This document shows, piece by piece, positions 1 through 64,000 of a DNA stretch of 64,000 bases; position 1 is the first letter of the stretch, and each line of letters starts with the position of its first letter. Origin of the DNA: Pseudomonas versuta (GTDB lineage Bacteria > Pseudomonadota > Gammaproteobacteria > Pseudomonadales > Pseudomonadaceae); the NCBI RefSeq assembly GCF_001294575.1, contig NZ_CP012676.1, forward strand, positions 3,744,501 to 3,808,500, in the 5' to 3' direction. The notes under the pieces were generated by a model. It saw nothing but the letters and a program-made list of their open reading frames with translations, had not been told where the DNA came from and did no database searches. The position numbers and the translations under genes were made by a program.

Positions 1-1648
<1,648 letters not shown>

Positions 1649-1762
1649 GGGTTTGTCACTCAAATCCGCAGGTCAGTCGGCAAGCTGTCGATCAAGTCTC
1701 TGAAACACCCAAGGGGCCGCCGGAGTACGGGGCCGCCATTGGGCACTACAACTAGAGGATGA

Positions 1763-2899
1763 TCAGCGGCGCTTGGCCATCTCATTGATGAAGCGATCGA
1801 ACAGCGGTGCTACGTCGTTCGGGCCAGGGCTGGCTTCAGGGTGGCCCTGGAAGCTGAAAGCGCTCTTGTCGGTCAACTCGATACCTTGCAAGGTGCCGTC
1901 AAACAGCGACTTGTGGATCGCACGCACGTTGGCAGGCAAAGTCGCTTCATCAACCGCAAAACCGTGGTTCTGACTGGTGATCATCACTACGCCCGTGTCC
2001 AGATCCTGAACCGGGTGGTTCGCACCGTGGTGGCCGTGACCCATTTTCACAGTCTTGGCGCCAGACGCCAGAGCCAGCAACTGGTGACCCAGGCAGATAC
2101 CGAATACCGGAATTTCGGTTTTCAGCACTTCCTGAATGGCCGTGATTGCGTAGTCGCATGGCTCGGGATCGCCTGGGCCGTTGGACAGGAACACGCCATC
2201 CGGATTCAGTGCCAGCACGTCGCTGGCCGGAGTTTGTGCCGGCACAACAGTTACGCGGCAGCCACGCTCAACCAACATGCGCAAGATGTTCCACTTTACG
2301 CCGTAGTCGTAAGCAACGACGTGATAAGGCAGCTCGGACGCTTCAATGGTCGGATGGCTGTCGGTGGCCAGGTTCCAGACACTGGAGCGCCACTCGTAAG
2401 CCTTATCGGTGCTGACAACCTTCGCCAGATCCATGCCTTTAAGGCCCGGGAAGCCACGCGCAGCAGCAATGGCAGCTTCGTCAGAAATGTTGTCACCGGC
2501 CATGATGCAGCCGTTCTGAGCACCTTTCTCACGCAAAATGCGGGTCAGGCGACGGGTATCGATTCCTGCGATAGCCACAACGTTATTGGCTTTCAAGTAG
2601 TCAGAAAGAGACATCTTGTTGCGCCAGTTGCTCGCAACCAACGGCAGATCACGAATAACCAGACCTGCGGACCAGACGCGATCAGACTCGGCATCTTCCG
2701 GTGTAGTACCGGTATTGCCAACATGCGGGTAAGTCAGGGTCACGATTTGCTGAGCGTAGGATGGATCCGTCAAGATCTCCTGGTAGCCAGTCATTGCGGT
2801 GTTAAACACCACCTCTCCAACGGTCTGACCGTCGGCTCCAATGGCTTCGCCGCGAAAAATGCTGCCATCAGCGAGGGCGAGTATGGCTTGCTTAGTCAA
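1763..2899 (-). CDS. carA: Carbamoyl-phosphate synthase small subunit (glutaminase), TTG start
   Basis: Releases ammonia from glutamine and passes it to CarB. The 378-residue length is normal. The N-terminal CPSase domain is followed by a class I glutamine amidotransferase domain with the nucleophile motif FGICLGHQ, the family motif [10 protein letters not shown], and a C-terminal [11 protein letters not shown] carrying the catalytic His and Glu. The start is TTG at 2899, preceded at good distance by GGGAGG; no ATG fits the conserved N-terminus as well. The TTG overlaps the TGA of an upstream leader ORF (TTGA). A terminator-like hairpin lies about 45 bases upstream, so attenuation is plausible. 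Forms an operon with carB. Confidence 0.97.
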
Positions 2900-2988
2900 G
2901 AAGACCTCCCGTAAATAAAGCCTGAAAGGGCGATCGCAGGTTGTAAAAAAGCGGAGTGACGTATGGACACGTCACCCCGCTTCTTCAT
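2896..2988 (-). other. Candidate carA leader ORF 2 (30 codons) running through the attenuator hairpin
   Basis: ATG at 2988 reads [18 protein letters not shown] and on to a TGA at 2898-2896 that overlaps the carA TTG start (TTGA). Its first half is encoded by the terminator-like hairpin at 2945-2982, so ribosomes on it would prevent hairpin formation, as in pyrBI-type attenuators of enteric bacteria. No clear Shine-Dalgarno precedes it, but its ATG overlaps the stop of the preceding small ORF (ATGA), which could couple translation. Seen in sequence; function is inferred. Confidence 0.35.
2945..2982 (-). terminator. Intrinsic terminator/attenuator upstream of carA
   Basis: On the minus strand a 12-base-pair stem (GCGGGGTGACGT pairing with ACGTCACTCCGC, one G-U pair) with a 6-base loop is followed directly by a run of six T. 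It lies between dapB and carA, downstream of the dapB terminator, about 45 bases before the carA TTG. Its position in a leader, not after a gene, makes attenuation the likeliest role. Confidence 0.7.
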
Positions 2989-3098
2989 CGAATTATCTGC
3001 GCGCTTTTAGTGGACACACTAAAGCTGTAGCTTACAGAAAAAGGCTTTTTTGGTCTACCGCTAAAGAGCCTAAAAGGCAGAGGAATGCGACAGGACAT
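2985..3098 (-). other. Candidate carA leader ORF 1 (37 codons)
   Basis: ATG at 3098 opens a 37-residue peptide (MSCRIPLPFRLFSGRPKK and on) rich in Arg, Phe and Ser, ending at TGA 2987-2985. That stop is inside the ATGA start of the next small ORF and just before the attenuator stem. Four Arg codons would suit sensing of arginine, one end product of carbamoyl phosphate. There is no strong ribosome-binding site, and an in-frame stop lies just upstream. It may be chance; the chained overlaps ORF1-ORF2-carA are what make it notable. Confidence 0.25.
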
Positions 3099-3111
3099 CG
3101 CTTAGCGGTTA

Positions 3112-3147
3112 AAAATCAGGCTGCTGGTGCGCCCACAGCCTGATTTT
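3112..3147 (-). terminator. Terminator downstream of dapB
   Basis: Perfect 12-base arms AAAATCAGGCTG (3112-3123) and CAGCCTGATTTT (3136-3147) with a 12-base loop, 12 bases after the dapB stop on the minus strand. T-rich on both exits. It separates dapB from the carAB leader. Confidence 0.8.
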
Positions 3148-3158
3148 ACAGAGACAAC

Positions 3159-5100
<1,942 letters not shown>

Positions 5101-5422
5101 AATTCTTTGCACTCTCAAGGACGTTCGGCAAAACCCTCCCGAGCCTCGCCAAACCCGCCGGACCCCAGTAAAGACCAAGCCCGACTCACGTCTTTTTCAA
5201 CGATATTGGTTTCTGATTAACAGCCAATGCATCGGCCAACAGGAGCGGTTACAGCCGACCGGAAACAAAAAAGATCCGGACTCCAACCGCAAGCATTCGA
5301 CCTTGTCGCATGCTGTAAAAATTCCTCTACTCCAGACACGCCAACGCGGGAGCAAGCTCCCGCGCGGCGACATCCTACCAGTCACCGCTAATGCACGGTC
5401 AACCGGCCGACCAACAAGCTAA
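5101..5422. other. dnaK-dnaJ intergenic stretch with a REP-like hairpin
   Basis: 322 bases without a convincing gene. At 5345-5364 there is a perfect 9-base-pair hairpin with a 2-base loop (CGCGGGAGCAAGCTCCCGCG), the core typical of Pseudomonas REP-type repeats. It lacks a T-run, so it is more likely an mRNA stabiliser or REP than a terminator. No sigma-32-like promoter was recognised for dnaJ here. Confidence 0.6.
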
Positions 5423-7333
5423 TTACTTGTTGTCTTTTACTTCTTCGAACTCAGCGTCGACAACGTCGTCACCCTTGGTTTCTTCAGGTTTGGCCGCTGC
5501 GTCTGCCGGGTTAGCTTGCTCGGCGTACATTTTCTGTGCGACCGGAGCAGACACCTTGGACAGCTCTTCAACCTTGGCTTCGATAGCAGCTTTGTCATCG
5601 CCTTTAACAGCGGCTTCAAGTGCAACTACTGCAGCTTCGATTGCAACTTTCTCTTCTGCGGTCACTTTATCGCCAGCATCAGCGATCATTTTACGAGTCG
5701 AGTGAACCAGTGCGTCGCCCTGGTTACGTGCAGCTGCCAGCTCTTCGAACTTGCGGTCTTCTTCAGCGTTGACTTCAGCGTCACGAACCATCTGAGCAAT
5801 TTCTTCCTCGGACAGACCCGAGTTAGCCTTGATCACGATGGACTGAGACTTGCCAGTCGCCTTGTCTTTCGCGCTAACGTTCAAGATGCCGTTGGCATCG
5901 ATGTCGAAGGTCACTTCGATCTGAGGCACGCCACGTGGAGCAGGTGGAATGTCAGCCAGGTCGAATTTACCCAACGACTTGTTCTGGGCAGCTTGCTTAC
6001 GCTCGCCTTGCAGAACGTGAATGGTCACAGCGCCCTGGTTGTCGTCAGCTGTCGAGAACACTTGCGATTTCTTGGTAGGAATCGTGGTGTTTTTCTCGAT
6101 CAGAGCAGTCATTACGCCGCCCATGGTTTCGATACCCAGAGTCAGCGGGCTCACGTCCAGCAACAGAACGTCTTTTACATCACCAGCCAATACCGCGCCC
6201 TGGATAGCAGCACCCATTGCAACTGCTTCGTCAGGGTTCACGTCTTTACGTGCTTCCTTGCCGAAGAACTCGGTAACCATTTTCTGAACCAGTGGCATAC
6301 GGGTCTGACCACCGACCAGAATCACGTCGTTGATCGCGCCAACTTCAATGCCGGCATCTTTCAGAGCGATGCGGCAAGGCTCGATGGTGCGCTGAACCAG
6401 ATCTTCAACCAGCGATTCCAGCTTGGCGCGCGAGATTTTCACGTTCAAGTGCTTAGGACCGGTGGCATCTGCAGTGATGTAAGGCAGATTCACATCAGTC
6501 GACTGGCTCGAAGACAGTTCGATCTTGGCTTTTTCAGCAGCTTCTTTCAGACGCTGCATCGCCAGCGGGTCACCCTTGAGGTTCATGCCGCTTTCTTTCT
6601 TGAACTCGTCAACCAGGTAGTCGATCAGACGGATATCAAAGTCTTCACCACCCAGGAACGTGTCGCCGTTGGTTGCCAACACTTCAAACTGGTGCTCGCC
6701 ATCAACTTCGGCAATTTCGATTACCGACACGTCGAAAGTACCGCCACCCAAGTCATAAACGATGACAGTGTGGTCGCCTTTCGCTTTGTCCATACCATAT
6801 GCCAGAGCAGCAGCAGTTGGTTCGTTGATGATGCGTTTTACGTCCAGACCCGCGATACGGCCGGCATCTTTGGTAGCCTGACGCTGGCTGTCGTTGAAGT
6901 AGGCCGGAACGGTGATAACCGCTTCAGTCACTGGCTCGCCGAGATAGTCTTCGGCGGTTTTCTTCATTTTCTTCAGAATTTCAGCCGAGATTTGTGGCGG
7001 AGCCATTTTCTGGCCGTTCACTTCAACCCAGGCATCGCCGTTATCAGCCTTGACGATTTTGTAAGGCACCATCTGAATGTCTTTCTGTACAACTTCTTCG
7101 TCAAAACGACGACCGATCAGACGCTTCACCGCGTACAGGGTGTTATGCGGATTGGTCACTGCCTGACGCTTGGCCGACTGGCCAACCAGAATTTCGCCAT
7201 CGTTGGCGTACGCAACGATCGACGGCGTAGTACGCGCGCCTTCTGCGTTTTCGATAACTTTTGCTTTACCGTTTTCCAGAACCGAAACACACGAGTTGGT
7301 GGTCCCGAGGTCAATACCGATAATTCTGCCCAT
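5423..7333 (-). CDS. dnaK: Chaperone DnaK (Hsp70)
   Basis: ATP-driven folding chaperone. 636 residues, as usual. It begins [16 protein letters not shown] (phosphate-1 motif), contains [15 protein letters not shown] (phosphate 2) and [15 protein letters not shown] (adenosine motif), followed by the substrate-binding domain (from about residue 390: [17 protein letters not shown]) and a helical lid ending in the acidic tail EFEEVKDNK. It lies 100 bases after grpE on the same strand, with both behind one sigma-32-type promoter. Confidence 0.99.
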
Positions 7334-7433
7334 GTTTACTCTCCCTAAATTTGAATTTTTTTGCCGCAGCAGTAATGACCAACTGCGGCATTACTTAACG
7401 CTTGACTTCTAAATGGGGGCCTTGCGGCCGATT

Positions 7434-8000
7434 TCAAGCCTGCTCGTCAATCGATGGCGAAACCGGCGCTGGAGCCTTGCTGACTACGACCATAGCCGGG
7501 CGCAGCAAGCGCCCATTGAGCTGATAACCTTTTTGAAACACCTTGAGCACACTGTTTGGCTCCAGGTCAGCGCTTTCCTGCATGGCCATCGCTTGGTGGT
7601 GCTCGGCATTGAAGGGTTCGCCGTGCGGATCGATAGCTTCAAGGTGATAACGTTTCAGGGTGTCCTGGAACATTTTCAGGGTCAGCTCGATCCCTTCACG
7701 CATTGGACGAATGCTTTCATCATCCGGATTCGACAGCTCAAGGCCGCGCTCCAGACTGTCCATCACCGGCAACAGGTCACCAGCAAATTTTTCCAATGCA
7801 AATTTGTGTGCTTTTTCAACGTCCTGTTCTGCACGGCGGCGAACGTTCTGTAGATCGGCAGCTACGCGCAAAGCCTGATCATTAGCGGCTGCCAGCTGCT
7901 CTTCAAGCACTTGCACGCGGGCTACCAGATCTTCGCTTCCAGCATCCGCGGCCTGACTAGCGTCTTGGTTCTGCGTATCCATAGTCTGTTCGTCTGCCAT
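7434..8000 (-). CDS. grpE: Nucleotide exchange factor GrpE
   Basis: Releases ADP from DnaK. 188 residues: an acidic, low-complexity N-terminus ([15 protein letters not shown]), a long coiled coil (about 25-85, containing [15 protein letters not shown]), the four-helix and beta domain with the family signature LDSLERGL...[11 protein letters not shown], and a C-terminal [14 protein letters not shown]. First gene of the heat-shock operon; its ATG at 8000 is 55 bases below a strong sigma-32 promoter match. Confidence 0.98.
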
Positions 8001-8054
8001 AGATTTCTCCTTTCAAACTTTGTCCGCGAGCTCGACTCGCGCTTCTGCCAAGGT

Positions 8055-8082
8055 ATATGGGGTCGCAATTTTCAGGTTCAAG
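8055..8082 (-). promoter_or_regulatory. Sigma-32 (RpoH) heat-shock promoter for grpE-dnaK-dnaJ
   Basis: On the minus strand the -35 box CTTGAA (8082-8077) is separated by 14 bases from the -10 box CCCCATAT (8062-8055), matching the RpoH consensus CTTGAA / CCCCATnT. Transcription would start near 8047, giving a leader of about 47 bases before the grpE ATG. Confidence 0.85.
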
Positions 8083-8213
8083 AGCCAAAAAGCAGTAAGT
8101 GTGGTCTTTAGCCACGCGCGAAAGCCCCCGATGCACAATCAAAACGACCTAAAAAAACAAAACCACCAAGCAAATCGGACTAAACGAAGGCATTGTCAGC
8201 ACGAAACAAAACA

Positions 8214-8229
8214 CTGTATAAATAACCAG
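8214..8229 (+). promoter_or_regulatory. LexA (SOS) box of recN
   Basis: CTGTATAAATAACCAG fits CTG-N10-CAG and matches 13 of 16 positions of the gammaproteobacterial LexA consensus. It lies 25 bases upstream of the recN ATG, where repressor would cover the promoter. recN is a classic SOS gene. Confidence 0.8.
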
Positions 8230-8253
8230 ACATTACGTTTTGGAGCAGCTCCT

Positions 8254-9936
8254 ATGCTGGTGCACCTGTCCGTACATAACTACGCCATCGTTGAACATCT
8301 CGATCTTGAACTGGATCGCGGGATGAGTGTAATCACTGGCGAGACCGGTGCCGGTAAATCGATCATGCTCGATGCGCTGGGCCTTACCTTGGGTGACCGC
8401 GCCGACAGTGGAGTAGTTCGCCCGGGTGCCGAAAAAGCCGACATTCTGGCCACCTTCGATCTACAGGACATTCCAGAAGCACGCACCTGGCTCGCAGAAC
8501 GCGACCTGGACGTCGATGGACCGTGCATCCTGCGCCGCGTGATTACGGCCGAAGGACGCTCACGCGGCTATATCAATGGCACGCCCTGCCCTCAAGGCGA
8601 CCTGAAAGCACTGGGTGAACTTTTAATTGATATCCACAGCCAGCACGAGCACCAGTCGCTGCTTAAACCCGACACACACCGGCGCCTTCTGGACGAATAT
8701 GCTGGCGCTACCGATCTGGCCCGCCAGGTACAACTGGCCGCACAGCGCTGGCGCCAGACCCGTCAGGAACTGGAGCACCTGTCCAACTCCGGGGACGAGC
8801 AACGCGCACGCCATCAGCTATTGAGCTACCAGCTCGAAGAACTCGAAACGCTCTCACTGGGTGAAAACGAACTGGAAGAACTGGAGCAGGAACACAAAAA
8901 CCTGACCAACGCTGAAACCCTGCTGACGATCTGCCGCCAAGTGGTTGAGCAATGCAGCGAAAACGACTCCGGCAATGTTCTTAATGCCCTGACAGTAAGT
9001 CTGAATCGCCTGTCGAGCATCAACAACAACTCTGGCTCATTGAGTGAAGCCACCGATCTACTGGCCAGTGCGCAAATTCAAGTCGAAGAGGCCGTGGGTG
9101 AACTTAATCGTTTCCTCGATCACTTTGATGCCGACCCGGGCCGCCTTCAGTACCTCGAAGAGCGACTGGACACCATCTACACCCTTGCGCGTAAACACCG
9201 CGTTCAGCCCAATGACGTTGCTGCCCTGCAACAACGACTACTGGAAGAGATCGAAACCCTCAATGCCAACGATGAGTCCATTGAGCGCCTGGGCAATGAG
9301 CTGGCCGCCTATTCCCGCCACTACCAGGAATGCGCACGCGCTCTGAGCGAGTTGCGCAGCCATGCAGCTACACGCCTTAGCAGTGCTGTAGAAGAAGAAA
9401 TCCAGCGTCTGGGCATGCCCGGCGGTCGTTTCGTGATCGAACTGCGCGCGCAAAGCAGTACTGACCCTATGCCTCACGGCCTTGAACAAGTCGAGCTTCT
9501 GGTCAGCGCCAACCCCGGACAGCCACTGAAAGCGCTGGCTAAAGTTGCCTCTGGCGGCGAGTTGTCGCGCATCAGCCTGGCCATCCAGGTCATAACCGCT
9601 CAAACCTCGCGCGTTCCCACCCTCGTATTTGACGAAGTCGACGTGGGGATCGGCGGCCCGACTGCTGAAATCGTAGGCCAGCTGCTGCGCCGACTCGGCG
9701 AACGCGGCCAGGTGCTGACCGTGACTCACCTGCCGCAAGTGGCAGCACAATGCCACCAGCACCTTTTCGTGCACAAGGTTCGCGAGAGCGAGACCACACG
9801 TACGGCAGTATCGAAACTGAGTAAGAAGGAACGCGTAGAGGAAGTAGCGCGCATGCTCGGCGGCATCGACCTGACCAAAGAGTCACTGGCTCATGCCAAG
9901 AAAATGGTGGTCACTGCCAAGAATATGGCTGCTTAG
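8254..9936 (+). CDS. recN: DNA repair protein RecN
   Basis: SMC-like ATPase acting in double-strand-break repair. Start set at ATG 8254 (MLVHLSVHNYAIVEHLDLEL) because the conserved N-terminus begins there and GGAGCAG precedes it; the frame is open further upstream but runs through the LexA box. 560 residues: Walker A GETGAGKS at 29-36, a central coiled-coil region (about 160-360), the ABC signature ASGGELSRISLA and Walker B TLVFDEVDVGIGG near the C-terminus. Divergent from grpE. Confidence 0.97.
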   Translation: MLVHLSVHNYAIVEHLDLELDRGMSVITGETGAGKSIMLDALGLTLGDRADSGVVRPGAEKADILATFDLQDIPEARTWLAERDLDVDGPCILRRVITAEGRSRGYINGTPCPQGDLKALGELLIDIHSQHEHQSLLKPDTHRRLLDEYAGATDLARQVQLAAQRWRQTRQELEHLSNSGDEQRARHQLLSYQLEELETLSLGENELEELEQEHKNLTNAETLLTICRQVVEQCSENDSGNVLNALTVSLNRLSSINNNSGSLSEATDLLASAQIQVEEAVGELNRFLDHFDADPGRLQYLEERLDTIYTLARKHRVQPNDVAALQQRLLEEIETLNANDESIERLGNELAAYSRHYQECARALSELRSHAATRLSSAVEEEIQRLGMPGGRFVIELRAQSSTDPMPHGLEQVELLVSANPGQPLKALAKVASGGELSRISLAIQVITAQTSRVPTLVFDEVDVGIGGPTAEIVGQLLRRLGERGQVLTVTHLPQVAAQCHQHLFVHKVRESETTRTAVSKLSKKERVEEVARMLGGIDLTKESLAHAKKMVVTAKNMAA

Positions 9937-9973
9937 CGACGAACGGCCACTTAAAATCAGTATTCAGATAGCA

Positions 9974-10003
9974 CGAAGGCGACCCTGGGGGTCGCCTTCG
10001 TTC
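9974..10003. terminator. Bidirectional terminator between recN and fur
   Basis: Arms CGAAGGCGACC (9974-9984) and GGTCGCCTTCG (9990-10000), a perfect 11-base-pair stem with a 5-base loop followed by TTCGTTT. It lies between convergent recN and fur. Confidence 0.8.
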
Positions 10004-10033
10004 GTTTCGCGAACCGAAATTCGCGCGACATGC

Positions 10034-10447
10034 TTATTTAGTTTTCTTGCGTACGTACAGCACCAGATTGTGATCCACCAGCTCGACGCCATGTTTGGCG
10101 GCGATGGCATGTTGCAGTTTTTCAATATCTTCGTCGAAGAACTCGATCACTTCACCGCTGTCCACGTTGACCATATGGTCGTGGTGTCCACCGTCGGCAT
10201 CGGCCAATTCAAAGACCGCATGACCGCCATCGAAATTATGGCGGATCACCAGCCCTGCGGACTCAAACTGCGTCAGTACACGGTAAACCGTGGCCAGACC
10301 GACGTCTTCGCCAGCTTGCATCAGCGCCTTGTAAACATCCTCGGCACTCATGTGACGCTGCTCGGCAGAGTCAAGCATTTGTAGAATCTTGACTCGTGGC
10401 AGAGTCACCTTAAGTCCGGCCTTACGTAGTTCGCTATTTTCAACCAT
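10034..10447 (-). CDS. fur: Ferric uptake regulator Fur
   Basis: Iron-responsive repressor. 137 residues starting MVENSELRKAGLKVTLPRVK, the Pseudomonas form. A winged-helix N-terminal half (to about residue 83) is followed by the metal-binding dimerisation half with the His-rich GGHHDHMV. The protein contains no cysteine, so it lacks the structural CxxC zinc site of enteric Fur, as is known for Pseudomonas. Divergent from bamE, the conserved arrangement in this genus. Confidence 0.98.
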   Translation of the reverse strand: MVENSELRKAGLKVTLPRVKILQMLDSAEQRHMSAEDVYKALMQAGEDVGLATVYRVLTQFESAGLVIRHNFDGGHAVFELADADGGHHDHMVNVDSGEVIEFFDEDIEKLQHAIAAKHGVELVDHNLVLYVRKKTK

Positions 10448-10544
10448 GGTTAGCTTTCTCGCGGAAGCGCTTCGCAGCTTCTCTTAATACGGGTATGATC
10501 GGCGTTTACGTTGTCCCAGCCAAGATAGTGGAAGTCGCCCACCG

Positions 10545-11078
10545 ATGCAAAACACCAAGCTCTTGCTAACCAGTTTCACCTTTGTGGGACTGCTCGCACT
10601 CGCCGGTTGTTCATTCCCCGGGGTTTACAAAATCGACATCCAGCAGGGCAATGTCGTCACGCAGGACATGATAAACCAGTTACGCCCGGGAATGACCCGC
10701 CGGCAAGTGCGGTTTATCATGGGCAACGCCCTGCTGACCGATACATTCCACCCGGATCGTTGGGATTATTTGTATAGCCTGCAACCCGGTGGCGGTGAAC
10801 GCCAACAAGAACGCGTGAGCGTGTTCTTCAACGAAAACGACCAGCTCGTGAGCTTGTCAGGCGACTTCAAGCCTGGTGTCAGCCGCGACGAAGCAATTCT
10901 CGGCAAAGACGCTGCTACAGGGGTAACTGCCCCTCCAGCGCCAGAAACTGCGCCGAGCGAGAAGAGCGATGCCCCGCCCAAGCCAGGCTCGCTGCTCGAT
11001 CAGATCCAGAAAGACGTCGATGGAGTCGAAACAGTTCCTGTGCCGACCCCAGCACCTCTGGATACAACCGAACAATAA
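10545..11078 (+). CDS. bamE: Outer-membrane assembly lipoprotein BamE (OmlA/SmpA)
   Basis: Lipoprotein of the BAM complex. A signal peptide ends in lipobox LAGC with the lipidated Cys at residue 22. The SmpA/OmlA domain follows (about 35-110; [20 protein letters not shown] and a DRWDYLYSL strand). The C-terminal third is a Pro/Ala-rich extension ending near residue 177, longer than the 110-120 residues of enteric BamE but usual in Pseudomonas OmlA. Divergent from fur. Confidence 0.95.
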
Positions 11079-11090
11079 GCGTTCGGCACA

Positions 11091-11116
11091 AAAAAGCCCG
11101 GCATGCCGGGCTTTTT
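11091..11116. terminator. Bidirectional terminator between bamE and rnfH
   Basis: A perfect 26-base palindrome made of A5, GCCCGGCATGCCGGGC and T5. It serves convergent bamE and rnfH. Confidence 0.9.
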
Positions 11117-11135
11117 GTTAACTGCCATAAAGTGA

Positions 11136-11453
11136 CTAAAGCTGGCTCAGACGTTTAGCTTCTGCGGCTTTGGCTGCACGCTGGCGCCGAATCTCTTTAG
11201 GGTCAGCCAGTAACGCCCGGTAGATCTCAACCCTGTCACCGTCCTGCAGCACCTGGCTGGCTGGCGCGGCAACCTGCTTGCCGAAAACCCCCAGGGGACA
11301 ATTCAGCAGATCCAGCTCAGGAAACTCGCTGTCGATACCCGACGCCAATACCGCTGCCCGCACCGTCGTGCCTTGCGGCACCGCCAAAGCAAGCAAACGC
11401 TGACGATCGACCGCCGCGTAGACGACCTCAATCTCAATCACCGGGTCAGCCAT
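11136..11453 (-). CDS. rnfH: RnfH family ubiquitin-like protein
   Basis: A small beta-grasp protein (105 residues from ATG 11453, MADPVIEIEVVYAAVD) of the UPF0125/RnfH family, typically encoded after ratA. Conserved motifs LDLLNCPLGVFGKQV and DGDRVEIYRALLADPKEIRR are present. Its precise role is unknown; the name comes from linkage to rnf genes in some bacteria. The start overlaps the end of ratA by 8 bases, so translational coupling is likely. The upstream ATG in this frame lies inside ratA and is not conserved. Confidence 0.9.
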   Translation of the reverse strand: MADPVIEIEVVYAAVDRQRLLALAVPQGTTVRAAVLASGIDSEFPELDLLNCPLGVFGKQVAAPASQVLQDGDRVEIYRALLADPKEIRRQRAAKAAEAKRLSQL

Positions 11454-11880
11454 ACAACTGCTTGGCGCGCTGGCAAAACGCATCGACCAACGTATTGGCT
11501 GCCTGATTGAACAAAGGCCCCAATGTCGCCTTCACAATCGCCCCGGCGTAATCAAAGGTCATATCCAGACTGATCTTGCAGGCTTTCTCGCCCAACGGCT
11601 TGAACACCCAAAGGCCGTGCAACTTGGTGAATGGCCCCTCTTCAAGATTCATCTCAATCGATTGCCCCGGCACCAGCGTATTACGCGTGACAAAGTGCTG
11701 GCTCAAACCGCCCTTGGCCACACCCAGACTGGCGCGCATCAGCACCTCGGTGCTTTCTAGGATCTCGGCCGAAGAACACCACGGCAAGAACTCCGGATAA
11801 CGCGCAACATCGTTAACCAGGTCATAAAGAGCCTGCGCCGGATAAGGCAGCAAGGCAGAGCGTTGGATATGGGTAGTCAT
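11446..11880 (-). CDS. ratA: RatA/YfjG START-like (polyketide cyclase fold) protein
   Basis: 144 residues from ATG 11880 (MTTHIQRSALLPYPAQALYD), a conserved gammaproteobacterial family of the START/SRPBCC fold. Signature motif RYPEFLPWCSSAEILE and a C-terminal GPLFNQAANTLVDAFCQRAKQ are present. E. coli RatA has been reported as a ribosome anti-association toxin, while its eukaryotic relative COQ10 binds ubiquinone; either role is possible here. Immediately upstream of rnfH as usual. The longer frame upstream is not conserved. Confidence 0.9.
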   Translation of the reverse strand: MTTHIQRSALLPYPAQALYDLVNDVARYPEFLPWCSSAEILESTEVLMRASLGVAKGGLSQHFVTRNTLVPGQSIEMNLEEGPFTKLHGLWVFKPLGEKACKISLDMTFDYAGAIVKATLGPLFNQAANTLVDAFCQRAKQLYG

Positions 11881-11887
11881 GTCAGCG

Positions 11888-13291
11888 TTACTTCCACAGC
11901 TGGGCGGCAAACACAATCAGAATGCCGAGTGGCGCCACATAGCGCATCAAGAAAAGAGTCAGAGTAAACATCACCGGGCTGCGCATCGACAATTCGTCGC
12001 GCACCGCGCCGCGCCCCATGATCCAGCCTGCAAAGACCACAAAGCACAGCCCACCTAAAGGCAGCATGATACGCGAGGTGAAGAAATCAACGACACCAAA
12101 GAAGTCCAGTCCGCTGGCAGCACCCCATTGGTAAAGGTGAAAGCCTGACTCTTCGCTCACAAAAAACTTGGCTTGCTTCCAGATATTGAACGAAAACACC
12201 GTACCCAACCCGACAAACCAGCATGTAAAGGCCAGCCAGAATGTCACCCAAAGGCGTCGAACCCTGGTTCGCTCAACCAGGTAAGCCACCATCGGCTCAA
12301 GCAACGAGATGGCCGAGCTCCAGGCTGCCACGGCGACCAGAACAAAAAACACCACCCCCATCAGCTGACCGAACGCTACGTTGCCAAAGGCAAACGGCAA
12401 GGTCACAAACATCAGGCCAGGGCCTTCGCTCGGATTCAAACCCGAAGCGAATACAATTGGAAACAATGCCAGCCCGGCCAGCAATGAGACAAACGTATCG
12501 ATCAGTGCCACACCGACGACCGTCCCGGAAATCGACGCGTTCTTCGGCATATATGCGCCGTAGATCATGATAGAACCCACGCCCACACTCAGCGAAAAGA
12601 ACGCATGGCCCATTGCTGCCAGCAAACCGTCGAGCACCCGGTCGGGATTGAAGTCGAACATGAAATGCACGCCTTCCATGAAGTGCCCGGTGGTCATGCT
12701 GTAACCCAGCAGCACCAGCAACAGCACAAACAGGATAGGCATCATGATCCGCAAGCTACGTTCAAGCCCCGCCACCACTCCCCTGGCAATCACAAACGCT
12801 GACAGAAGCATGAACGCCGTATGCCAGAACGTCAGCCTCCAAGGGTTGGATATCACGCCACCGAAGTAATCGCCCACCTGGTCAGCCGTCGCCCCCTGAA
12901 AGTCGCCCTTGCCCATATTGATGATGTAATCCAGCGACCAGCCACCGACCACACTATAAAAAGACAAAATCAGCAACGCGGTGATCATCCCGGCAAAAGC
13001 CCCCCACGACCAACGCCCGGAGTGACCCGCCTCAACCGCCAATACCTTCAAGGCATTCGCCGGACTGAGTCGCGCTCGCCGCCCGATGAGGGTTTCAGCC
13101 AGCATCACCGGCACACCAATCAGCGCGATACATGCCAGGAACACCAGCACAAAAGCGCCGCCGCCATAGACGCCAACCATGTACGGGAATTTCCAGATAC
13201 TGCCCAAACCCACAGCAGAACCGGTCGCAGCGAAAATAAAGACCCAACGGCTTGCCCAACTGCCGTGGACAGAAACCTTGTCTGTCGACAT
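11888..13291 (-). CDS. Sodium-dependent neurotransmitter:sodium symporter family transporter
   Basis: An inner-membrane transporter of the NSS (SLC6) family, 467 residues from ATG 13291 ([20 protein letters not shown]). The first membrane segment carries the family hallmark [19 protein letters not shown] (sodium and substrate site). About 12 hydrophobic segments follow, including a [10 protein letters not shown] segment. Bacterial NSS proteins usually carry amino acids with sodium; the substrate here cannot be read. It sits 8 bases upstream of ratA on the same strand. An upstream TTG would add five residues, but ATG is preferred. Confidence 0.9.
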
Positions 13292-13431
13292 CGTTACTAC
13301 GCCCAACCACTAAAAAAAGAGGGCGCATTGTCCGGGAATCACCCTACGTGCTCAAGCACGGAGTCCTACGCGCACAAACTCGCAGGTTGGCCGTAGCCGA
13401 CACGCTAGCAACTGCCTATAATGCCGGCCCT

Positions 13432-13914
13432 ATGGCTAAACAGAAGAAACACCCCACAGGGACCATCGCGCAGAATAAAAAAGCGCGACACGATTACTTC
13501 ATCGAACATCGGTTCGAGGCTGGTCTGGTCCTGGCCGGCTGGGAAGTAAAAAGTCTGCGTGCAGGCAAGGCACAGCTGGTCGACAGCTACGTGCTACTCA
13601 AGGACGGTGAAGCCTGGCTGCTTGGCAGCCATATTGCCCCCCTGACGACAGCCAGCACCCACGTCATTGCCGACCCTACGCGCAGCCGCAAACTGCTGCT
13701 TAACCAGCGCGAGCTGGAAAAGCTGTTTGCCGCGGTGCAGCAGAAGGGTTACGCCTGCGTCTGCCTCTCGCTTTACTGGAGCAAGCACTTGATCAAGTGC
13801 GAAATTGCCCTGGGTAAAGGCAAGAAGGAATACGACAAGCGTCATACCGAGCGTGAGCGTGACTCCGATCGCGAACTGCAGCGTGCAGTTCGCAACAAGG
13901 GCAAGGAAGACTAG
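13432..13914 (+). CDS. smpB: SsrA-binding protein SmpB
   Basis: Binds tmRNA and carries it to stalled ribosomes; its partner ssrA is in the same window about 9 kb away. 160 residues from ATG 13432 ([20 protein letters not shown]). The OB-fold core has the signatures [19 protein letters not shown] and [12 protein letters not shown], with a basic C-terminal tail ([19 protein letters not shown]) that fills the empty decoding site. The open frame extends far upstream, but only this ATG gives the conserved start. Confidence 0.97.
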
Positions 13915-13931
13915 ACGTCCCTCCCCTGAGT

Positions 13932-13966
13932 ATCTGCAGGAGCGAGCTTGCCTCGCTCCTGCAGAT
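13932..13966. repeat. Long hairpin between convergent smpB and lldR (REP-like)
   Basis: Perfect 15-base arms ATCTGCAGGAGCGAG and CTCGCTCCTGCAGAT with a 5-base loop. The core (aGGAGCGAGCttGC) is the common Pseudomonas REP motif. There is no T-run, but it probably also limits read-through between the convergent genes. Confidence 0.7.
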
Positions 13967-13974
13967 CTGGCATT

Positions 13975-14742
13975 TCACAACCCATTACGCCGCTCTGCCC
14001 GCGCCATGCGCTGAACTTCCTGACGCACTTCTTCCAGCACTTCCTGCACATACACCAGATGCCGGCTTGCCACTTCCCGGGCATCTTCCGCACGACCCTC
14101 GATAATTGCCAGGTACAACTCGCGGTGCTGACTGATCAGCATGTCGCGCGTTTCGCTGCGCTGCTTGTACATGCCGCCGATATTGGTCACCACGTTGCGC
14201 TTGAGCAGATCGAATAGCCCGCGAATCGTGTGCAGCAACACGGCATTGTGACTGGCCTCCGCAATGGCCAAATGGAAACTGGCATCAGCTTCGCCCTCCT
14301 CGGCCCGACTAACTTCATCGACCCGCGCATAACAATCCTGCAACTGCTCGAACGCCAGGCGCAGGCGCTCACGGTCCATCTCGGTTGCACGCAATGCCGC
14401 GTAATACGCACATGACGCCTCAAGGGTATGCCGGAACTCCAGCAGATCACGCTGCGCTTCGGGGTTGCTTTCCAGCAGTTGCAGCAACGGGTCGCTAAAC
14501 GTCGTGCCCAGCGAACTCGCCACATAATTGCCGCCGCCCTGGCGACTGACCAGCAGACCTTTGGCCGACAACTTTTGAATCGCTTCACGCAATGAAGGGC
14601 GCGACACACCAAATTGTTCCGCCAGCGCACGCTCAGCCGGCAATCGCTCGCCGGACTTCAGCGTTCCCTCAAGGATCATGCCCTCAAGCTGCTCGACAAT
14701 ATCGTCCGACAAACGGCGCTGACGAATTTGATCAAACCCCAT
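13975..14742 (-). CDS. lldR: Lactate-responsive GntR/FadR-family regulator LldR
   Basis: 255 residues from ATG 14742 (MGFDQIRQRRLSDDIVEQLE). A GntR winged helix (LPAERALAEQFGVSRPSLREA) is followed by an FCD ligand domain (about 95-230). It is divergent from lldP-lut-dld and faces a perfect GntR-type palindrome upstream of lldP, so it most likely represses that operon until lactate binds. The upstream in-frame start (14811) lies in unconserved sequence. Confidence 0.92.
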   Translation of the reverse strand: MGFDQIRQRRLSDDIVEQLEGMILEGTLKSGERLPAERALAEQFGVSRPSLREAIQKLSAKGLLVSRQGGGNYVASSLGTTFSDPLLQLLESNPEAQRDLLEFRHTLEASCAYYAALRATEMDRERLRLAFEQLQDCYARVDEVSRAEEGEADASFHLAIAEASHNAVLLHTIRGLFDLLKRNVVTNIGGMYKQRSETRDMLISQHRELYLAIIEGRAEDAREVASRHLVYVQEVLEEVRQEVQRMARAERRNGL

Positions 14743-14935
14743 AACTGCTCTCCACCCTCCCAGCCACGCGCCGGGGGTCGCTATTCTCGCCGATTGGCGC
14801 AATCGGCACACTCATCAGAAACGCCGCTCTCGACCCCATCAGATGCACTGAACACGAACACCGCGAGAAAAGATTTAAGAGCGGCAAATTGACACATACC
14901 GCATAACGCTTTTAACCTAGCCGATAGCGGTTGTA

Positions 14936-14952
14936 AATTGGTAATACCAATT
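14936..14952 (+). promoter_or_regulatory. LldR-type operator upstream of lldP
   Basis: AATTGGTAATACCAATT is a perfect 17-base palindrome with the FCD-GntR core TGGT-N3-ACCA, very close to the published enteric LldR operator. It is 43 bases before the lldP ATG, in the lldR-lldP divergent region. Confidence 0.8.
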
Positions 14953-14994
14953 ATCCAAATGCGCTCGACCAATAACAATTAGGGGCCACCCCAT

Positions 14995-16689
14995 ATGCAA
15001 ACCTGGCAACAGCTCTATAGCCCGCTCGGCAGCCTCGGCCTGTCCGCTCTCGCGGCTGTCATTCCGATTGTGTTCTTCTTCCTGGCCTTGGCCGTGTTCC
15101 GTCTCAAAGGACACGTCGCCGGGAGCATTACCCTCGCCCTGTCGATTGTGGTGGCCATTTTTGCCTTCCAGATGCCTGTCGACATGGCCTTCGCAGCAGC
15201 CGGCTATGGATTTGCCTACGGCCTCTGGCCAATTGCCTGGATCATCGTTGCCGCGGTGTTCCTCTACAAACTGACGGTTAAAAGCGGCCAGTTTGAAATC
15301 ATCCGCAGCTCGGTCCTGTCGATCACTGACGACCAGCGTCTGCAAGTGCTGTTGATTGGCTTCTGCTTCGGAGCGTTCCTAGAAGGTGCCGCCGGTTTCG
15401 GCGCGCCGGTCGCGATTACTGCCGCATTGCTTGTAGGCCTGGGGTTCAACCCGCTGTACGCCGCGGGTCTGTGCCTGATTGCCAACACCGCCCCCGTGGC
15501 CTTCGGCGCCCTGGGCATCCCGATCATCGTCGCAGGCCAGGTAACGGGTATCGACTCATTCAAGATCGGCGCCATGGCTGGCCGCCAGCTGCCTTTGCTG
15601 TCGCTTTTCGTACCGTTCTGGCTGGTGTTCATGATGGACGGCCTGCGCGGCGTGCGTGAAACCTGGCCAGCTGCCCTGGTAGCCGGCTTAAGCTTCGCCG
15701 TCACCCAGTACTTCACCTCGAACTTCATTGGCCCTGAACTGCCGGACATCACCTCGGCCCTCGCCAGCCTGGTCAGCCTGACGCTGTTCCTGAAAGTCTG
15801 GCAGCCAAAGCGCACTGCTGGCGCACAGATCGCCGGCGTGTCCTCTGACGTAATCGTGACCGCCAGCGCAGGAGGTTTCGGCAAGCCAAGCAACCTCATG
15901 GCTTCGCCTTACAGCCTGATGCAGATTCTCAAAGCCTGGTCGCCGTTCCTGATCCTCACCGTTCTGGTGACCATCTGGACCCTCAAGCCGTTCAAGGCCC
16001 TGTTCTCACCGGGCGGCTCGATGTATGGCTGGGTGTTCAACTTCGCCATCCCGCACCTTGATCAATTAGTGATCAAAACTGCCCCCATCGTAAATGCACC
16101 GACCGCCATTGCTGCCGTGTTCAAACTGGACCCGATTTCAGCAACCGGCACAGCGATTTTCTTCTCTGCATTGATCTCGATGCTGATCCTGAAAATCAAC
16201 ATCAAAACTGGTCTTACCACTTTTAAAGAGACCCTCTACGAACTGCGCTGGCCGATCCTGTCCATCGGCATGGTGCTGGCCTTTGCCTTCGTCACCAACT
16301 ACTCGGGCATGTCTTCCACCATGGCTCTGGTACTGGCAGGTACAGGCGCGGCGTTCCCGTTCTTCTCGCCGTTCCTCGGCTGGCTGGGCGTGTTCCTGAC
16401 CGGCTCCGACACCTCGTCGAACGCCCTCTTCAGCTCGTTGCAAGCCACCACTGCACACCAGATCGGCGTCAGCGACGTATTGATGGTCGCGGCCAATACC
16501 AGCGGTGGCGTGACCGGCAAGATGATTTCTCCGCAATCGATCGCCGTGGCGTGTGCGGCCACCGGCCTGGTGGGCAAAGAGTCCGACCTGTTCCGCTTCA
16601 CCCTCAAACACAGCCTGTTCTTCGCCACCATCGTTGGCCTGATCACACTGGCACAGGCCTACTGGCTCACCGGCATGCTGGTGCACTAA
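14995..16689 (+). CDS. lldP: L-lactate permease
   Basis: A proton-coupled lactate (and glycolate) permease of the inner membrane, 564 residues, with about 12-14 hydrophobic segments. Family motifs include [39 protein letters not shown] and the late [18 protein letters not shown] and [19 protein letters not shown]. First gene of the lactate operon, downstream of the LldR operator. Length and motifs match the family. Confidence 0.97.
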
Positions 16690-16718
16690 TAGGGCTATGG
16701 TTACTGCACGATAAAAGG

Positions 16719-16738
16719 CGCCGGCCTGCATGCCGGCG
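16719..16738 (+). other. Hairpin between lldP and lutA
   Basis: CGCCGGC/GCCGGCG arms with a 6-base loop, in the 139-base gap after lldP. There is no T-run. It may stabilise the upstream lldP mRNA end or lower read-through into lutA; it looks too weak for full termination. Confidence 0.4.
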
Positions 16739-16828
16739 TCAGTCATTCAAAACCCGGTCTGCCTGGCGGCTGAAGACGGTTTCAGCTGCTGACGCGGACA
16801 CATAACCGGGACCACCCGGAGACGCCTG

Positions 16829-17650
16829 ATGAGCGAGCTTTTTTACAACGCCGTGCCGAATGCGACCCGCGTCGCCCCGCCTCTTCCAACACTTCGTCAA
16901 TACCCTTCGAAGCCGCGCAAGGTCTATCTGTTTGGCACCTGCGTAGTGGACCTGTTCTTCCCCGAAGCCGGGATGGACGCCATTCACCTGATCGAACGCG
17001 AAGGTATCGCAGTCGACTACCCCCAGGGCCAGAGCTGTTGCGGACAACCGGCTTACACCTCCGGTTACACCGATCAGGCCCGCGAAGTGGCACGTTCACA
17101 GCTGGCGTTGTTCGCCGAAGATTACCCCGTGGTCGTGCCGTCCGGTTCTTGTGCCGGGATGTTGCGCGAACACTACGAAGACTTGTTCAAGGACGAACCC
17201 GAGACCTTGAAAAAGGTCCATGCCCTGGCCGAACGCACCTTCGAACTCACCGAATTCCTGCTGTTCGTGTGCAAGGTGCAATTCAAGGACAGTGGTGCCC
17301 CCGTCAAAGTGGCACTGCATACCTCATGCTCCGCCCGGCGCGAAATGAACACCCACCTGCATGGCCGCGAAATGCTCGCGCAACTGAGTAATGTTGAGCG
17401 CATCGACCACAGCCACGAAAGTGAATGCTGCGGTTTTGGTGGGACATTCAGCGTACGCATGCCGGATATTTCCGGGGCCATGGTCGCCGACAAGACCCGC
17501 GCCTTGATTGAAACCGGCGCGCACCAGGTACTGACTGCCGACTGCGGCTGCCTGATGAATATCAATGGCTCGCTGGAAAAACAGAAACAGGCCCTGCGCG
17601 GCCAGCATCTTGCCAGCTTCTTGTGGCAGCGCACCGGAGGACAGCAATGA
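16829..17650 (+). CDS. lutA: L-lactate utilisation protein LutA (LldE), cysteine-rich Fe-S subunit
   Basis: Part of the LutABC complex that oxidises L-lactate to pyruvate without LldD. 273 residues with two CCG-type cysteine-rich domains: CVVDLFFPEAG...QSCCGQPAYTSGY in the first half and HTSCSARREMNTH...ESECCGFGGTFSVRMPD in the second. Such domains bind Fe-S or heterodisulfide-like centres. The stop overlaps the lutB start (ATGA). Confidence 0.94.
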   Translation: MSELFYNAVPNATRVAPPLPTLRQYPSKPRKVYLFGTCVVDLFFPEAGMDAIHLIEREGIAVDYPQGQSCCGQPAYTSGYTDQAREVARSQLALFAEDYPVVVPSGSCAGMLREHYEDLFKDEPETLKKVHALAERTFELTEFLLFVCKVQFKDSGAPVKVALHTSCSARREMNTHLHGREMLAQLSNVERIDHSHESECCGFGGTFSVRMPDISGAMVADKTRALIETGAHQVLTADCGCLMNINGSLEKQKQALRGQHLASFLWQRTGGQQ

Positions 17651-19107
17651 GCACTAGCACACTGATCCCCACCGTCGCAGTTGAAGAAGACTTCCGCGAG
17701 CGCGCCCACGAAGCCTTGGCTGACACGCAACTGCGAAATAACTTCCGCAGTGCCATGGACTCGTTGATGACCAAACGCGCCGCGTCCTTCAGCGACGCCC
17801 ATGAGCGCGAGCATTTGCGAGCCCTGGGCAATGCCGTGCGCGCCCGCGCCTTATCCAAACTGCCCGACCTGCTGGAACGACTGGAAGCCAACCTGACTCG
17901 CAACGGGGTACAGGTGCATTGGGCCGAAACCGTCGACCAGGCCAATGAAATCGTGATGTCGATTGCTCGCCGGCGCGCTGCCAAGCAAGTGATCAAAGGC
18001 AAATCGATGGTCAGCGAAGAGATGGAGATGAACCACGTGCTTGGCGCCCAAGGCATTGAATGCCTTGAGTCCGACATGGGCGAGTACATCGTTCAACTCG
18101 ACAACGAGAAGCCATCCCACATCATCATGCCCGCGATCCACAAGAACGCCGGGCAAGTGGCTGACTTGTTCCACGAAAAACTCGGTGTGGACTACACCAA
18201 AGACGTCGATCAATTGATCCAGATCGGCCGACGCGTCCTGCGCCAGAAATTCTTTGAAGCTGACATCGGCGTGTCCGGGGTCAACTTCGCGGTCGCCGAA
18301 ACAGGCACCCTGTTGCTGGTGGAAAACGAAGGCAACGGCCGCATGTCCACCACCGTGCCGCCGGTGCATATCGCCGTAACCGGCATCGAAAAAGTCGTCG
18401 AGCATCTACGTGATGTGGTGCCGCTGCTGTCATTGCTGACACGCTCGGCCCTCGGCCAGCCGATCACCACCTACGTCAACATGATCTCCGGCCCGCGCAA
18501 ACCCGGCGAACTGGATGGCCCCGAAGAAGTGCATCTGGTACTGCTAGACAACGGTCGCAGTCAGGCATTTGCCGACAGCGAGCTACGTCAGACGCTGAAC
18601 TGCATCCGTTGTGGTGCCTGCATGAACCACTGCCCGGTGTACACGCGCATTGGCGGTCATGCCTACGGCGAGGTTTACCCCGGTCCGATCGGTGCAATCA
18701 TCACGCCGCACATGGTGGGCCTGGCCAAAGTGCCGGATCACCCTAGCGCCTCGTCGCTGTGCGGTGCCTGTGGCGAAGTGTGCCCGGTAAAAATTCCGAT
18801 CCCGGCCCTGCTGCGCCGCCTGCGCGAAGAGAACGTCAAAGCACCGGATGCCTCGCCCCGAATCATGCGCGGCCAGGGCAGCAAGTACTCGCGCAAAGAG
18901 CGTCTGGTCTGGAACATGTGGGCCAGGCTTAACAGCTCCCCCACCCTGTACCGCGTGTTTCTCAAGGCCGCTACCCGCCTGCGCGGGCTCACGCCGAGCA
19001 ATGTCGGGCCGTGGACGCAAAACCACAGCGCCCCCAAACCCGCTGCCCGCTCCCTGCACGATATGGCCCGCGAGCACTTGGCGAAGAAATCGGGAGACCC
19101 GCGATGA
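17647..19107 (+). CDS. lutB: L-lactate utilisation protein LutB (LldF), ferredoxin-like Fe-S subunit
   Basis: 486 residues from ATG 17647. An N-terminal LUD domain (about 70-300, with KQVIKGKSMVSEEMEMNH) is followed by two 4Fe-4S motifs, CIRCGACMNHCPVYTRIGG and LCGACGEVCPVKIP. It passes electrons from lactate oxidation within LutABC. Overlaps lutA by 4 bases and lutC by 4 bases, so the three subunits are probably made in fixed ratio. Confidence 0.95.
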   Translation: MSTSTLIPTVAVEEDFRERAHEALADTQLRNNFRSAMDSLMTKRAASFSDAHEREHLRALGNAVRARALSKLPDLLERLEANLTRNGVQVHWAETVDQANEIVMSIARRRAAKQVIKGKSMVSEEMEMNHVLGAQGIECLESDMGEYIVQLDNEKPSHIIMPAIHKNAGQVADLFHEKLGVDYTKDVDQLIQIGRRVLRQKFFEADIGVSGVNFAVAETGTLLLVENEGNGRMSTTVPPVHIAVTGIEKVVEHLRDVVPLLSLLTRSALGQPITTYVNMISGPRKPGELDGPEEVHLVLLDNGRSQAFADSELRQTLNCIRCGACMNHCPVYTRIGGHAYGEVYPGPIGAIITPHMVGLAKVPDHPSASSLCGACGEVCPVKIPIPALLRRLREENVKAPDASPRIMRGQGSKYSRKERLVWNMWARLNSSPTLYRVFLKAATRLRGLTPSNVGPWTQNHSAPKPAARSLHDMAREHLAKKSGDPR

Positions 19108-19775
19108 GCGCTAAACAAAACATCCTCAACAAGCTGCGCAACAGTCTGACAGGGACCACACCGGTGCCTGACAACTTCGACGAAGTGCTGGTCACAGAGC
19201 CATGGACCTACACCCCGGAACAACGCATCCCTCAGCTACGCAAACTGATGGAAGCGGTGCATACCGAGATCCACCTCAGCACCGAACAGGACTGGCCGGC
19301 GCTGTTGGCGCAATTGGTCACCGACCGGCAGTTACCGAGCCTGTTGATCGCGCCCGCCACAGCACACGGGCAGAAAGTGACGACGCATTGGGCGCAGAAT
19401 CCTGGGCTGCCGACTCTCAAGGCCTACAACCGTCCCGTGGAAGAATGGAAAGCCGAACTGTTCAATGACACCCCGGCCAGCCTGACCACGACCCTGGGCG
19501 CAATTGCCGCCACCGGCAGTTTGATCATGTGGCCGACGGCTGAAGAGCCGCGCTTGATGAGCCTGGTGCCACCCGTGCATTTCGCCCTGCTCAAAGCCAG
19601 TGAAATCCGCGACAACTTCTATCAAGTGCAGCGAGAAATGAACTGGGCAGCCGGCATGCCAACCAATGCCCTGCTGGTGTCCGGCCCATCGAAAACCGCC
19701 GACATTGAGCAAGTGCTGGCCTACGGTGCCCACGGTCCGAAAGACTTGGTGGTGTTGATCCTGGAGGATGCATGA
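19104..19775 (+). CDS. lutC: L-lactate utilisation protein LutC (LldG), LUD domain
   Basis: 223 residues from ATG 19104 (MSAKQNILNKLRNSLTG), overlapping lutB by 4 bases. The LUD domain core is GAIAATGSLIMWPTAEEPRL followed by LVPPVHFALLKASEI. Third subunit of the L-lactate oxidation complex. The frame is open upstream within lutB, but the overlapping ATG gives the conserved start. Its stop overlaps the dld start. Confidence 0.93.
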   Translation: MSAKQNILNKLRNSLTGTTPVPDNFDEVLVTEPWTYTPEQRIPQLRKLMEAVHTEIHLSTEQDWPALLAQLVTDRQLPSLLIAPATAHGQKVTTHWAQNPGLPTLKAYNRPVEEWKAELFNDTPASLTTTLGAIAATGSLIMWPTAEEPRLMSLVPPVHFALLKASEIRDNFYQVQREMNWAAGMPTNALLVSGPSKTADIEQVLAYGAHGPKDLVVLILEDA

Positions 19776-22576
19776 GCCTGCCCGCTGCCTTTGTGCGAGA
19801 CGCTGAACGATTGATCGCGCAAGACCGCCGTTTCGACGATCCGCTTTCAACCCTGGCTTTTGGTACTGACGCGAGCTTTTATCGGCTGATTCCCAAGCTG
19901 GTGATACGCGTCGAGTCTGAGGACGAAGTAGTCGAACTGTTGCGCCTCGCCCGCCGCGACCAGGTGCCGGTGACGTTTCGCGCCGCCGGCACCAGCTTGT
20001 CGGGCCAGGCCATCAGCGACTCGGTGCTGATCGTGCTTGGGGATAACTGGAACGCCAAGGAAATACGTGGCCAGGGTATGCAAATCCGCCTGCAACCCGG
20101 CGTCATCGGCGCCCAGGCCAACGCCTGGCTGGCACCATTCGGGCGCAAGATCGGCCCTGACCCGGCCTCGATCAACGCCTGCAAAATCGGCGGCATCGTC
20201 GCCAACAATGCCAGCGGCATGTGTTGCGGCACCGCGCAAAACACCTACCACACCCTGGCTGGCCTGCGCGTAGTACTGGCCGACGGTACCCGGGTCGACA
20301 CCGAAGACGCGAGCAGCGTCGCCGCCTTCCGCCAAAGCCATGGCCCATTGCTCGAACAGCTGGCGACATTGGCCCGCGAGACCCGCGCCAATACCGAACT
20401 GGCTGCAAAAATTCGCCATAAATACCGTCTGAAAAACACCACCGGCCTGTCACTCAACGCCCTGGTGGATTTCGACGACCCGCTGGATATTCTCAGCCAC
20501 CTGCTGGTGGGCAGCGAAGGCACTCTGGGCTTTATCAGCGCGGTGACCTACGACACGGTGATCGATCATCCGAACAAAGCCTCGGCACTGATCGTGTTCC
20601 CCGATGTTGAAACCTGCTGCAACGCCGTCACCGTCCTGAAAAATCAACCGGTGTCAGCCGTAGAACTATTGGACCGTCGCAGCCTGCGCTCGGTGCAGGA
20701 CAAGCCGGGCATGCCGGCTTTCGTACAACAATTGTCGGCCAATGCCTGTGCCCTGCTGATCGAATCCCGCGCCGCAACCTCGACTTTATTACACGAACAA
20801 CTGGCACAAATCATGGCGTCAGTGGCGGCGTTCCCGGTCGAGAAACAAGTCGACTTCACCGAGGACCCGGTCGAAAACGCCAAGCTGTGGGCAATCCGCA
20901 AAGACACCTTCCCGGCCGTCGGCGCCGTACGCAAAACCGGGACCACGGTGATCATCGAAGACGTGACCTTCCCGGTCGAACAACTGGCCATCGGCGTCAA
21001 TCGCCTGATCGAGCTGTTCGACAAACACCACTACGACGAAGCGATCCTGTTTGGCCATGCACTGGAGGGCAATCTGCACTTCGTCTTCACCCAGGGCTTC
21101 AACAACCCCGAAGAAGTGGCGCGCTACCAGGCGTTTATGGATGACGTGGCGCAGCTGGTTGCCGTGGAATTTGGCGGTTCGCTCAAGGCTGAACATGGCA
21201 CCGGGCGCAATATGGCGCCGTTCGTAGAACTGGAATGGGGCAGCGATGCCTACCAGTTAATGTGGCAGCTCAAGCGCTTGCTGGACCCCCAGGGCATTCT
21301 CAACCCCGACGTGGTCCTCAGCGAAGACCCGCACATCCATCTCAAGCACCTTAAACCGATGCCCGCCGCAGACGAGATTGTGGATAAGTGCATCGAATGC
21401 GGTTTTTGCGAGCCGGTCTGCCCATCAAAAGGCCTGACCCTCAGCCCGCGCCAGCGGATTGTGATCTGGCGCGACATTCAGGCCAAAAAACGCGCAGGGA
21501 TTGACACCCTTGAGCTAGAAAAAGCCTACGCCTACCAAGGAATCGACACCTGCGCCGCTACCGGTTTATGCGCACAGCGTTGTCCGGTCGGCATCAACAC
21601 CGGCGAGCTGGTAAAAAAACTCCGGGCCCGCAGCGCAAGGAATGTGAAAACCGCCGACTGGTTGGGCAATCATTTTGCTACCACGCTGCAAGGTGCCCGT
21701 TTCATGCTGCATGCGGCCAATGGCGCACGCATGTTGCTGGGCGCGCCACGGCTGGGCAAAATCTCGGCCGCACTGACCAAAGCCAGCAAAGGCCGCGTGC
21801 CGTTGTGGACCAATGCCATGCCACAACCCGAACGCGCGATTCGACTCAGCCCTGCGGTCAAGGATGCACGACCGCGAGTGGTATATCTGGCGGCGTGTGT
21901 TTCGCGAGTGATGGGGCCGGCGGCAGGCGATAGCGAGCAAATGTCGCTGCTGGATAAAACCCGTGGTCTGCTGGAAAAAGCCGGTTACCAGGTTGTGTTC
22001 CCCGACGACATGGACAGCCTGTGCTGCGGCCAGCCGTTTGCCTCCAAAGGCTATGCCGAACAAGCGGAACACAAGCGCCAGGAACTCATCGGCGCACTGC
22101 TGCATGCCAGCCGCGGCGGGCTTGATCCGGTCTACTGCGACACCAGCCCGTGTACCTTGCGCCTGGTGCAAGACCTTAAAGAATCGCGTCTGGACCTGTA
22201 TGACCCGGTGCGCTTCATCCGCACCCACCTTGTGGACAAGTTGAGTTTCACCCCGCAAGCCGCACCGATTGCTGTGCACGTCACGTGCAGCACCCAGCAC
22301 TTGGGCGAAAGCCAGGCACTGATCGACATCGCACGCCTGTGCAGTACCCAGGTAGTAATTCCCGAAGGGATTCATTGCTGCGGGTTTGCCGGCGACAAGG
22401 GCTTCACCACACCGGAGTTGAACGCCCACTCGCTGCGTACTCTGAAGGACGCCGTACAGCATTGCAGTGAAGGTATATCGACAAGCCGCACATGCGAAAT
22501 CGGTCTGAGCCAGCATGGCGGGATTGATTATCACGGGCTGGTGTATCTGGTAGACCGGGTGACCACCGCTCTGTAA
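19772..22576 (+). CDS. FAD and Fe-S D-lactate dehydrogenase (Dld-II type, fused cysteine-rich domain)
   Basis: Oxidises D-lactate (or a related 2-hydroxyacid) to pyruvate, feeding electrons to the quinone pool. 934 residues in order: FAD-binding type 4 domain (about 40-260; PVTFRAAGTSLSGQAISDSV), FAD-oxidase C-terminal domain (about 270-520; GTGRNMAPFVELEWG), two 4Fe-4S motifs (CIECGFCEPVCPSKG, CAATGLCAQRCPVGIN) and CCG domains (CCGQPFASKGYAEQ, CCGFAGDKGF). It overlaps lutC by 4 bases; together with LutABC the operon handles both lactate enantiomers. Confidence 0.93.
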   Translation: MSLPAAFVRDAERLIAQDRRFDDPLSTLAFGTDASFYRLIPKLVIRVESEDEVVELLRLARRDQVPVTFRAAGTSLSGQAISDSVLIVLGDNWNAKEIRGQGMQIRLQPGVIGAQANAWLAPFGRKIGPDPASINACKIGGIVANNASGMCCGTAQNTYHTLAGLRVVLADGTRVDTEDASSVAAFRQSHGPLLEQLATLARETRANTELAAKIRHKYRLKNTTGLSLNALVDFDDPLDILSHLLVGSEGTLGFISAVTYDTVIDHPNKASALIVFPDVETCCNAVTVLKNQPVSAVELLDRRSLRSVQDKPGMPAFVQQLSANACALLIESRAATSTLLHEQLAQIMASVAAFPVEKQVDFTEDPVENAKLWAIRKDTFPAVGAVRKTGTTVIIEDVTFPVEQLAIGVNRLIELFDKHHYDEAILFGHALEGNLHFVFTQGFNNPEEVARYQAFMDDVAQLVAVEFGGSLKAEHGTGRNMAPFVELEWGSDAYQLMWQLKRLLDPQGILNPDVVLSEDPHIHLKHLKPMPAADEIVDKCIECGFCEPVCPSKGLTLSPRQRIVIWRDIQAKKRAGIDTLELEKAYAYQGIDTCAATGLCAQRCPVGINTGELVKKLRARSARNVKTADWLGNHFATTLQGARFMLHAANGARMLLGAPRLGKISAALTKASKGRVPLWTNAMPQPERAIRLSPAVKDARPRVVYLAACVSRVMGPAAGDSEQMSLLDKTRGLLEKAGYQVVFPDDMDSLCCGQPFASKGYAEQAEHKRQELIGALLHASRGGLDPVYCDTSPCTLRLVQDLKESRLDLYDPVRFIRTHLVDKLSFTPQAAPIAVHVTCSTQHLGESQALIDIARLCSTQVVIPEGIHCCGFAGDKGFTTPELNAHSLRTLKDAVQHCSEGISTSRTCEIGLSQHGGIDYHGLVYLVDRVTTAL

Positions 22577-22587
22577 GAGCGGGATTG

Positions 22588-22631
22588 CTCCCACAGTTTT
22601 TGGCAGTTTTTGTGGGAGCTGGCTTGCCAGC
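22588..22631. repeat. Paired REP-like hairpins after the lactate operon
   Basis: GCTCCCACA (22588-22596) pairs with TGTGGGAGC (22611-22619), and GCTGGC/GCCAGC (22618-22631) forms a second stem. The motif TGTGGGAGCTGGCTTGCCAGC is a typical Pseudomonas extragenic repeat. It probably protects or ends the lldP-dld transcript. Confidence 0.65.
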
Positions 22632-22743
22632 AATGCCCTTCCGGCCACCCAAAAATCGCCCCGCTTTTGGGCACAAAAAAAATGATTCAATGATGGCCAA
22701 ATACAAGCAGAACTCCTGAGCACGGCTATAGTCAATTGGCTTG

Positions 22744-22789
22744 ATGCCCCACGATTTGGGGCATATAACCGAGCCCGGAAACACCGGGC
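22744..22789 (+). promoter_or_regulatory. Two tandem hairpins in the leader of the small exported protein gene
   Basis: ATGCCCC/GGGGCAT (22744-22764) and GCCCGG/CCGGGC (22773-22789) are two compact stems 8 bases apart. They end 27 bases before the ATG at 22817, which has an AAGGAG ribosome site. Neither has a T-run. They may stabilise the mRNA or regulate translation. Confidence 0.4.
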
Positions 22790-22816
22790 CTATCATGTGC
22801 ACAAGGAGTTTTCCCC

Positions 22817-23116
22817 ATGAAGCGTACCGCTCTTGCTGGTCTGTTTATTTCCGCTGTGATGTTGGCCTCTCCGGTGTTTGCGGCTGAAACCATTCCTGCG
22901 AAGGATGATTTGTGCGCCATCAACCTGCAAAAAATTGAAAACGCCATGGCTACTTCTGGCCAGACAAGCGAAAACACGTCCGACGACATCAAGGCCGGTT
23001 ACGATAAGGCCAAAGCCGAAAAAGCTGGCGGCGATGACAAAGCCTGCATTTCTACCTCCACCCAAGTGCTCCAGCGGATCCAGGATGTCAACAAAGGTGG
23101 TGGTGACGGCAAGTAA
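22817..23116 (+). CDS. Small exported protein of unknown function
   Basis: 99 residues. A clear signal peptide (MKRTALAGLFISAVMLASPVFA) probably cuts after VFA, leaving a mature protein of about 77 residues that is hydrophilic, rich in Lys, Asp and Ala, and has two cysteines (in DDLCAI and DKACIS) that could form a disulfide. Residues 40-90 look helical. A good AAGGAG site precedes the start. It lies just before ssrA. I do not recognise a family beyond 'conserved in Pseudomonas'; a periplasmic location is inferred. Confidence 0.75.
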   Translation: MKRTALAGLFISAVMLASPVFAAETIPAKDDLCAINLQKIENAMATSGQTSENTSDDIKAGYDKAKAEKAGGDDKACISTSTQVLQRIQDVNKGGGDGK

Positions 23117-23192
23117 ACCCTTGATGGGGTTGGCCTTCTGCGCTGGATAGGCGTAGACTCCGCTAGCTTGCTGGTTATACACAGCAAGCATC

Positions 23193-23584
23193 GGGGCCGT
23201 TTAGGATTCGACGCCGGTTGCGAAACTCTAGGTGCATGCCGAGTTGGTAACAGAACTCGTAAATCCACTGTTGCAACTACTTATAGTTGCCAATGACGAA
23301 ACCTACGAGGGTCAAGCTCTCGCAGCGTAAGCTGCCTTAGCCATCCTCCTGGTACCTTCGGGTCCAGCAATCACTAGGGGATGCCTGTAAACCTGAAGTG
23401 ATTGTCATATAGAACAGGATCGCCGTGCAGTACGTTGTGGACGAATCGGCTAAAACTTACACAACTCGCCCAAAGCACCCTGCCCTTCGGGTCGCTGAGG
23501 GTTAACTTAATAGATACGGCTAAGCATGTAGTACCGACAGCGGAGTACTGGCGGACGGGGGTTCAAATCCCCCCGGCTCCACCA
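23193..23584 (+). ncRNA. ssrA: Transfer-messenger RNA (tmRNA, 10Sa RNA)
   Basis: Rescues stalled ribosomes with SmpB. The 5' end GGGGCCGTTTAGGATTCGAC and 3' end GGTTCAAATCCCCCCGGCTCC-type T arm followed by ACCA form the tRNA-like part. The tag reading frame is at 23289-23330: GCC AAT GAC GAA and on to TAA, giving ANDETYEGQALAA. The tag ends in the expected ALAA degradation signal. The length of 392 bases is normal. Confidence 0.97.
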
Positions 23585-23626
23585 AATAGCTGTCCAGACC
23601 TGTCTCAGACAGTCTGCGAAACACCC

Positions 23627-23654
23627 AAGAAGCCCGCCCCGTGCGGGCTTTCTT
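23627..23654 (+). terminator. Terminator downstream of ssrA
   Basis: AAGAAGCCCGC and GCGGGCTTTCTT arms around a short CCCGT-type loop, with a T-rich right side, 42 bases after the tmRNA CCA. Confidence 0.85.
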
Positions 23655-23782
23655 GTTTCTGGGCATTCGTGAATACATCCACACAGCATTACGCGCCCCG
23701 CATATGCCTGCTTGAAGGCGCCCCACAGGGCAACAGAGCTACGCAACGGCCCTTCCAAGGTGTTCTGCCTATGGAATAGAAG

Positions 23783-24078
23783 GAGTTCCTGCCAGCTGTA
23801 TCTCTGCAACGACGTGGCTCGGTTTGTCAGTGAACACGTTGAACTGCCTGGCCAACGCGCTTACTCGTCACGACCCCTTACCTGCAATTGAAGAGTCAGG
23901 TTGCCTTCGCCACTGGCGATATTGGCCATGGCTTCGACTGTCTGCCTGAGGGGGGCGAAATGCAGCGTACGCTCAGGCTGATAACGGTAGACAGCACCAG
24001 AGCGATGACTAACCCCAACAGCGCCATCTGCGTCAGGTCGTTGCCAATGTTGACCCGGCACATGATCATGACCGGCAC
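23783..24078 (-). pseudogene. Remnant of a methyl-accepting chemotaxis protein (TM2/HAMP region), frameshifted
   Basis: On the minus strand three neighbouring frames carry consecutive pieces of one chemoreceptor. First is a membrane segment (LTQMALLGLVIALVLSTVIS, from about 24035 down). Next, in a second frame, comes the HAMP start LRQTVEAMANIASGEGNLTL...QVRGRDE, ending at a stop near 23868. A third frame then gives ALARQFNVFTDK...HVVAEIQLAG (about 23852-23785). The order and spacing match the TM2-HAMP-linker of MCPs. The ligand domain, the signalling hairpin and the gene start are missing. It is broken by at least two frameshifts and one stop, next to the ssrA 3' end. Confidence 0.75.
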
Positions 24079-24157
24079 AGCGTGCAGGCAACTGACGTTT
24101 ACTCCCCCAACACCAGTAAGCCTTACCCGGTGAGTTAGCTATCAGACGCAGGCAACA

Positions 24158-24934
24158 TCAGCCCAATTGAGCCTGGATCTGTCTCACTACGCCCAGCATC
24201 GCCGGCAAGTAGCGACGAGCGGCTTCCTCAATGGGCATCGCTTTAGCGATGTACACCAGGTTCAGGCAGCCCATCACCTGTTCGTGGTGCATGACCGGGA
24301 TGGCAATGGCGGCGATCTTGCGTTCCAGGCCCCAGTGCGAGTTGTTTTCGCCATACCCCTTGGCCAGGGTGTGCTCCACCAGCCGATCGACAAAACGACG
24401 ATCGGCGGCCAGCACCGATTGTTCATCTTCGCGGCTGATCATCAATTCGATCAGCTCTTCGCGCTCGGCGGGTGGGCAGAACGCAAAGTACGCACGCCCG
24501 GTCGCGGTCATTAGCAAGGGCAGGCGCCGGCCAACCATGGAGCGGTGAAACGACAGGCGGCTGAAGCGATGAGTGGTCTCGCGAATGACCATCGCATCGC
24601 CGTCCAGCGTGCACAGGTCGGTGGGCCAGATCACTTGCTGCAACAACTCTCCGAGCAAGGGCGCGGCGATGGAGGAGATCCATTGCTCATCGCGAAAACC
24701 TTCACTGAGCTCGCGCACTTTCAACGTCAGACGATAACTGTCATCCGACTCGCTGCGCCGCACATAACCTTCAGCCTGCAAGGTCTCCAACAGCCTGCGC
24801 ACGGTGGTGCGATGCAGCCCGCTCTGCTCAGCCATTTGCGCGGTACTGGCGCCGCCGTCGAAGCGGTTCAAGCCATTAATCAGTGCCAAACCCCGCATCA
24901 GGCCACGCACGGCTTTGTATTCGGTCTCGCTCAT
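24158..24934 (-). CDS. mhpR: IclR-family activator of the mhp operon
   Basis: 258 residues: an N-terminal IclR winged helix (about 15-75; TAQMAEQSGLHRTTVRRLLE) and a C-terminal IclR effector domain (about 90-255; TATGRAYFAFCPPAEREEL). It is divergent from mhpA, as in E. coli, where MhpR activates the pathway with 3-(3-hydroxyphenyl)propionate. A GTGCA/TGCAC dyad in the intergenic region is a likely binding site. The assignment rests on family plus context. Confidence 0.9.
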   Translation of the reverse strand: MSETEYKAVRGLMRGLALINGLNRFDGGASTAQMAEQSGLHRTTVRRLLETLQAEGYVRRSESDDSYRLTLKVRELSEGFRDEQWISSIAAPLLGELLQQVIWPTDLCTLDGDAMVIRETTHRFSRLSFHRSMVGRRLPLLMTATGRAYFAFCPPAEREELIELMISREDEQSVLAADRRFVDRLVEHTLAKGYGENNSHWGLERKIAAIAIPVMHHEQVMGCLNLVYIAKAMPIEEAARRYLPAMLGVVRQIQAQLG

Positions 24935-24966
24935 GGCTGGATCCTTTATTGTTGTAAATCAATCAT

Positions 24967-24981
24967 GTGCATTCAGTGCAC
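24967..24981 (+). promoter_or_regulatory. Candidate MhpR operator
   Basis: GTGCATTCAGTGCAC is a 15-base dyad with perfect 5-base arms in the mhpR-mhpA divergent region, 87 bases before the mhpA ATG. It resembles the GGTGCACC-type palindrome reported for E. coli MhpR. Binding is inferred. Confidence 0.6.
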
Positions 24982-25068
24982 GCTAACAAGAGTTCTCGTT
25001 GTCGACCAGCCCTGTGATTTCCATACTTCGCTCAATAAGAAATCCAAAAGCGCTGTACGGAGATGACC

Positions 25069-26727
25069 ATGAGTTCTGCATCCACTCCTTCCTCATCGAA
25101 CCTGACCACCGATGTCGCGATTGTCGGCGCCGGCCCGGTTGGCCTGATGATCGCCAACTATCTGGGTCAATGTGGCGTGAACGTCACCTTGGTGGAAAAG
25201 CTCGCCAGCCTGATCGACTACCCCCGCGCCATCGGTCTGGACGACGAAAGCCTGCGTACTTTTCAAGCCGTCGGCCTGGCCGAGAACGTGCTGCCGCACA
25301 CCACGCCGTGGCACGCCATGCGCTTCCTGACTCCCAAGGGTCGCTGCTTTGCCGATATTCAGCCGAAAACCGACGAGTTCGGCTGGTCACGCCGCAACGC
25401 GTTCATTCAACCCTTGGCCGACCGTGTTTTGTTCGAGGGTCTGGCGCGTTTTGCCAACGTCAAGGTGTTGTTCAGTCGCGAACTCGAAGGCTTCGAGCAA
25501 AGCGAAAGTGGTGTAGCGCTCACCCTCAAAAATTCAGAGGGACGCAGCGAGCGCTTGCAGGCCAAGTACCTGATTGGCTGCGACGGCGGCAACAGCCTGG
25601 TGCGGCGCAGCCTGGACATCAGTTTCGAAGGCAAGACCGCCCCCAATCAGTGGATCGTGGTCGACATTGCCAACGACCCGCTGGCCACGCCCCATGTTTA
25701 CCTTTGCTGTGACCCCGTGCGTCCTTACGTGTCCGCCGCCCTGCCCCATGGCGTGCGTCGATTCGAATTCATGGTGATGCCCGGCGAAACAGAGACAGAG
25801 CTGAGCAAGCCCGAGAACATGCGCAAGCTACTGGCCAAGGTGTTGCCGAACCCGGACAACATCGAGTTGATCCGCAGCCGCGTCTATACCCACAACGCTC
25901 GTCTGGCCGGTCAGTTCCGTCAGGGCCGGGTGCTGCTGGCGGGCGATGCCGCGCATATCATGCCGGTGTGGCAAGGCCAGGGGTACAACAGCGGCATGCG
26001 CGATGCCTCGAACCTGGCGTGGAAGCTGTCGCTGGTGATCAAGGGGCTGGCGGCCGACAGCCTGCTCGACAGCTACGAACAGGAACGCCGCGACCACGCC
26101 AAGGCAATGATCAATCTTTCAGTGCTCGCGGGCCACGTGCTGGCACCGCCCAAACGCTGGCAAGGCACCCTGCGCGATGGCGTGTCGTGGTTGCTCAACT
26201 ACCTGCCGCCGGTCAAACGCTACTTCGTGGAAATGCGCTTCAAACCGATGCCGCAATACTCCCGGGGCGCTTTGATCGTGCCGAGTGAAAAGGGCTCGCC
26301 GGTAGGCAAGATGTTCATTCAGCCGAAGGTGTTGACTGACGCCGGCACCACAGTGCTGCTGGATGAAGTGATCGGCGAAAACTTTGCAATTATCGCCTGG
26401 GGCTGCGATCCGACCTGGGGCCTGACACCGGCGCAAATTACGCAATGGAAAGCCCTGGGCACGCGCTTTATTCAAGTATTGCCGGATGTCCAGCTCAGAG
26501 CACCGAGTGATGCCGGCCCTGATGTGATCCGCGTCGGAGACAGCACCGGTCGTCTCAAGGAATGGTTCGCTCTCGGCACTTCGTCTATCGCTCTGGTACG
26601 TCCAGACCGCTTCCTCGCCGGCCTGGCCATCCCCCAGACCATTGACCAAACCTGCGAAGCACTGGCCCGGGCGCTCAAAGTCCTGCCGCAACCGGCTGCG
26701 AAAGCCGTTGTTAGCAAGGTGGCGTGA
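25069..26727 (+). CDS. mhpA: 3-(3-hydroxyphenyl)propionate hydroxylase
   Basis: FAD monooxygenase that hydroxylates 3-(3-hydroxyphenyl)propionate to the 2,3-dihydroxy compound with NADH and oxygen. 552 residues from the second ATG (25069), chosen because GGAG lies 6 bases before it; an ATG at 25063 has no spacing for a ribosome site. FAD motifs: [19 protein letters not shown] (about residues 15-33) and [20 protein letters not shown], with a C-terminal thioredoxin-like domain. First gene of the mhp run; mhpB starts 1 base after its stop. Confidence 0.95.
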
Positions 26728-26728
26728 T

Positions 26729-27682
26729 ATGAGCGCCTATCTGCATTGCATGTCTCACACCCCACTGGTGGGCTACGTAGACCCAGAGCCAGAAGTGCTG
26801 GCCGAGGTCGATGACATGATCAGCGGTGCCCGTGAACGCATCGCCCGCTTCGACCCGGAGTTGGTGGTGGTGTTTGGCCCCGACCACTACAACGGTTTTT
26901 TCTACGACATGATGCCGGCCTTCTGCATCGGCATGGCGGCCGACGCCATCGGCGATTTCGACACCGCCGCCGGTCCCCTGGACGTGCCCAAAGCACTGGC
27001 TGAATCCTGCGCCAAGGCTGTGTTGGATGCCGGTATCGACGCCGCTGTGTCTTATCGCATGCAGGTCGACCATGCGTTCGCCCAACCCCTGGAACTCTTG
27101 CTGGGGGGCTTACAAGGTTGCCCGGTGATCCCGGTGTTCATCAACTCGGTCGCCGTGCCCCTGCCTGGCTTCAAGCGTGCCCGTCTGCTCGGTGAATCGA
27201 TTGGCCAGTGGGCGCAGTCGCTGAACAAACGCGTGCTGTTCCTGGCCTCGGGAGGGTTGTCCCATCAACCTCCGGTGCCGGAACTGGCCAAAGTCGATGC
27301 GCGCATGGCCGATCGGCTGATGGGCAGCGGTCGCCAATTGCCAGCTAACGAGCGACAGGCGCGCCAGGAACGAGTCATCCAGGCTGCCCGGGATTTCGTT
27401 GAAGACCAACACAGTCTGCACCCGCTAAATCCGGTTTGGGACCAGCAGTTTCTCGACACCCTTGAACAGGACCGCCTCAGCGAACTCGATGCGCTGGGCA
27501 ATGACGAGCTGTCGGCATTGGCCGGCAAATCCACACATGAAGTGAAAACCTGGGTCGCCGCCTTCGCCGCCCTTAGAGCCTTCGGCCCGTACCAAACCGA
27601 AGGTCGTTACTACCGTCCAATTCCCGAGTGGATTGCAGGCTTCGGCGCTATCGGCGCACAGCCGCTGAACAACCACCATTGA
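26729..27682 (+). CDS. mhpB: 2,3-dihydroxyphenylpropionate 1,2-dioxygenase
   Basis: A class III (LigB-type) extradiol dioxygenase that opens the catechol ring. 317 residues from ATG 26729 ([20 protein letters not shown]), with likely iron and catalytic histidines in [30 protein letters not shown] and [14 protein letters not shown]. Length matches E. coli MhpB (314). It starts directly after the mhpA stop, suggesting coupled translation. Confidence 0.96.
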
Positions 27683-27699
27683 ATTCAAGGAACTCTGCC

Positions 27700-28563
27700 A
27701 TGACAACCACTGCATTCACCGAAGCTTCCACCAGCCGCTTTGCCCGTATCAAGGAAGGCGATCTGGACCTGCAACTGCACTACAACGACGTTGGCGAAGG
27801 TGCTGAAACCGTGGTCATGCTGCACGGCTCCGGCCCGGGCGCCAGCGGCTGGGCCAACTTCCAACGCAATATCGAGCCGCTGCTCAATGCCGGTTACCGC
27901 GTGATCCTGATGGATTGCCCAGGCTGGAGCAAAAGCGACACGATCGTCAGCGAAGGCTCGCGCTCGAACCTCAATGCGCAAGCGCTCAAGGGCCTGCTCG
28001 ATGTGCTGGACCTGGACCGCGTACACATCATCGGCAACTCCATGGGAGCCCACAGCACCGTCGCCTTCGCCCTGGAATATCCTGAGCGGATCGGCAAACT
28101 GATCCTGATGGGGGGCGGTACCGGCGGCCCAAGCGCATTTGTTCCCCAGCCCACTGAAGGCATCAAGCTGATCGGCGCGCTGTACCGCGAGCCGACCATC
28201 GAGAACCTGAAGAAGATGATGAATGTCTTCGTTTTCGATGCCAGTGGCCTGACCGACGAACTGTTCCAGACCCGCCTGGACAATATTCTGGCGCGCCGCG
28301 AACACCTGGAAAACTTCGTCAAGAGCAGCACTCTGAACCCCAAGCAATTTCCGGACTTCAGCCACCGCCTGCACGAAATCACCGCCGACACCCTGATCGT
28401 CTGGGGCCGTGAGGACCGCTTCGTGCCGATGGACACTGGCTTGCGCTTGCTGGCCGGCCTGCCCAAAGCCCAACTGCATGTGTTCAACCGTTGCGGGCAC
28501 TGGGCGCAGTGGGAACACGCCGAGAAGTTCAACCGCATGGTCCTGGACTTCCTGACCCACTGA
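27700..28563 (+). CDS. mhpC: 2-hydroxy-6-oxononadienedioate hydrolase
   Basis: An alpha/beta hydrolase splitting the ring-cleavage product to succinate (or fumarate) and 2-hydroxypentadienoate. 287 residues from ATG 27700. Oxyanion motif [15 protein letters not shown], nucleophile motif [16 protein letters not shown] (Ser), acid in [12 protein letters not shown] (Asp), and base in [14 protein letters not shown] (His). It lies 17 bases after mhpB. Confidence 0.95.
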
Positions 28564-28577
28564 TCACCGAGGCCGAC

Positions 28578-29384
28578 ATGAACCTGACTCAAGACACACT
28601 GCGCCAGCTCGCTGCTGACCTGCGCCAGGCCGAAGCCCACGGCGAAGCCATCGGGCCACTGCGCGAGCAGATCGGCGAAAACAACGCCGAGGCCGCTTAC
28701 AGCATTCAACGCCTCAACGTCGACCACGGCGTGGCCAACGGCCGTCGCGTGGTCGGCCGCAAGATCGGCCTGACCAATCCCAAGGTGCAGGCACAACTGG
28801 GCGTCGACCAGCCAGACTTCGGCACCCTGTTCGCCGACATGTGTTACGGCGATAACGCCAGCGTGCCGGTGAGCCGCGTGCTGCAACCGAAGATCGAGGC
28901 CGAAATCGCCTTGATCCTCGAACGCGATCTACCCTGCGCCGACACTACATTTGCCGACGTGGTGGCGGCCACCGGCTGGGTCGTCCCGGCACTGGAAATC
29001 GTAGGCAGCCGCGTGCAGAACTGGAACATCCGCTTCGTCGATACCGTGGCGGACAACGCCTCCAGTGGCTGCTTTGTATTGGGTGGGCCGGCTCGACGCA
29101 TCGACGGACTTGACCTGCGCCAAGCCAGCATGCGCATGACCCGCAATGGTGAAGAAGTGTCCAGCGGCAGCGGCGCCGAGTGCCTGGGGCATCCGCTCAA
29201 CGCGGCCGTCTGGCTGGCCCGGACCATGGCTCGCCACGGCGATCCGCTGCGGGCGGGCGACATCATTCTGACCGGCGCACTCGGGCCGATGGTGGCGGTG
29301 GCCGGGGGTGATCGTTTCGAAGCTGAAATTGAAGGCATCGGCACAGTCGGTGTGGACTTCACGGTAGACAGTAGCGCCGAGTGA
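28578..29384 (+). CDS. mhpD: 2-keto-4-pentenoate hydratase
   Basis: Adds water to 2-hydroxypenta-2,4-dienoate to give 4-hydroxy-2-oxovalerate. 268 residues from ATG 28578. Typical motifs are [36 protein letters not shown] and [16 protein letters not shown], with the fumarylacetoacetase-like fold and metal-binding acidic residues. It is 14 bases after mhpC. The frame extends upstream within mhpC but the conserved start is here. Confidence 0.95.
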
Positions 29385-29416
29385 TCGGCGACTTGCGTGC
29401 ACATGAGGCAATAACA

Positions 29417-30352
29417 ATGAAGAAACTCAAAGTCGCCATCATCGGTTCCGGCAACATCGGCACCGACCTGATGATCAAGATCCTGCGTAACGCCAAGCAT
29501 CTGGAAATGGCCGTGATGGTCGGCATCGACCCGGCCTCGGACGGCCTGGCTCGCGCCGCGCGCATGGGCGTGGCTGTGACCCATGAAGGCGTTGAAGGCC
29601 TGACCCGCATGGACTCCTTCAAGGACATCGACTTCGTGTTCGATGCCACCTCGGCCGGCGCCCACGTCAAGAATGACGCCTTCCTGCGTACGATCAAACC
29701 TGGCATCCGCCTGATCGACCTGACCCCGGCAGCCATCGGCCCGTACTGCGTGCCGGTCGTGAATCTGGAGCAGAATCTCGGTCAGCTCAACGTCAATATG
29801 GTCACCTGCGGTGGCCAGGCGACGATCCCGATGGTCGCAGCCGTGTCGCGCGTGGCCAAGGTGCATTACGCTGAAATCGTCGCCTCGATCGCCAGCAAGT
29901 CCGCCGGCCCCGGCACCCGCGCCAACATCGACGAGTTCACCGAGACCACCTCCAAAGCCATCGAAGTGATCGGCGGTGCGGCCAAGGGCAAGGCGATCAT
30001 CGTGATGAACCCGGCCGAGCCGCCGCTGATGATGCGCGACACGGTGTTTGTGCTGTCTGAAGCGGCCGACCAGGCGCTGGTCGAGGCCTCCATAGTGGAG
30101 ATGGCTGCGGCGGTGCAAGCCTATGTACCGGGCTATCGCCTCAAGCAGAAAGTGCAGTTCGACATCATCCCCGAAGACGCGCCGCTGAACATTCCCGGCC
30201 TGGGCAGATTCTCGGGGCTCAAGACCTCGGTGTTCCTCGAAGTTGAAGGTGCAGCCCATTACCTGCCGGCTTACGCCGGTAATCTCGACATCATGACCTC
30301 CGCTGCCTTGGCTACCGCCGAGCGCATAGCGCAGTCGATGCTCAACGCCTGA
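29417..30352 (+). CDS. mhpF: Acetaldehyde dehydrogenase (acylating)
   Basis: Converts acetaldehyde, channelled from MhpE, to acetyl-CoA with NAD. 311 residues from ATG 29417. The NAD fold begins [19 protein letters not shown], and the catalytic Cys is in [19 protein letters not shown]. Length equals the family (about 312-316). An upstream in-frame ATG would overlap mhpD but is not conserved. Confidence 0.96.
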
Positions 30353-30362
30353 GGAGACCGAC

Positions 30363-31382
30363 ATGACCTTTAACCCCGGCAAAAAAATCTACATCAGCGA
30401 CGTGACCCTGCGCGATGGCAGCCACGCGGTTCGGCATCAGTACTCGCTGCAGAACGTGCAGGACATCGCCCGCGCTCTGGACAAGGCCAAGGTCGATTCG
30501 ATCGAAATCGCCCACGGTGACGGCCTGCAAGGTTCCAGCTTCAACTACGGCTTTGCCGCGCACACTGATCTGGAATGGATCGAAGCCGCCGCCGACGTGA
30601 TCAGCCACGCCAAAATCACCACCTTGCTGCTGCCCGGCATCGGTACGGTTCATGACCTCAAAGCCGCGTACAACGCCGGTGCCCGGGTGGTGCGCATCGC
30701 CACCCATTGCACCGAAGCGGATGTCTCGAAACAACACATCGAGTACGCCCGCGAACTGGGCATGGACACCGTCGGCTTCCTGATGATGAGCCACATGATC
30801 CCGGCCGAACAGCTGGCAGAACAGGCCAAGCTGATGGAAAGCTACGGCGCGACCTGCGTGTACATGGCCGACTCCGGTGGCGCGATGAACATGCAGGACA
30901 TTCGTGACCGTTTTCGCGCGTTCAAAGCCGTGCTCAAGCCGCAGACCGAAACCGGTATGCACGCGCACCACAACCTGAGCCTAGGTGTGGCCAACTCGAT
31001 CACCGCGGTCGAGGAAGGTTGCGACCGCATCGACGCCAGCCTTGCCGGCATGGGCGCCGGGGCCGGCAATGCCCCGCTGGAAGTGTTCATCGCCGCCGCC
31101 GAACGCCTGGGCTGGAACCACGGCACCGACCTGTACACGCTGATGGACGCCGCTGACGACATCGTGCGCCCGTTGCAGGACCGGCCGGTGCGGGTCGACC
31201 GCGAAACCCTGGCGCTGGGTTATGCCGGGGTTTACTCAAGCTTCCTGCGCCACGCCGAGATCGCCGCTACCAAGTACGGCCTCAAGACCCTCGACATCCT
31301 CGTCGAGCTGGGCAAGCGCCGGATGGTCGGTGGTCAGGAAGACATGATCGTCGATGTGGCGCTGGACCTGCTCAAACGCTGA
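30363..31382 (+). CDS. mhpE: 4-hydroxy-2-oxovalerate aldolase
   Basis: A divalent-metal aldolase making pyruvate and acetaldehyde; pairs with MhpF in a channelled complex. 339 residues: the TIM-barrel start [20 protein letters not shown], metal-site histidines in [15 protein letters not shown], and [20 protein letters not shown] near the C-terminal helical domain. It is 10 bases after mhpF. Completes the route to central metabolism. Confidence 0.97.
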
Positions 31383-31467
31383 ACCGTGCATCACCCCCGG
31401 CTGGTCGCCCACGCAGCGGCCGGACGGGTTTTCTTTGCCCACTACAACAATAAAACGGGTATTGCAC

Positions 31468-32673
31468 ATGACATCGCTAAACGTGATGACACCGTTACAC
31501 ATGGCGCGGACCATCGGTCTGTGTTTCCTCGTTGCCCTGATGGAAGGCCTGGACCTGCAAGCCTCGGGGATTGCCGCCCAAGGTATGGCGGCGGCTTTCC
31601 AACTGGATAAATTACACATGGGCTGGGTCTTCAGCGCCGGCATTTTCGGCTTGCTGCCCGGTGCCTTCCTGGGCGGCTTGCTGGCGGATCGTATCGGCCG
31701 TAAACGTGTATTGATGGCGTCGGTAGCCCTGTTCGGATTGTTCTCGCTGGTCACGACCATGGCCTGGGACTACAACAGCCTGCTGGTCGCCCGTTGCCTG
31801 ACGGGCGTTGGATTGGGTGCTGCTTTGCCCAACTTGATCGCCCTTAGCAGCGAAGTGGCTGGCCCACGCCTGCGTGGCACCGCCGTGAGCCTGATGTATT
31901 GCGGTGTGCCGCTGGGTGCTGCGCTGGCGGCCGGCATTGGCATCGCCGATCTGGCCGGTGGCTGGCAGGTGGTGTTCTACGTCGGTGGCGTCGTACCTTT
32001 GTTGATCGTGCCGATGCTGGGCCTTTACCTGCCGGAGTCGGCGCTGTTTCGCAGCATCAAGGACACGCCGCCCGTCAGTGTGGTCCAGGGGCTGTTCCGC
32101 GATGGCGCGGCGCTGCCGACAGCAATGATCTGGGTCAGCTTCTTCTTTACCCTGATGGTGGTTTACATCCTGATCAACTGGCTGCCCAGCTTGCTGGTCG
32201 GTCAGGGTTTCAGCGGTCGCCAGGCCAGTTGGGTGATGCTGGCGCTGCAAATTGGCGCAGCGACCGGCACCTTGCTGCTGGGCTGGTTCATGGACCGCTT
32301 GCCGGCCTGGGCGCTGTCGGCGCTGATTTATCTCGGCATTCTCGCTTCGTTGACCGCCCTGGGTCTGGCCAGTGAGATGCAGAGCATGCTGGTGGCCGGG
32401 TTCGTTGCCGGCTTTTTCGCCACGGGCGGGCAATGCGTGCTGTATGCCCTGGCACCGCATTTCTATCGTCCGTCCGTGCGCACGACAGGTGTCGGCTGCG
32501 CGGTCGCCATTGGTCGATTGGGCGCCATGAACGGCCCGTTGGTGGCCGGCAAGATGCTCGCCTTGGGCACCGGCACCACCGGGGTGATGCTGGCCTCGGC
32601 GCCGGGGATTGTCATCGCGGCGCTGGCGATGTTTTACCTGTCTGTGCGGCGCAACAGCTCGCAAGCGGACTGA
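31468..32673 (+). CDS. mhpT: 3-(3-hydroxyphenyl)propionate MFS transporter
   Basis: A 401-residue major facilitator of the aromatic acid:H+ symporter type, with 12 predicted segments. The first segments contain CFLVALMEGLDLQASGIAAQ (acidic residue in TM1, hallmark of aromatic acid symporters), and the loop 2-3 signature GGLLADRIGRKRVL is present. Start at ATG 31468, 85 bases after mhpE. Family plus position make MhpT the best name; substrate is inferred. Confidence 0.88.
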   Translation: MTSLNVMTPLHMARTIGLCFLVALMEGLDLQASGIAAQGMAAAFQLDKLHMGWVFSAGIFGLLPGAFLGGLLADRIGRKRVLMASVALFGLFSLVTTMAWDYNSLLVARCLTGVGLGAALPNLIALSSEVAGPRLRGTAVSLMYCGVPLGAALAAGIGIADLAGGWQVVFYVGGVVPLLIVPMLGLYLPESALFRSIKDTPPVSVVQGLFRDGAALPTAMIWVSFFFTLMVVYILINWLPSLLVGQGFSGRQASWVMLALQIGAATGTLLLGWFMDRLPAWALSALIYLGILASLTALGLASEMQSMLVAGFVAGFFATGGQCVLYALAPHFYRPSVRTTGVGCAVAIGRLGAMNGPLVAGKMLALGTGTTGVMLASAPGIVIAALAMFYLSVRRNSSQAD

Positions 32674-32745
32674 CTTTCTCCCCGTGACACCCCGCGTCGC
32701 GATGGGCGCGGGCTTATTCCAACAACAATAAAAGTGAACACTGCC

Positions 32746-34011
32746 ATGCTCAGGAACTCTCTTGGGACGCTCAGCGCCTGCGTTTTATCCCTTGGTCAGG
32801 CTTACGCCAGCGGTTTTGTCGACGACAGCCACGCCGATCTGGTGATGCGCAACTATTACTTTGACCGCAATTACGTGAATGCCACACCTCAGGCCGCCGC
32901 CCGCGAATGGGCACAGGGCTTCATTCTCAACATGCGCTCCGGCTTTACGCAAGGGCCGGTGGGGTTCGGCCTTGATGCTCAAGGTTTGCTGGGTGTGCGC
33001 CTGGACTCCTCACGCGCTCGCACCGGTACCGGCCTGCTACCGTATAGCGTCACCACCCGTGAGCCGGCCGATGAATATTCGGAGCTGGGTCTGACGGCCA
33101 AAGTCAGGGCGTCGAAAAGCGAGCTGCAATTGGGCACCATCAGCACGTTCCTGCCGATCGCTTTCGCCAGCCCTACTCGCCTGCTGCCACAGACGTTTCG
33201 CGGCGCGTACCTCAAGTCCCAGGAAATCGACAAGCTGACCCTGCACGTCGGCTGGCTCGACCGCATCAACCTGCGCGACTCCACCGACTACCAGAAAATG
33301 TCGGTGGCCTCGCCCAACGGGCGCTTCAATGGTGCGGCGCAGTCCGAACGCTTTACCTTCCTCGGAGGCGACTACGACTGGTCACCGCAACTGACCCTGA
33401 AGTACTACCACGCAGAACTCGCGGACCTGTACCGCAAAGACTTCTATGGCTTTATCGACACTCGGGCGATGGGCCCCGGCAGCCTGAAAAGCGACTTTCG
33501 CCTGTTTGTCACGGGTGAGGACGGTGCGGCCAAAGCAGGCACCGTAGACAACCGCAACGCCGCCCTGATGCTGACGTACAGCCTGGGAGCCCACAAATTA
33601 GGCGCCGGCTACATGCAACTGAGCGGCAAGACAGGCATGCCGTACCTGTTCGGCACTGAGCCGTTGGTGATCACCGAAGGCTCCCTGAGCTCCGACTTTC
33701 TGAACCCCAAGGAGCGCAGCTGGCAGGTGCGCTACGACTACAACTTTGTCGCCCTGGGTCTGCCCGGACTCAATGGCATGCTGCGCTACGTCAGCGGCGA
33801 TAATATCGAGTTGCCCAAGTTGGGCGGCAGCAACCTGACAGAAAGCGAAAAGGACATCGAACTGAACTATGTGCTTCAGGGCACGCCCCTCAAAGGCCTG
33901 GCCCTGCGGGTGCGTAACGCCTGGTACCGCAACGACTTCAGCGCCCAGGCCAGCCATCGGGATGACAATGAGCTGCGGGTGAATGTCGATTACACATGGA
34001 AGTTATGGTGA
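32746..34011 (+). CDS. OprD-family outer-membrane porin
   Basis: An 18-strand-type specific porin for small acids. 421 residues from ATG 32746 (a GTG at 32734 would add four). The signal peptide ends near GQAYA-SGFVDDSHADL. Family motifs DDSHADLVMRNYYFDRNYV, EWAQGFILNMRSGFTQGPVG and the final strand NVDYTWKLW with an aromatic C-terminus are present. It follows mhpT by 72 bases, so it probably admits hydroxyphenylpropionate or a similar acid. The substrate is inferred from context only. Confidence 0.88.
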   Translation: MLRNSLGTLSACVLSLGQAYASGFVDDSHADLVMRNYYFDRNYVNATPQAAAREWAQGFILNMRSGFTQGPVGFGLDAQGLLGVRLDSSRARTGTGLLPYSVTTREPADEYSELGLTAKVRASKSELQLGTISTFLPIAFASPTRLLPQTFRGAYLKSQEIDKLTLHVGWLDRINLRDSTDYQKMSVASPNGRFNGAAQSERFTFLGGDYDWSPQLTLKYYHAELADLYRKDFYGFIDTRAMGPGSLKSDFRLFVTGEDGAAKAGTVDNRNAALMLTYSLGAHKLGAGYMQLSGKTGMPYLFGTEPLVITEGSLSSDFLNPKERSWQVRYDYNFVALGLPGLNGMLRYVSGDNIELPKLGGSNLTESEKDIELNYVLQGTPLKGLALRVRNAWYRNDFSAQASHRDDNELRVNVDYTWKLW

Positions 34012-34198
34012 GTGCCGGCCGGTTACCGGGTGAAGCGCCAATACTTGCATCACGAAGATGCGCGTACACCGTCAAGGTCTCCCCCTGCATCCTCTGAGGC
34101 ATCACACCCGGTGCTTCTTGCATCCCGCATAACTTGATCACGATGATTGAGGCTTGCACCTGGGTGGGGCCTCATCAACTCGGTCGCGCGCGCAACAT

Positions 34199-35080
34199 TT
34201 AATCTTCGACACGCTCAACGCTCAGAGCCTCCAGCAATACCCGCTCCAGGATGTCAAAGAAACCTCTGATGTGTGCCTGTTTCAACGCCTGAGGCCGAGT
34301 GACCAGATAGACCTCCATATCGGGCAACTCAAGGTCCAGAAACACTTCGTTCAGGCCCTTCGCCAAAATACGGGGCAGTACAGCCACGCCCATACCTCGC
34401 CTCACCGACTCCAGTTGTACGGCGAACGAGTTCACGCTGATTTGTGCACGGTCCAGACCCGCAGCCTTTGCGGCACGCATTTGAGGCAACATGTCCAGCG
34501 GAGGGAGCAAGGCGATGTTGACCGCCGTAGCCAGGCTCACCCCAGGAAACCGCTTCAGGTACCTGGCATCAGCAAAGACGCCGTAAGCGAGCTTGCCCAT
34601 GGGGCGATAAATCAGCGATGGCTCTCCCAGGTGCGCGGTGCGCAGAGCAATGTCTGCCGCCCCGCGGACGATCTTGTGGAAGTCGGCGGTGACCATTAAC
34701 TCCACGCTGCAACGCGGATGCAGGGAAGTAAAACGACTCGCAGCCTGCAGCACACAAGAAGAGAACCCCTCTCCGGCACTGACCAGAACACTGCCGCACA
34801 GCTCTGTTTGCCCCCCGGACACGTCCGCTGCCGTTTGGCGCCTTAACCCCGCCTCCGCAGCCACTGCAACTTCCACCAGGGATTGACCCCGCGCGGTCAA
34901 CCAGCAGCCCTCAACGCCTCGCTCAACGAGTGGTTCACCCAGGGCCGCTTCCAGTTGGGTCAGGCGACGAGACACCGTAGACGCCGCGATACCCAGCAGT
35001 TGCCCGGCTTGAAGAAGGCTGCCACGCCGCGAGACCGCCAACAGCAGACGAAGGTCGTCCCAATTTGCTTGCAACGCCAT
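34199..35080 (-). CDS. LysR-family transcriptional regulator
   Basis: 293 residues from ATG 35080 (MALQANWDDLRLLLAVSRRG), chosen because GGGAGG and GGGAGGT precede it. N-terminal HTH: GSLLQAGQLLGIAASTVSRRLTQLE. The effector domain (about 88-290) includes SVELMVTADFHKIVRGAADIALR. It is convergent with the porin and divergent from the small ORF and reductase at 35.2-36.4 kb, which are its likeliest targets. Effector unknown. Confidence 0.88.
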   Translation of the reverse strand: MALQANWDDLRLLLAVSRRGSLLQAGQLLGIAASTVSRRLTQLEAALGEPLVERGVEGCWLTARGQSLVEVAVAAEAGLRRQTAADVSGGQTELCGSVLVSAGEGFSSCVLQAASRFTSLHPRCSVELMVTADFHKIVRGAADIALRTAHLGEPSLIYRPMGKLAYGVFADARYLKRFPGVSLATAVNIALLPPLDMLPQMRAAKAAGLDRAQISVNSFAVQLESVRRGMGVAVLPRILAKGLNEVFLDLELPDMEVYLVTRPQALKQAHIRGFFDILERVLLEALSVERVED

Positions 35081-35196
35081 ACCTCCCATCCTCCCTGGTT
35101 TGCATATATGCAAAGCCATTATGCAGCAGTCGCTGTTTTTCAGACCCGGTCTCAGCGGTATATCTACCGGCCTTAGAAACGACTGGAATGGAATGT

Positions 35197-35325
35197 ATGA
35201 CTACGGGGCCCAACGACTACGCGGAATGCGCCGCTCAGGTCTTCAATCGCCGTGATGCAGGCGGCGAAGAGGTGTTCTTCGACAGCGTGGTGCTGATGCC
35301 GTCAGCCCAACAGCAAGAGGGTTAA
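35197..35325 (+). CDS. Possible small protein preceding the reductase gene
   Basis: A 42-codon frame, MTTGPNDYAECAAQVFNRRD and on to PSAQQQEG, ending 3 bases before the next ATG. The tight spacing suggests a coupled leader or a small gene, but the ribosome site is weak and no family is recognised. It may also be the tail of a decayed gene. An alternative ATG lies at 35188. Confidence 0.35.
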   Translation: MTTGPNDYAECAAQVFNRRDAGGEEVFFDSVVLMPSAQQQEG

Positions 35326-35328
35326 GCC

Positions 35329-36366
35329 ATGCGCAACGCTTTCGTTACTGGCGCGACCGGCTTGCTGGGAAACAACCTGGTGCGGGAACTGGTCGCACGC
35401 GGCTACTGCGTCAAAGCCCTGGTCCGCTCAAGAGCCAAAGGTGAACAGCAGTTCAACGACCTCCCGGGGGTGGAGTTGGTGGTGGGTGACATGGCCGACA
35501 TCGACGGGTTCGCAGCATCGCTGCAAGGCTGCGATACGGTGTTTCATACGGCGGCGTTCTTTCGCGACAACTACAAAGGGGGCAGCCACTGGGAAGAACT
35601 CGAAAAGATCAATGTCGCCGGCACCCGAGACCTGCTGCAACAGGCCTACCGCGCGGGGATACGCCGGTTTGTTCACACCTCTTCGATTGCCGTGCTCGAC
35701 GGCCCACCCGGCACCGCTATCGATGAGACCTGTCTGCGGGCCGAAGCCGATGCGGATGACTACTACCGCAGCAAGATCCTCGCCGACCGTGTCGTGCTGG
35801 CGTTTCTTGAAACTCATCCCCAGATGCATGCCTGCATGGTGCTGCCCGGCTGGATGTGGGGACCTGGCGATATGGGCCCGACCTCCTCGGGGCAATTGGT
35901 CAATGATGTCGTCAACGGCAAATTACCCGGGCTGATCCCCGGTACCTTCTCCGTAGTCGATGCCCGTGACGTGGCATGGGCCCAGATTGCCGCCGCTAAA
36001 CATGGACGGCGTGCAGAGCGCTACCTCGCGGCCGGCCGGAACTTGACCATGCGCCAGTTGGTACCCGCTCTGGGACGTATAGCGGGTGTCAAAACCCCTG
36101 CCCGGCAACTGCCATTGCCCGCGTTATACCTTTTGGCGGCGGTGCAGGAGGTCTATGCGCGCCTTACCGGCAAGCCCATTTTGCTGAGCATGGCGACGTT
36201 GCGCCTGTTGATACGCGAGGAGCACCGGACCTGTTTTAACCACCGCAAAAGTGAACAGGAACTCGGGCTCAGTTTTCGAGCGCTGGAGCTGACGATGTCT
36301 GACACGGTGACGTGGTACCGGGAACATGGCTGGTTTAAAAACAACAAGGCCGAAAACAAACGCTGA
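35329..36366 (+). CDS. NAD-dependent epimerase/dihydroflavonol 4-reductase-like enzyme
   Basis: An extended short-chain dehydrogenase, 345 residues. The NAD(P) motif is VTGATGLLGNNLVRELVARG, the active-site Ser is in FVHTSSIAVLDG, and the YxxxK pair is in DDYYRSKILADRVV. The family resembles 3-beta-HSD and hopanoid-associated sugar epimerases (HpnA-like), but the substrate cannot be read. It is preceded by a small ORF and followed 78 bases later by the LuxR-type gene. Confidence 0.85.
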   Translation: MRNAFVTGATGLLGNNLVRELVARGYCVKALVRSRAKGEQQFNDLPGVELVVGDMADIDGFAASLQGCDTVFHTAAFFRDNYKGGSHWEELEKINVAGTRDLLQQAYRAGIRRFVHTSSIAVLDGPPGTAIDETCLRAEADADDYYRSKILADRVVLAFLETHPQMHACMVLPGWMWGPGDMGPTSSGQLVNDVVNGKLPGLIPGTFSVVDARDVAWAQIAAAKHGRRAERYLAAGRNLTMRQLVPALGRIAGVKTPARQLPLPALYLLAAVQEVYARLTGKPILLSMATLRLLIREEHRTCFNHRKSEQELGLSFRALELTMSDTVTWYREHGWFKNNKAENKR

Positions 36367-36444
36367 GCCATGAATGAAAATCTTGCATTGCCTACAGCAT
36401 TTGCGCAGAGTTGATTTAACCCGGCCGGATATTGAGCGCATGAC

Positions 36445-37173
36445 ATGGACAGTCAATCCAATCACTCTGATTTTGGCGTGTCCGGCCTGCCCCCTTCAAA
36501 CGTATGTTTACAATCAGAACTTGAAAATCAGCTGGGGATGTTTCAAGAACTAAGTTATGCCTACTTTGCCGTGCCACGCAATCGCGTGGTCGCGCCTCTT
36601 ATTGTTTCAAACTACCCTTCACCTTGGCTAAATACTTATAAGCAAGCCCGATCGCACTTGATCGATCCGATCATTCATTACGGACTTAAAAGTTGTGCAC
36701 CATTCTCCTGGAGTGCTGCACTTCAGGCTGTTTCCTGTGACCAGAGTCGGGAACTGTTTCGACGTTCCAGCGAACACCGGATCTGCTCAGGCACCACCTT
36801 TGTCCTGCATGACCCCTGTGGCGTGTTCAGTTCGTTGAGTCTGTGCAATGGCGGGCAGCAGGCCGATTTTGATCGCCTGCTGGCCGACCGGCAGGGGCAG
36901 ATACAGATGGCACTGATCCACTTTCATAGCTGGCTAATGAGCCTGCGTACGGTAGACGAGCTGTTTTCAACCCTTGCGAACGGGCCGCTTTCGGCCAGGG
37001 AAATGGCAGTGCTCAAATGGGTCAAGATGGGCAAGTCCTACCGGGAAACAGGGCTGATCTGCGCGATTTCCGAGCGGACGGTCAAATTTCACATGTCCAA
37101 CATTGCGGCCAAACTACAGGTCTGCAATGCCAAGCAGGCGGTTTATGAAGCTCAGCGCCAGGGCCTGCTCTGA
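36445..37173 (+). CDS. LuxR-type acyl-homoserine-lactone receptor regulator (LuxR solo)
   Basis: 242 residues. The autoinducer domain (about 25-165) has all six conserved AHL-pocket residues in the usual spacing: W61, Y65, D74, P75, W89 and G116 (TraR W57, Y61, D70, P71, W85, G113). The C-terminal GerE/LuxR HTH (about 180-240) contains PLSAREMAVLKWVKMGKS and SERTVKFHMSNIAAKL. No luxI-type synthase is in the window, so it probably senses an AHL made elsewhere or by neighbours. Likely targets are the adjacent reductase and hydrolase genes. Confidence 0.92.
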   Translation: MDSQSNHSDFGVSGLPPSNVCLQSELENQLGMFQELSYAYFAVPRNRVVAPLIVSNYPSPWLNTYKQARSHLIDPIIHYGLKSCAPFSWSAALQAVSCDQSRELFRRSSEHRICSGTTFVLHDPCGVFSSLSLCNGGQQADFDRLLADRQGQIQMALIHFHSWLMSLRTVDELFSTLANGPLSAREMAVLKWVKMGKSYRETGLICAISERTVKFHMSNIAAKLQVCNAKQAVYEAQRQGLL

Positions 37174-37347
37174 GTGCACGCTGGCGCTTGCCGGTCTCTC
37201 GCGGATGTGCAAATACAGCGACCGCATACTATTAATTGACGGACCAGAAAGATAATAAATACAACTTCGCCGGTTCAACTATCTCACCCGGCAACCCCCT
37301 GTACTCAAGTGCTATTACAGGTTGCAGCCCGATACTCTCCTCACGCT

Positions 37348-37367
37348 ATCTGTACCTAGATACAGTT
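37348..37367. promoter_or_regulatory. Strong dyad upstream of the hydrolase gene: lux-type box or LexA box
   Basis: ATCTGTACCTAGATACAGTT fits two known patterns. It has the CT-N12-AG layout of las/rhl-type lux boxes next to a luxR gene. Its inner 16 bases are also CTG-N10-CAG and match the LexA consensus at 13 of 16 positions. It sits in the 369-base gap between the LuxR gene and the hydrolase, 176 bases before the ATG at 37543. The rest of the gap shows no gene. Confidence 0.5.
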
Positions 37368-37542
37368 GTTCTCCACAGGTAATTACGGCACGTTATGCCC
37401 GGCAGTGCTCAAGCCCCTGACCACTGCGCAACACTAAACTTTTCAATATTGCGCCAAACAAGACAATGACTGCCCGAACCTCTGGATCAGGCTTGCGCAT
37501 GCTGGTTGGCGATCCTGCCAATACATCGAAACAGGGAAGATC

Positions 37543-38415
37543 ATGGAAAAGCCCGCGTCTTCAGAACCGCGCCAGGCCCTCATGCCGATCGCAACGCCCG
37601 GGTGGCCCGGTGTTGCCATTTGCAGGCTGTTCATCCGGGTTATGTTTCGCCAGGTCCAGGGCTGGAAACGCGACGTGCCAGCTCATGCGGCGGCCTTTGT
37701 AGAAGTCTCGCGCGACGGCAGCCGGCTGGAGGGAGCCTCTGTGCGCACCACCGCCATGCAGCCCCGAGGCGTCGTGATGTTGTGCCACCCGTTCCTCAAG
37801 TACGGCATGCATTATTTTTTCGAGAACAAACTGGATCAAGCATTTCTGGATCAGGGCTATCACGTGGTCGCTTTCAATTTCAAAGGCTTCGGCCGCAGCA
37901 CCATCGGCGGTCATGCATTTGCCGACGATGTGCTGGCGATTGCCCGGCGAGTGACACAGGACAACCCGGGCCTGCCCGTCCACCTGGTGGGCTGTTCGTT
38001 TGGTGGCTATCACCTGGCCCATGCCCTGGCACGGGATGCCACGCCCTTTACCTCGGCGGTGCTGGACAGCGTGCCGGTTTCGGTGCGCAGCTACTTCACT
38101 CGCGGACCGCTGCGGCACGCCATGCGCTGGATCAGCGGCAGTCGCCTGGCGGTGCCCACGGGGACCTGTGCGATTGATCACTCATTGCAAAGCGTGCGCC
38201 ATCTACCGGTCGCCTATTTCTACGGCCTCAACGACCCCTTTATCCCGGCTGCCAGCGTGGCAGGGCTAAAGCGCGATTGCGGGACCTTGCATATGGTCGG
38301 CTTCGAGGGCTGTCGTCACCTGGAAAACCATAAGAACCACCGGGATCGCTACTTCGAGGAAATCTTCGCTTTTTTCAATCGGGCAGAAGCTCAAACGCCT
38401 GTCGTACCGGCATAA
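37543..38415 (+). CDS. Alpha/beta hydrolase of unknown substrate
   Basis: 290 residues. The nucleophile elbow is VGCSFGGYHLAHAL with Ser152; the likely acid is in YGLNDPFIPA and the His in GCRHLENHKNH. An N-terminal extension of about 50 residues precedes the fold; 20-40 is mildly hydrophobic. MLCHPFLKYGMHYFF forms the oxyanion region. The start has GGGAAG upstream. It follows the LuxR gene and precedes a small membrane protein by 19 bases, perhaps as one unit. Esterase or thioesterase are both possible. Confidence 0.85.
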   Translation: MEKPASSEPRQALMPIATPGWPGVAICRLFIRVMFRQVQGWKRDVPAHAAAFVEVSRDGSRLEGASVRTTAMQPRGVVMLCHPFLKYGMHYFFENKLDQAFLDQGYHVVAFNFKGFGRSTIGGHAFADDVLAIARRVTQDNPGLPVHLVGCSFGGYHLAHALARDATPFTSAVLDSVPVSVRSYFTRGPLRHAMRWISGSRLAVPTGTCAIDHSLQSVRHLPVAYFYGLNDPFIPAASVAGLKRDCGTLHMVGFEGCRHLENHKNHRDRYFEEIFAFFNRAEAQTPVVPA

Positions 38416-38434
38416 CCCACCAAGGAACACTGGA

Positions 38435-38875
38435 ATGGGCAACGAATACAACATGGCGCTGGTGCTCGGTGCCGGGCTCAGCCTGCTGGCGGCGCTGATG
38501 CATGTCGGGGTCATCATGGGGGGGCCTTCGTGGTATCACCTGTTTGGCGCTGGCGAGCGCTTTGTCCGGGCAGCCAGGGCCGGGCGACGGTTTCCGGCAG
38601 TGGTCACGGCAGGGATTGCCCTGGTGCTCACCGCATGGGCGGCCTATGCACTGTCCGGTGCCGGGGTGATCGAACCGTTGCCCCTGCTGCGCCCTGCATT
38701 GTGTGCGATCACCCTGGTTTACCTGCTGCGCGGCCTGCTGGGGCCTTTCGTACTGGCCGGTACCGGGCGCAGTACCCGCTTCATCATGATCAGCTCGGCG
38801 ATCTGTCTGGTGTATGGGCTGGTGCATCTGTTCGGGTTGGTGCAAGTGTGGAGCTCACTCGCGTCACCTGGCTGA
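38435..38875 (+). CDS. Small integral membrane protein, four predicted segments
   Basis: 146 residues with hydrophobic segments at about 7-28, 55-75, 84-105 and 118-140; motifs GGPSWYHLFGAGERFVRAARAG and LRPALCAITLVYLLRGLLGPF. Conserved as a hypothetical inner-membrane protein in Pseudomonas and relatives, with no known function that I recognise. It lies 19 bases after the hydrolase and is probably cotranscribed. Confidence 0.8.
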   Translation: MGNEYNMALVLGAGLSLLAALMHVGVIMGGPSWYHLFGAGERFVRAARAGRRFPAVVTAGIALVLTAWAAYALSGAGVIEPLPLLRPALCAITLVYLLRGLLGPFVLAGTGRSTRFIMISSAICLVYGLVHLFGLVQVWSSLASPG

Positions 38876-39037
38876 CCGCCAGTCTCAGTTGCGGGTGCCC
38901 GGCAAACTGCACTCGATCATCGTGCACCAGATGGCGTATCGTTCGGCAAACATTCCAGCACCCGCCAGGGGCTGGAGCAGAAATACACCGTCAGCCATTT
39001 AGTTGAAGCGTTGACGGGTCGCCGAGCAGGAAACCCC

Positions 39038-39928
39038 ATGCAACTTGAATGGCTTGAAGACTTTATCGAGCTGGCACGCACCCGCAGTCTGTCCCGTGCT
39101 GCCGAGAATCGTTGCGTCACCCACCCGGCGTTCGGCCGGCGCATCCGGGCACTGGAAGAGTGGGTCGGCTCGGCGCTGATCGAGCGCAAGCAACCGCTGT
39201 CGCTTACGCCTTGCGGTGTATTGTTTCTTGATGCCGCCACGCAGTCGCTGGCATTGCTGACTGCGGTCAGGGCGCAATTCCAGGGCACCACCCTGAGCCG
39301 CGACGAACCGGTGCGGATCGCTACAGGCCGTACTCTGGCCTGTGATTTTTTCCCCGACTGGTACCAGTCGCTGAACCGCCAACTGGGCAGTTTTCCGGTG
39401 TCACTGGTTACCAGCGGCGCCCAGGAAGCAATCAGCAAACTGTCCGCCGGCGAGGTCGACTTGCTGCTGAGTTTTTCCAGCCCCTTGACCCAGACGCTGA
39501 TGGACCCGCAGCGTTTCGACTCGCGAGTGCTGGCCAGTGAAGAGTTGTTGCCGGTCAGTGCACCCGACGCCCATGGGCAACCGCGACAGCAAATAGCCGT
39601 CGACAGCAGTGCCCTGACCATCCCCTGGCTGGCGTTTTCGCCGACCCTGGCCCTGCGCGGGGTGCTGGCCCAGCACCTGGAGCAACTGCCTCAGCGTCTG
39701 GCCCTGCGCATGGTTTATCAGGCTGATTCCTATGACGCCATTCTGGAAATGGCCAAGCGTGGCATAGGCCTCGCGTGGCTGCCGCGCATGGTGGTCAAAG
39801 GGGCACTGGAGTCCGGCGATTTGCTGATTGCGGGCAGCGCCGAGTTCCGCGTCAGCTTCGACGTTTCGCTGCATCGCTTGCGCGCCAACCAGAGCGAACT
39901 GGTAATGAAAATCTGGAACAGTCTTTGA
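39038..39928 (+). CDS. LysR-family regulator resembling HypT/YjiE
   Basis: 296 residues from ATG 39038 (MQLEWLEDFIELARTRSLSR). HTH region SRAAENRCVTHPAFGRRIRALE; effector domain from about 90. The N-terminal signature ('LEWLEDF...PAFGRRIRALEEWVG') is that of the HypT branch, some members of which respond to oxidants, but a metabolite sensor is equally possible. It is upstream of and codirectional with the MHS transporter, whose leader carries two direct repeats that could be its sites. Confidence 0.87.
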   Translation: MQLEWLEDFIELARTRSLSRAAENRCVTHPAFGRRIRALEEWVGSALIERKQPLSLTPCGVLFLDAATQSLALLTAVRAQFQGTTLSRDEPVRIATGRTLACDFFPDWYQSLNRQLGSFPVSLVTSGAQEAISKLSAGEVDLLLSFSSPLTQTLMDPQRFDSRVLASEELLPVSAPDAHGQPRQQIAVDSSALTIPWLAFSPTLALRGVLAQHLEQLPQRLALRMVYQADSYDAILEMAKRGIGLAWLPRMVVKGALESGDLLIAGSAEFRVSFDVSLHRLRANQSELVMKIWNSL

Positions 39929-40005
39929 CCGCTCCTGTACCGCAACAGCCATAAGATCCCAACCCTTCAGGCCTGAAAACGCCCTGCGGCAGCGGCTTTA
40001 CAGGC

Positions 40006-40042
40006 CCTGTGCCCAAACAGCTCAAACCTGTGCCCAAACAGC
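40006..40042 (+). repeat. Two 16-base direct repeats with 21-base period upstream of the MHS transporter
   Basis: CCTGTGCCCAAACAGC occurs at 40006-40021 and again at 40027-40042. Each contains the dyad TGT-N6-ACA and they are two helical turns apart, the pattern of tandem regulator sites. They lie 135-171 bases before the transporter ATG, inside the 248-base gap after the LysR gene. Confidence 0.6.
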
Positions 40043-40176
40043 AATTGCCGTTGCCGGGTACTTGCTGCAACTTCACCGGGCTTCACTCATAAAAAATAAT
40101 GCCTTCGATCTTGCCTGGCCGCACTGCGGCCCGGTGAATCCGGATGCCAACTGTGAAATAGACCTGGTGCTCACCC

Positions 40177-41493
40177 ATGACAGTTCAATCATCCGCCGTA
40201 CCCTCGGTACGTGCTGCGACCAAGCGAGGCCCATGGAAGGAAATCGTCGCTGCCAGCGTCGGCAACGCGCTGGAATTCTACGACTTACTGATCTACGGCT
40301 ATTTTGCGGTGGTCATCAGCAAGCAGTTTTTCCCCTCCGATAACGAAACCACTTCATTACTGCTGGCCGTGGGCTCGTTCGGCATTTCCTTTTTGATGCG
40401 CCCGCTGGGCGCCATCGTCCTCGGTTCATATGCCGACAGGGCCGGGCGCAAGGCATCGTTAACGATGTCGATCCTGCTCATGTTGCTCGGCACCGCGATC
40501 ATTACCTTCGCTCCGACCTATGAGCAGATCGGCCTGCTGGCACCGCTGTTGATCATCGTTGCGCGCATGCTCCAGGGCTTTTCCACAGGCGGGGAATTTG
40601 GTGCAGCGACGGCGTTTATGGTCGAACACGCCGATGCCAAACGCCGGGGCTTCTTTGCCAGCTGGCAATTATCGACCCAGGGCCTGGCGACGGTTTTGGC
40701 AGCGGGCGTGAGCGCGCTCCTCAGCTATGTGCTGTCGGATGTGCAATTGAACACCTGGGGCTGGCGGGTGGCATTCGGCATCGGCCTGCTGATCGGCCCC
40801 GTGGGTTTTTACATCCGCACGCAAATCGATGAAACCCCGGACTTCAAGAAAACCGTGGCCAATATCGCGGTCAAGACTCCGTTGCGCGATGTGCTGATCA
40901 AAGGCCATGTCAGCCTGTTGCTGGCCATCGGCGTCGTTGCCGGGGCCACTGCATTCAACTACGTACACAAGCTGTACATGCCGATCTATGCCCTGAAACA
41001 GTTGCACATCGCAGCTACTTCCTCGTACCTCGGGGCCTTGATGACCGGCATCACGCTGATGATCATGGCGCCGGTGTTCGGCGGACTTTCCGATCAGTAC
41101 GGTCGATTCCGGGTACTGACCATCGCCCTGTTGATAACCGGGTTTTCGTCCTACCCGATGTTCGTGCTGCTCAACACCTTCCCTAGCCTCTCAACCCTGT
41201 TAATGGTGCAAGCGATTGTCGGCGTGTTGATCGCAGCCTGCCTGGGGCCCATCCCGGCAATGCTCGCCGACATCTTCCCGACCAGCATTCGCGGGACAGG
41301 ACTGGCGCTGAGCTACAACTTTTCAGTCACCCTGTTTGGCGGGTTCGCCCCGTTGATCGTGACCTGGATGATCGATGCTACCGGCAACAAACTGGCCCCC
41401 AGTTTTTATGTGATGGCGACCGTTCTGGTCAGCGTACTGGCAATCATCTGCCTGGGACGACGCATGCGCGGCATCAGCCCTGCAGCCAGTTAA
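40177..41493 (+). CDS. MFS transporter of the metabolite:H+ symporter (MHS) family
   Basis: 438 residues, 12 predicted segments. The MHS hallmark ASVGNALEFYDLLIYGYFAV is in TM1 and GSYADRAGRKASLTMSILLM in loop 2-3, with ARMLQGFSTGGEFGAATAFM in TM4. The family carries carboxylates such as citrate, 2-oxoglutarate, proline or shikimate. It is followed 78 bases later by a deacylase-like gene, so an N-acyl amino acid or related acid is a reasonable guess. Confidence 0.9.
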   Translation: MTVQSSAVPSVRAATKRGPWKEIVAASVGNALEFYDLLIYGYFAVVISKQFFPSDNETTSLLLAVGSFGISFLMRPLGAIVLGSYADRAGRKASLTMSILLMLLGTAIITFAPTYEQIGLLAPLLIIVARMLQGFSTGGEFGAATAFMVEHADAKRRGFFASWQLSTQGLATVLAAGVSALLSYVLSDVQLNTWGWRVAFGIGLLIGPVGFYIRTQIDETPDFKKTVANIAVKTPLRDVLIKGHVSLLLAIGVVAGATAFNYVHKLYMPIYALKQLHIAATSSYLGALMTGITLMIMAPVFGGLSDQYGRFRVLTIALLITGFSSYPMFVLLNTFPSLSTLLMVQAIVGVLIAACLGPIPAMLADIFPTSIRGTGLALSYNFSVTLFGGFAPLIVTWMIDATGNKLAPSFYVMATVLVSVLAIICLGRRMRGISPAAS

Positions 41494-41571
41494 ACAGCAG
41501 CAAACCCATCTTGCCTGTCGCACCCTGAACCCGGTGCGGCACACGCAAAAGCTGATCTGACGGAGACACAA

Positions 41572-42555
41572 ATGAAGACCCTTGAACAAGTTCGCGCAGC
41601 GCTCACACCCTACCCCGTTGAAGTCGAATTTCCCGATATCGAACCCTGGAAAACCGGTAACTGCGGGATCGACTACGTCCACAGCTTCGACAGTGGCCAG
41701 CCCGGGCCCCATGTGCTGATCATGGCACTGACCCATGGCAACGAAGTCAGCGGAGCGATCGCGGTAGACACCTTGCTGCGCAGCGGTGTGCGCCCGCGTC
41801 AGGGACGACTGTCGCTGGCATTCGGTAATGTAGAGGCCTATCACCGCTTCAATCCACAGGACATCGACGCGACTCGCTTTGTGGACGAGGACATGAACCG
41901 TGTCTGGCTACCAGCGGCGCTGGACGGAGAGCGCGACTCGGTAGAATTACGCCGCGCCCGTGAATTACGGCCGCTGATCGACAGCGTCGATTTACTGCTC
42001 GATATTCACTCGATGCACGAAGAGTCCGCACCGCTGATGATGTGTGGTGCTTGCAGCAAAGGTCTGGAGTTCGCCCGGTCGCTGGGCGTACCTGCAACCG
42101 TCGTCGCCGACGCCGGCCACGCCAACGGACGACGCATGCGTGACTACGGCGGATTTGGCGATGCCGCCAGCCACAAAAACGCCCTGCTGATCGAGACCGG
42201 CCAGCACTTTTCAAAGAAGAGCGAACACGTGGCCCTCGATGTGGCAGCACGTTTCCTGATCGCCACCAAAGCCGTCGCCGAAGCCGACGTGCAAGGGTTT
42301 CTAAGCCAGCAACAGCCCGTCACCCAACAGTTTCTGCAGGTCACCGAGCCGGTGATCGCCAGCAGCATGGACTTCAGTTTCAGCGAAGACTTCCGAGGCC
42401 TCGAACGAATCGCCCGGGCAGGTACGGTGATCGCACGGGATGGCCAGCGCGAGATCGTCACCCCGTATGACAATTGCGTGCTGATCCAGCCGTCACTGCG
42501 CCATCTGGGCCAAGGGGTTACGGTGGTGAGACTGGCGCGAGTGCTGGCTATTTAA
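41572..42555 (+). CDS. Succinylglutamate desuccinylase/aspartoacylase-family (M14-like) zinc hydrolase
   Basis: 327 residues. Zinc ligands are likely in MALTHGNEVSG (His, Glu) and LLDIHSMHEES (His), with the family motif FVDEDMNRVW. The C-terminal domain (from about 230) is the usual beta-sandwich. Members remove acyl groups from amino acids (AstE, aspartoacylase) or act on related amides. The neighbouring MHS symporter suggests uptake followed by deacylation. The specific substrate is not readable. Confidence 0.87.
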   Translation: MKTLEQVRAALTPYPVEVEFPDIEPWKTGNCGIDYVHSFDSGQPGPHVLIMALTHGNEVSGAIAVDTLLRSGVRPRQGRLSLAFGNVEAYHRFNPQDIDATRFVDEDMNRVWLPAALDGERDSVELRRARELRPLIDSVDLLLDIHSMHEESAPLMMCGACSKGLEFARSLGVPATVVADAGHANGRRMRDYGGFGDAASHKNALLIETGQHFSKKSEHVALDVAARFLIATKAVAEADVQGFLSQQQPVTQQFLQVTEPVIASSMDFSFSEDFRGLERIARAGTVIARDGQREIVTPYDNCVLIQPSLRHLGQGVTVVRLARVLAI

Positions 42556-43327
42556 CCGGGCTGCATGCCGCCTGCACAGGAAGCACAAACCAGGGTAACC
42601 GGGTCGGCCTTCACAACGGGCCATCCGGATACCCGCACAAGCCCCACAAAATGAGCATGGCCGGCACGGCACCATGCCTGGCTATGACCTCCCCCGCCTG
42701 CACCTGACCCGAGTTGCCTGCACACTGGCAATAACTTCGGCGCCCCTGCTTCGCCGACGGCTTATCCAGAACATGGGCATTGCGCCGCTTTATGACGAGG
42801 CTGGCCAATATGGCATGAGCCATCGCGCATTCATCCCCCCGAGAAACCTCCGCAAAAAGTGCTGGAATTTATCCAGATTCTGCGAGCAAACCTCACGCCC
42901 CGCGGGAATAGATAACGCTGCGGGGTATGCAGTGGGCATTAATTAAATGCCGGCATGAATTCATTTATTTCTTCAGACAAATACATTTCCTAATGTATCT
43001 ACCTTCGGCATTAGCGAGGTGGCGCTTACATCATTAACCATGTTTTTTTATTATCGGGCCACAGCCGACGACTCAAGTCCAACCCGGCACACAACCTGTT
43101 GAGTCTAAACGTTAACCGGGCTGTAACCCCCCGCATGTTAAAGTAGATACAAGACGAAATGCCGATACTGCTGGCATTAGCATACAAACACCACCCAACA
43201 ATAAATGTGAAGAATGGCGAAACAGTTAGTCGTTCTGCACACCTTTTTAACGAAACATACTTAACATGTGGCCCGTCAGAAACATTGACCACGGAGTTGT
43301 CAAGTGCACTCGCAAAAACCCAACGGG
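42556..43327. other. Gene-poor 770-base stretch, AT-rich in its right half
   Basis: I see no convincing gene. Open frames at 42674-42946 (+) and 42611-42823 (-) have no ribosome site or recognisable protein and overlap each other. From about 42940 the base composition becomes clearly AT-richer and stays so through the response regulator gene, which marks a likely junction with acquired DNA. The first part may hold decayed coding sequence. Confidence 0.5.
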
Positions 43328-43984
43328 ATGAACATATTATTAATCGGCGATGATCGTTCTTTGGGTGAAGGCCTTCAGGCTTTTCTTCATCACAACGGTT
43401 TTACTTGCATATGGGAGCGTGACATAACGGACATTAAACACATATGGCGATCCGCAAGCCTGGCTATATTAGGCCGACAAATACTTGGCAAAGACAGCAC
43501 TCGGCTTCTTCCAGGCTTGCTTACGATAAAAGCATTACCTGTGATTATTCTCACGACTTGCGCCGACGTAGAGGAAAAGATTGCCGCACTGGAAGCAGGA
43601 GCGCGTGACTACGTCACAAAGCCATTTGCCCATATAGAACTTCTAGCCCGTATACGTGCTCAGATAAGACCCTTGGGTGAGGGAAACCTGGAATCCGGTG
43701 AACTTCTGCTAGTCCCCTCCAAACGTTTGGTCTTCTGGAAAGGACAGAAGATTTCTCTTACCCATAAAGAGTTTGAGTTGTTGTTAATCCTTGTACAAAT
43801 GGCCGGACGTGTTTTTACCAGGGAGGAATTACTTAACCAGGTATGGGGTTATAAAAAATTCCCCTCGACCCGGACGATTGACATGCACATCCTGCAATTG
43901 CGGCGAAAAATCCCCAACATCAAAATATCGACCATACATGGCGTTGGTTATCGTCTGGCCGATGACGGACACCCGGACCTTTAA
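43328..43984 (+). CDS. OmpR-type response regulator lacking the phospho-aspartate
   Basis: 218 residues from ATG 43328 (MNILLIGDDRSLGEGLQAFL). The receiver domain (1-115) keeps the acid pair (D8, D9), the Thr of VIILTT and the Lys of DYVTKPF. The phospho-acceptor Asp at the end of beta-3 is Gly49 (SLAILGRQI). The C-terminal winged helix (about 125-215) is intact: SLTHKEFELLLILVQMAGRV and TIDMHILQLRRKIPN...IHGVGYRL. No kinase is nearby. It is AT-richer than its neighbours and converges on the biosynthetic genes at 44.1-51.4 kb, so it may control them without phosphorylation. Confidence 0.88.
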   Translation: MNILLIGDDRSLGEGLQAFLHHNGFTCIWERDITDIKHIWRSASLAILGRQILGKDSTRLLPGLLTIKALPVIILTTCADVEEKIAALEAGARDYVTKPFAHIELLARIRAQIRPLGEGNLESGELLLVPSKRLVFWKGQKISLTHKEFELLLILVQMAGRVFTREELLNQVWGYKKFPSTRTIDMHILQLRRKIPNIKISTIHGVGYRLADDGHPDL

Positions 43985-44066
43985 TATATTTAACCCCAAG
44001 TAACACTCCACTCGGACCCACTGCATTCTCCCTGCATTAACCGCCCTGCTCTTCACAAGTTGGTGT

Positions 44067-44097
44067 CCCGGACGTATTCCATAAAATCCCGTCCGGG
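44067..44097. terminator. Hairpin between the response regulator and the PigE-like gene
   Basis: CCCGGACG (44067-44074) pairs with CGTCCGGG (44090-44097) around a 15-base A/T-rich loop. It lies between convergent genes. There is no T-run beyond the stem, so termination is possible but not certain. Confidence 0.4.
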
Positions 44098-44149
44098 CAT
44101 GTTGCCAAGTTTGCCGGTTTTGCATAACCGGACCGGCCACTGAAAAGCA

Positions 44150-46660
44150 TCAGGTAAGGAAGGTCGACATGTCTTGGCAAACGGTACGGAATGCCTGGGC
44201 AAAATGCGCCGCTTCAGCCTCGCTGAGTACCAAGGGTGGCTGGATACGTATAACCCGGTTGTTATTCGCGGTGACAAAGGTCAGCACGCCGTGCTCCTTC
44301 GACAGTTTGATGATGAAGCGCAGTACGAACATCTCCTCAAAGTTCTTCTCCACCTCACTGATCGCCTCCTGGATGTGCTGCCTGGCTTTATCAGAAAGCA
44401 TTCGGTAGGTACCTGCTGCGTTCCCCGGTATACGACTGGCAAACTCGCGTACGAATGCCTCCACCCCCCCTTGGAAACTGTATTCAAACTCGATGGCAAT
44501 CATCAGCCCTGTGCCCCGCACCTCGCGAATGAACGGGTAGGCACTGACCACTTCACGCAAGTCGGCCTTGAGCTGGCCACCAACACGGGCGGCATTGCCG
44601 GCCAGGTCTTCGTCGATGATCACGTCAAGAGTCGCAAGGGCCGCAGCAGAGGCAAAGTTGCCGCCACCGAAGGTCGAAGTATGCAAGGCGAAGGTGTCGA
44701 TGCTGCCATAGGCTCGATCCCACAGCGCCGCCCCGGACAGCGTAGCGCCTATGGGCACGGCACCGCCGGAGAGGGATTTTGCCAGCACCAGAATGTCAGG
44801 CACCACCTCTTCCCATTCACACGCAAATAATTTGCCGGTACGCCCGAGCCCCGTCTGGATCTCGTCGAGAATCATCAGGCAACCATGGGCACTGCACAGT
44901 GCCCGCACCTGTCGCAGATAGCCCGCAGGCGGCAGGATCACCCCGCCCTCACCCTGGACCGGTTCCAGGATAAAAGCACCAATTTGCCCCTGGACCAGGG
45001 CCGCTTCCAGAGCAGCAATGTCACCGAAAGGAATCGAATCACAACGTTCCAGCAATGGTTTGAAGGGCTCGCGGTGCTTACTGCGACCGGTCACTGATAA
45101 CGCGCCCAGAGTCTTGCCGTGGTATCCGTTCTCGCAATACAGCACCCGCGGACGGGCCATGGCAGCCATGGCTAATTTCAACGCGGCTTCTATGGCTTCG
45201 GTGCCGGAGTTACTGAAAAACACCCGTTCAAGATTGCCCGGTGCCAGTTCGCAGAGTCGCTGCGCCAGCAAGCTGGTTTGTTGCGGCACCGATACGTATT
45301 GCACAAAGGTTGGGTGCTGCTGTTGCAGGTAAGCCTGCAATGCCTGGTTGACCCGCGAATGGTTGTGCCCGGTGTTCAGGCAGCCATAGCCGGCGACAAA
45401 ATCCAGATAACGGTCGCCATTGAGATCGGTCAGCCAGCATCCACTGCCCCGGGTAAAGACCCGTTCGATATGGTTGAACCGGTAGAACGCCTGCAACACC
45501 GGGTTGATGTGCTGGCCAAAGCAGCGCAGGACTTCGTCGCGCACTTGCGGCGCACAATCGCTGGGGGCGGCCTCGGCACCGCGATGGTGAAAGCGGCGCA
45601 AGGTCTGAAACGCCTGCGGGTGCAGGCGCTCGCCACTGGAGGCCATCGGCGATGGCGAAAAACCATGTTCGCCGGCGATCCGGCCTATCTCCAGCACCTG
45701 CTCCTCGGGCAATTCACGGCCGATGGAAAAAGCTTGCGCGCGGCCTTCCAGAGCCAGAACCAGGGTTTCGGCCAGACAGCCATTGAGGAACTTCTTGGGG
45801 GCCAGCCCAAGAGACTCGGTTCCAAAGCGCACGGCCTCGCTGGCGGACACCAGTCCACCGTCGATGATCAGGATGTCGTTGCGGTCGTGATGAAAGGGCA
45901 GCACGTCCCTGGGCAAAGCAGCGTCCACCACTACTGAGCCCGGGGCCAGTCGATAAGGGTCGATCACCCCGCCGCTGGAGGTCGCTGCGACGTAGAACAG
46001 CACCTCGTCGTAACAGGTAGCGATCTCGGGAGTCAGGCACACCTGAGGGTGCATTTGCACCGGCAGGTAGCTGAGACTTTTATGGCCCTGCTCGACACTG
46101 CCCCGGTGCACCAGGCGCAGGCGGCAACCCTTGCGCGCCAGCAGCCTGGCAATAACCAGAGCGATAGAGCCGGGGTAGCCGACCACCGCCACTTCGCAGT
46201 CAGCGGGCGACACATCCAGGCGGGCCATGGCTTCAAGCACGTTCTTGTAGGCCGCAAAGGCAGTCAGCGAATTACCGGTGGTCACCGCCACGCCGCTACG
46301 GTCCAGCGTTTGCAAACCACGGTTGCCGACAATCGCGGTAAAGCCCCCCAGACCCACCAGCTGGGCACCTTGCGCGCTGAGGCTTTGCACACCTTCCAGT
46401 ACGCGCTCAGCGATCGTTCGCGGCTGGCTGAGCATCTGCTCGGCGGTGAGCGGCAGGTAATGCAAAATACCTTCGCAGGTAGCACCGGTGGCACTGACGA
46501 TACGCCCGAAATCAGCGAACGGCACCAGGTTGCGCGGCTTCCAGAGTTGAGATTGATAGCCCAGATTCTGCTCGGCAAGCGTACGGTCCAGCAGGTCGAT
46601 AATTTTGACTTGACGCTGCAGGCCGATGGAAGTCGGATGGGCAATAAAACCGAATTTCAT
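44150..46660 (-). CDS. PigE-like fusion: acyl-thioester reductase + class III aminotransferase
   Basis: 836 residues from ATG 46660 (MKFGFIAHPTSIGLQ), chosen for its AGGGAG site; an ATG at 46687 would overlap the previous stop. The N-terminal half (1-345) resembles cyanobacterial acyl-ACP reductase: GGFTAI (105-110), TTGNSLTAF (127-135), the Rossmann motif GYPGSIA (161-167) and Cys295 in FLNGCLAETLVLALEG, aligned with the catalytic Cys. The C-terminal half (about 380-836) is a PLP transaminase: SNSGTEAIEAALK, GYHGKT, LDEIQTG with D599, and Lys628 in LVLAKSLSGG. PigE of prodigiosin synthesis has this layout and length. It would reduce an acyl thioester to an aldehyde and aminate a keto-aldehyde, giving a pyrroline. 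Confidence 0.82.
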   Translation of the reverse strand: MKFGFIAHPTSIGLQRQVKIIDLLDRTLAEQNLGYQSQLWKPRNLVPFADFGRIVSATGATCEGILHYLPLTAEQMLSQPRTIAERVLEGVQSLSAQGAQLVGLGGFTAIVGNRGLQTLDRSGVAVTTGNSLTAFAAYKNVLEAMARLDVSPADCEVAVVGYPGSIALVIARLLARKGCRLRLVHRGSVEQGHKSLSYLPVQMHPQVCLTPEIATCYDEVLFYVAATSSGGVIDPYRLAPGSVVVDAALPRDVLPFHHDRNDILIIDGGLVSASEAVRFGTESLGLAPKKFLNGCLAETLVLALEGRAQAFSIGRELPEEQVLEIGRIAGEHGFSPSPMASSGERLHPQAFQTLRRFHHRGAEAAPSDCAPQVRDEVLRCFGQHINPVLQAFYRFNHIERVFTRGSGCWLTDLNGDRYLDFVAGYGCLNTGHNHSRVNQALQAYLQQQHPTFVQYVSVPQQTSLLAQRLCELAPGNLERVFFSNSGTEAIEAALKLAMAAMARPRVLYCENGYHGKTLGALSVTGRSKHREPFKPLLERCDSIPFGDIAALEAALVQGQIGAFILEPVQGEGGVILPPAGYLRQVRALCSAHGCLMILDEIQTGLGRTGKLFACEWEEVVPDILVLAKSLSGGAVPIGATLSGAALWDRAYGSIDTFALHTSTFGGGNFASAAALATLDVIIDEDLAGNAARVGGQLKADLREVVSAYPFIREVRGTGLMIAIEFEYSFQGGVEAFVREFASRIPGNAAGTYRMLSDKARQHIQEAISEVEKNFEEMFVLRFIIKLSKEHGVLTFVTANNNRVIRIQPPLVLSEAEAAHFAQAFRTVCQDMSTFLT

Positions 46661-46683
46661 GGTGGGGTGCTCCCTATGCACGC

Positions 46684-49098
46684 TCATTGACGGCTCCAAG
46701 CGGTTTCCGAGACCAGACTCAAGCCATCGCCCTCCGAGTTGTGGGCCAGCAATACGTCGATAATATTCAATTGCCCGGGACACATCAGAAGGCTGCGCAG
46801 GCGTGCCTCATCGAACTTCACCAGGCGTTCGCGGTGCACGCAGATCGAGCCCGCCCGCTCCAGTGAAACGGCCAATGACCCGGCACTGGAGACTGCAACC
46901 TGCAACGCGCCGTTATGGGCGTATCGCTTGTCGAGGTAGGTCTGGATCAGCGACAACAGGCCATTGGTTAGATAGAACAGGGTCACGTTGCGTTTTTTTG
47001 CACCGCGATCGCCGGCCAGGCCATCGATGAGCCGCGCCTCGATATCCGGCACCAGCGCCCGGGCACCGTCACCGACAAACGCCAGCACGTTGCCCGAGCC
47101 GGTCATGGCAATGTAAGGCAGCGCCATAAGACCGTCCCCCATCAAGGCGCGTCCGTACCAGCCGGAAAACCCCGGATCAGTGCGCGGCACATTACGTAGC
47201 GCAGAAATGCCACAGCGCCCGACGTCGTAGACGCCAATGTAGCGATAGCCCTGTTGCTCGATCAGCTCGCGCACCAGGTTGCCCAGGCGCAGAAAGAAGT
47301 AGTTGGCGGTCATCGGCAGCGTCTCGACCTGGTCCACCGCGACGCTCTCGCTGATACCGGACAACACCTCAAGCTTGGCACGGCGCAGTGCGAGGACCTG
47401 CGGTTCGACCTGCAAACCGCGCTCTATATGATCGAGAAAGACATCCAGCGGCACATTGAGCGACAGGTCAGTAAAAGGCGAAACATGACGCGGCTCATGA
47501 TTGACCTGCACGATCCGCAACTGGCGCTTGAGCTTGCCTTCGGAGAATGGTGTGGCCGCCTGGTCGACCTTGCCCTTTAGAAAGAACACGCAATGGCTTT
47601 GCGGCCCGTTGAGCTCATGCCCGGTGTGCATGAAGTGATAGATACGGCGACTGAAACCATACAGGGACAACGGCCCCAGATACTGCGGCACCGGTTGGCC
47701 CTTATGGTATGGGCCGACGCTCCCGGGCTGGGTGATGCTGTCGGCCAGGGCAATGGCTGCGCGCTCGGCCAGTACGTAGACTCGCTGGCGTTGCCCGTCG
47801 CTGAGCTTGCCGCATTGCCAGAGCAAGTGCAGCGGCTGGTGATTGATCAGATCCAGGGCCTGATCCAGCGCTTGGAGCTGACTGCTGTCGAGGGGGGTAT
47901 CAAGGGCCGTCCCCCGCCCAGGCAAACCTACATTCAGCGGCTTCCTGGGACGGGACTCCAACACACCTTGGGTAGCAAGGATGAACACCGGCTCCGCCCG
48001 CTCGGCGAGCATGGCGAAAGCCTGCTCCAGGCAAGTGCCAACCTCCTCGACCTTGCGGATGAAGACCTGGCGCAAGCCTTTGGCCTCGATCACCCGGCAC
48101 CCGTTGTTTTCAACGTCGTGGGTGCCCTGGAAGGCGTACCAGACATTCTCCGGGCTGTCGGCACAGATGATCAGCCCCGGCGCACCGAGGCGCTTGAGGT
48201 TGGCCAGGGTACCGCGAAACTCGTCAATCATGCCCGACGTCACGGTGATCACATAAGCACGGCCAAACAGCTGCCAGCCAGCCATGGCACTGACCGCCAG
48301 ACTGTGCTCATTGCACCCGCTGAAGCACCGCACTCCTGTTCCGGTGAGGTTCTGCTGCATGGACTGGATCAACCCTGCAACCATGGAGCCCGTGTATGAA
48401 TGAAAGTCCCAGTGCTCTTGCCAGCGACTGCGCATGAACCGTGTCACTTCGGTGGCCATGCTCACTGACAGCAACGGGCTGGTAATGGAACGTGCCAGCA
48501 GGCGGTTAAAGTGAACGTGCTCCAGGTGATCGAGCACAATGCGCAGCAAGTCCGCGCGCCGAGCGGCACGGTCATCATCAATCACTCGCAGATTACGGTT
48601 CCCGCCCACCTGGTTCATCCACCCCGCCAAGGCTGACAAGGCGCAATACATCAGTGCTGAATGGGGCGAGAGGCGCGTGCCGGGCGTAATGGCGATCAGC
48701 GCGTCAAACGGGTCTTCGAAGCTGGCCTCGGCCTGCTCACTGAGATCGAGGATAAATATCTGGCTGGACAGTTGCGGGGCCTGGCAACACAGCTGCACCT
48801 GTGCCGCCTCGATCGAGGTGAAGCTCATCAGGCACGGCTCAGGCACCACCATGACATCGGGCAGCATTGCTTGCAGGTAGTGCCGGGTCTTGAGGACAAG
48901 CATTTGCAGTACCGCCTCGCTTCGCGGTTTTGGCCCCGGCCCGCAGAGCATGCCTTCATTGCCACCCTGCTTCAGCGGCCGGTCAGGTGCACAGGGAGCG
49001 GGCTGTCGGCACGCCTGCAACTGTTCAATAACAAAGGTCACATCCTCGATTAGAGTCTGGGCCCGGGTAACGAGACAAATACCTAAGATTGGCTTCAT
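46684..49098 (-). CDS. PigD-like thiamine-diphosphate-dependent enzyme
   Basis: 804 residues from ATG 49098 (MKPILGICLV); a TTG six codons upstream is less likely. A ThDP-enzyme core is visible. CNEHS (262-266) in the pyrimidine domain offers catalytic Glu264. GDG at 676-678 and TNG at 711-713 form the GDG-Xn-N diphosphate motif. About 230 residues precede the core, as in PigD. In prodigiosin synthesis PigD decarboxylates pyruvate and adds the acetyl unit to an enal. It lies 24 bases upstream of the PigE-like gene, the same partner order as pigD-pigE. The exact substrate is unknown. Confidence 0.75.
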   Translation of the reverse strand: MKPILGICLVTRAQTLIEDVTFVIEQLQACRQPAPCAPDRPLKQGGNEGMLCGPGPKPRSEAVLQMLVLKTRHYLQAMLPDVMVVPEPCLMSFTSIEAAQVQLCCQAPQLSSQIFILDLSEQAEASFEDPFDALIAITPGTRLSPHSALMYCALSALAGWMNQVGGNRNLRVIDDDRAARRADLLRIVLDHLEHVHFNRLLARSITSPLLSVSMATEVTRFMRSRWQEHWDFHSYTGSMVAGLIQSMQQNLTGTGVRCFSGCNEHSLAVSAMAGWQLFGRAYVITVTSGMIDEFRGTLANLKRLGAPGLIICADSPENVWYAFQGTHDVENNGCRVIEAKGLRQVFIRKVEEVGTCLEQAFAMLAERAEPVFILATQGVLESRPRKPLNVGLPGRGTALDTPLDSSQLQALDQALDLINHQPLHLLWQCGKLSDGQRQRVYVLAERAAIALADSITQPGSVGPYHKGQPVPQYLGPLSLYGFSRRIYHFMHTGHELNGPQSHCVFFLKGKVDQAATPFSEGKLKRQLRIVQVNHEPRHVSPFTDLSLNVPLDVFLDHIERGLQVEPQVLALRRAKLEVLSGISESVAVDQVETLPMTANYFFLRLGNLVRELIEQQGYRYIGVYDVGRCGISALRNVPRTDPGFSGWYGRALMGDGLMALPYIAMTGSGNVLAFVGDGARALVPDIEARLIDGLAGDRGAKKRNVTLFYLTNGLLSLIQTYLDKRYAHNGALQVAVSSAGSLAVSLERAGSICVHRERLVKFDEARLRSLLMCPGQLNIIDVLLAHNSEGDGLSLVSETAWSRQ

Positions 49099-49191
49099 GG
49101 ACGTATACCTACTCAAGTCGAACTTCCGGTTAAAAGGTTCGCTGTTATCGCCAGTAAGACGCCGTCCAATTCAAACCCGTGCAACTCGCAC

Positions 49192-49209
49192 TTATTGGCG
49201 CGCCAATAA
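49192..49209. promoter_or_regulatory. 18-base perfect palindrome upstream of the PigD-like gene
   Basis: TTATTGGCGCGCCAATAA is perfectly self-complementary and lies 94 bases upstream of the PigD-like ATG, in the 295-base gap after the decarboxylase gene. It looks like a dimeric regulator site; the regulator is unknown. A second hairpin at 49345-49369 (CCGGGTGTT/AACACCCGG) follows the decarboxylase stop and may reduce read-through. Confidence 0.55.
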
Positions 49210-49393
49210 ATCAGAAAAAATAAAACCGATGGCGCCCCCCGCAGAACCGAGAGCAACCATGACTCCTTGAAAGACAAACAGGTGACGATACAGAGCCCTG
49301 CCTGCACCCCATCAATATTGATAACTACGGCAACTATTGCCCGTCCGGGTGTTCAGCAATAACACCCGGATGGTTATATACACTACCGCTCAA

Positions 49394-50758
49394 TTACAGA
49401 GCCTGGTATTGACTCCTGTACTCATCGGCGATGCACTTCGATAGCCTGATGATTTGATCCGCCAACTCATCAACCATGGCCAAGTGTTCCTTTTTCATCA
49501 GCGTCAGTCTTATACAGCTGACTTCACGAAATACGCCGGTTTCAGATGAAATATCACAGTCTGCCATCGCCACATAAAAACCTGAGGCTTTAAGTTGCTC
49601 ATACAGTTGGCGTGTCGCAGCGCTGATATCCGCACATTCAATATAAAACACCACGATATCAAGAGCCGGTTCACGAACGACAAGCCTCACGTCATCAACG
49701 GCAAAAAGCAGTTCAGACATTTTAACGGCCGCGGTATGACAAGAAAGAAGCACCCGGGAAAACTCCCCCTCTTCTTCTAAAGGGAGACATTGCATGGTGG
49801 CCCACAACGCAGCTGCAGCTGCGCCAGGCCGGGAACATTCCAGGGTCTTTTCACCGATGCTGATACCTCGCCGGTCAAAATAAGTGTACGGCGAGTCGTG
49901 CGTATATATCGCTTGCGACGTCGACTCGCTGACACCTCTCAACAGCAGTGCGCCACAGCCAAAACCTTGAAGCCCATGTTTATGAGGATCAATGACTATC
50001 GAATCCGCGGCGGGCAGAAAGTCGAAAGCTTTTCGGTTACGTCCAGCAAGACGCGCTCGAATCAAATAGAAGTAGCCGCCATAGGCCGCATCGACATGAA
50101 CTTTAAAATCATGTTCGGCCTTAAGGGAAAATATTTCATCCAGGGGGTCGATTGCACCATTGAGGGTGGTCCCTAAAGTACATACCACCACGGGCACATC
50201 TGTAGCCTCCAGTGCAGCCAGTACACCTGACAACGCTATTGAGCACAGGCTGCCGTCTTTGGTGACATCCACTTCAAGGTACTTGAGATCAAGGATATTG
50301 GCCGCGCGCTTGTGGGTAAAGTGAGCCCCCTTGCTGCAAATTACCGTGTTGGCTCCCAACGCCCTGTGAATCCACAAGGCCTCAAGATTGCCTATTGTCC
50401 CGCCCGAAGTCAGATGCCCCTGATAATGATTCCAGTCCAGCATCCTGGCCATGCTGTCAAGGCACTCAACTTCCATCTTCGTTGTGGCACGCCCTCCGTC
50501 ATAACTATGATTATTGGGATTGAACTGCATGGCCAGGAAATAGCTCATGACCGCCACATCGCACACATACCCGGACATGTGCCCGGCATAGCGGGGGTGG
50601 AAATAGGGGTCGTTATCGCCCAGCCGGGTTAAAAGCGCCTGAATGACACCGTCCGTTTCGAAATCCCAACGCTGCTCAAATGAAGGAAGTTCAGGAAAAG
50701 TGCAGTACAACCTTTTCTGCGCCGCCACTAAAATTTCCAGATTCTTTCTAGACAACAT
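49394..50758 (-). CDS. PLP-dependent aromatic L-amino acid (group II) decarboxylase
   Basis: 454 residues. Fold type I decarboxylase motifs in order: GHLTSGGTIGNLEALW (about 114-129), GAHFTHKRAAN with a stacking His146, VHVDAAYGGYF with Asp223, and DPHKHGLQGFG with the PLP-binding Lys260. It resembles the tyrosine/DOPA decarboxylase branch rather than glutamate decarboxylase. Its start overlaps the hydroxylase stop by 11 bases, so hydroxylation followed by decarboxylation of one aromatic amino acid is likely (Phe to tyramine or m-tyramine, or Trp to serotonin). Which one cannot be told by eye. Confidence 0.85.
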   Translation of the reverse strand: MLSRKNLEILVAAQKRLYCTFPELPSFEQRWDFETDGVIQALLTRLGDNDPYFHPRYAGHMSGYVCDVAVMSYFLAMQFNPNNHSYDGGRATTKMEVECLDSMARMLDWNHYQGHLTSGGTIGNLEALWIHRALGANTVICSKGAHFTHKRAANILDLKYLEVDVTKDGSLCSIALSGVLAALEATDVPVVVCTLGTTLNGAIDPLDEIFSLKAEHDFKVHVDAAYGGYFYLIRARLAGRNRKAFDFLPAADSIVIDPHKHGLQGFGCGALLLRGVSESTSQAIYTHDSPYTYFDRRGISIGEKTLECSRPGAAAAALWATMQCLPLEEEGEFSRVLLSCHTAAVKMSELLFAVDDVRLVVREPALDIVVFYIECADISAATRQLYEQLKASGFYVAMADCDISSETGVFREVSCIRLTLMKKEHLAMVDELADQIIRLSKCIADEYRSQYQAL

Positions 50759-51434
50759 GTCTCATGCCCTCTGTAAGTTTGGCGTACACATCCGCAACAG
50801 ATTCAAAAACAAACAATCTTTCAGGCTCACCCGCCGCCGAGATGCCCGACTCCAATACACTTGCCAGGTCATACTCCATGATTTCAATGTTTTTGTTTAT
50901 GAAGCGCTTCAATGCAACATTCGACGTAATCAATCCACCACCAAAGGCATAAAGTTTATCGCCCCGGGCCACCACGCCGAACTCAAGTGTGTAAAACCAC
51001 AGTTTCAACAATAGTTCGCGTTGCTCTTTAGTGACCGTGGCCCACAAGACAGCAAATTGCTTGCTCACCTGGTTGAACTTCGGGAACACAAAATAGGGCG
51101 CATGACCAAAGAGGTCGTGATAGAAATCGGTCATGTCCGATTGCGCTACATGTTCGGGAGGCCTGACGTTGGCGTATACCGGAAACTTCCCTTGCGCCAG
51201 AATTGCAAACCAGGCGTCAAGCCCGACAGGGTAGGTCAGTTTGATTGCACCCCCTTGTGTAGAAATAACATCCTTTATTTTTTCGATCTCTATAGGTCGT
51301 TCCATCAACCTGAGTGCCTCCACCCCGTGGTGCCACTCACTGCATATATAATCCTGCGACTCATGCAATAGAGCCGTAAAGGAGCTCCAGACCCGATCAA
51401 ACTCTCTTTCATTAACAGTTATATCTTCCTGCAT
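50748..51434 (-). CDS. Pterin-dependent aromatic amino acid hydroxylase
   Basis: 228 residues, a little shorter than bacterial phenylalanine hydroxylase (about 260). The iron triad is H106 and H111 in FYHDLFGHAPYF and E151 in LWFYTLEFGVV; the substrate Arg is in NVRPPEHV (R91). It has no N-terminal ACT regulatory domain. It needs tetrahydropterin and oxygen; no pterin recycling gene (phhB) is nearby, so that must come from elsewhere. GGAGAAGG precedes the ATG. First gene of the set. Phe 4- or 3-hydroxylation or Trp 5-hydroxylation are all possible. Confidence 0.85.
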   Translation of the reverse strand: MQEDITVNEREFDRVWSSFTALLHESQDYICSEWHHGVEALRLMERPIEIEKIKDVISTQGGAIKLTYPVGLDAWFAILAQGKFPVYANVRPPEHVAQSDMTDFYHDLFGHAPYFVFPKFNQVSKQFAVLWATVTKEQRELLLKLWFYTLEFGVVARGDKLYAFGGGLITSNVALKRFINKNIEIMEYDLASVLESGISAAGEPERLFVFESVADVYAKLTEGMRHVV

Positions 51435-51871
51435 TACCTTCTCCAGAGCGTCCTTGTCCTAAAACACTAACTTCAGGAAAACTGGAATATGTCAGGGACT
51501 TGTAAAATCTTTGCTGAATTCAGATAAAGAATGATAGCCGAAAGCTACCATGTCCGACATTAAGACAATAATCGTGACCCACTGGAAGTTGAACGCTAAT
51601 AACCTGCAACTTGCGCCTGTGCCGAACGCCCGGGCCGGCGCAATCACTCGGAATGCAGGCCAGAGCCGGCTGTTGACAGAGCAACAGCTGCGCAACAGTT
51701 ATTGCTCCATTAACGACAAACTTGTCGTCTTTGATACTCCCCGCCGCCCCCTGTGAAGGACCTTAAAGCACCCGGCACAGCCCGCAGCTGTGGCCTCAGG
51801 CGCGCTAAACATGGGCAGGCACAGTTATTGCTCTGGTGCTTTTAACGGTTATTTTTAAATGGAGTCAGTCA
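51435..51871. other. Divergent regulatory stretch between the hydroxylase and tonB
   Basis: 437 bases that must hold the promoters of the biosynthetic genes (leftward) and tonB (rightward). The left part (51450-51600) is AT-rich. A 68-codon frame at 51550-51756 (+) has no ribosome site or recognisable product. I found no Fur-box-like sequence before tonB and no clear operator. Confidence 0.45.
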
Positions 51872-52669
51872 ATGGCCAAAGTCCAGACCGCAGGCGCAGT
51901 GTCAGAGGCCCTGTGGCATCAGGCACCGATCGGCGAGTTGGTCGATCTGGGGCGGGTTTATCGAGGGCCGCTGGCGCTGCTGCGGTTGCCCGCGCCCAAG
52001 CGCATCTTGGGTCGAGGCGAAGCCGTGCTGCTGGGGGTTTTTGCCCTGGCACTGCATGGCGCAGTGATTTACTGGATCAGCCAGTCACCGGCGCCCGTAC
52101 TGCCGATCGTGCCACCGGAAGTCCCGCCGATGACCATCGAGTTTTCGCAGCCGGCACCGGTCATCGAAACCCCGCCTCCACCGCCAGAACCTATCCCGCA
52201 ACCGGTGGCCGAACCGCCACCGCCCGTGGAGGACGAACTGGCGGTGAAGCCGCCGCCACCGCCCAAACCCAAACCGGTGGTCAAGCCGGTGCCCAAGCCC
52301 GTCGCCAAACCGGTCGAACAACCACCGGCACCGCCAGCACCGCCGGTTGCCGCGCCAGCGCCACCGGCACCACCCGCGCCCAGGCCCGTGACCCCGGCCT
52401 CGGCCAATGCCGGCTACCTGCATAACCCGGCACCGGAGTACCCGGGGCTGGCGATGCGTCGCGGCTGGGAAGGTACGGTGCTGCTACGGGTGCATGTGCT
52501 GGCGAGCGGTAAACCCGGCGAGATTCAAATCCAGAAAAGCAGCGGTCGCACCCAGCTTGATGACGCAGCCCTGGCAGCGGTCAAACGCTGGAGTTTTGTA
52601 CCGGCCAAACAGGGCGACGTCGCCCAGGACGGCTGGGTCAGCGTACCCATCGACTTCAAAATCAAGTAA
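51872..52669 (+). CDS. tonB: TonB energy transducer
   Basis: 265 residues from ATG 51872, with GGAG 8 bases upstream. A cytoplasmic segment of about 55 residues (longer than enteric TonB) is followed by one membrane segment (about 56-75; AVLLGVFALALHGAVIYWI), a long Pro-rich periplasmic spacer with PEPIPQP and KPKPV repeats (about 85-185), and the C-terminal TonB domain (YPGLAMRRGWEGTVLLRVHV...KRWSFVPAKQG). It energises outer-membrane receptors with ExbB-ExbD, encoded next. No receptor gene is nearby. Confidence 0.94.
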   Translation: MAKVQTAGAVSEALWHQAPIGELVDLGRVYRGPLALLRLPAPKRILGRGEAVLLGVFALALHGAVIYWISQSPAPVLPIVPPEVPPMTIEFSQPAPVIETPPPPPEPIPQPVAEPPPPVEDELAVKPPPPPKPKPVVKPVPKPVAKPVEQPPAPPAPPVAAPAPPAPPAPRPVTPASANAGYLHNPAPEYPGLAMRRGWEGTVLLRVHVLASGKPGEIQIQKSSGRTQLDDAALAAVKRWSFVPAKQGDVAQDGWVSVPIDFKIK

Positions 52670-52753
52670 TTCAACCCTATCGATAGACCGCGGGCCACCT
52701 GACAAAAGGCGCATCGCTACACACGAACCAATGCCTTGTTGGAGAGCCACACC

Positions 52754-53476
52754 ATGAACCTGATCGCTTCCCCTTTCGAATCCATTGAACATGCGGTTAT
52801 CTGGCTGCTGATTATTTTTTCGGTCGCTACCTGGGGCCTCGCACTGATCAAAGGGGTGCAGTTCACCCGGCTCAAGGCCCAGGACCGAAAATTCCACAAA
52901 CGCTTCTGGGCCGCCTCAAGCCTGGACTCGGCCGCTGAACTGGCCCACACCCAGCCGGGCGCTGCAGCCCGCGTCGCGCAAGCTGGCTACAACGCCATTC
53001 AAGTCGCCGAAGGCGGCGCGCCCGCCACTGACCTGAGCCATGCGATCAACCATCAGGACCGCCTCGAACGGGCCTTGCGCCAGCAGATCGTGCGCGAACG
53101 CCGCTCGCTGGAAAGTGGCCTGGCCATTCTGGCCAGTATCGGCAGCACCTCGCCTTTTATCGGTTTGTTCGGCACCGTGTGGGGCATTATGTCGGCCTTG
53201 AAAGGCATCAGTGCTGCCGGCTCCGCCAGCCTTGAAACCGTGGCCGGCCCCATTGGCGCAGCGCTGGTCGCGACCGGTGTCGGGATCGCGGTCGCAGTAC
53301 CTGCGGTGCTGGTCTACAACTACTTTTTGCGCCGCCTGAAACTCACTGTCGCTGACTTGGACGACTTCGCCCACGACTTCTACAGCCTCGCGCAGAAGAG
53401 CTCATTCCGCGTGCATTTGCATCCGGTGCTGAACAAATCTGCAGCATCTGCTCAAAAAGTGAAGGAGGCGTCCTGA
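52754..53476 (+). CDS. exbB: ExbB proton channel subunit
   Basis: 240 residues from ATG 52754 (MNLIASPFESIEHAVIWLLI); an ATG six codons upstream is less conserved. MotA/TolQ/ExbB family: TM1 at about 12-32, then the pair GLAILASIGSTSPFIGLFGTVWGIM (about 130-155) and GPIGAALVATGVGIAVAVPAVLVYN (about 170-195). It forms the pentameric channel around ExbD. It lies 84 bases after tonB and 1 base before exbD. Confidence 0.95.
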   Translation: MNLIASPFESIEHAVIWLLIIFSVATWGLALIKGVQFTRLKAQDRKFHKRFWAASSLDSAAELAHTQPGAAARVAQAGYNAIQVAEGGAPATDLSHAINHQDRLERALRQQIVRERRSLESGLAILASIGSTSPFIGLFGTVWGIMSALKGISAAGSASLETVAGPIGAALVATGVGIAVAVPAVLVYNYFLRRLKLTVADLDDFAHDFYSLAQKSSFRVHLHPVLNKSAASAQKVKEAS

Positions 53477-53477
53477 T

Positions 53478-53879
53478 ATGGCGTTCTCAACCCAGGACAG
53501 CGATGAAGTACTCAGCGAGATCAACGTCACGCCACTGGTGGACGTGATGCTGGTGTTGCTGGTGGTGTTTATCGTCACCGCCCCGCTACTGACCAACTCC
53601 ATCCCAATCAACCTGCCCAAGACCGAGGCTGTGGCCCCGGTCGAGCAGAAAGACCCGCTGGTGGTCAGCATCGACGACAAAGGCAAAGTGTTCATCAACA
53701 AGGACGAAGTACAGCCGCAAACGCTCGAATTCAACTTGCAGGCCGCCAAGGCCAAAGACCCCGATGTTCGCGTGCAATTGCAGGCGGACAACGGGGTGAA
53801 CTATGGCGAAGTGGCACGGGCCATGGCCTCGATCGAACGTGCGGGGATTACCAAGCTGTCGGTGATTACAGCGAAATAG
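53478..53879 (+). CDS. exbD: ExbD proton channel subunit
   Basis: 133 residues. One membrane segment contains INVTPLVDVMLVLLVVFIVT, with the essential proton-carrying Asp in PLVDVMLVLL. A periplasmic peptidoglycan-binding-like domain follows (about 60-133). Directly after exbB; the three genes form a tonB-exbB-exbD operon. Confidence 0.96.
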   Translation: MAFSTQDSDEVLSEINVTPLVDVMLVLLVVFIVTAPLLTNSIPINLPKTEAVAPVEQKDPLVVSIDDKGKVFINKDEVQPQTLEFNLQAAKAKDPDVRVQLQADNGVNYGEVARAMASIERAGITKLSVITAK

Positions 53880-53887
53880 TCCGGCGC

Positions 53888-53924
53888 AGGCCATCGGCAC
53901 CCGTAATGCGGGGTCAGATGGCCT
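53888..53924 (+). other. Hairpin after exbD
   Basis: AGGCCATC (53888-53895) pairs with GATGGCCT (53917-53924) around a 21-base loop, 9 bases after the exbD stop. There is no T-run. Possibly a weak terminator. Confidence 0.35.
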
Positions 53925-53993
53925 GAACTCTTGAGCCAAAGCCTGAGTCACAACTAAGTGTGGCAGCCCTGCCGCCGTTGCGACTCGAGCATC

Positions 53994-55289
53994 ATGAAAA
54001 AACCCGCGCCAACTTCGACTCCGCCCGTTGACGGTGATACTGCGCTGTTCAAGAAGCTCGGCCCGGGTCTCATCACCGGCGCGGCAGATGACGATCCCAG
54101 CGGCATCGCCACTTACTCGCAAGCCGGCGCCCAGTTTGGCTTGAACACACTGTGGACCTTACTGCTCACTTTCCCGCTGATGGTCGGTATTCAAGTCATC
54201 AGTGCCCAGATTGGTCGCGTCAGTGGCCATGGCCTGGCGACCAATCTGCGTACCCATTACTCCAGGCCCTTTCTTTACACCATCGTCTCGCTGTTGCTGA
54301 TCGCCAATATTGCCAACATTGGTGCCGATATCGCCGCCATGGGCGAAGCGCTCAAGCTGCTGATCGGCGGCCCGCCCCATGGGTATGCGGTCGCCTTCGG
54401 AGTGATTTCCATCCTGCTGCAGGTCTTCATTCCCTATACCCGCTATGTGCGGGTGCTGAAGTGGCTGACCCTGGTGCTGCTGGCCTACGTCGGCCTCCTC
54501 TTCGCCGTGCAGATTCCATGGAGCCAGGTGCTGTTGCGAACCCTATGGCCGCAACTGTCTTTCAAACCCGAGTACGTCACCATGGTGGTGGCCATTTTCG
54601 GCACCACCATCAGCCCCTATCTGTTTTTCTGGCAGGCGTCGCAAGAAGTCGAAGAAATAAAAGATCATCCGGGCGCGCAATCCCTGATCGAGGCTCCGGA
54701 GCAGGCAAAGGTCAACTTCAAGCGAATCCGTGGCGACACTCTGGTCGGCATGGCGTTTTCCAACATCATTGCCTTTTTCATCATGCTGACCACCGCTCTG
54801 ACCCTGCATAACCACGGCGTTACCGACATCCAGACCTCGGCCCAGGCGGCCAGCGCCTTGCGCCCGATTGCCGGCGAATTCGCTTTCTGGCTGTTCGCAG
54901 GCGGCATCATCGGCACGGGGATGCTGGCCATACCGGTACTGGCAGGCTCCTCGGCCTATGCCCTGGCGGGTGCTTTCCAGTGGAGCAACAGCCTGGCCGC
55001 CAAGCCCAGGGAGGCAAAAGCCTTTTACGCCGTGATTGCGGTCTCGACGCTGATAGGAATTGCGATCTGCTTTGCCCCCATCGATCCGATGAAGGCGCTG
55101 GTGTGGAGTGCGGTGGTCAATTGCGTGATCGCCGTACCCATCATGTTCTTGATGATGCGCATGGCCTCACGCAAAGACATCATGGGTAACTTCACCATTG
55201 GCCGTGGCTTGACCCTGCTTGGCTGGAGCTGTGCCGTGGCGATGGCACTTGCGGTCATCGCCATGTTCTGGGGCATGCTCCTGAATTGA
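53994..55289 (+). CDS. NRAMP-like transporter with altered metal-site motifs
   Basis: 431 residues from ATG 53994 (MKKPAPTSTPPVDGDTALF), with about 11 membrane segments. The N-terminal GPGLITGAADDDPSGIATYS aligns with NRAMP TM1, but the canonical DPGN is DPSG. In TM6 the usual MPHN is replaced: GTTISPYLFFWQASQEVEE. Canonical manganese/iron transporters need these residues, so this belongs to a divergent SLC11 branch (some such members carry magnesium). It is convergent with garD, 10 bases apart. Substrate uncertain. Confidence 0.85.
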   Translation: MKKPAPTSTPPVDGDTALFKKLGPGLITGAADDDPSGIATYSQAGAQFGLNTLWTLLLTFPLMVGIQVISAQIGRVSGHGLATNLRTHYSRPFLYTIVSLLLIANIANIGADIAAMGEALKLLIGGPPHGYAVAFGVISILLQVFIPYTRYVRVLKWLTLVLLAYVGLLFAVQIPWSQVLLRTLWPQLSFKPEYVTMVVAIFGTTISPYLFFWQASQEVEEIKDHPGAQSLIEAPEQAKVNFKRIRGDTLVGMAFSNIIAFFIMLTTALTLHNHGVTDIQTSAQAASALRPIAGEFAFWLFAGGIIGTGMLAIPVLAGSSAYALAGAFQWSNSLAAKPREAKAFYAVIAVSTLIGIAICFAPIDPMKALVWSAVVNCVIAVPIMFLMMRMASRKDIMGNFTIGRGLTLLGWSCAVAMALAVIAMFWGMLLN

Positions 55290-55298
55290 GCGGGGGCT

Positions 55299-56852
55299 TC
55301 AGGTAATCGGCGCCGGGTTGAACAACGTGATGTCGTTGTGCAGTTTGTGGTGTTCGGCCCAGGTGTGTTTCTTGCCGCTGGCCACGTCCAGGTAGTAGTG
55401 GAACAGCTCCCAGCCCAGTTCTTCTATCGTTGCCCGTCCGGTGGCAATGCGTCCGGCGTCGATGTCGATCAGGTCCGGCCAGCGCTGCGCCAGCTCGGTC
55501 CGGGTAGAGACTTTAACCACCGGCGCCATGGCCAGGCCATAGGGTGTCCCGCGGCCTGTGGTGAACACGTGGAGGTTCATCCCCGCCGCCAGCTGCAAGG
55601 TGCCGCACACAAAATCGCTGGCCGGCGTTGCACAGAAAATCAGCCCTTTGCGCGTGAAGCGTTCGCCAGGGCCGAGCACACCATTGATCGCGCTGCTGCC
55701 GGACTTAACGATGGAGCCCAGGGATTTTTCAACGATGTTCGACAACCCGCCTTTCTTGTTGCCCGGTGTGGTGTTGGCGCTGCGATCCGCTTCGCCTTTG
55801 GCCAGGTAGCGGTCATACCAGTCCATTTCACGCACCAGCTCCTGGGCAACGCTGCGATTTTCGGCACGGGAGGTCAGCAGGTAAATGGCATCGCGCACTT
55901 CGGTGACTTCAGAAAACATGACTGTCGCCCCCGCCCTGAGCAGCAAGTCCGAGGCATAGCCCAGCGCCGGGTTGGCGGTGATCCCGGAAAACGCATCACT
56001 GCCGCCGCACTGCATGCCCAGAATCAGTTCGGAGGCCGGTACGGTTTCGCGGCGGCGCTGATCGAGTTTCTTCAGCCGGGTCTCTGCCAGCGCCATGATC
56101 TGCTCGACCATTTCGCTGAAGCCGTGACTGGAATCCTGCAAGCGGTACAGCCACGGTTCACTGAGGTCCACCGAGCTGTCGTCAGCGTGCATCACCTGGC
56201 CGGCCTGGAGTTTTTCACAGCCCAGGCTGATGACCAGCGCTTCGCCACCCAGATTCGGGTTGCGTGCCAGATTGCGCACCGTGCGGATCGGGATGTAGGC
56301 ATCGGTGGCGCTGATGGCCACGCCGCAGCCATAGCTGTGGGTTAACGCGACCACATCATCGACATGGGGGTATAGGGGCAACAGTTCGTCACGGATACGC
56401 TTGACCGCATGGTTCAGCACCCCGGTCACGCACTGCACGGTGGTGGTGATTCCCAGAATGTTGCGCGTGCCCACGGTGCCGTCAGCATTGCGATAGCCCT
56501 CGAAGGTGAAGCCTTCAAGGGGCGCCTGCGCGACCGGCACCTCAGTGGCCAGCGGCAGGCTGTCCAGCGGCGGCGCGGTGGGCATGCGCAACTGGTCTTC
56601 ATTGACCCAGCTGCCCCGGGGGATGGCTTGCAACGCGTAGCCGATGGTCTGACCGTAACGGATGACCTCGCCGCCCCGGGCAATGTCTACCAGCGTGACC
56701 TTGTGGCTTTGCGGCACAAAATCCAGGGTGACCAGGCCCTCAGCCAGCTCGGTTCCGGCCGGCACGCCCTGGTCGTTAACCACCACCGCGACGTTGTCCA
56801 GAGCATGCAGCCGGATAGTGCGCGGCGAGTCGGAGTGTTCAATCAAAGTCAT
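55299..56852 (-). CDS. garD: Galactarate dehydratase (UxaA/GarD family)
   Basis: Dehydrates galactarate (mucate) to 5-dehydro-4-deoxy-D-glucarate, the substrate of KdgD encoded two genes upstream. 517 residues from ATG 56852 ([20 protein letters not shown]). An N-terminal SAF domain (about 10-95) precedes the UxaA catalytic region with [50 protein letters not shown] and [17 protein letters not shown]. Altronate dehydratase is the other family function, but the neighbours favour galactarate. It starts 11 bases after the permease stop. Confidence 0.9.
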
Positions 56853-56863
56853 GGCGCCGCCCT

Positions 56864-58228
56864 TCAAGGATGTGCTGAAACAAGTTTGGTCAGTTGCGGC
56901 CCGCTTACCGGTGGATCTTTGAGTACCACCCGTTTGATCGGGCCAACGATGACCAGATAGCTGAACACCGCCACCAGTGCATTGCAGCCGACAAACACCA
57001 GTGCCCATTTGAACGAGCCGGTGGTGCTGATGATGTAACCGATAACGATCGGAGTGGTGATGGACGCGATGTTGCCGAACATGTTGAACAGACCGCCACT
57101 CAGACCGGCGATTTGTTTCGGCGAGGTGTCAGACACCACTGCCCACCCCAGTGCGCCCACGCCTTTGCCGAAGAAGGCCAGTGCCATGAAGCCCACGACC
57201 ATCCATTCAATATCCACGTAGTTGCACGCCACGATACTGGTCGACAGCAACAGGCCGCCAATGATCGGAGCCTTGCGGGCAAACGTCAGAGAATGGCCTT
57301 TGCGCAGCAGGTAATCGGAAATCACACCGCCCAGCACACCGCCGATAAAGCCGCAGATGGCCGGAAGCGAGGCAATGAAACCGGCTTTGAGAATGGTCAT
57401 GCCGCGCTCCTGGACCAGGTACACCGGGAACCAGGTCAGGAAGAAATAGGTAATGCCGTTGATGCAATACTGGCCCAGGTACACGCCGAGCATCATGCGA
57501 TTGGTCAGCAACTGGCGGATGTAATCCCACTTCGGGCCGTCGACCTTTTTACCCGTGCCCTTGTCCTGATCCATGTCGACCAGGCCGCCGTTGTCGGCGA
57601 TGTGCCTGAACTCGGCCTCGTTGATCATTGGATGCTGGCGCGGGCTGTGGATAACTTTGAGCCAGATCAGCGAGAACACAATGCCGATGCCGCCCATCAC
57701 GATAAACACGTGCTGCCAGCCGAAGGTGTAAACGATCCAGCCCATCAGCGGGGCAAAGATCACCGTGGCGAAATACTGCGCCGAATTGAAGATGGCTGAC
57801 GCGGTGCCGCGTTCGGCGGTGGGAAACCAGGCGGCAACAATACGGGCATTACCGGGAAACGAGGGCGCTTCCGCCAGGCCCACCAGAAAACGCAACATAA
57901 ACAGCGCCACCACAGCGGTGGAGATGCCGAATTCACCGACATAGCCTTGCAGCACGGTGAACAGCGACCAGGTGAAGATGCTCAGGGCATAGACTTTTTT
58001 CGAACCGAAACGGTCGAGCAGCCAGCCGCCGGGGATTTGTCCGGCCACGTAGGCCCAGCCAAATGCAGAAAAAATAAAACCCAGAGTAACGGCGTCGATA
58101 CCGAGGTCTTTTTGCAGGCTGGAGCCTGCGATAGCGATGGTAGCGCGGTCGGCATAATTGATCGTGGTCACCAGAAACAGCATGAGCAAAATCAAATAAC
58201 GGACATGCGTCGGCTTGGTCGCTGGCAT
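56864..58228 (-). CDS. MFS sugar-acid permease (galactarate/glucarate type)
   Basis: 454 residues of the anion:cation symporter family that includes GarP and GudP. TM1 carries [20 protein letters not shown], the second loop [20 protein letters not shown], and a later segment [20 protein letters not shown]. It starts at ATG 58228 and sits between kdgD and garD on one strand, so it most likely imports galactarate and perhaps glucarate. Twelve segments predicted. Confidence 0.9.
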
Positions 58229-58312
58229 GTAGATGTACTCCCACTGATTATTTTTATGCGCGGGTAACTATTTTTTATCCTGTCGGCGCGAGCTTTTAAA
58301 CCCAAACAGCTC

Positions 58313-58326
58313 GCGAGCAAGCTCGC
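58313..58326. repeat. REP-like hairpin between kdgD and the permease
   Basis: GCGAGC-AA-GCTCGC, the core of the common Pseudomonas repeat 'gctcgcgagcaagctcgctcc', in the 167-base gap. Confidence 0.6.
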
Positions 58327-58360
58327 TCCTACAGGGTGGATCGGTGTGTCTACAACGCAA

Positions 58361-58386
58361 AAGGCCGCTGATTTCTCAGCGGCCTT
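58361..58386 (-). terminator. Terminator downstream of kdgD
   Basis: AAGGCCGCTGA and TCAGCGGCCTT arms with a 4-base loop, 10 bases after the kdgD stop; the minus-strand exit reads CCTTTTG. It would partly separate kdgD from the permease and garD. Confidence 0.75.
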
Positions 58387-58395
58387 GGTCATTCG

Positions 58396-59307
58396 TTACT
58401 GCGGACCTTGCTTGTCGATCAAGGCCGCCAGGGCTTCGTATTCTTCCGGCAACAGATCGGTCAGTGGCGTACGCACCGGACCTGCGGTGTAACCGGAAAT
58501 AGTGGCGCCTGCCTTGACGATGCTTACGGCATAACCGGCCTTGCGGTTGCGGATGTCCAGGTACGGCAAGAAGAAGTCATCAATGATCTTGCCCACGGTC
58601 GCGTGATCTTCACGGGCAATGGCGTGGTAGAAGTCCATCGCAGTCTTGGGGATGAAGTTGAACACTGCCGAGGAGTAAACCGGTACGCCCAGCGCCTTGT
58701 AGGCAGCGGCATAGACTTCTGCGGTTGGCAGACCGCCGAGGTAGCTGAAACGGTCGCCCAGACGGCGGCGGATCGAAACCATCAACTCGATATCACCCAG
58801 GCCGTCCTTGTAACCGATCAGGTTCGGGCAGCGCTCGGCCAGTCGTTCCAGCAGCGGCGCGGTCAGGCGGCAAACGTTACGGTTGTAAACGATCACTCCG
58901 ATCTTGACCGACTTGCACACCGCTTCAACGTGGGCGGCAACCCCGTCCTGACTGGCTTCAGTCAGGTAATGCGGCAGCAACAGCAAACCTTTGGCACCCA
59001 GACGTTCAGCTTCTTGCGCGTATTCGATGGCCTGGCGGGTCGAGCCACCGACACCGGCCAGGATCGGCACACTGTTGGCACAGGTATCGACAGCGGTTTT
59101 GATCACTTGGGAATATTCGCTGGCCGCCAGGGAGAAGAACTCACCGGTGCCGCCTGCAGCGAACAAGGCAGAAGCGCCATACGGGGCCAGCCATTCCAGA
59201 CGCTTGATGTAGCCCTCACGGTGGAAATCACCCTGAGCATTGAAATCGGTAATCGGAAAAGACAGCAGGCCGGAAGAGAGGATGGACTTCAGTTCTTGTG
59301 GATTCAT
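58396..59307 (-). CDS. kdgD: 5-dehydro-4-deoxyglucarate dehydratase
   Basis: Converts 5-dehydro-4-deoxy-D-glucarate to 2-oxoglutarate semialdehyde, water and CO2; DHDPS/NAL superfamily. 303 residues from ATG 59307 ([20 protein letters not shown]). GGTGEFFSL is the carboxylate-binding motif, and the Schiff-base Lys is in [11 protein letters not shown]. The usual family length is about 303. The next enzyme, 2-oxoglutarate semialdehyde dehydrogenase, is not in the window. Confidence 0.94.
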
Positions 59308-59364
59308 TATTCGAACACCCTGGGAGCTAATGTGATGAAAAAACGGCAGTGCCTTCGCCGTGTC

Positions 59365-59378
59365 GTACGTCATCGTAC
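59365..59378. promoter_or_regulatory. Candidate operator for the GntR regulator upstream of kdgD
   Basis: GTACG-TCAT-CGTAC is a perfect dyad, flanked to read TTGTACGATGACGTACGA on the minus strand, 58 bases before the kdgD ATG. A related half site TTGTACGATC occurs at 60501-60510, upstream of the GntR gene itself. Shared sequence suggests one regulator and autoregulation. Confidence 0.5.
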
Positions 59379-59528
59379 AACTATAAATATAATCGTCAAT
59401 CCCAATTCTTCAATTTGCCTGCACGGGGGCTCAATTGCCGAGACATCAACCTGTGCAAAGCCCTGCTATAGAGGGGTTCAAGAAGGGTTGCTGGTGGATG
59501 AAATTTAATTTAACGACAAACACAGCCC

Positions 59529-59662
59529 GTAGTCGCTGACGAGGCACGAGGCTGCGAGCTCTTTGGAACGCCTGCCCTGCCCTGTATCCAATGGCACACC
59601 CCGGAGGCTGAATGACGACTGCTTTGCAGTCGATCGCAGCCTCGTGCCTCGTCAGCGACTAC
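59529..59662. repeat. 29-base perfect inverted repeat enclosing 76 bases
   Basis: The left arm 59529-59557 (begins GTAGTCGCTGACGAGG) and right arm 59634-59662 (ends CGTCAGCGACTAC) are exact reverse complements over 29 bases. The 76-base interior has a further small stem ACTGC-TTT-GCAGT near its right end. The arms resemble intergenic repeats seen in many Pseudomonas genomes. It lies between the GntR gene and kdgD, with no gene inside; it may act as a strong terminator or be a miniature mobile element. Confidence 0.75.
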
Positions 59663-59687
59663 TGGGATCGCGGGCTCAACGCTTCGA

Positions 59688-60434
59688 TCAGCCGTGCGCT
59701 TCGGCTTCTTCGTGGGCGTGGCGCAGGCGTTCGCGACTGTTGGTCAGGTGCAGGCGCATGGCGGCCCGGGCAGCGTCCGAATCCTGGCGGGCAATGGCGG
59801 TGTAGATTTCTTCGTGCTCACGGCTCAGGCGATTCATGTACTGGCGCTGGTCATCATGGGCCAGGCTGGCGGAGTTGAGACGGGTGCGCGGGATGATGCT
59901 GGTGCCCAGGTGCGTCATGATGTCGGTGAAGTAGCGGTTGCCCGTCGACAGTGCAATCTGCAAATGAAACTGGAAATCCGAGGCCACCGCATCGCCGTCA
60001 CGGGCGGTATTTTCGTTCAGGGCATCCAGTGCCGCACGCATCGCGGCCAATTGCTCGTCGTTGCGGCGCTGAGCGGCCAGCCCCGCTGACTCGACTTCCA
60101 GGCTGATACGCAGTTCAAGAATCGCCAGCACGTCACGCAGAGTGACCACAGTGGCCGGATCTATACGAAAACCGCTCGGGCTTGGCGTATCCAGCACAAA
60201 GGTGCCGATGCCATGCCGGGTCTCGACCTGACCTGCAGCCTGCAACCGGGAAATTGCTTCACGCACTACTGTGCGGCTCACACCATGGGCTTGCATGATC
60301 GCGGATTCGGTGGGCAGCTTGTCGCCTCGTTTGAGCAGGCCGTCACGAATCTGCTCGGACAGCACCGTCACCAACTCCTGCGCGAGGCTGCGGCGTTTTC
60401 GAGGAAGGCGGGGGACGTCGTTTGGGTTTTCCAT
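59688..60434 (-). CDS. GntR/FadR-family regulator of sugar-acid use
   Basis: 248 residues from ATG 60434 (MENPNDVPRLPRKRRSLAQE). Winged helix LPTESAIMQAHGVSRTVVREAISRL; FCD ligand domain (about 100-235) with FQFHLQIALSTGNRYF. It is upstream of kdgD-permease-garD on the same strand and resembles regulators of glucarate/galactarate catabolism (GguR-like). A likely operator dyad lies before kdgD. The effector is probably a sugar-acid intermediate; this is inference from context. Confidence 0.87.
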   Translation of the reverse strand: MENPNDVPRLPRKRRSLAQELVTVLSEQIRDGLLKRGDKLPTESAIMQAHGVSRTVVREAISRLQAAGQVETRHGIGTFVLDTPSPSGFRIDPATVVTLRDVLAILELRISLEVESAGLAAQRRNDEQLAAMRAALDALNENTARDGDAVASDFQFHLQIALSTGNRYFTDIMTHLGTSIIPRTRLNSASLAHDDQRQYMNRLSREHEEIYTAIARQDSDAARAAMRLHLTNSRERLRHAHEEAEAHG

Positions 60435-60546
60435 GGTGAAAATCTTTCTCGGATTCAAGGGCATCGGGGCAAAACATCCACGCATCATAGCTCAAGCGGG
60501 TTGTACGATCACACGCTGACCGTGCCGATGCCCTGGCAGCCCCGGT

Positions 60547-61323
60547 TTAGAACGTTTTACTGGCGCTGGCCAGCAGGGTTGCGCCGCACACATCGTCATA
60601 ACCGGTGTAGCTCTGGCACTCGGTTTTCGACAGGCTGGTGTCGATGTAGCTCAGTCCCCAGCTGACGCCGACAAAGTCGCGAGTGAGTTTGATTTCCCAA
60701 TCGGTGTAGTCCGCCCGCCCCTTTCCACTGTCGCTGAAAAAAACATCATCCTTGTAGTCCACATATTCATAACGCACCTGCAAACCGAACTCTGCGGGTA
60801 GCAAGGTGTGATAACCGATGAAGAACGTCGACAAGTCCTCGTCTTTTTTACCTTTATGGAATTCGCCGTTCTCGTCCTCGTAGCCAGGGCCTTGCATGTT
60901 GGTGACGTATTTGCCCCCCAGCAATACACCGTACACATCCAGCACGGTCTGCACGTCGCTCTGGTTGTAGCCGCTTTCACGCGCAAATTCGTAACGGGTG
61001 TAGAAAGTATCCAGGCTGATGCTGTCGCTGATTTGCCAGGCGTAGCCCCCGTAGTACTCGATTTCCTGACGCGCTTTTGAGCCATGGCCGAAATTGACAT
61101 TGGAGGTCCAGATACCGGCGTACAAACCACTGGCGTGGCTGAGTGTGATGGCCAGTTGCGCGGCGGGATCGCCCTTGGTTTGTGAGAGCCCGTTGGCACG
61201 GTAATCACTGACCAGCGTGGGGGTGATCACCAGGGAAAACTGATCGTTCAGTTCTACCGCCTGTGCGCTGAGCACAGGCGACAGGGCCAGACCGGCAAGT
61301 ATGAAGACAGACACTGCGTTCAT
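60547..61323 (-). CDS. TorF-family putative porin
   Basis: 258 residues from ATG 61323 (MNAVSVFILAGLALSPVLSA). The signal peptide is cut near SAQAVE. The rest is an outer-membrane beta-barrel with alternating aromatic strands (LVSDYRANGLSQTKGDPAAQ, IEYYGGYAWQISDSISLDTFY) and a C-terminal Phe. The 'conserved Gcw_chp/TorF' family is often next to uptake or catabolic genes. Substrate unknown; it could serve the neighbouring exported amidohydrolase (95 bases upstream) or the galactarate genes. Confidence 0.82.
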   Translation of the reverse strand: MNAVSVFILAGLALSPVLSAQAVELNDQFSLVITPTLVSDYRANGLSQTKGDPAAQLAITLSHASGLYAGIWTSNVNFGHGSKARQEIEYYGGYAWQISDSISLDTFYTRYEFARESGYNQSDVQTVLDVYGVLLGGKYVTNMQGPGYEDENGEFHKGKKDEDLSTFFIGYHTLLPAEFGLQVRYEYVDYKDDVFFSDSGKGRADYTDWEIKLTRDFVGVSWGLSYIDTSLSKTECQSYTGYDDVCGATLLASASKTF

Positions 61324-61417
61324 GGGTTTTCTCTTGTTTTTATAGGGTTGCATGGAAATTCGCGCACGGCTGCGCCTGACGCCACTGGGTCGTGGCGCCA
61401 GAGACCGGGTTTTTCAA

Positions 61418-63160
61418 TCAGGCTTCGGGGGCGTTTACCTGCTTACCGCCGAAGTATGTTTTCAGCACTTTGGTATCGAACAATTCGTGGTCGCCGACGT
61501 TGAATACGTCACGATCGAGAATGATCAGGTCAGCCTGCTTGCCGGGCACCAACGAACCGATCTGCTCATCCAGCCCCAGGGTTTTGGCAGCGTTGGAGGT
61601 ATAGGCATAAAACATGGTCTGACGATCGACTCTTTCTTTGGCATTGAGCACACCCATGGGCCCGTCGCGAGTAACGGCCTGGCCAATGGCGTTCCACGGG
61701 TTCGGGCTCGATACCGGCCAGTCACTGGCACCGGCAATCATCGCACCCGCGTCCTGCAGGGATTTGGCCGGGTACTGATAGCCATAAGCGAAGGCGCTGA
61801 TATAGGGCTTGACCAAGTCAATGGTGTAGCTCTCTTCTATGGCCCACAGCAGTTGCATCGAGGCGATCACCCCGAGCTGGGCAAAGCGTGGAAACTCTTT
61901 AGGACTGACCAGCTGCAGGTGGCTGATGCTGTGGGCGACCGGAGCCGGATTGAGCTTGCGCGCATACTCAAAGCCGTTGAGTGACTCACGTACCGCGCGG
62001 TCACCGACTGCGTGCATATGGACGATCCAGCCACGCTTTTCAGCCGCGACCACAAGTTCACCGAAGTGCGCCGGATCGATCAGCAACTCACCCTTTTTGT
62101 TGCTGTTTTTGTACGGCACGATGACGGCTGCGGTTTGCCCCGGGTACTCCAGAATGCCATCGGCAAACACCTTGATACCGGGGAATGTCAGGTTGGGTAC
62201 ACCTTCGAACTGCTTCATGACCCGGGCCAGCACTTCAAGATCGGCAGGCTTGCTTTTGGAGTTGGTGAGCATCAGTGCCGCGACGTGCGCAGTCAGTTCG
62301 CCATTTTCTGCAAGCTGTCGATAAAGCGGCAGTACCCCCAGGCTTTGCTCGGTAGCGGTGAAGTCAAACAACGAGTCGCCCGCTCCAGCGTTCGAGGCAG
62401 CGTCCATCCAGGCGGTCACGCCGTATTGATTGTTGACCCTCACCGCCTCGCGGGCGGCCTTGAGCATCACTTCGGGGCTAGCCGGGGGAATCTGGCCCCG
62501 CACCTGGTCCCAGCGCGACTCGGCAAAAAAACCGGTTGGAGTGAAGTCTGCTTCATGACCCACATAGCCCTGCTCGTTGGCTGGCAGACTTTTGACCAGT
62601 GCGGCATCAATTTTTGCGCGCTTGAGCATCGCGTTATTGGCCCAGCCGGTATGCCCGTCGATACCGCTCAAGACCAGCGGCTGGTCGGCCCAACGGCCGT
62701 GATTGAAAATCTTCCCCAGCTCACGGGCCTGTTCCCAGTAAGCCGAACTGACCCCGGCAATATTGATCACATCCCCCGACCGCGCCGTCCCCGCCTTGTC
62801 TTGCTCGATAATCCATTGCTCAAGTTCGGGCAGCGGTTTTTCTTCGTCGAGCAGATTCGCCCCAAGACTGTCCAGACCCGCGATAACGGGGTGGCTGTGG
62901 GTATCAATCATCCCCGGCATCAGCACCTTGCCAGCCAGATCGACACGCTGGGTCCCGCTGTCGGCCAATGCCTGGATTTCGGAATCGCTGCCCACCTTGA
63001 TGATCTTGCCGTTTTCCACCGCCACAGCGTTGGCCAGTGGCTGGCCCGGCACGCCGGTAAACACCTTGCCATTGGTGAACACCAGGTCGGCTGCGGCCAG
63101 GGCCTGCAACGACGGGAGCGCAAACAGCGCAGCCAGCACACAGGGAGTGAATCGCTTCAT
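61418..63160 (-). CDS. Exported amidohydrolase (amidohydrolase 3, YtcJ-like)
   Basis: 580 residues from ATG 63160 (MKRFTPCVLAALFALPSLQA); a longer frame upstream is not conserved. Signal peptide about 1-24 (ALA-AADLVF), so it is periplasmic or secreted. The TIM-barrel metal motif MPGMIDTHSHPVIAG, then IVHMHAVGDRAVRESL and GASDWPVSSPNPWNA, supply His and Asp ligands, and the C-terminal composite domain has GSLVPGKQADLIILDRDVF. Such enzymes hydrolyse amides or imides; the substrate is unknown. It is 88 bases downstream of a FAD amine oxidase gene. Confidence 0.88.
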   Translation of the reverse strand: MKRFTPCVLAALFALPSLQALAAADLVFTNGKVFTGVPGQPLANAVAVENGKIIKVGSDSEIQALADSGTQRVDLAGKVLMPGMIDTHSHPVIAGLDSLGANLLDEEKPLPELEQWIIEQDKAGTARSGDVINIAGVSSAYWEQARELGKIFNHGRWADQPLVLSGIDGHTGWANNAMLKRAKIDAALVKSLPANEQGYVGHEADFTPTGFFAESRWDQVRGQIPPASPEVMLKAAREAVRVNNQYGVTAWMDAASNAGAGDSLFDFTATEQSLGVLPLYRQLAENGELTAHVAALMLTNSKSKPADLEVLARVMKQFEGVPNLTFPGIKVFADGILEYPGQTAAVIVPYKNSNKKGELLIDPAHFGELVVAAEKRGWIVHMHAVGDRAVRESLNGFEYARKLNPAPVAHSISHLQLVSPKEFPRFAQLGVIASMQLLWAIEESYTIDLVKPYISAFAYGYQYPAKSLQDAGAMIAGASDWPVSSPNPWNAIGQAVTRDGPMGVLNAKERVDRQTMFYAYTSNAAKTLGLDEQIGSLVPGKQADLIILDRDVFNVGDHELFDTKVLKTYFGGKQVNAPEA

Positions 63161-63203
63161 TGGGACGTCCTTTTTGGATTTTTTGTTGTTGTCAGACACA
63201 CCT

Positions 63204-63230
63204 TGTGGGAGCTGGCAGCCAGGTCCCACA
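63204..63230. repeat. REP-like hairpin between the FAD oxidase and amidohydrolase genes
   Basis: TGTGGGA...TCCCACA outer arms and CTGG-CAG-CCAG inner arms, the same family as the repeat at 22588-22631. Confidence 0.6.
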
Positions 63231-63248
63231 GGTTGATTAATGCTCGCT

Positions 63249-64000
63249 TCAATGCCCGGCAATTTCCTTGAGCCGGTACCAGAGCATGCCCAGCGCCAGC
63301 AAGGGCGAACGCAGGTGCTTACCGCCCGGGAACGTCATGTGCGGCACTCGCCCGAACAGTTCAAAACCTGTGCTCTGCTCAAGGCTGATGGCCTGCGCCA
63401 CCAGACGCGCCGCCATATGCGTGGTGTTGATCCCGTGCCCGGCATACGCCTGGGCATAAAACACGTTGGGATGGGCCTGCAAGCGGCCGATCTGCGGCAG
63501 CCGGTTGGCACCGATGCCGATCATGCCGCTCCACTGAAAATCGATCCGCTTGCCTGCCAGTTGCGCGAAGACGTCCAGCATTTTCGGGCGCATGTAACCG
63601 GCGATGTCCTGCAAGGTGCGCCCCGAGTAATGGCACGCGCCCCCGAACAACAGCCGTCGGTCAGCCGACAACCGATAGTAATCAAGCCCTACCCGCTGAT
63701 CGCACAAAGCGCGATTGTCGGGAATCAGCGTCCGGGCCAGTTCCTCGCTCAAGGGTTCGGTGGCGATGACATAGCTGGCGGCGGCCAGCACCTTGCCACT
63801 GAGCGCCGGTTCCAGATCGCCCAGATGGGCATTGCCGGCGAGTACCAGGGTGTTGGCCTTGACCGTGCCGCTGGCGGTATGGACCCGAATCTGCGGGCCA
63901 TATCCGATCCGGGTGGCCGCACTGTTCTCGTACAACCGGACTCCCAACTGCTGAGCCACCCGGGCTTCACCCAATGCCAGATTGAGCGGATGCAAGTGCC
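63249..64000 (-). CDS. FAD-dependent amine oxidoreductase (PuuB-like), C-terminal part
   Basis: The last 250 residues of a DAO-family flavoprotein whose start lies to the right of the window. Visible: GGxLHPLNLALGEA near the edge, NTLVLAGNAHLGDL, YVIATEPLSEELA, DYYRLSADRRLLFGG, WSGMIGIGANRLPQIG and YAQAYAGHGINTTH (FAD-binding C-terminal GHG). The pattern is that of gamma-glutamylputrescine oxidase and its relatives, acting on polyamine or amino acid derivatives. It ends 88 bases before the amidohydrolase start. Confidence 0.85.
   Translation of the reverse strand, partial: HLHPLNLALGEARVAQQLGVRLYENSAATRIGYGPQIRVHTASGTVKANTLVLAGNAHLGDLEPALSGKVLAAASYVIATEPLSEELARTLIPDNRALCDQRVGLDYYRLSADRRLLFGGACHYSGRTLQDIAGYMRPKMLDVFAQLAGKRIDFQWSGMIGIGANRLPQIGRLQAHPNVFYAQAYAGHGINTTHMAARLVAQAISLEQSTGFELFGRVPHMTFPGGKHLRSPLLALGMLWYRLKEIAGH

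Follow-up and report, generated by a model that had tools for sequence, protein, structure and literature searches.

The Pseudomonas versuta locus at positions 44,150 to 51,434 of the window (the whole 64,000-nucleotide stretch that we analysed) probably, though by no means surely, joins two biosynthetic modules: a pyrroline-making pair of PigD- and PigE-like enzymes, and a hydroxylase/decarboxylase pair whose aromatic amino acid substrate is not phenylalanine, or not phenylalanine alone. All four genes lie on the minus strand and are open and intact where an earlier sequence-only reading had placed them. They encode a divergent pterin-dependent aromatic amino acid hydroxylase of 228 residues (50,748..51,434), in which Phe147 stands for the substrate-stacking Trp of phenylalanine hydroxylases; a PLP-dependent (group II) aromatic amino acid decarboxylase of 454 residues with K260 (49,394..50,758); a PigD/PdtL-type ThDP enzyme of 804 residues (46,684..49,098); and a PigE/PdtM-type fusion of a thioester reductase (C295) and a class III aminotransferase (K628) of 836 residues (44,150..46,660). 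The start of the decarboxylase gene overlaps the end of the hydroxylase gene by 11 bases. Judging from the start positions of homologues, the PigD-like protein most likely begins at ATG 49,098 rather than TTG 49,116, and the PigE-like protein at ATG 46,660 rather than GTG 46,783, so that these two genes need not overlap. The modules are separated by a 295-base gap on the same strand (49,099..49,393; 277 bases with the TTG start) containing a stem-loop at 49,341-49,373 (−31.2 kcal/mol, z −2.1; 6 of 200 shuffles folded equally well). The stem-loop is a possible terminator or processing site, and the gap also leaves room for a promoter; shuffled sequence contained more promoter-like and terminator-like sites than the natural sequence. 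An OmpR-type response regulator of 226 residues (43,304..43,984, plus strand, GC 0.47) is convergent with the operon and may or may not belong to the locus.

The hydroxylase matched PF00351 (E = 5.4e-15; 55.7 bits, cut-off 22.7), and alignments bore out the iron ligands H106, H111 and E151 picked from the sequence, all of which are conserved. At the position of Phe147, 44 of 44 PhhA-type enzymes have Trp, and an alignment with TPH1 showed that tryptophan hydroxylases also have Phe. The role of this pocket position has been described (PMC7027792), and we counted the literature on it and on the W180F substitution in favour of a substrate instead of, or in addition to, phenylalanine. The pocket Trp, Pro, Glu and Ser are constant in all 44 PhhA-type sequences, and every one is changed in the hydroxylase. 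The proline is replaced by T102 (Ala in the relative P0111), which is not a feature of tryptophan hydroxylases; a strictly conserved pocket proline of tryptophan hydroxylase is described in PMC7027792, and from our alignment it appears to occupy the T102 position. The Tyr that a tryptophan hydroxylase would be expected to show in place of L101 (Chromobacterium numbering) was likewise absent: two alignments put either Pro69 or a gap there. An AlphaFold prediction for the hydroxylase came out unusable (pLDDT 35). Phenylalanine 3-hydroxylase was rejected as an identity: the protein keeps Phe152 rather than Cys (187 in PacX numbering) and the Gly165-167 run rather than Thr (202), a distinction drawn from the residues described in PMC7027792.

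The decarboxylase matched PF00282 (E = 2.6e-31; 109.2 bits, cut-off 27), and K260, proposed earlier as its catalytic lysine, is invariant in an alignment with 19 relatives. Weak matches to SspA/DndA (E ~4e-4) were all that a search for a defence role returned, and plasmid searches gave no match of at least 60% identity; in the two Streptomyces plasmid contexts of decarboxylase matches, no hydroxylase or PigD gene is annotated. As to substrate, we propose that the diverged pterin- and iron-dependent hydroxylase would take another aromatic amino acid, instead of phenylalanine or alongside it, with tryptophan as the best guess, and that the PLP decarboxylase would turn what it makes into an arylethylamine, for example serotonin. 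The predicted output of this module is probably a hydroxylated arylethylamine, for which serotonin is one candidate.

The alternative that survives best is that, despite its divergence, the hydroxylase has ordinary phenylalanine 4-hydroxylase activity, or else that of a tyrosine 3-hydroxylase, so that the module leads to tyramine or dopamine. Full-length searches rank phenylalanine hydroxylases first, including the best solved relatives; the best of the hydroxylase models is NF008877 (phenylalanine 4-monooxygenase); and the nearest NCBIfam model for the decarboxylase is the MfnA tyrosine decarboxylase, at 135 bits (cut-off 299). However, all seven NCBIfam hydroxylase models fall far under their cut-offs (107.9 against 247 for NF008877), the four PhhA pocket residues are altered, and the genome already carries phhA together with phhB-like (pterin recycling) and phhC-like genes. 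We regard this alternative as a tentative but serious possibility. At the other extreme, a dedicated bacterial tryptophan hydroxylase and decarboxylase would form the first bacterial serotonin operon, placed in this strain before a pyrroline module, and its amine may encounter the keto-aldehyde or pyrroline of that module; we think this full version rather unlikely. According to passages of a 2022 review (PMC9048412), the gene for a tryptophan hydroxylase had not yet been identified in any bacterium. A candidate bacterial hydroxylase with a tryptophan-type pocket residue beside a decarboxylase bears on bacterial serotonin synthesis.

Composition and distribution both set the hydroxylase/decarboxylase pair apart as a module of its own. 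GC content is 0.479 and 0.508 for the hydroxylase and decarboxylase genes versus 0.606 and 0.599 for the PigD- and PigE-like genes. Close versions of the pair were found in 1 of 298 genomes of the genus. A hydroxylase relative (P0111) and a decarboxylase relative (P0116) seem to sit on one metagenome contig of 37,964 bases. In the stretches examined, neither the hydroxylase nor the decarboxylase occurs in any of 80 named PigD loci or 12 genus loci (7 of which are the same stretches as named loci), in keeping with the earlier remark that no described pathway with this gene set was known to its author. A clean empty site was not found among six stretches from five genus genomes, where the conserved blocks were not adjacent: the left block (39,027-42,536) is conserved in one stretch and the right block (51,861-53,879) in five.

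Could the four genes nevertheless form one pathway, in which Pictet-Spengler, Paal-Knorr or imine chemistry couples the hydroxylated arylethylamine with the keto-aldehyde or pyrroline to give one alkaloid? The common strand and order, the overlapping ends of the hydroxylase and decarboxylase genes and a gap of no more than some 295 bases before the PigD-like gene point that way, and a 1,4-keto-aldehyde and an arylethylamine would be chemically able to condense. Against this, neither a condensing enzyme nor a ligase is encoded among the four genes, the PigE-like protein retains the Lys of its aminotransferase domain, which would consume the aldehyde, and a hairpin and a difference in GC separate the modules. 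Moreover, none of 109 PigD matches lies on a contig of 37,964 bases, the length listed for both P0111 and P0116. We therefore consider a single pathway improbable, and found nothing that supports the conjugate of a pyrroline or its aldehyde with a hydroxylated aromatic amine that had been suggested as a product.

Returning to the two-module arrangement, we placed the PigD/PigE-like pair in trees of 81 PigD-like and 70 PigE-like sequences. The window and the same 13 loci form one group in both, with split supports from the unrooted trees of 1.0 (PigD) and 0.999 (PigE), and each of the 13 comes from a cluster that contains homologues of pdtF, G, I and J. Twenty loci with PigC and PigH group apart, together with L078 and L094 (support 0.999 and 1.0). 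The sequence-only reading had likened the pair to prodigiosin PigD and PigE; the homology holds, but both trees put the two large proteins outside those clades, and the orthology has to be given up. Instead, the pair groups with pairs from pyridine-dithiocarboxylate (pdt) type clusters and would correspond to pdtL and pdtM, an assignment made by gene order: the order in L025 is K-P-E-PigD-PigE-F-G-H-I-J, which equals pdtKPELMFGHIJ of strain F113. The functions of pdtF to pdtJ are described in PMC1779556 and PMC6006322. The nearest split of the window in the PigD tree is weakly supported (0.43), and after its departure from the cluster the pair may have drifted or become inactive.

A further possibility is that the pair still contributes to a pdt-like siderophore whose remaining genes lie at other places on the genome. 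A PigD homologue occurs in 13 of 298 genus genomes searched, and in 11 of the 12 other than ours the stretch examined includes F, G, I and J, a full pdt-type cluster; the twelfth has a partial one, with I, J, K, P and E homologues and without F, G or H. In our window, by contrast, pdtF, G, H, I and J gave no significant match, and no remnants of nine pdt-type proteins from L025 were found (best E = 0.68). The genome-wide search for siderophore partners covered PigD and the MoeZ-type protein among the pdt genes: there is only one PigD, and outside the window no MoeZ-type protein is more than 47% identical to that of L025, whereas identities of 83-99% are seen in the nine other near pdt clusters. 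A continuing siderophore role is accordingly very unlikely. Eight proteobacterial loci (L036, L041-L043, L047, L049, L050 and L078) carry the pair without any tested pdt or pig gene in the stretch examined, and hence the pair can stand alone. A role in supplying a prodiginine with its monopyrrole, together with partner genes at other sites, can be dismissed almost outright: the PigE-like protein exceeds the cut-off of the NCBIfam PigE model, but the PigD model stays under its own, both trees disagree, and no match in the window at E 1e-3 was found to any other gene from pigA to pigJ of two reference loci (with PigA, B, C and F to J thus missing from it, in agreement with the earlier remark that no PigB, condensing enzyme or bipyrrole gene is present), the pig letters being ones that we presume from gene order.

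The catalytic residues of both proteins are in place. The PigD-like protein has no Pfam match, and it matched NCBIfam PigD (NF053552; E = 4.4e-192) at 640.4 bits, under the curated cut-off of 950, over residues 178-809 only; its GDG (residues 682-684) and N718, the ThDP motifs noted before, are invariant in an alignment of 26 sequences. The PigE-like protein reached 1417.1 bits against NF053554 (curated cut-off 850) and matched PDB chain 4ppm_A (E = 2.9e-291). Numbered from ATG 46,660, C295 and K628 are correct and align with the active-site Cys and Lys of Serratia PigE; the Cys of the thioester reductase is named in PMC8341465. A caution attaches to the NCBIfam name "prodigiosin MAP biosynthesis aminotransferase PigE", which, well over cut-off, is given here to an enzyme outside the prodigiosin clade.

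The chemistry of PigD and PigE starts from a 2-enoyl thioester (PMC8341465), not from the enal assumed by the sequence-only reading. In the window pair, the reductase domain of the fusion protein would turn the 3-acetyl-acyl thioester into a keto-aldehyde, the aminotransferase domain would aminate it, and the amino ketone would close to a 5-methyl-4-alkyl- or alkenyl-3,4-dihydro-2H-pyrrole. Since no PigB, PigC or thiocarboxylate gene lies beside the pair, the dihydropyrrole would be released as such. Passages of PMC7415375 and PMC7911646 report that F113, which carries the pdt operon, makes 5-methyl-4-(C11:0, C13:1, C15:1)-dihydropyrroles and that these were not found in the three other strains compared. 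Adding three carbons to the side chains gives predicted PigD/PigE substrates of C14:0, C16:1 and C18:1 enoyl thioesters. A point against the link to pdt is that, according to the same excerpts, compounds 25, 26 and 29 of this metabolite group occur in all four strains, although they are not identified there as pyrrolines; F113 is the only strain listed there with pdt. From these partial accounts and PMC8341465 we infer that pdtL/pdtM-type pairs make dihydro-5-methyl-4-alkyl-2H-pyrroles. Because the window pair groups with pdt pairs and the F113 metabolites match PigD/PigE chemistry, a free long-chain pyrroline is its likely product, and the earlier guess of a free 2-methyl-3-alkyl pyrroline gains support from what those excerpts record for a pdt-bearing strain. 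Our literature search found no publication that links pdtL/pdtM to pyrrolines or names alkyl-pyrroline genes. Alkyl-pyrrolines have been known from Pseudomonas since 1986; the pyrroline reading offers a testable gene assignment for them and proposes a role for the PigD/PigE homologues inside pdt clusters.

Compared with known systems, the hydroxylase shares with PhhA, the bacterial phenylalanine 4-hydroxylase, its fold family, its iron ligands and the Arg and Asp that we take to form the carboxylate site. The two are only about 30% identical, and differ in the pocket (Trp to Phe, Pro to Thr/Ala, Glu to Met/Ala, Ser to Thr) and at the pterin-stacking Phe, which is Trp here. With animal tryptophan 5-hydroxylase it has in common Phe for the pocket Trp, and over its C-terminal half the alignment with TPH1 is roughly as good as that with phenylalanine hydroxylases; the conserved proline is missing, and at only 228 residues it lacks the regulatory and tetramer domains of the animal enzyme. 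The decarboxylase shares PF00282, the catalytic Lys and core motifs with MfnA-type and tyrosine decarboxylases (group II PLP), and is at most 57% identical to any of the 120 best matches listed save P0112, at 98%. The PigD/PigE-like pair falls with the pdt-type cluster pairs in both trees, in the same order of the two genes, and is 74-80% (PigD-like) and 83-87% (PigE-like) identical to the ten nearest named loci; unlike those clusters, the window has no receptor, transporter, methyltransferase, sulfur-carrier, CoA-transferase, ligase or dehydrogenase genes around the pair. Prodigiosin PigD and PigE of Serratia form a separate tree group, and the window is without PigB or PigC. Serratia PigD is about 40% identical to the PigD-like protein over 617 C-terminal residues only, and its N-terminal part differs, whereas Serratia PigE is homologous to the PigE-like protein over its full length (441 of 836 aligned residues identical). 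The Serratia and window pairs have the Cys, the Lys and the ThDP motifs in common, and the same reactions are predicted for both up to the dihydropyrrole.

As the sequence-only reading had observed, four minus-strand genes lie at 44150–51434, and sequence alignments confirmed the residues it had named in the four proteins. The host genome is a single contig of 5.15 Mb. In transcription order, they encode a pterin-dependent aromatic amino acid hydroxylase (228 residues, PF00351), a PLP decarboxylase (454 residues, PF00282), a PigD-like ThDP enzyme and a PigE-like thioester reductase–aminotransferase fusion (44150–46660). The last two, hereafter the pair, likely start at ATG 49098 and ATG 46660, respectively, because their homologues begin there. 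The hydroxylase and decarboxylase genes have GC contents of 0.479 and 0.508 (GC3 0.55 and 0.54), compared with 0.606 and 0.599 (GC3 0.74 and 0.69) for the pair. An OmpR-type response regulator gene (43304–43984; GC 0.47), which is convergent with the PigE-like gene and whose two adjoining genes do not encode kinases, may have arrived together with the low-GC genes. A tRNA-Ser (12242–12337) and a tmRNA (23193–23584) are both distant from the operon.

The hydroxylase and decarboxylase are rare. Among 297 other genomes of the genus, the best hydroxylase match was at PhhA level (E = 3e-21, 29% identity) and no decarboxylase match reached 1e-60; no hydroxylase match at 1e-30 was found in 368 other genomes of the class. 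Searching 5.8 billion proteins by a method that requires shared 5-residue words, and so misses PhhA, returned only two hydroxylase matches, P0110 (96%) and P0111 (47%). A decarboxylase relative, P0116 (52% identity), has the same longest-contig figure as P0111 (37964), and the genes for these two proteins therefore probably adjoin each other too. Among named decarboxylases, the closest is that of Serratia sp. JSRIV001 (57%), and matches at 1e-60 were found in two of 30 genomes of the genus of Serratia plymuthica, both at 41%.

We compared the hydroxylase pocket with 44 PhhA-type sequences, the remainder of 49 loci after a motif filter had excluded five. Of the 49, at least 20 come from the window's genus (the 19 best same-genus matches and the genome's own PhhA) and are not independent. 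The window hydroxylase retains the iron ligands, Arg91, Asp103 and Phe152. Phe147 and Thr102 replace a Trp and a Pro found in all 44 sequences, Met101 replaces Glu, Thr170 replaces Ser, and Trp75 replaces a Phe that we take to be the pterin-stacking residue. P0111 has the same changes at 75, 147 and 170, and Ala at 101 and 102. According to one study, tryptophan hydroxylases carry Phe at the Trp position, and a proline of the pocket shows strict conservation (PMC7027792). The pocket is thus remodelled, with one change resembling tryptophan hydroxylases and another breaking this reportedly invariant proline. Tryptophan is our first guess at the substrate. One report describes higher tryptophan hydroxylation by an L101Y-W180F Chromobacterium enzyme (PMC4029321); our alignments place no Tyr at the L101 position of the window hydroxylase. 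Tyrosine or phenylalanine may instead be the substrate, and the C-terminal 127 residues showed no real preference between TPH1 (5e-10) and phenylalanine hydroxylases (8e-11 to 1e-9). Because phhA and its phhB-like and phhC-like companions are intact at another site in the genome, this host should be able to recycle pterin. According to a 2022 review, a gene for tryptophan hydroxylase had yet to be identified in bacteria (PMC9048412).

That all four genes form one pathway is suggested by their shared strand and proximity, but the composition and distribution of the hydroxylase and decarboxylase differ from those of the pair, a 295-base gap with a stem-loop (a 97-base stretch; −31.2 kcal/mol, z = −2.1; 6 of 200 shuffles equally stable) separates them, and none of the four genes encodes a joining enzyme. 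We therefore favour two modules, with or without a common transcript, and the proposed conjugate of a pyrroline or its aldehyde with a hydroxylated aromatic amine finds no support. Stem-loops also lie 3′ of the PigE-like gene (44030–44150; z = −2.2; 5 of 200 shuffles equally stable) and have CCGGAC/GTCCGG motifs in common with the inter-module one.

To place the pair, we built FastTree trees from 80 PigD and 69 PigE stretches, adding the window to each; the PigD-like loci were the best 80 of 97 from a scan of named genomes. Both window proteins grouped with the same 13 loci (split support 1.0 for PigD and 0.999 for PigE), and the split placing the window beside its nearest eight had support of 0.43 and 0.94, respectively. 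Each of the 13 encodes homologues of F (MoeZ-type E1-rhodanese), G (JAMM protease), I (type III CoA-transferase) and J (CoA ligase), a set of four present in 27 of the 80. The 20 loci among these 80 with PigC and PigH clustered apart from the window, joined by L078 and L094 (0.999 and 1.0), which leaves the suggested orthology to prodigiosin enzymes unsupported. The PigD-like protein scored only 640 bits against the NCBIfam PigD model (cut-off 950). NF053554 labels the protein at 44150–46660 prodigiosin PigE, well above its cut-off (1417 versus 850 bits), yet it groups with pairs from clusters of the pyridine-dithiocarboxylate (PDTC), or pdt, type; automatic annotation can therefore mislead.

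Eight proteobacterial loci (L036, L041–L043, L047, L049, L050 and L078; Pectobacterium, Brenneria, Lonsdalea, Mitsuaria, Pelomonas and Photobacterium) have the pair without any tested pdt or pig gene in the 14–22 kb covered at each, so free-standing pairs recur. Many of the remaining loci among the 80 are actinobacterial or ended by contig edges. In L044, L045, L052 and L057 (Microbulbifer, Hahella, Xenorhabdus and Photobacterium), pdtF–J homologues precede rather than follow the pair, giving this gene set a second layout. No PigE adjoins the PigD homologue of L053, L059, L096, L098, L099, L101 and L102 (Photorhabdus, Streptomyces, Nocardia and Minicystis), although the two Photorhabdus loci carry an aminotransferase some distance away on the opposite strand.

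Within the genus, 13 of 298 genomes, including the window's, have a PigD homologue. Eleven of the other 12 have F, G, I and J within the fetched stretch; in the remaining one, L180, homologues of I, J, K, P and E occur, with F, G and H absent from that stretch. Seven of the 12 stretches are identical to named Pseudomonas loci and so add no evidence to the trees. The window contains no pdt-type neighbour genes, its genome has no second PigD, and the best MoeZ-type protein elsewhere in that genome shares 47% identity with its counterpart in L025, an annotated pdt-type locus. These observations indicate that the pair has left its pdt-type cluster or come without it.

In L025, a TonB siderophore receptor gene comes first, followed by those for a methyltransferase, a transporter, PigD and PigE and after them by F, G, H, I and J; the proteins of this locus include a ThiS-type carrier and an acyl-CoA dehydrogenase. 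We take pdtK to be the receptor and pdtE the permease. The operon of Pseudomonas strain F113 runs pdtCKPELMFGHIJON (PMC3570484, PMC7415375), and published work assigns F as E1-rhodanese, G as JAB, H as ThiS/MoaD-like, I as CoA-transferase and J as AMP/CoA ligase (PMC1779556, PMC6006322). By this matching order, the PigD-like protein would be PdtL and the PigE-like protein PdtM. A Xenorhabdus PigD homologue, P0082, has the UniRef name PdtorfL.

P. putida DSM 3601 makes PDTC. In passages of PMC7415375, 3,4-dihydro-5-methyl-4-alkyl(C11:0)-, alkenyl(C13:1)- and alkenyl(C15:1)-2H-pyrroles were found only in F113 among four strains, F113 is the sole strain in the pdt row of the part of the table covered, and the same pyrroles are cited as isolated from DSM 3601 (Hildebrand and Budzikiewicz 1986). 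As counter-evidence, compounds 25, 26 and 29 of this group, whose identity the passage does not give, occurred in all four strains (PMC7415375). PMC7911646 reports an m/z 280 compound of the group and names an acetyl C11:0 compound, for which we computed a value of 280.2635. Neither PMC7415375 nor PMC7911646 mentions a gene in its passages on the pyrroles, and the literature searched, which mostly excludes subscription papers, yielded no published link between pdtL/pdtM-type genes and the pyrrolines. The prodigiosin enzyme PigD attaches an acetyl group to a 2-enoyl thioester, and PigE converts the resulting product to H2MAP by reduction and amination; H2MAP was obtained with cell lysate only and not with purified PigE alone (PMC8341465). 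Adding three carbons to the side chains of the F113 pyrroles gives C14:0, C16:1 and C18:1, ordinary fatty acids. This arithmetic, the chemistry of PigD and PigE and the metabolites of pdt-bearing F113 suggest that PdtL and PdtM plausibly make these alkyl and alkenyl dihydropyrroles, and the window pair should make the same pyrrolines. The product class first proposed, a free 2-methyl-3-alkyl pyrroline, thus gains support from outside the sequence, in the metabolites reported from F113 (PMC7415375).
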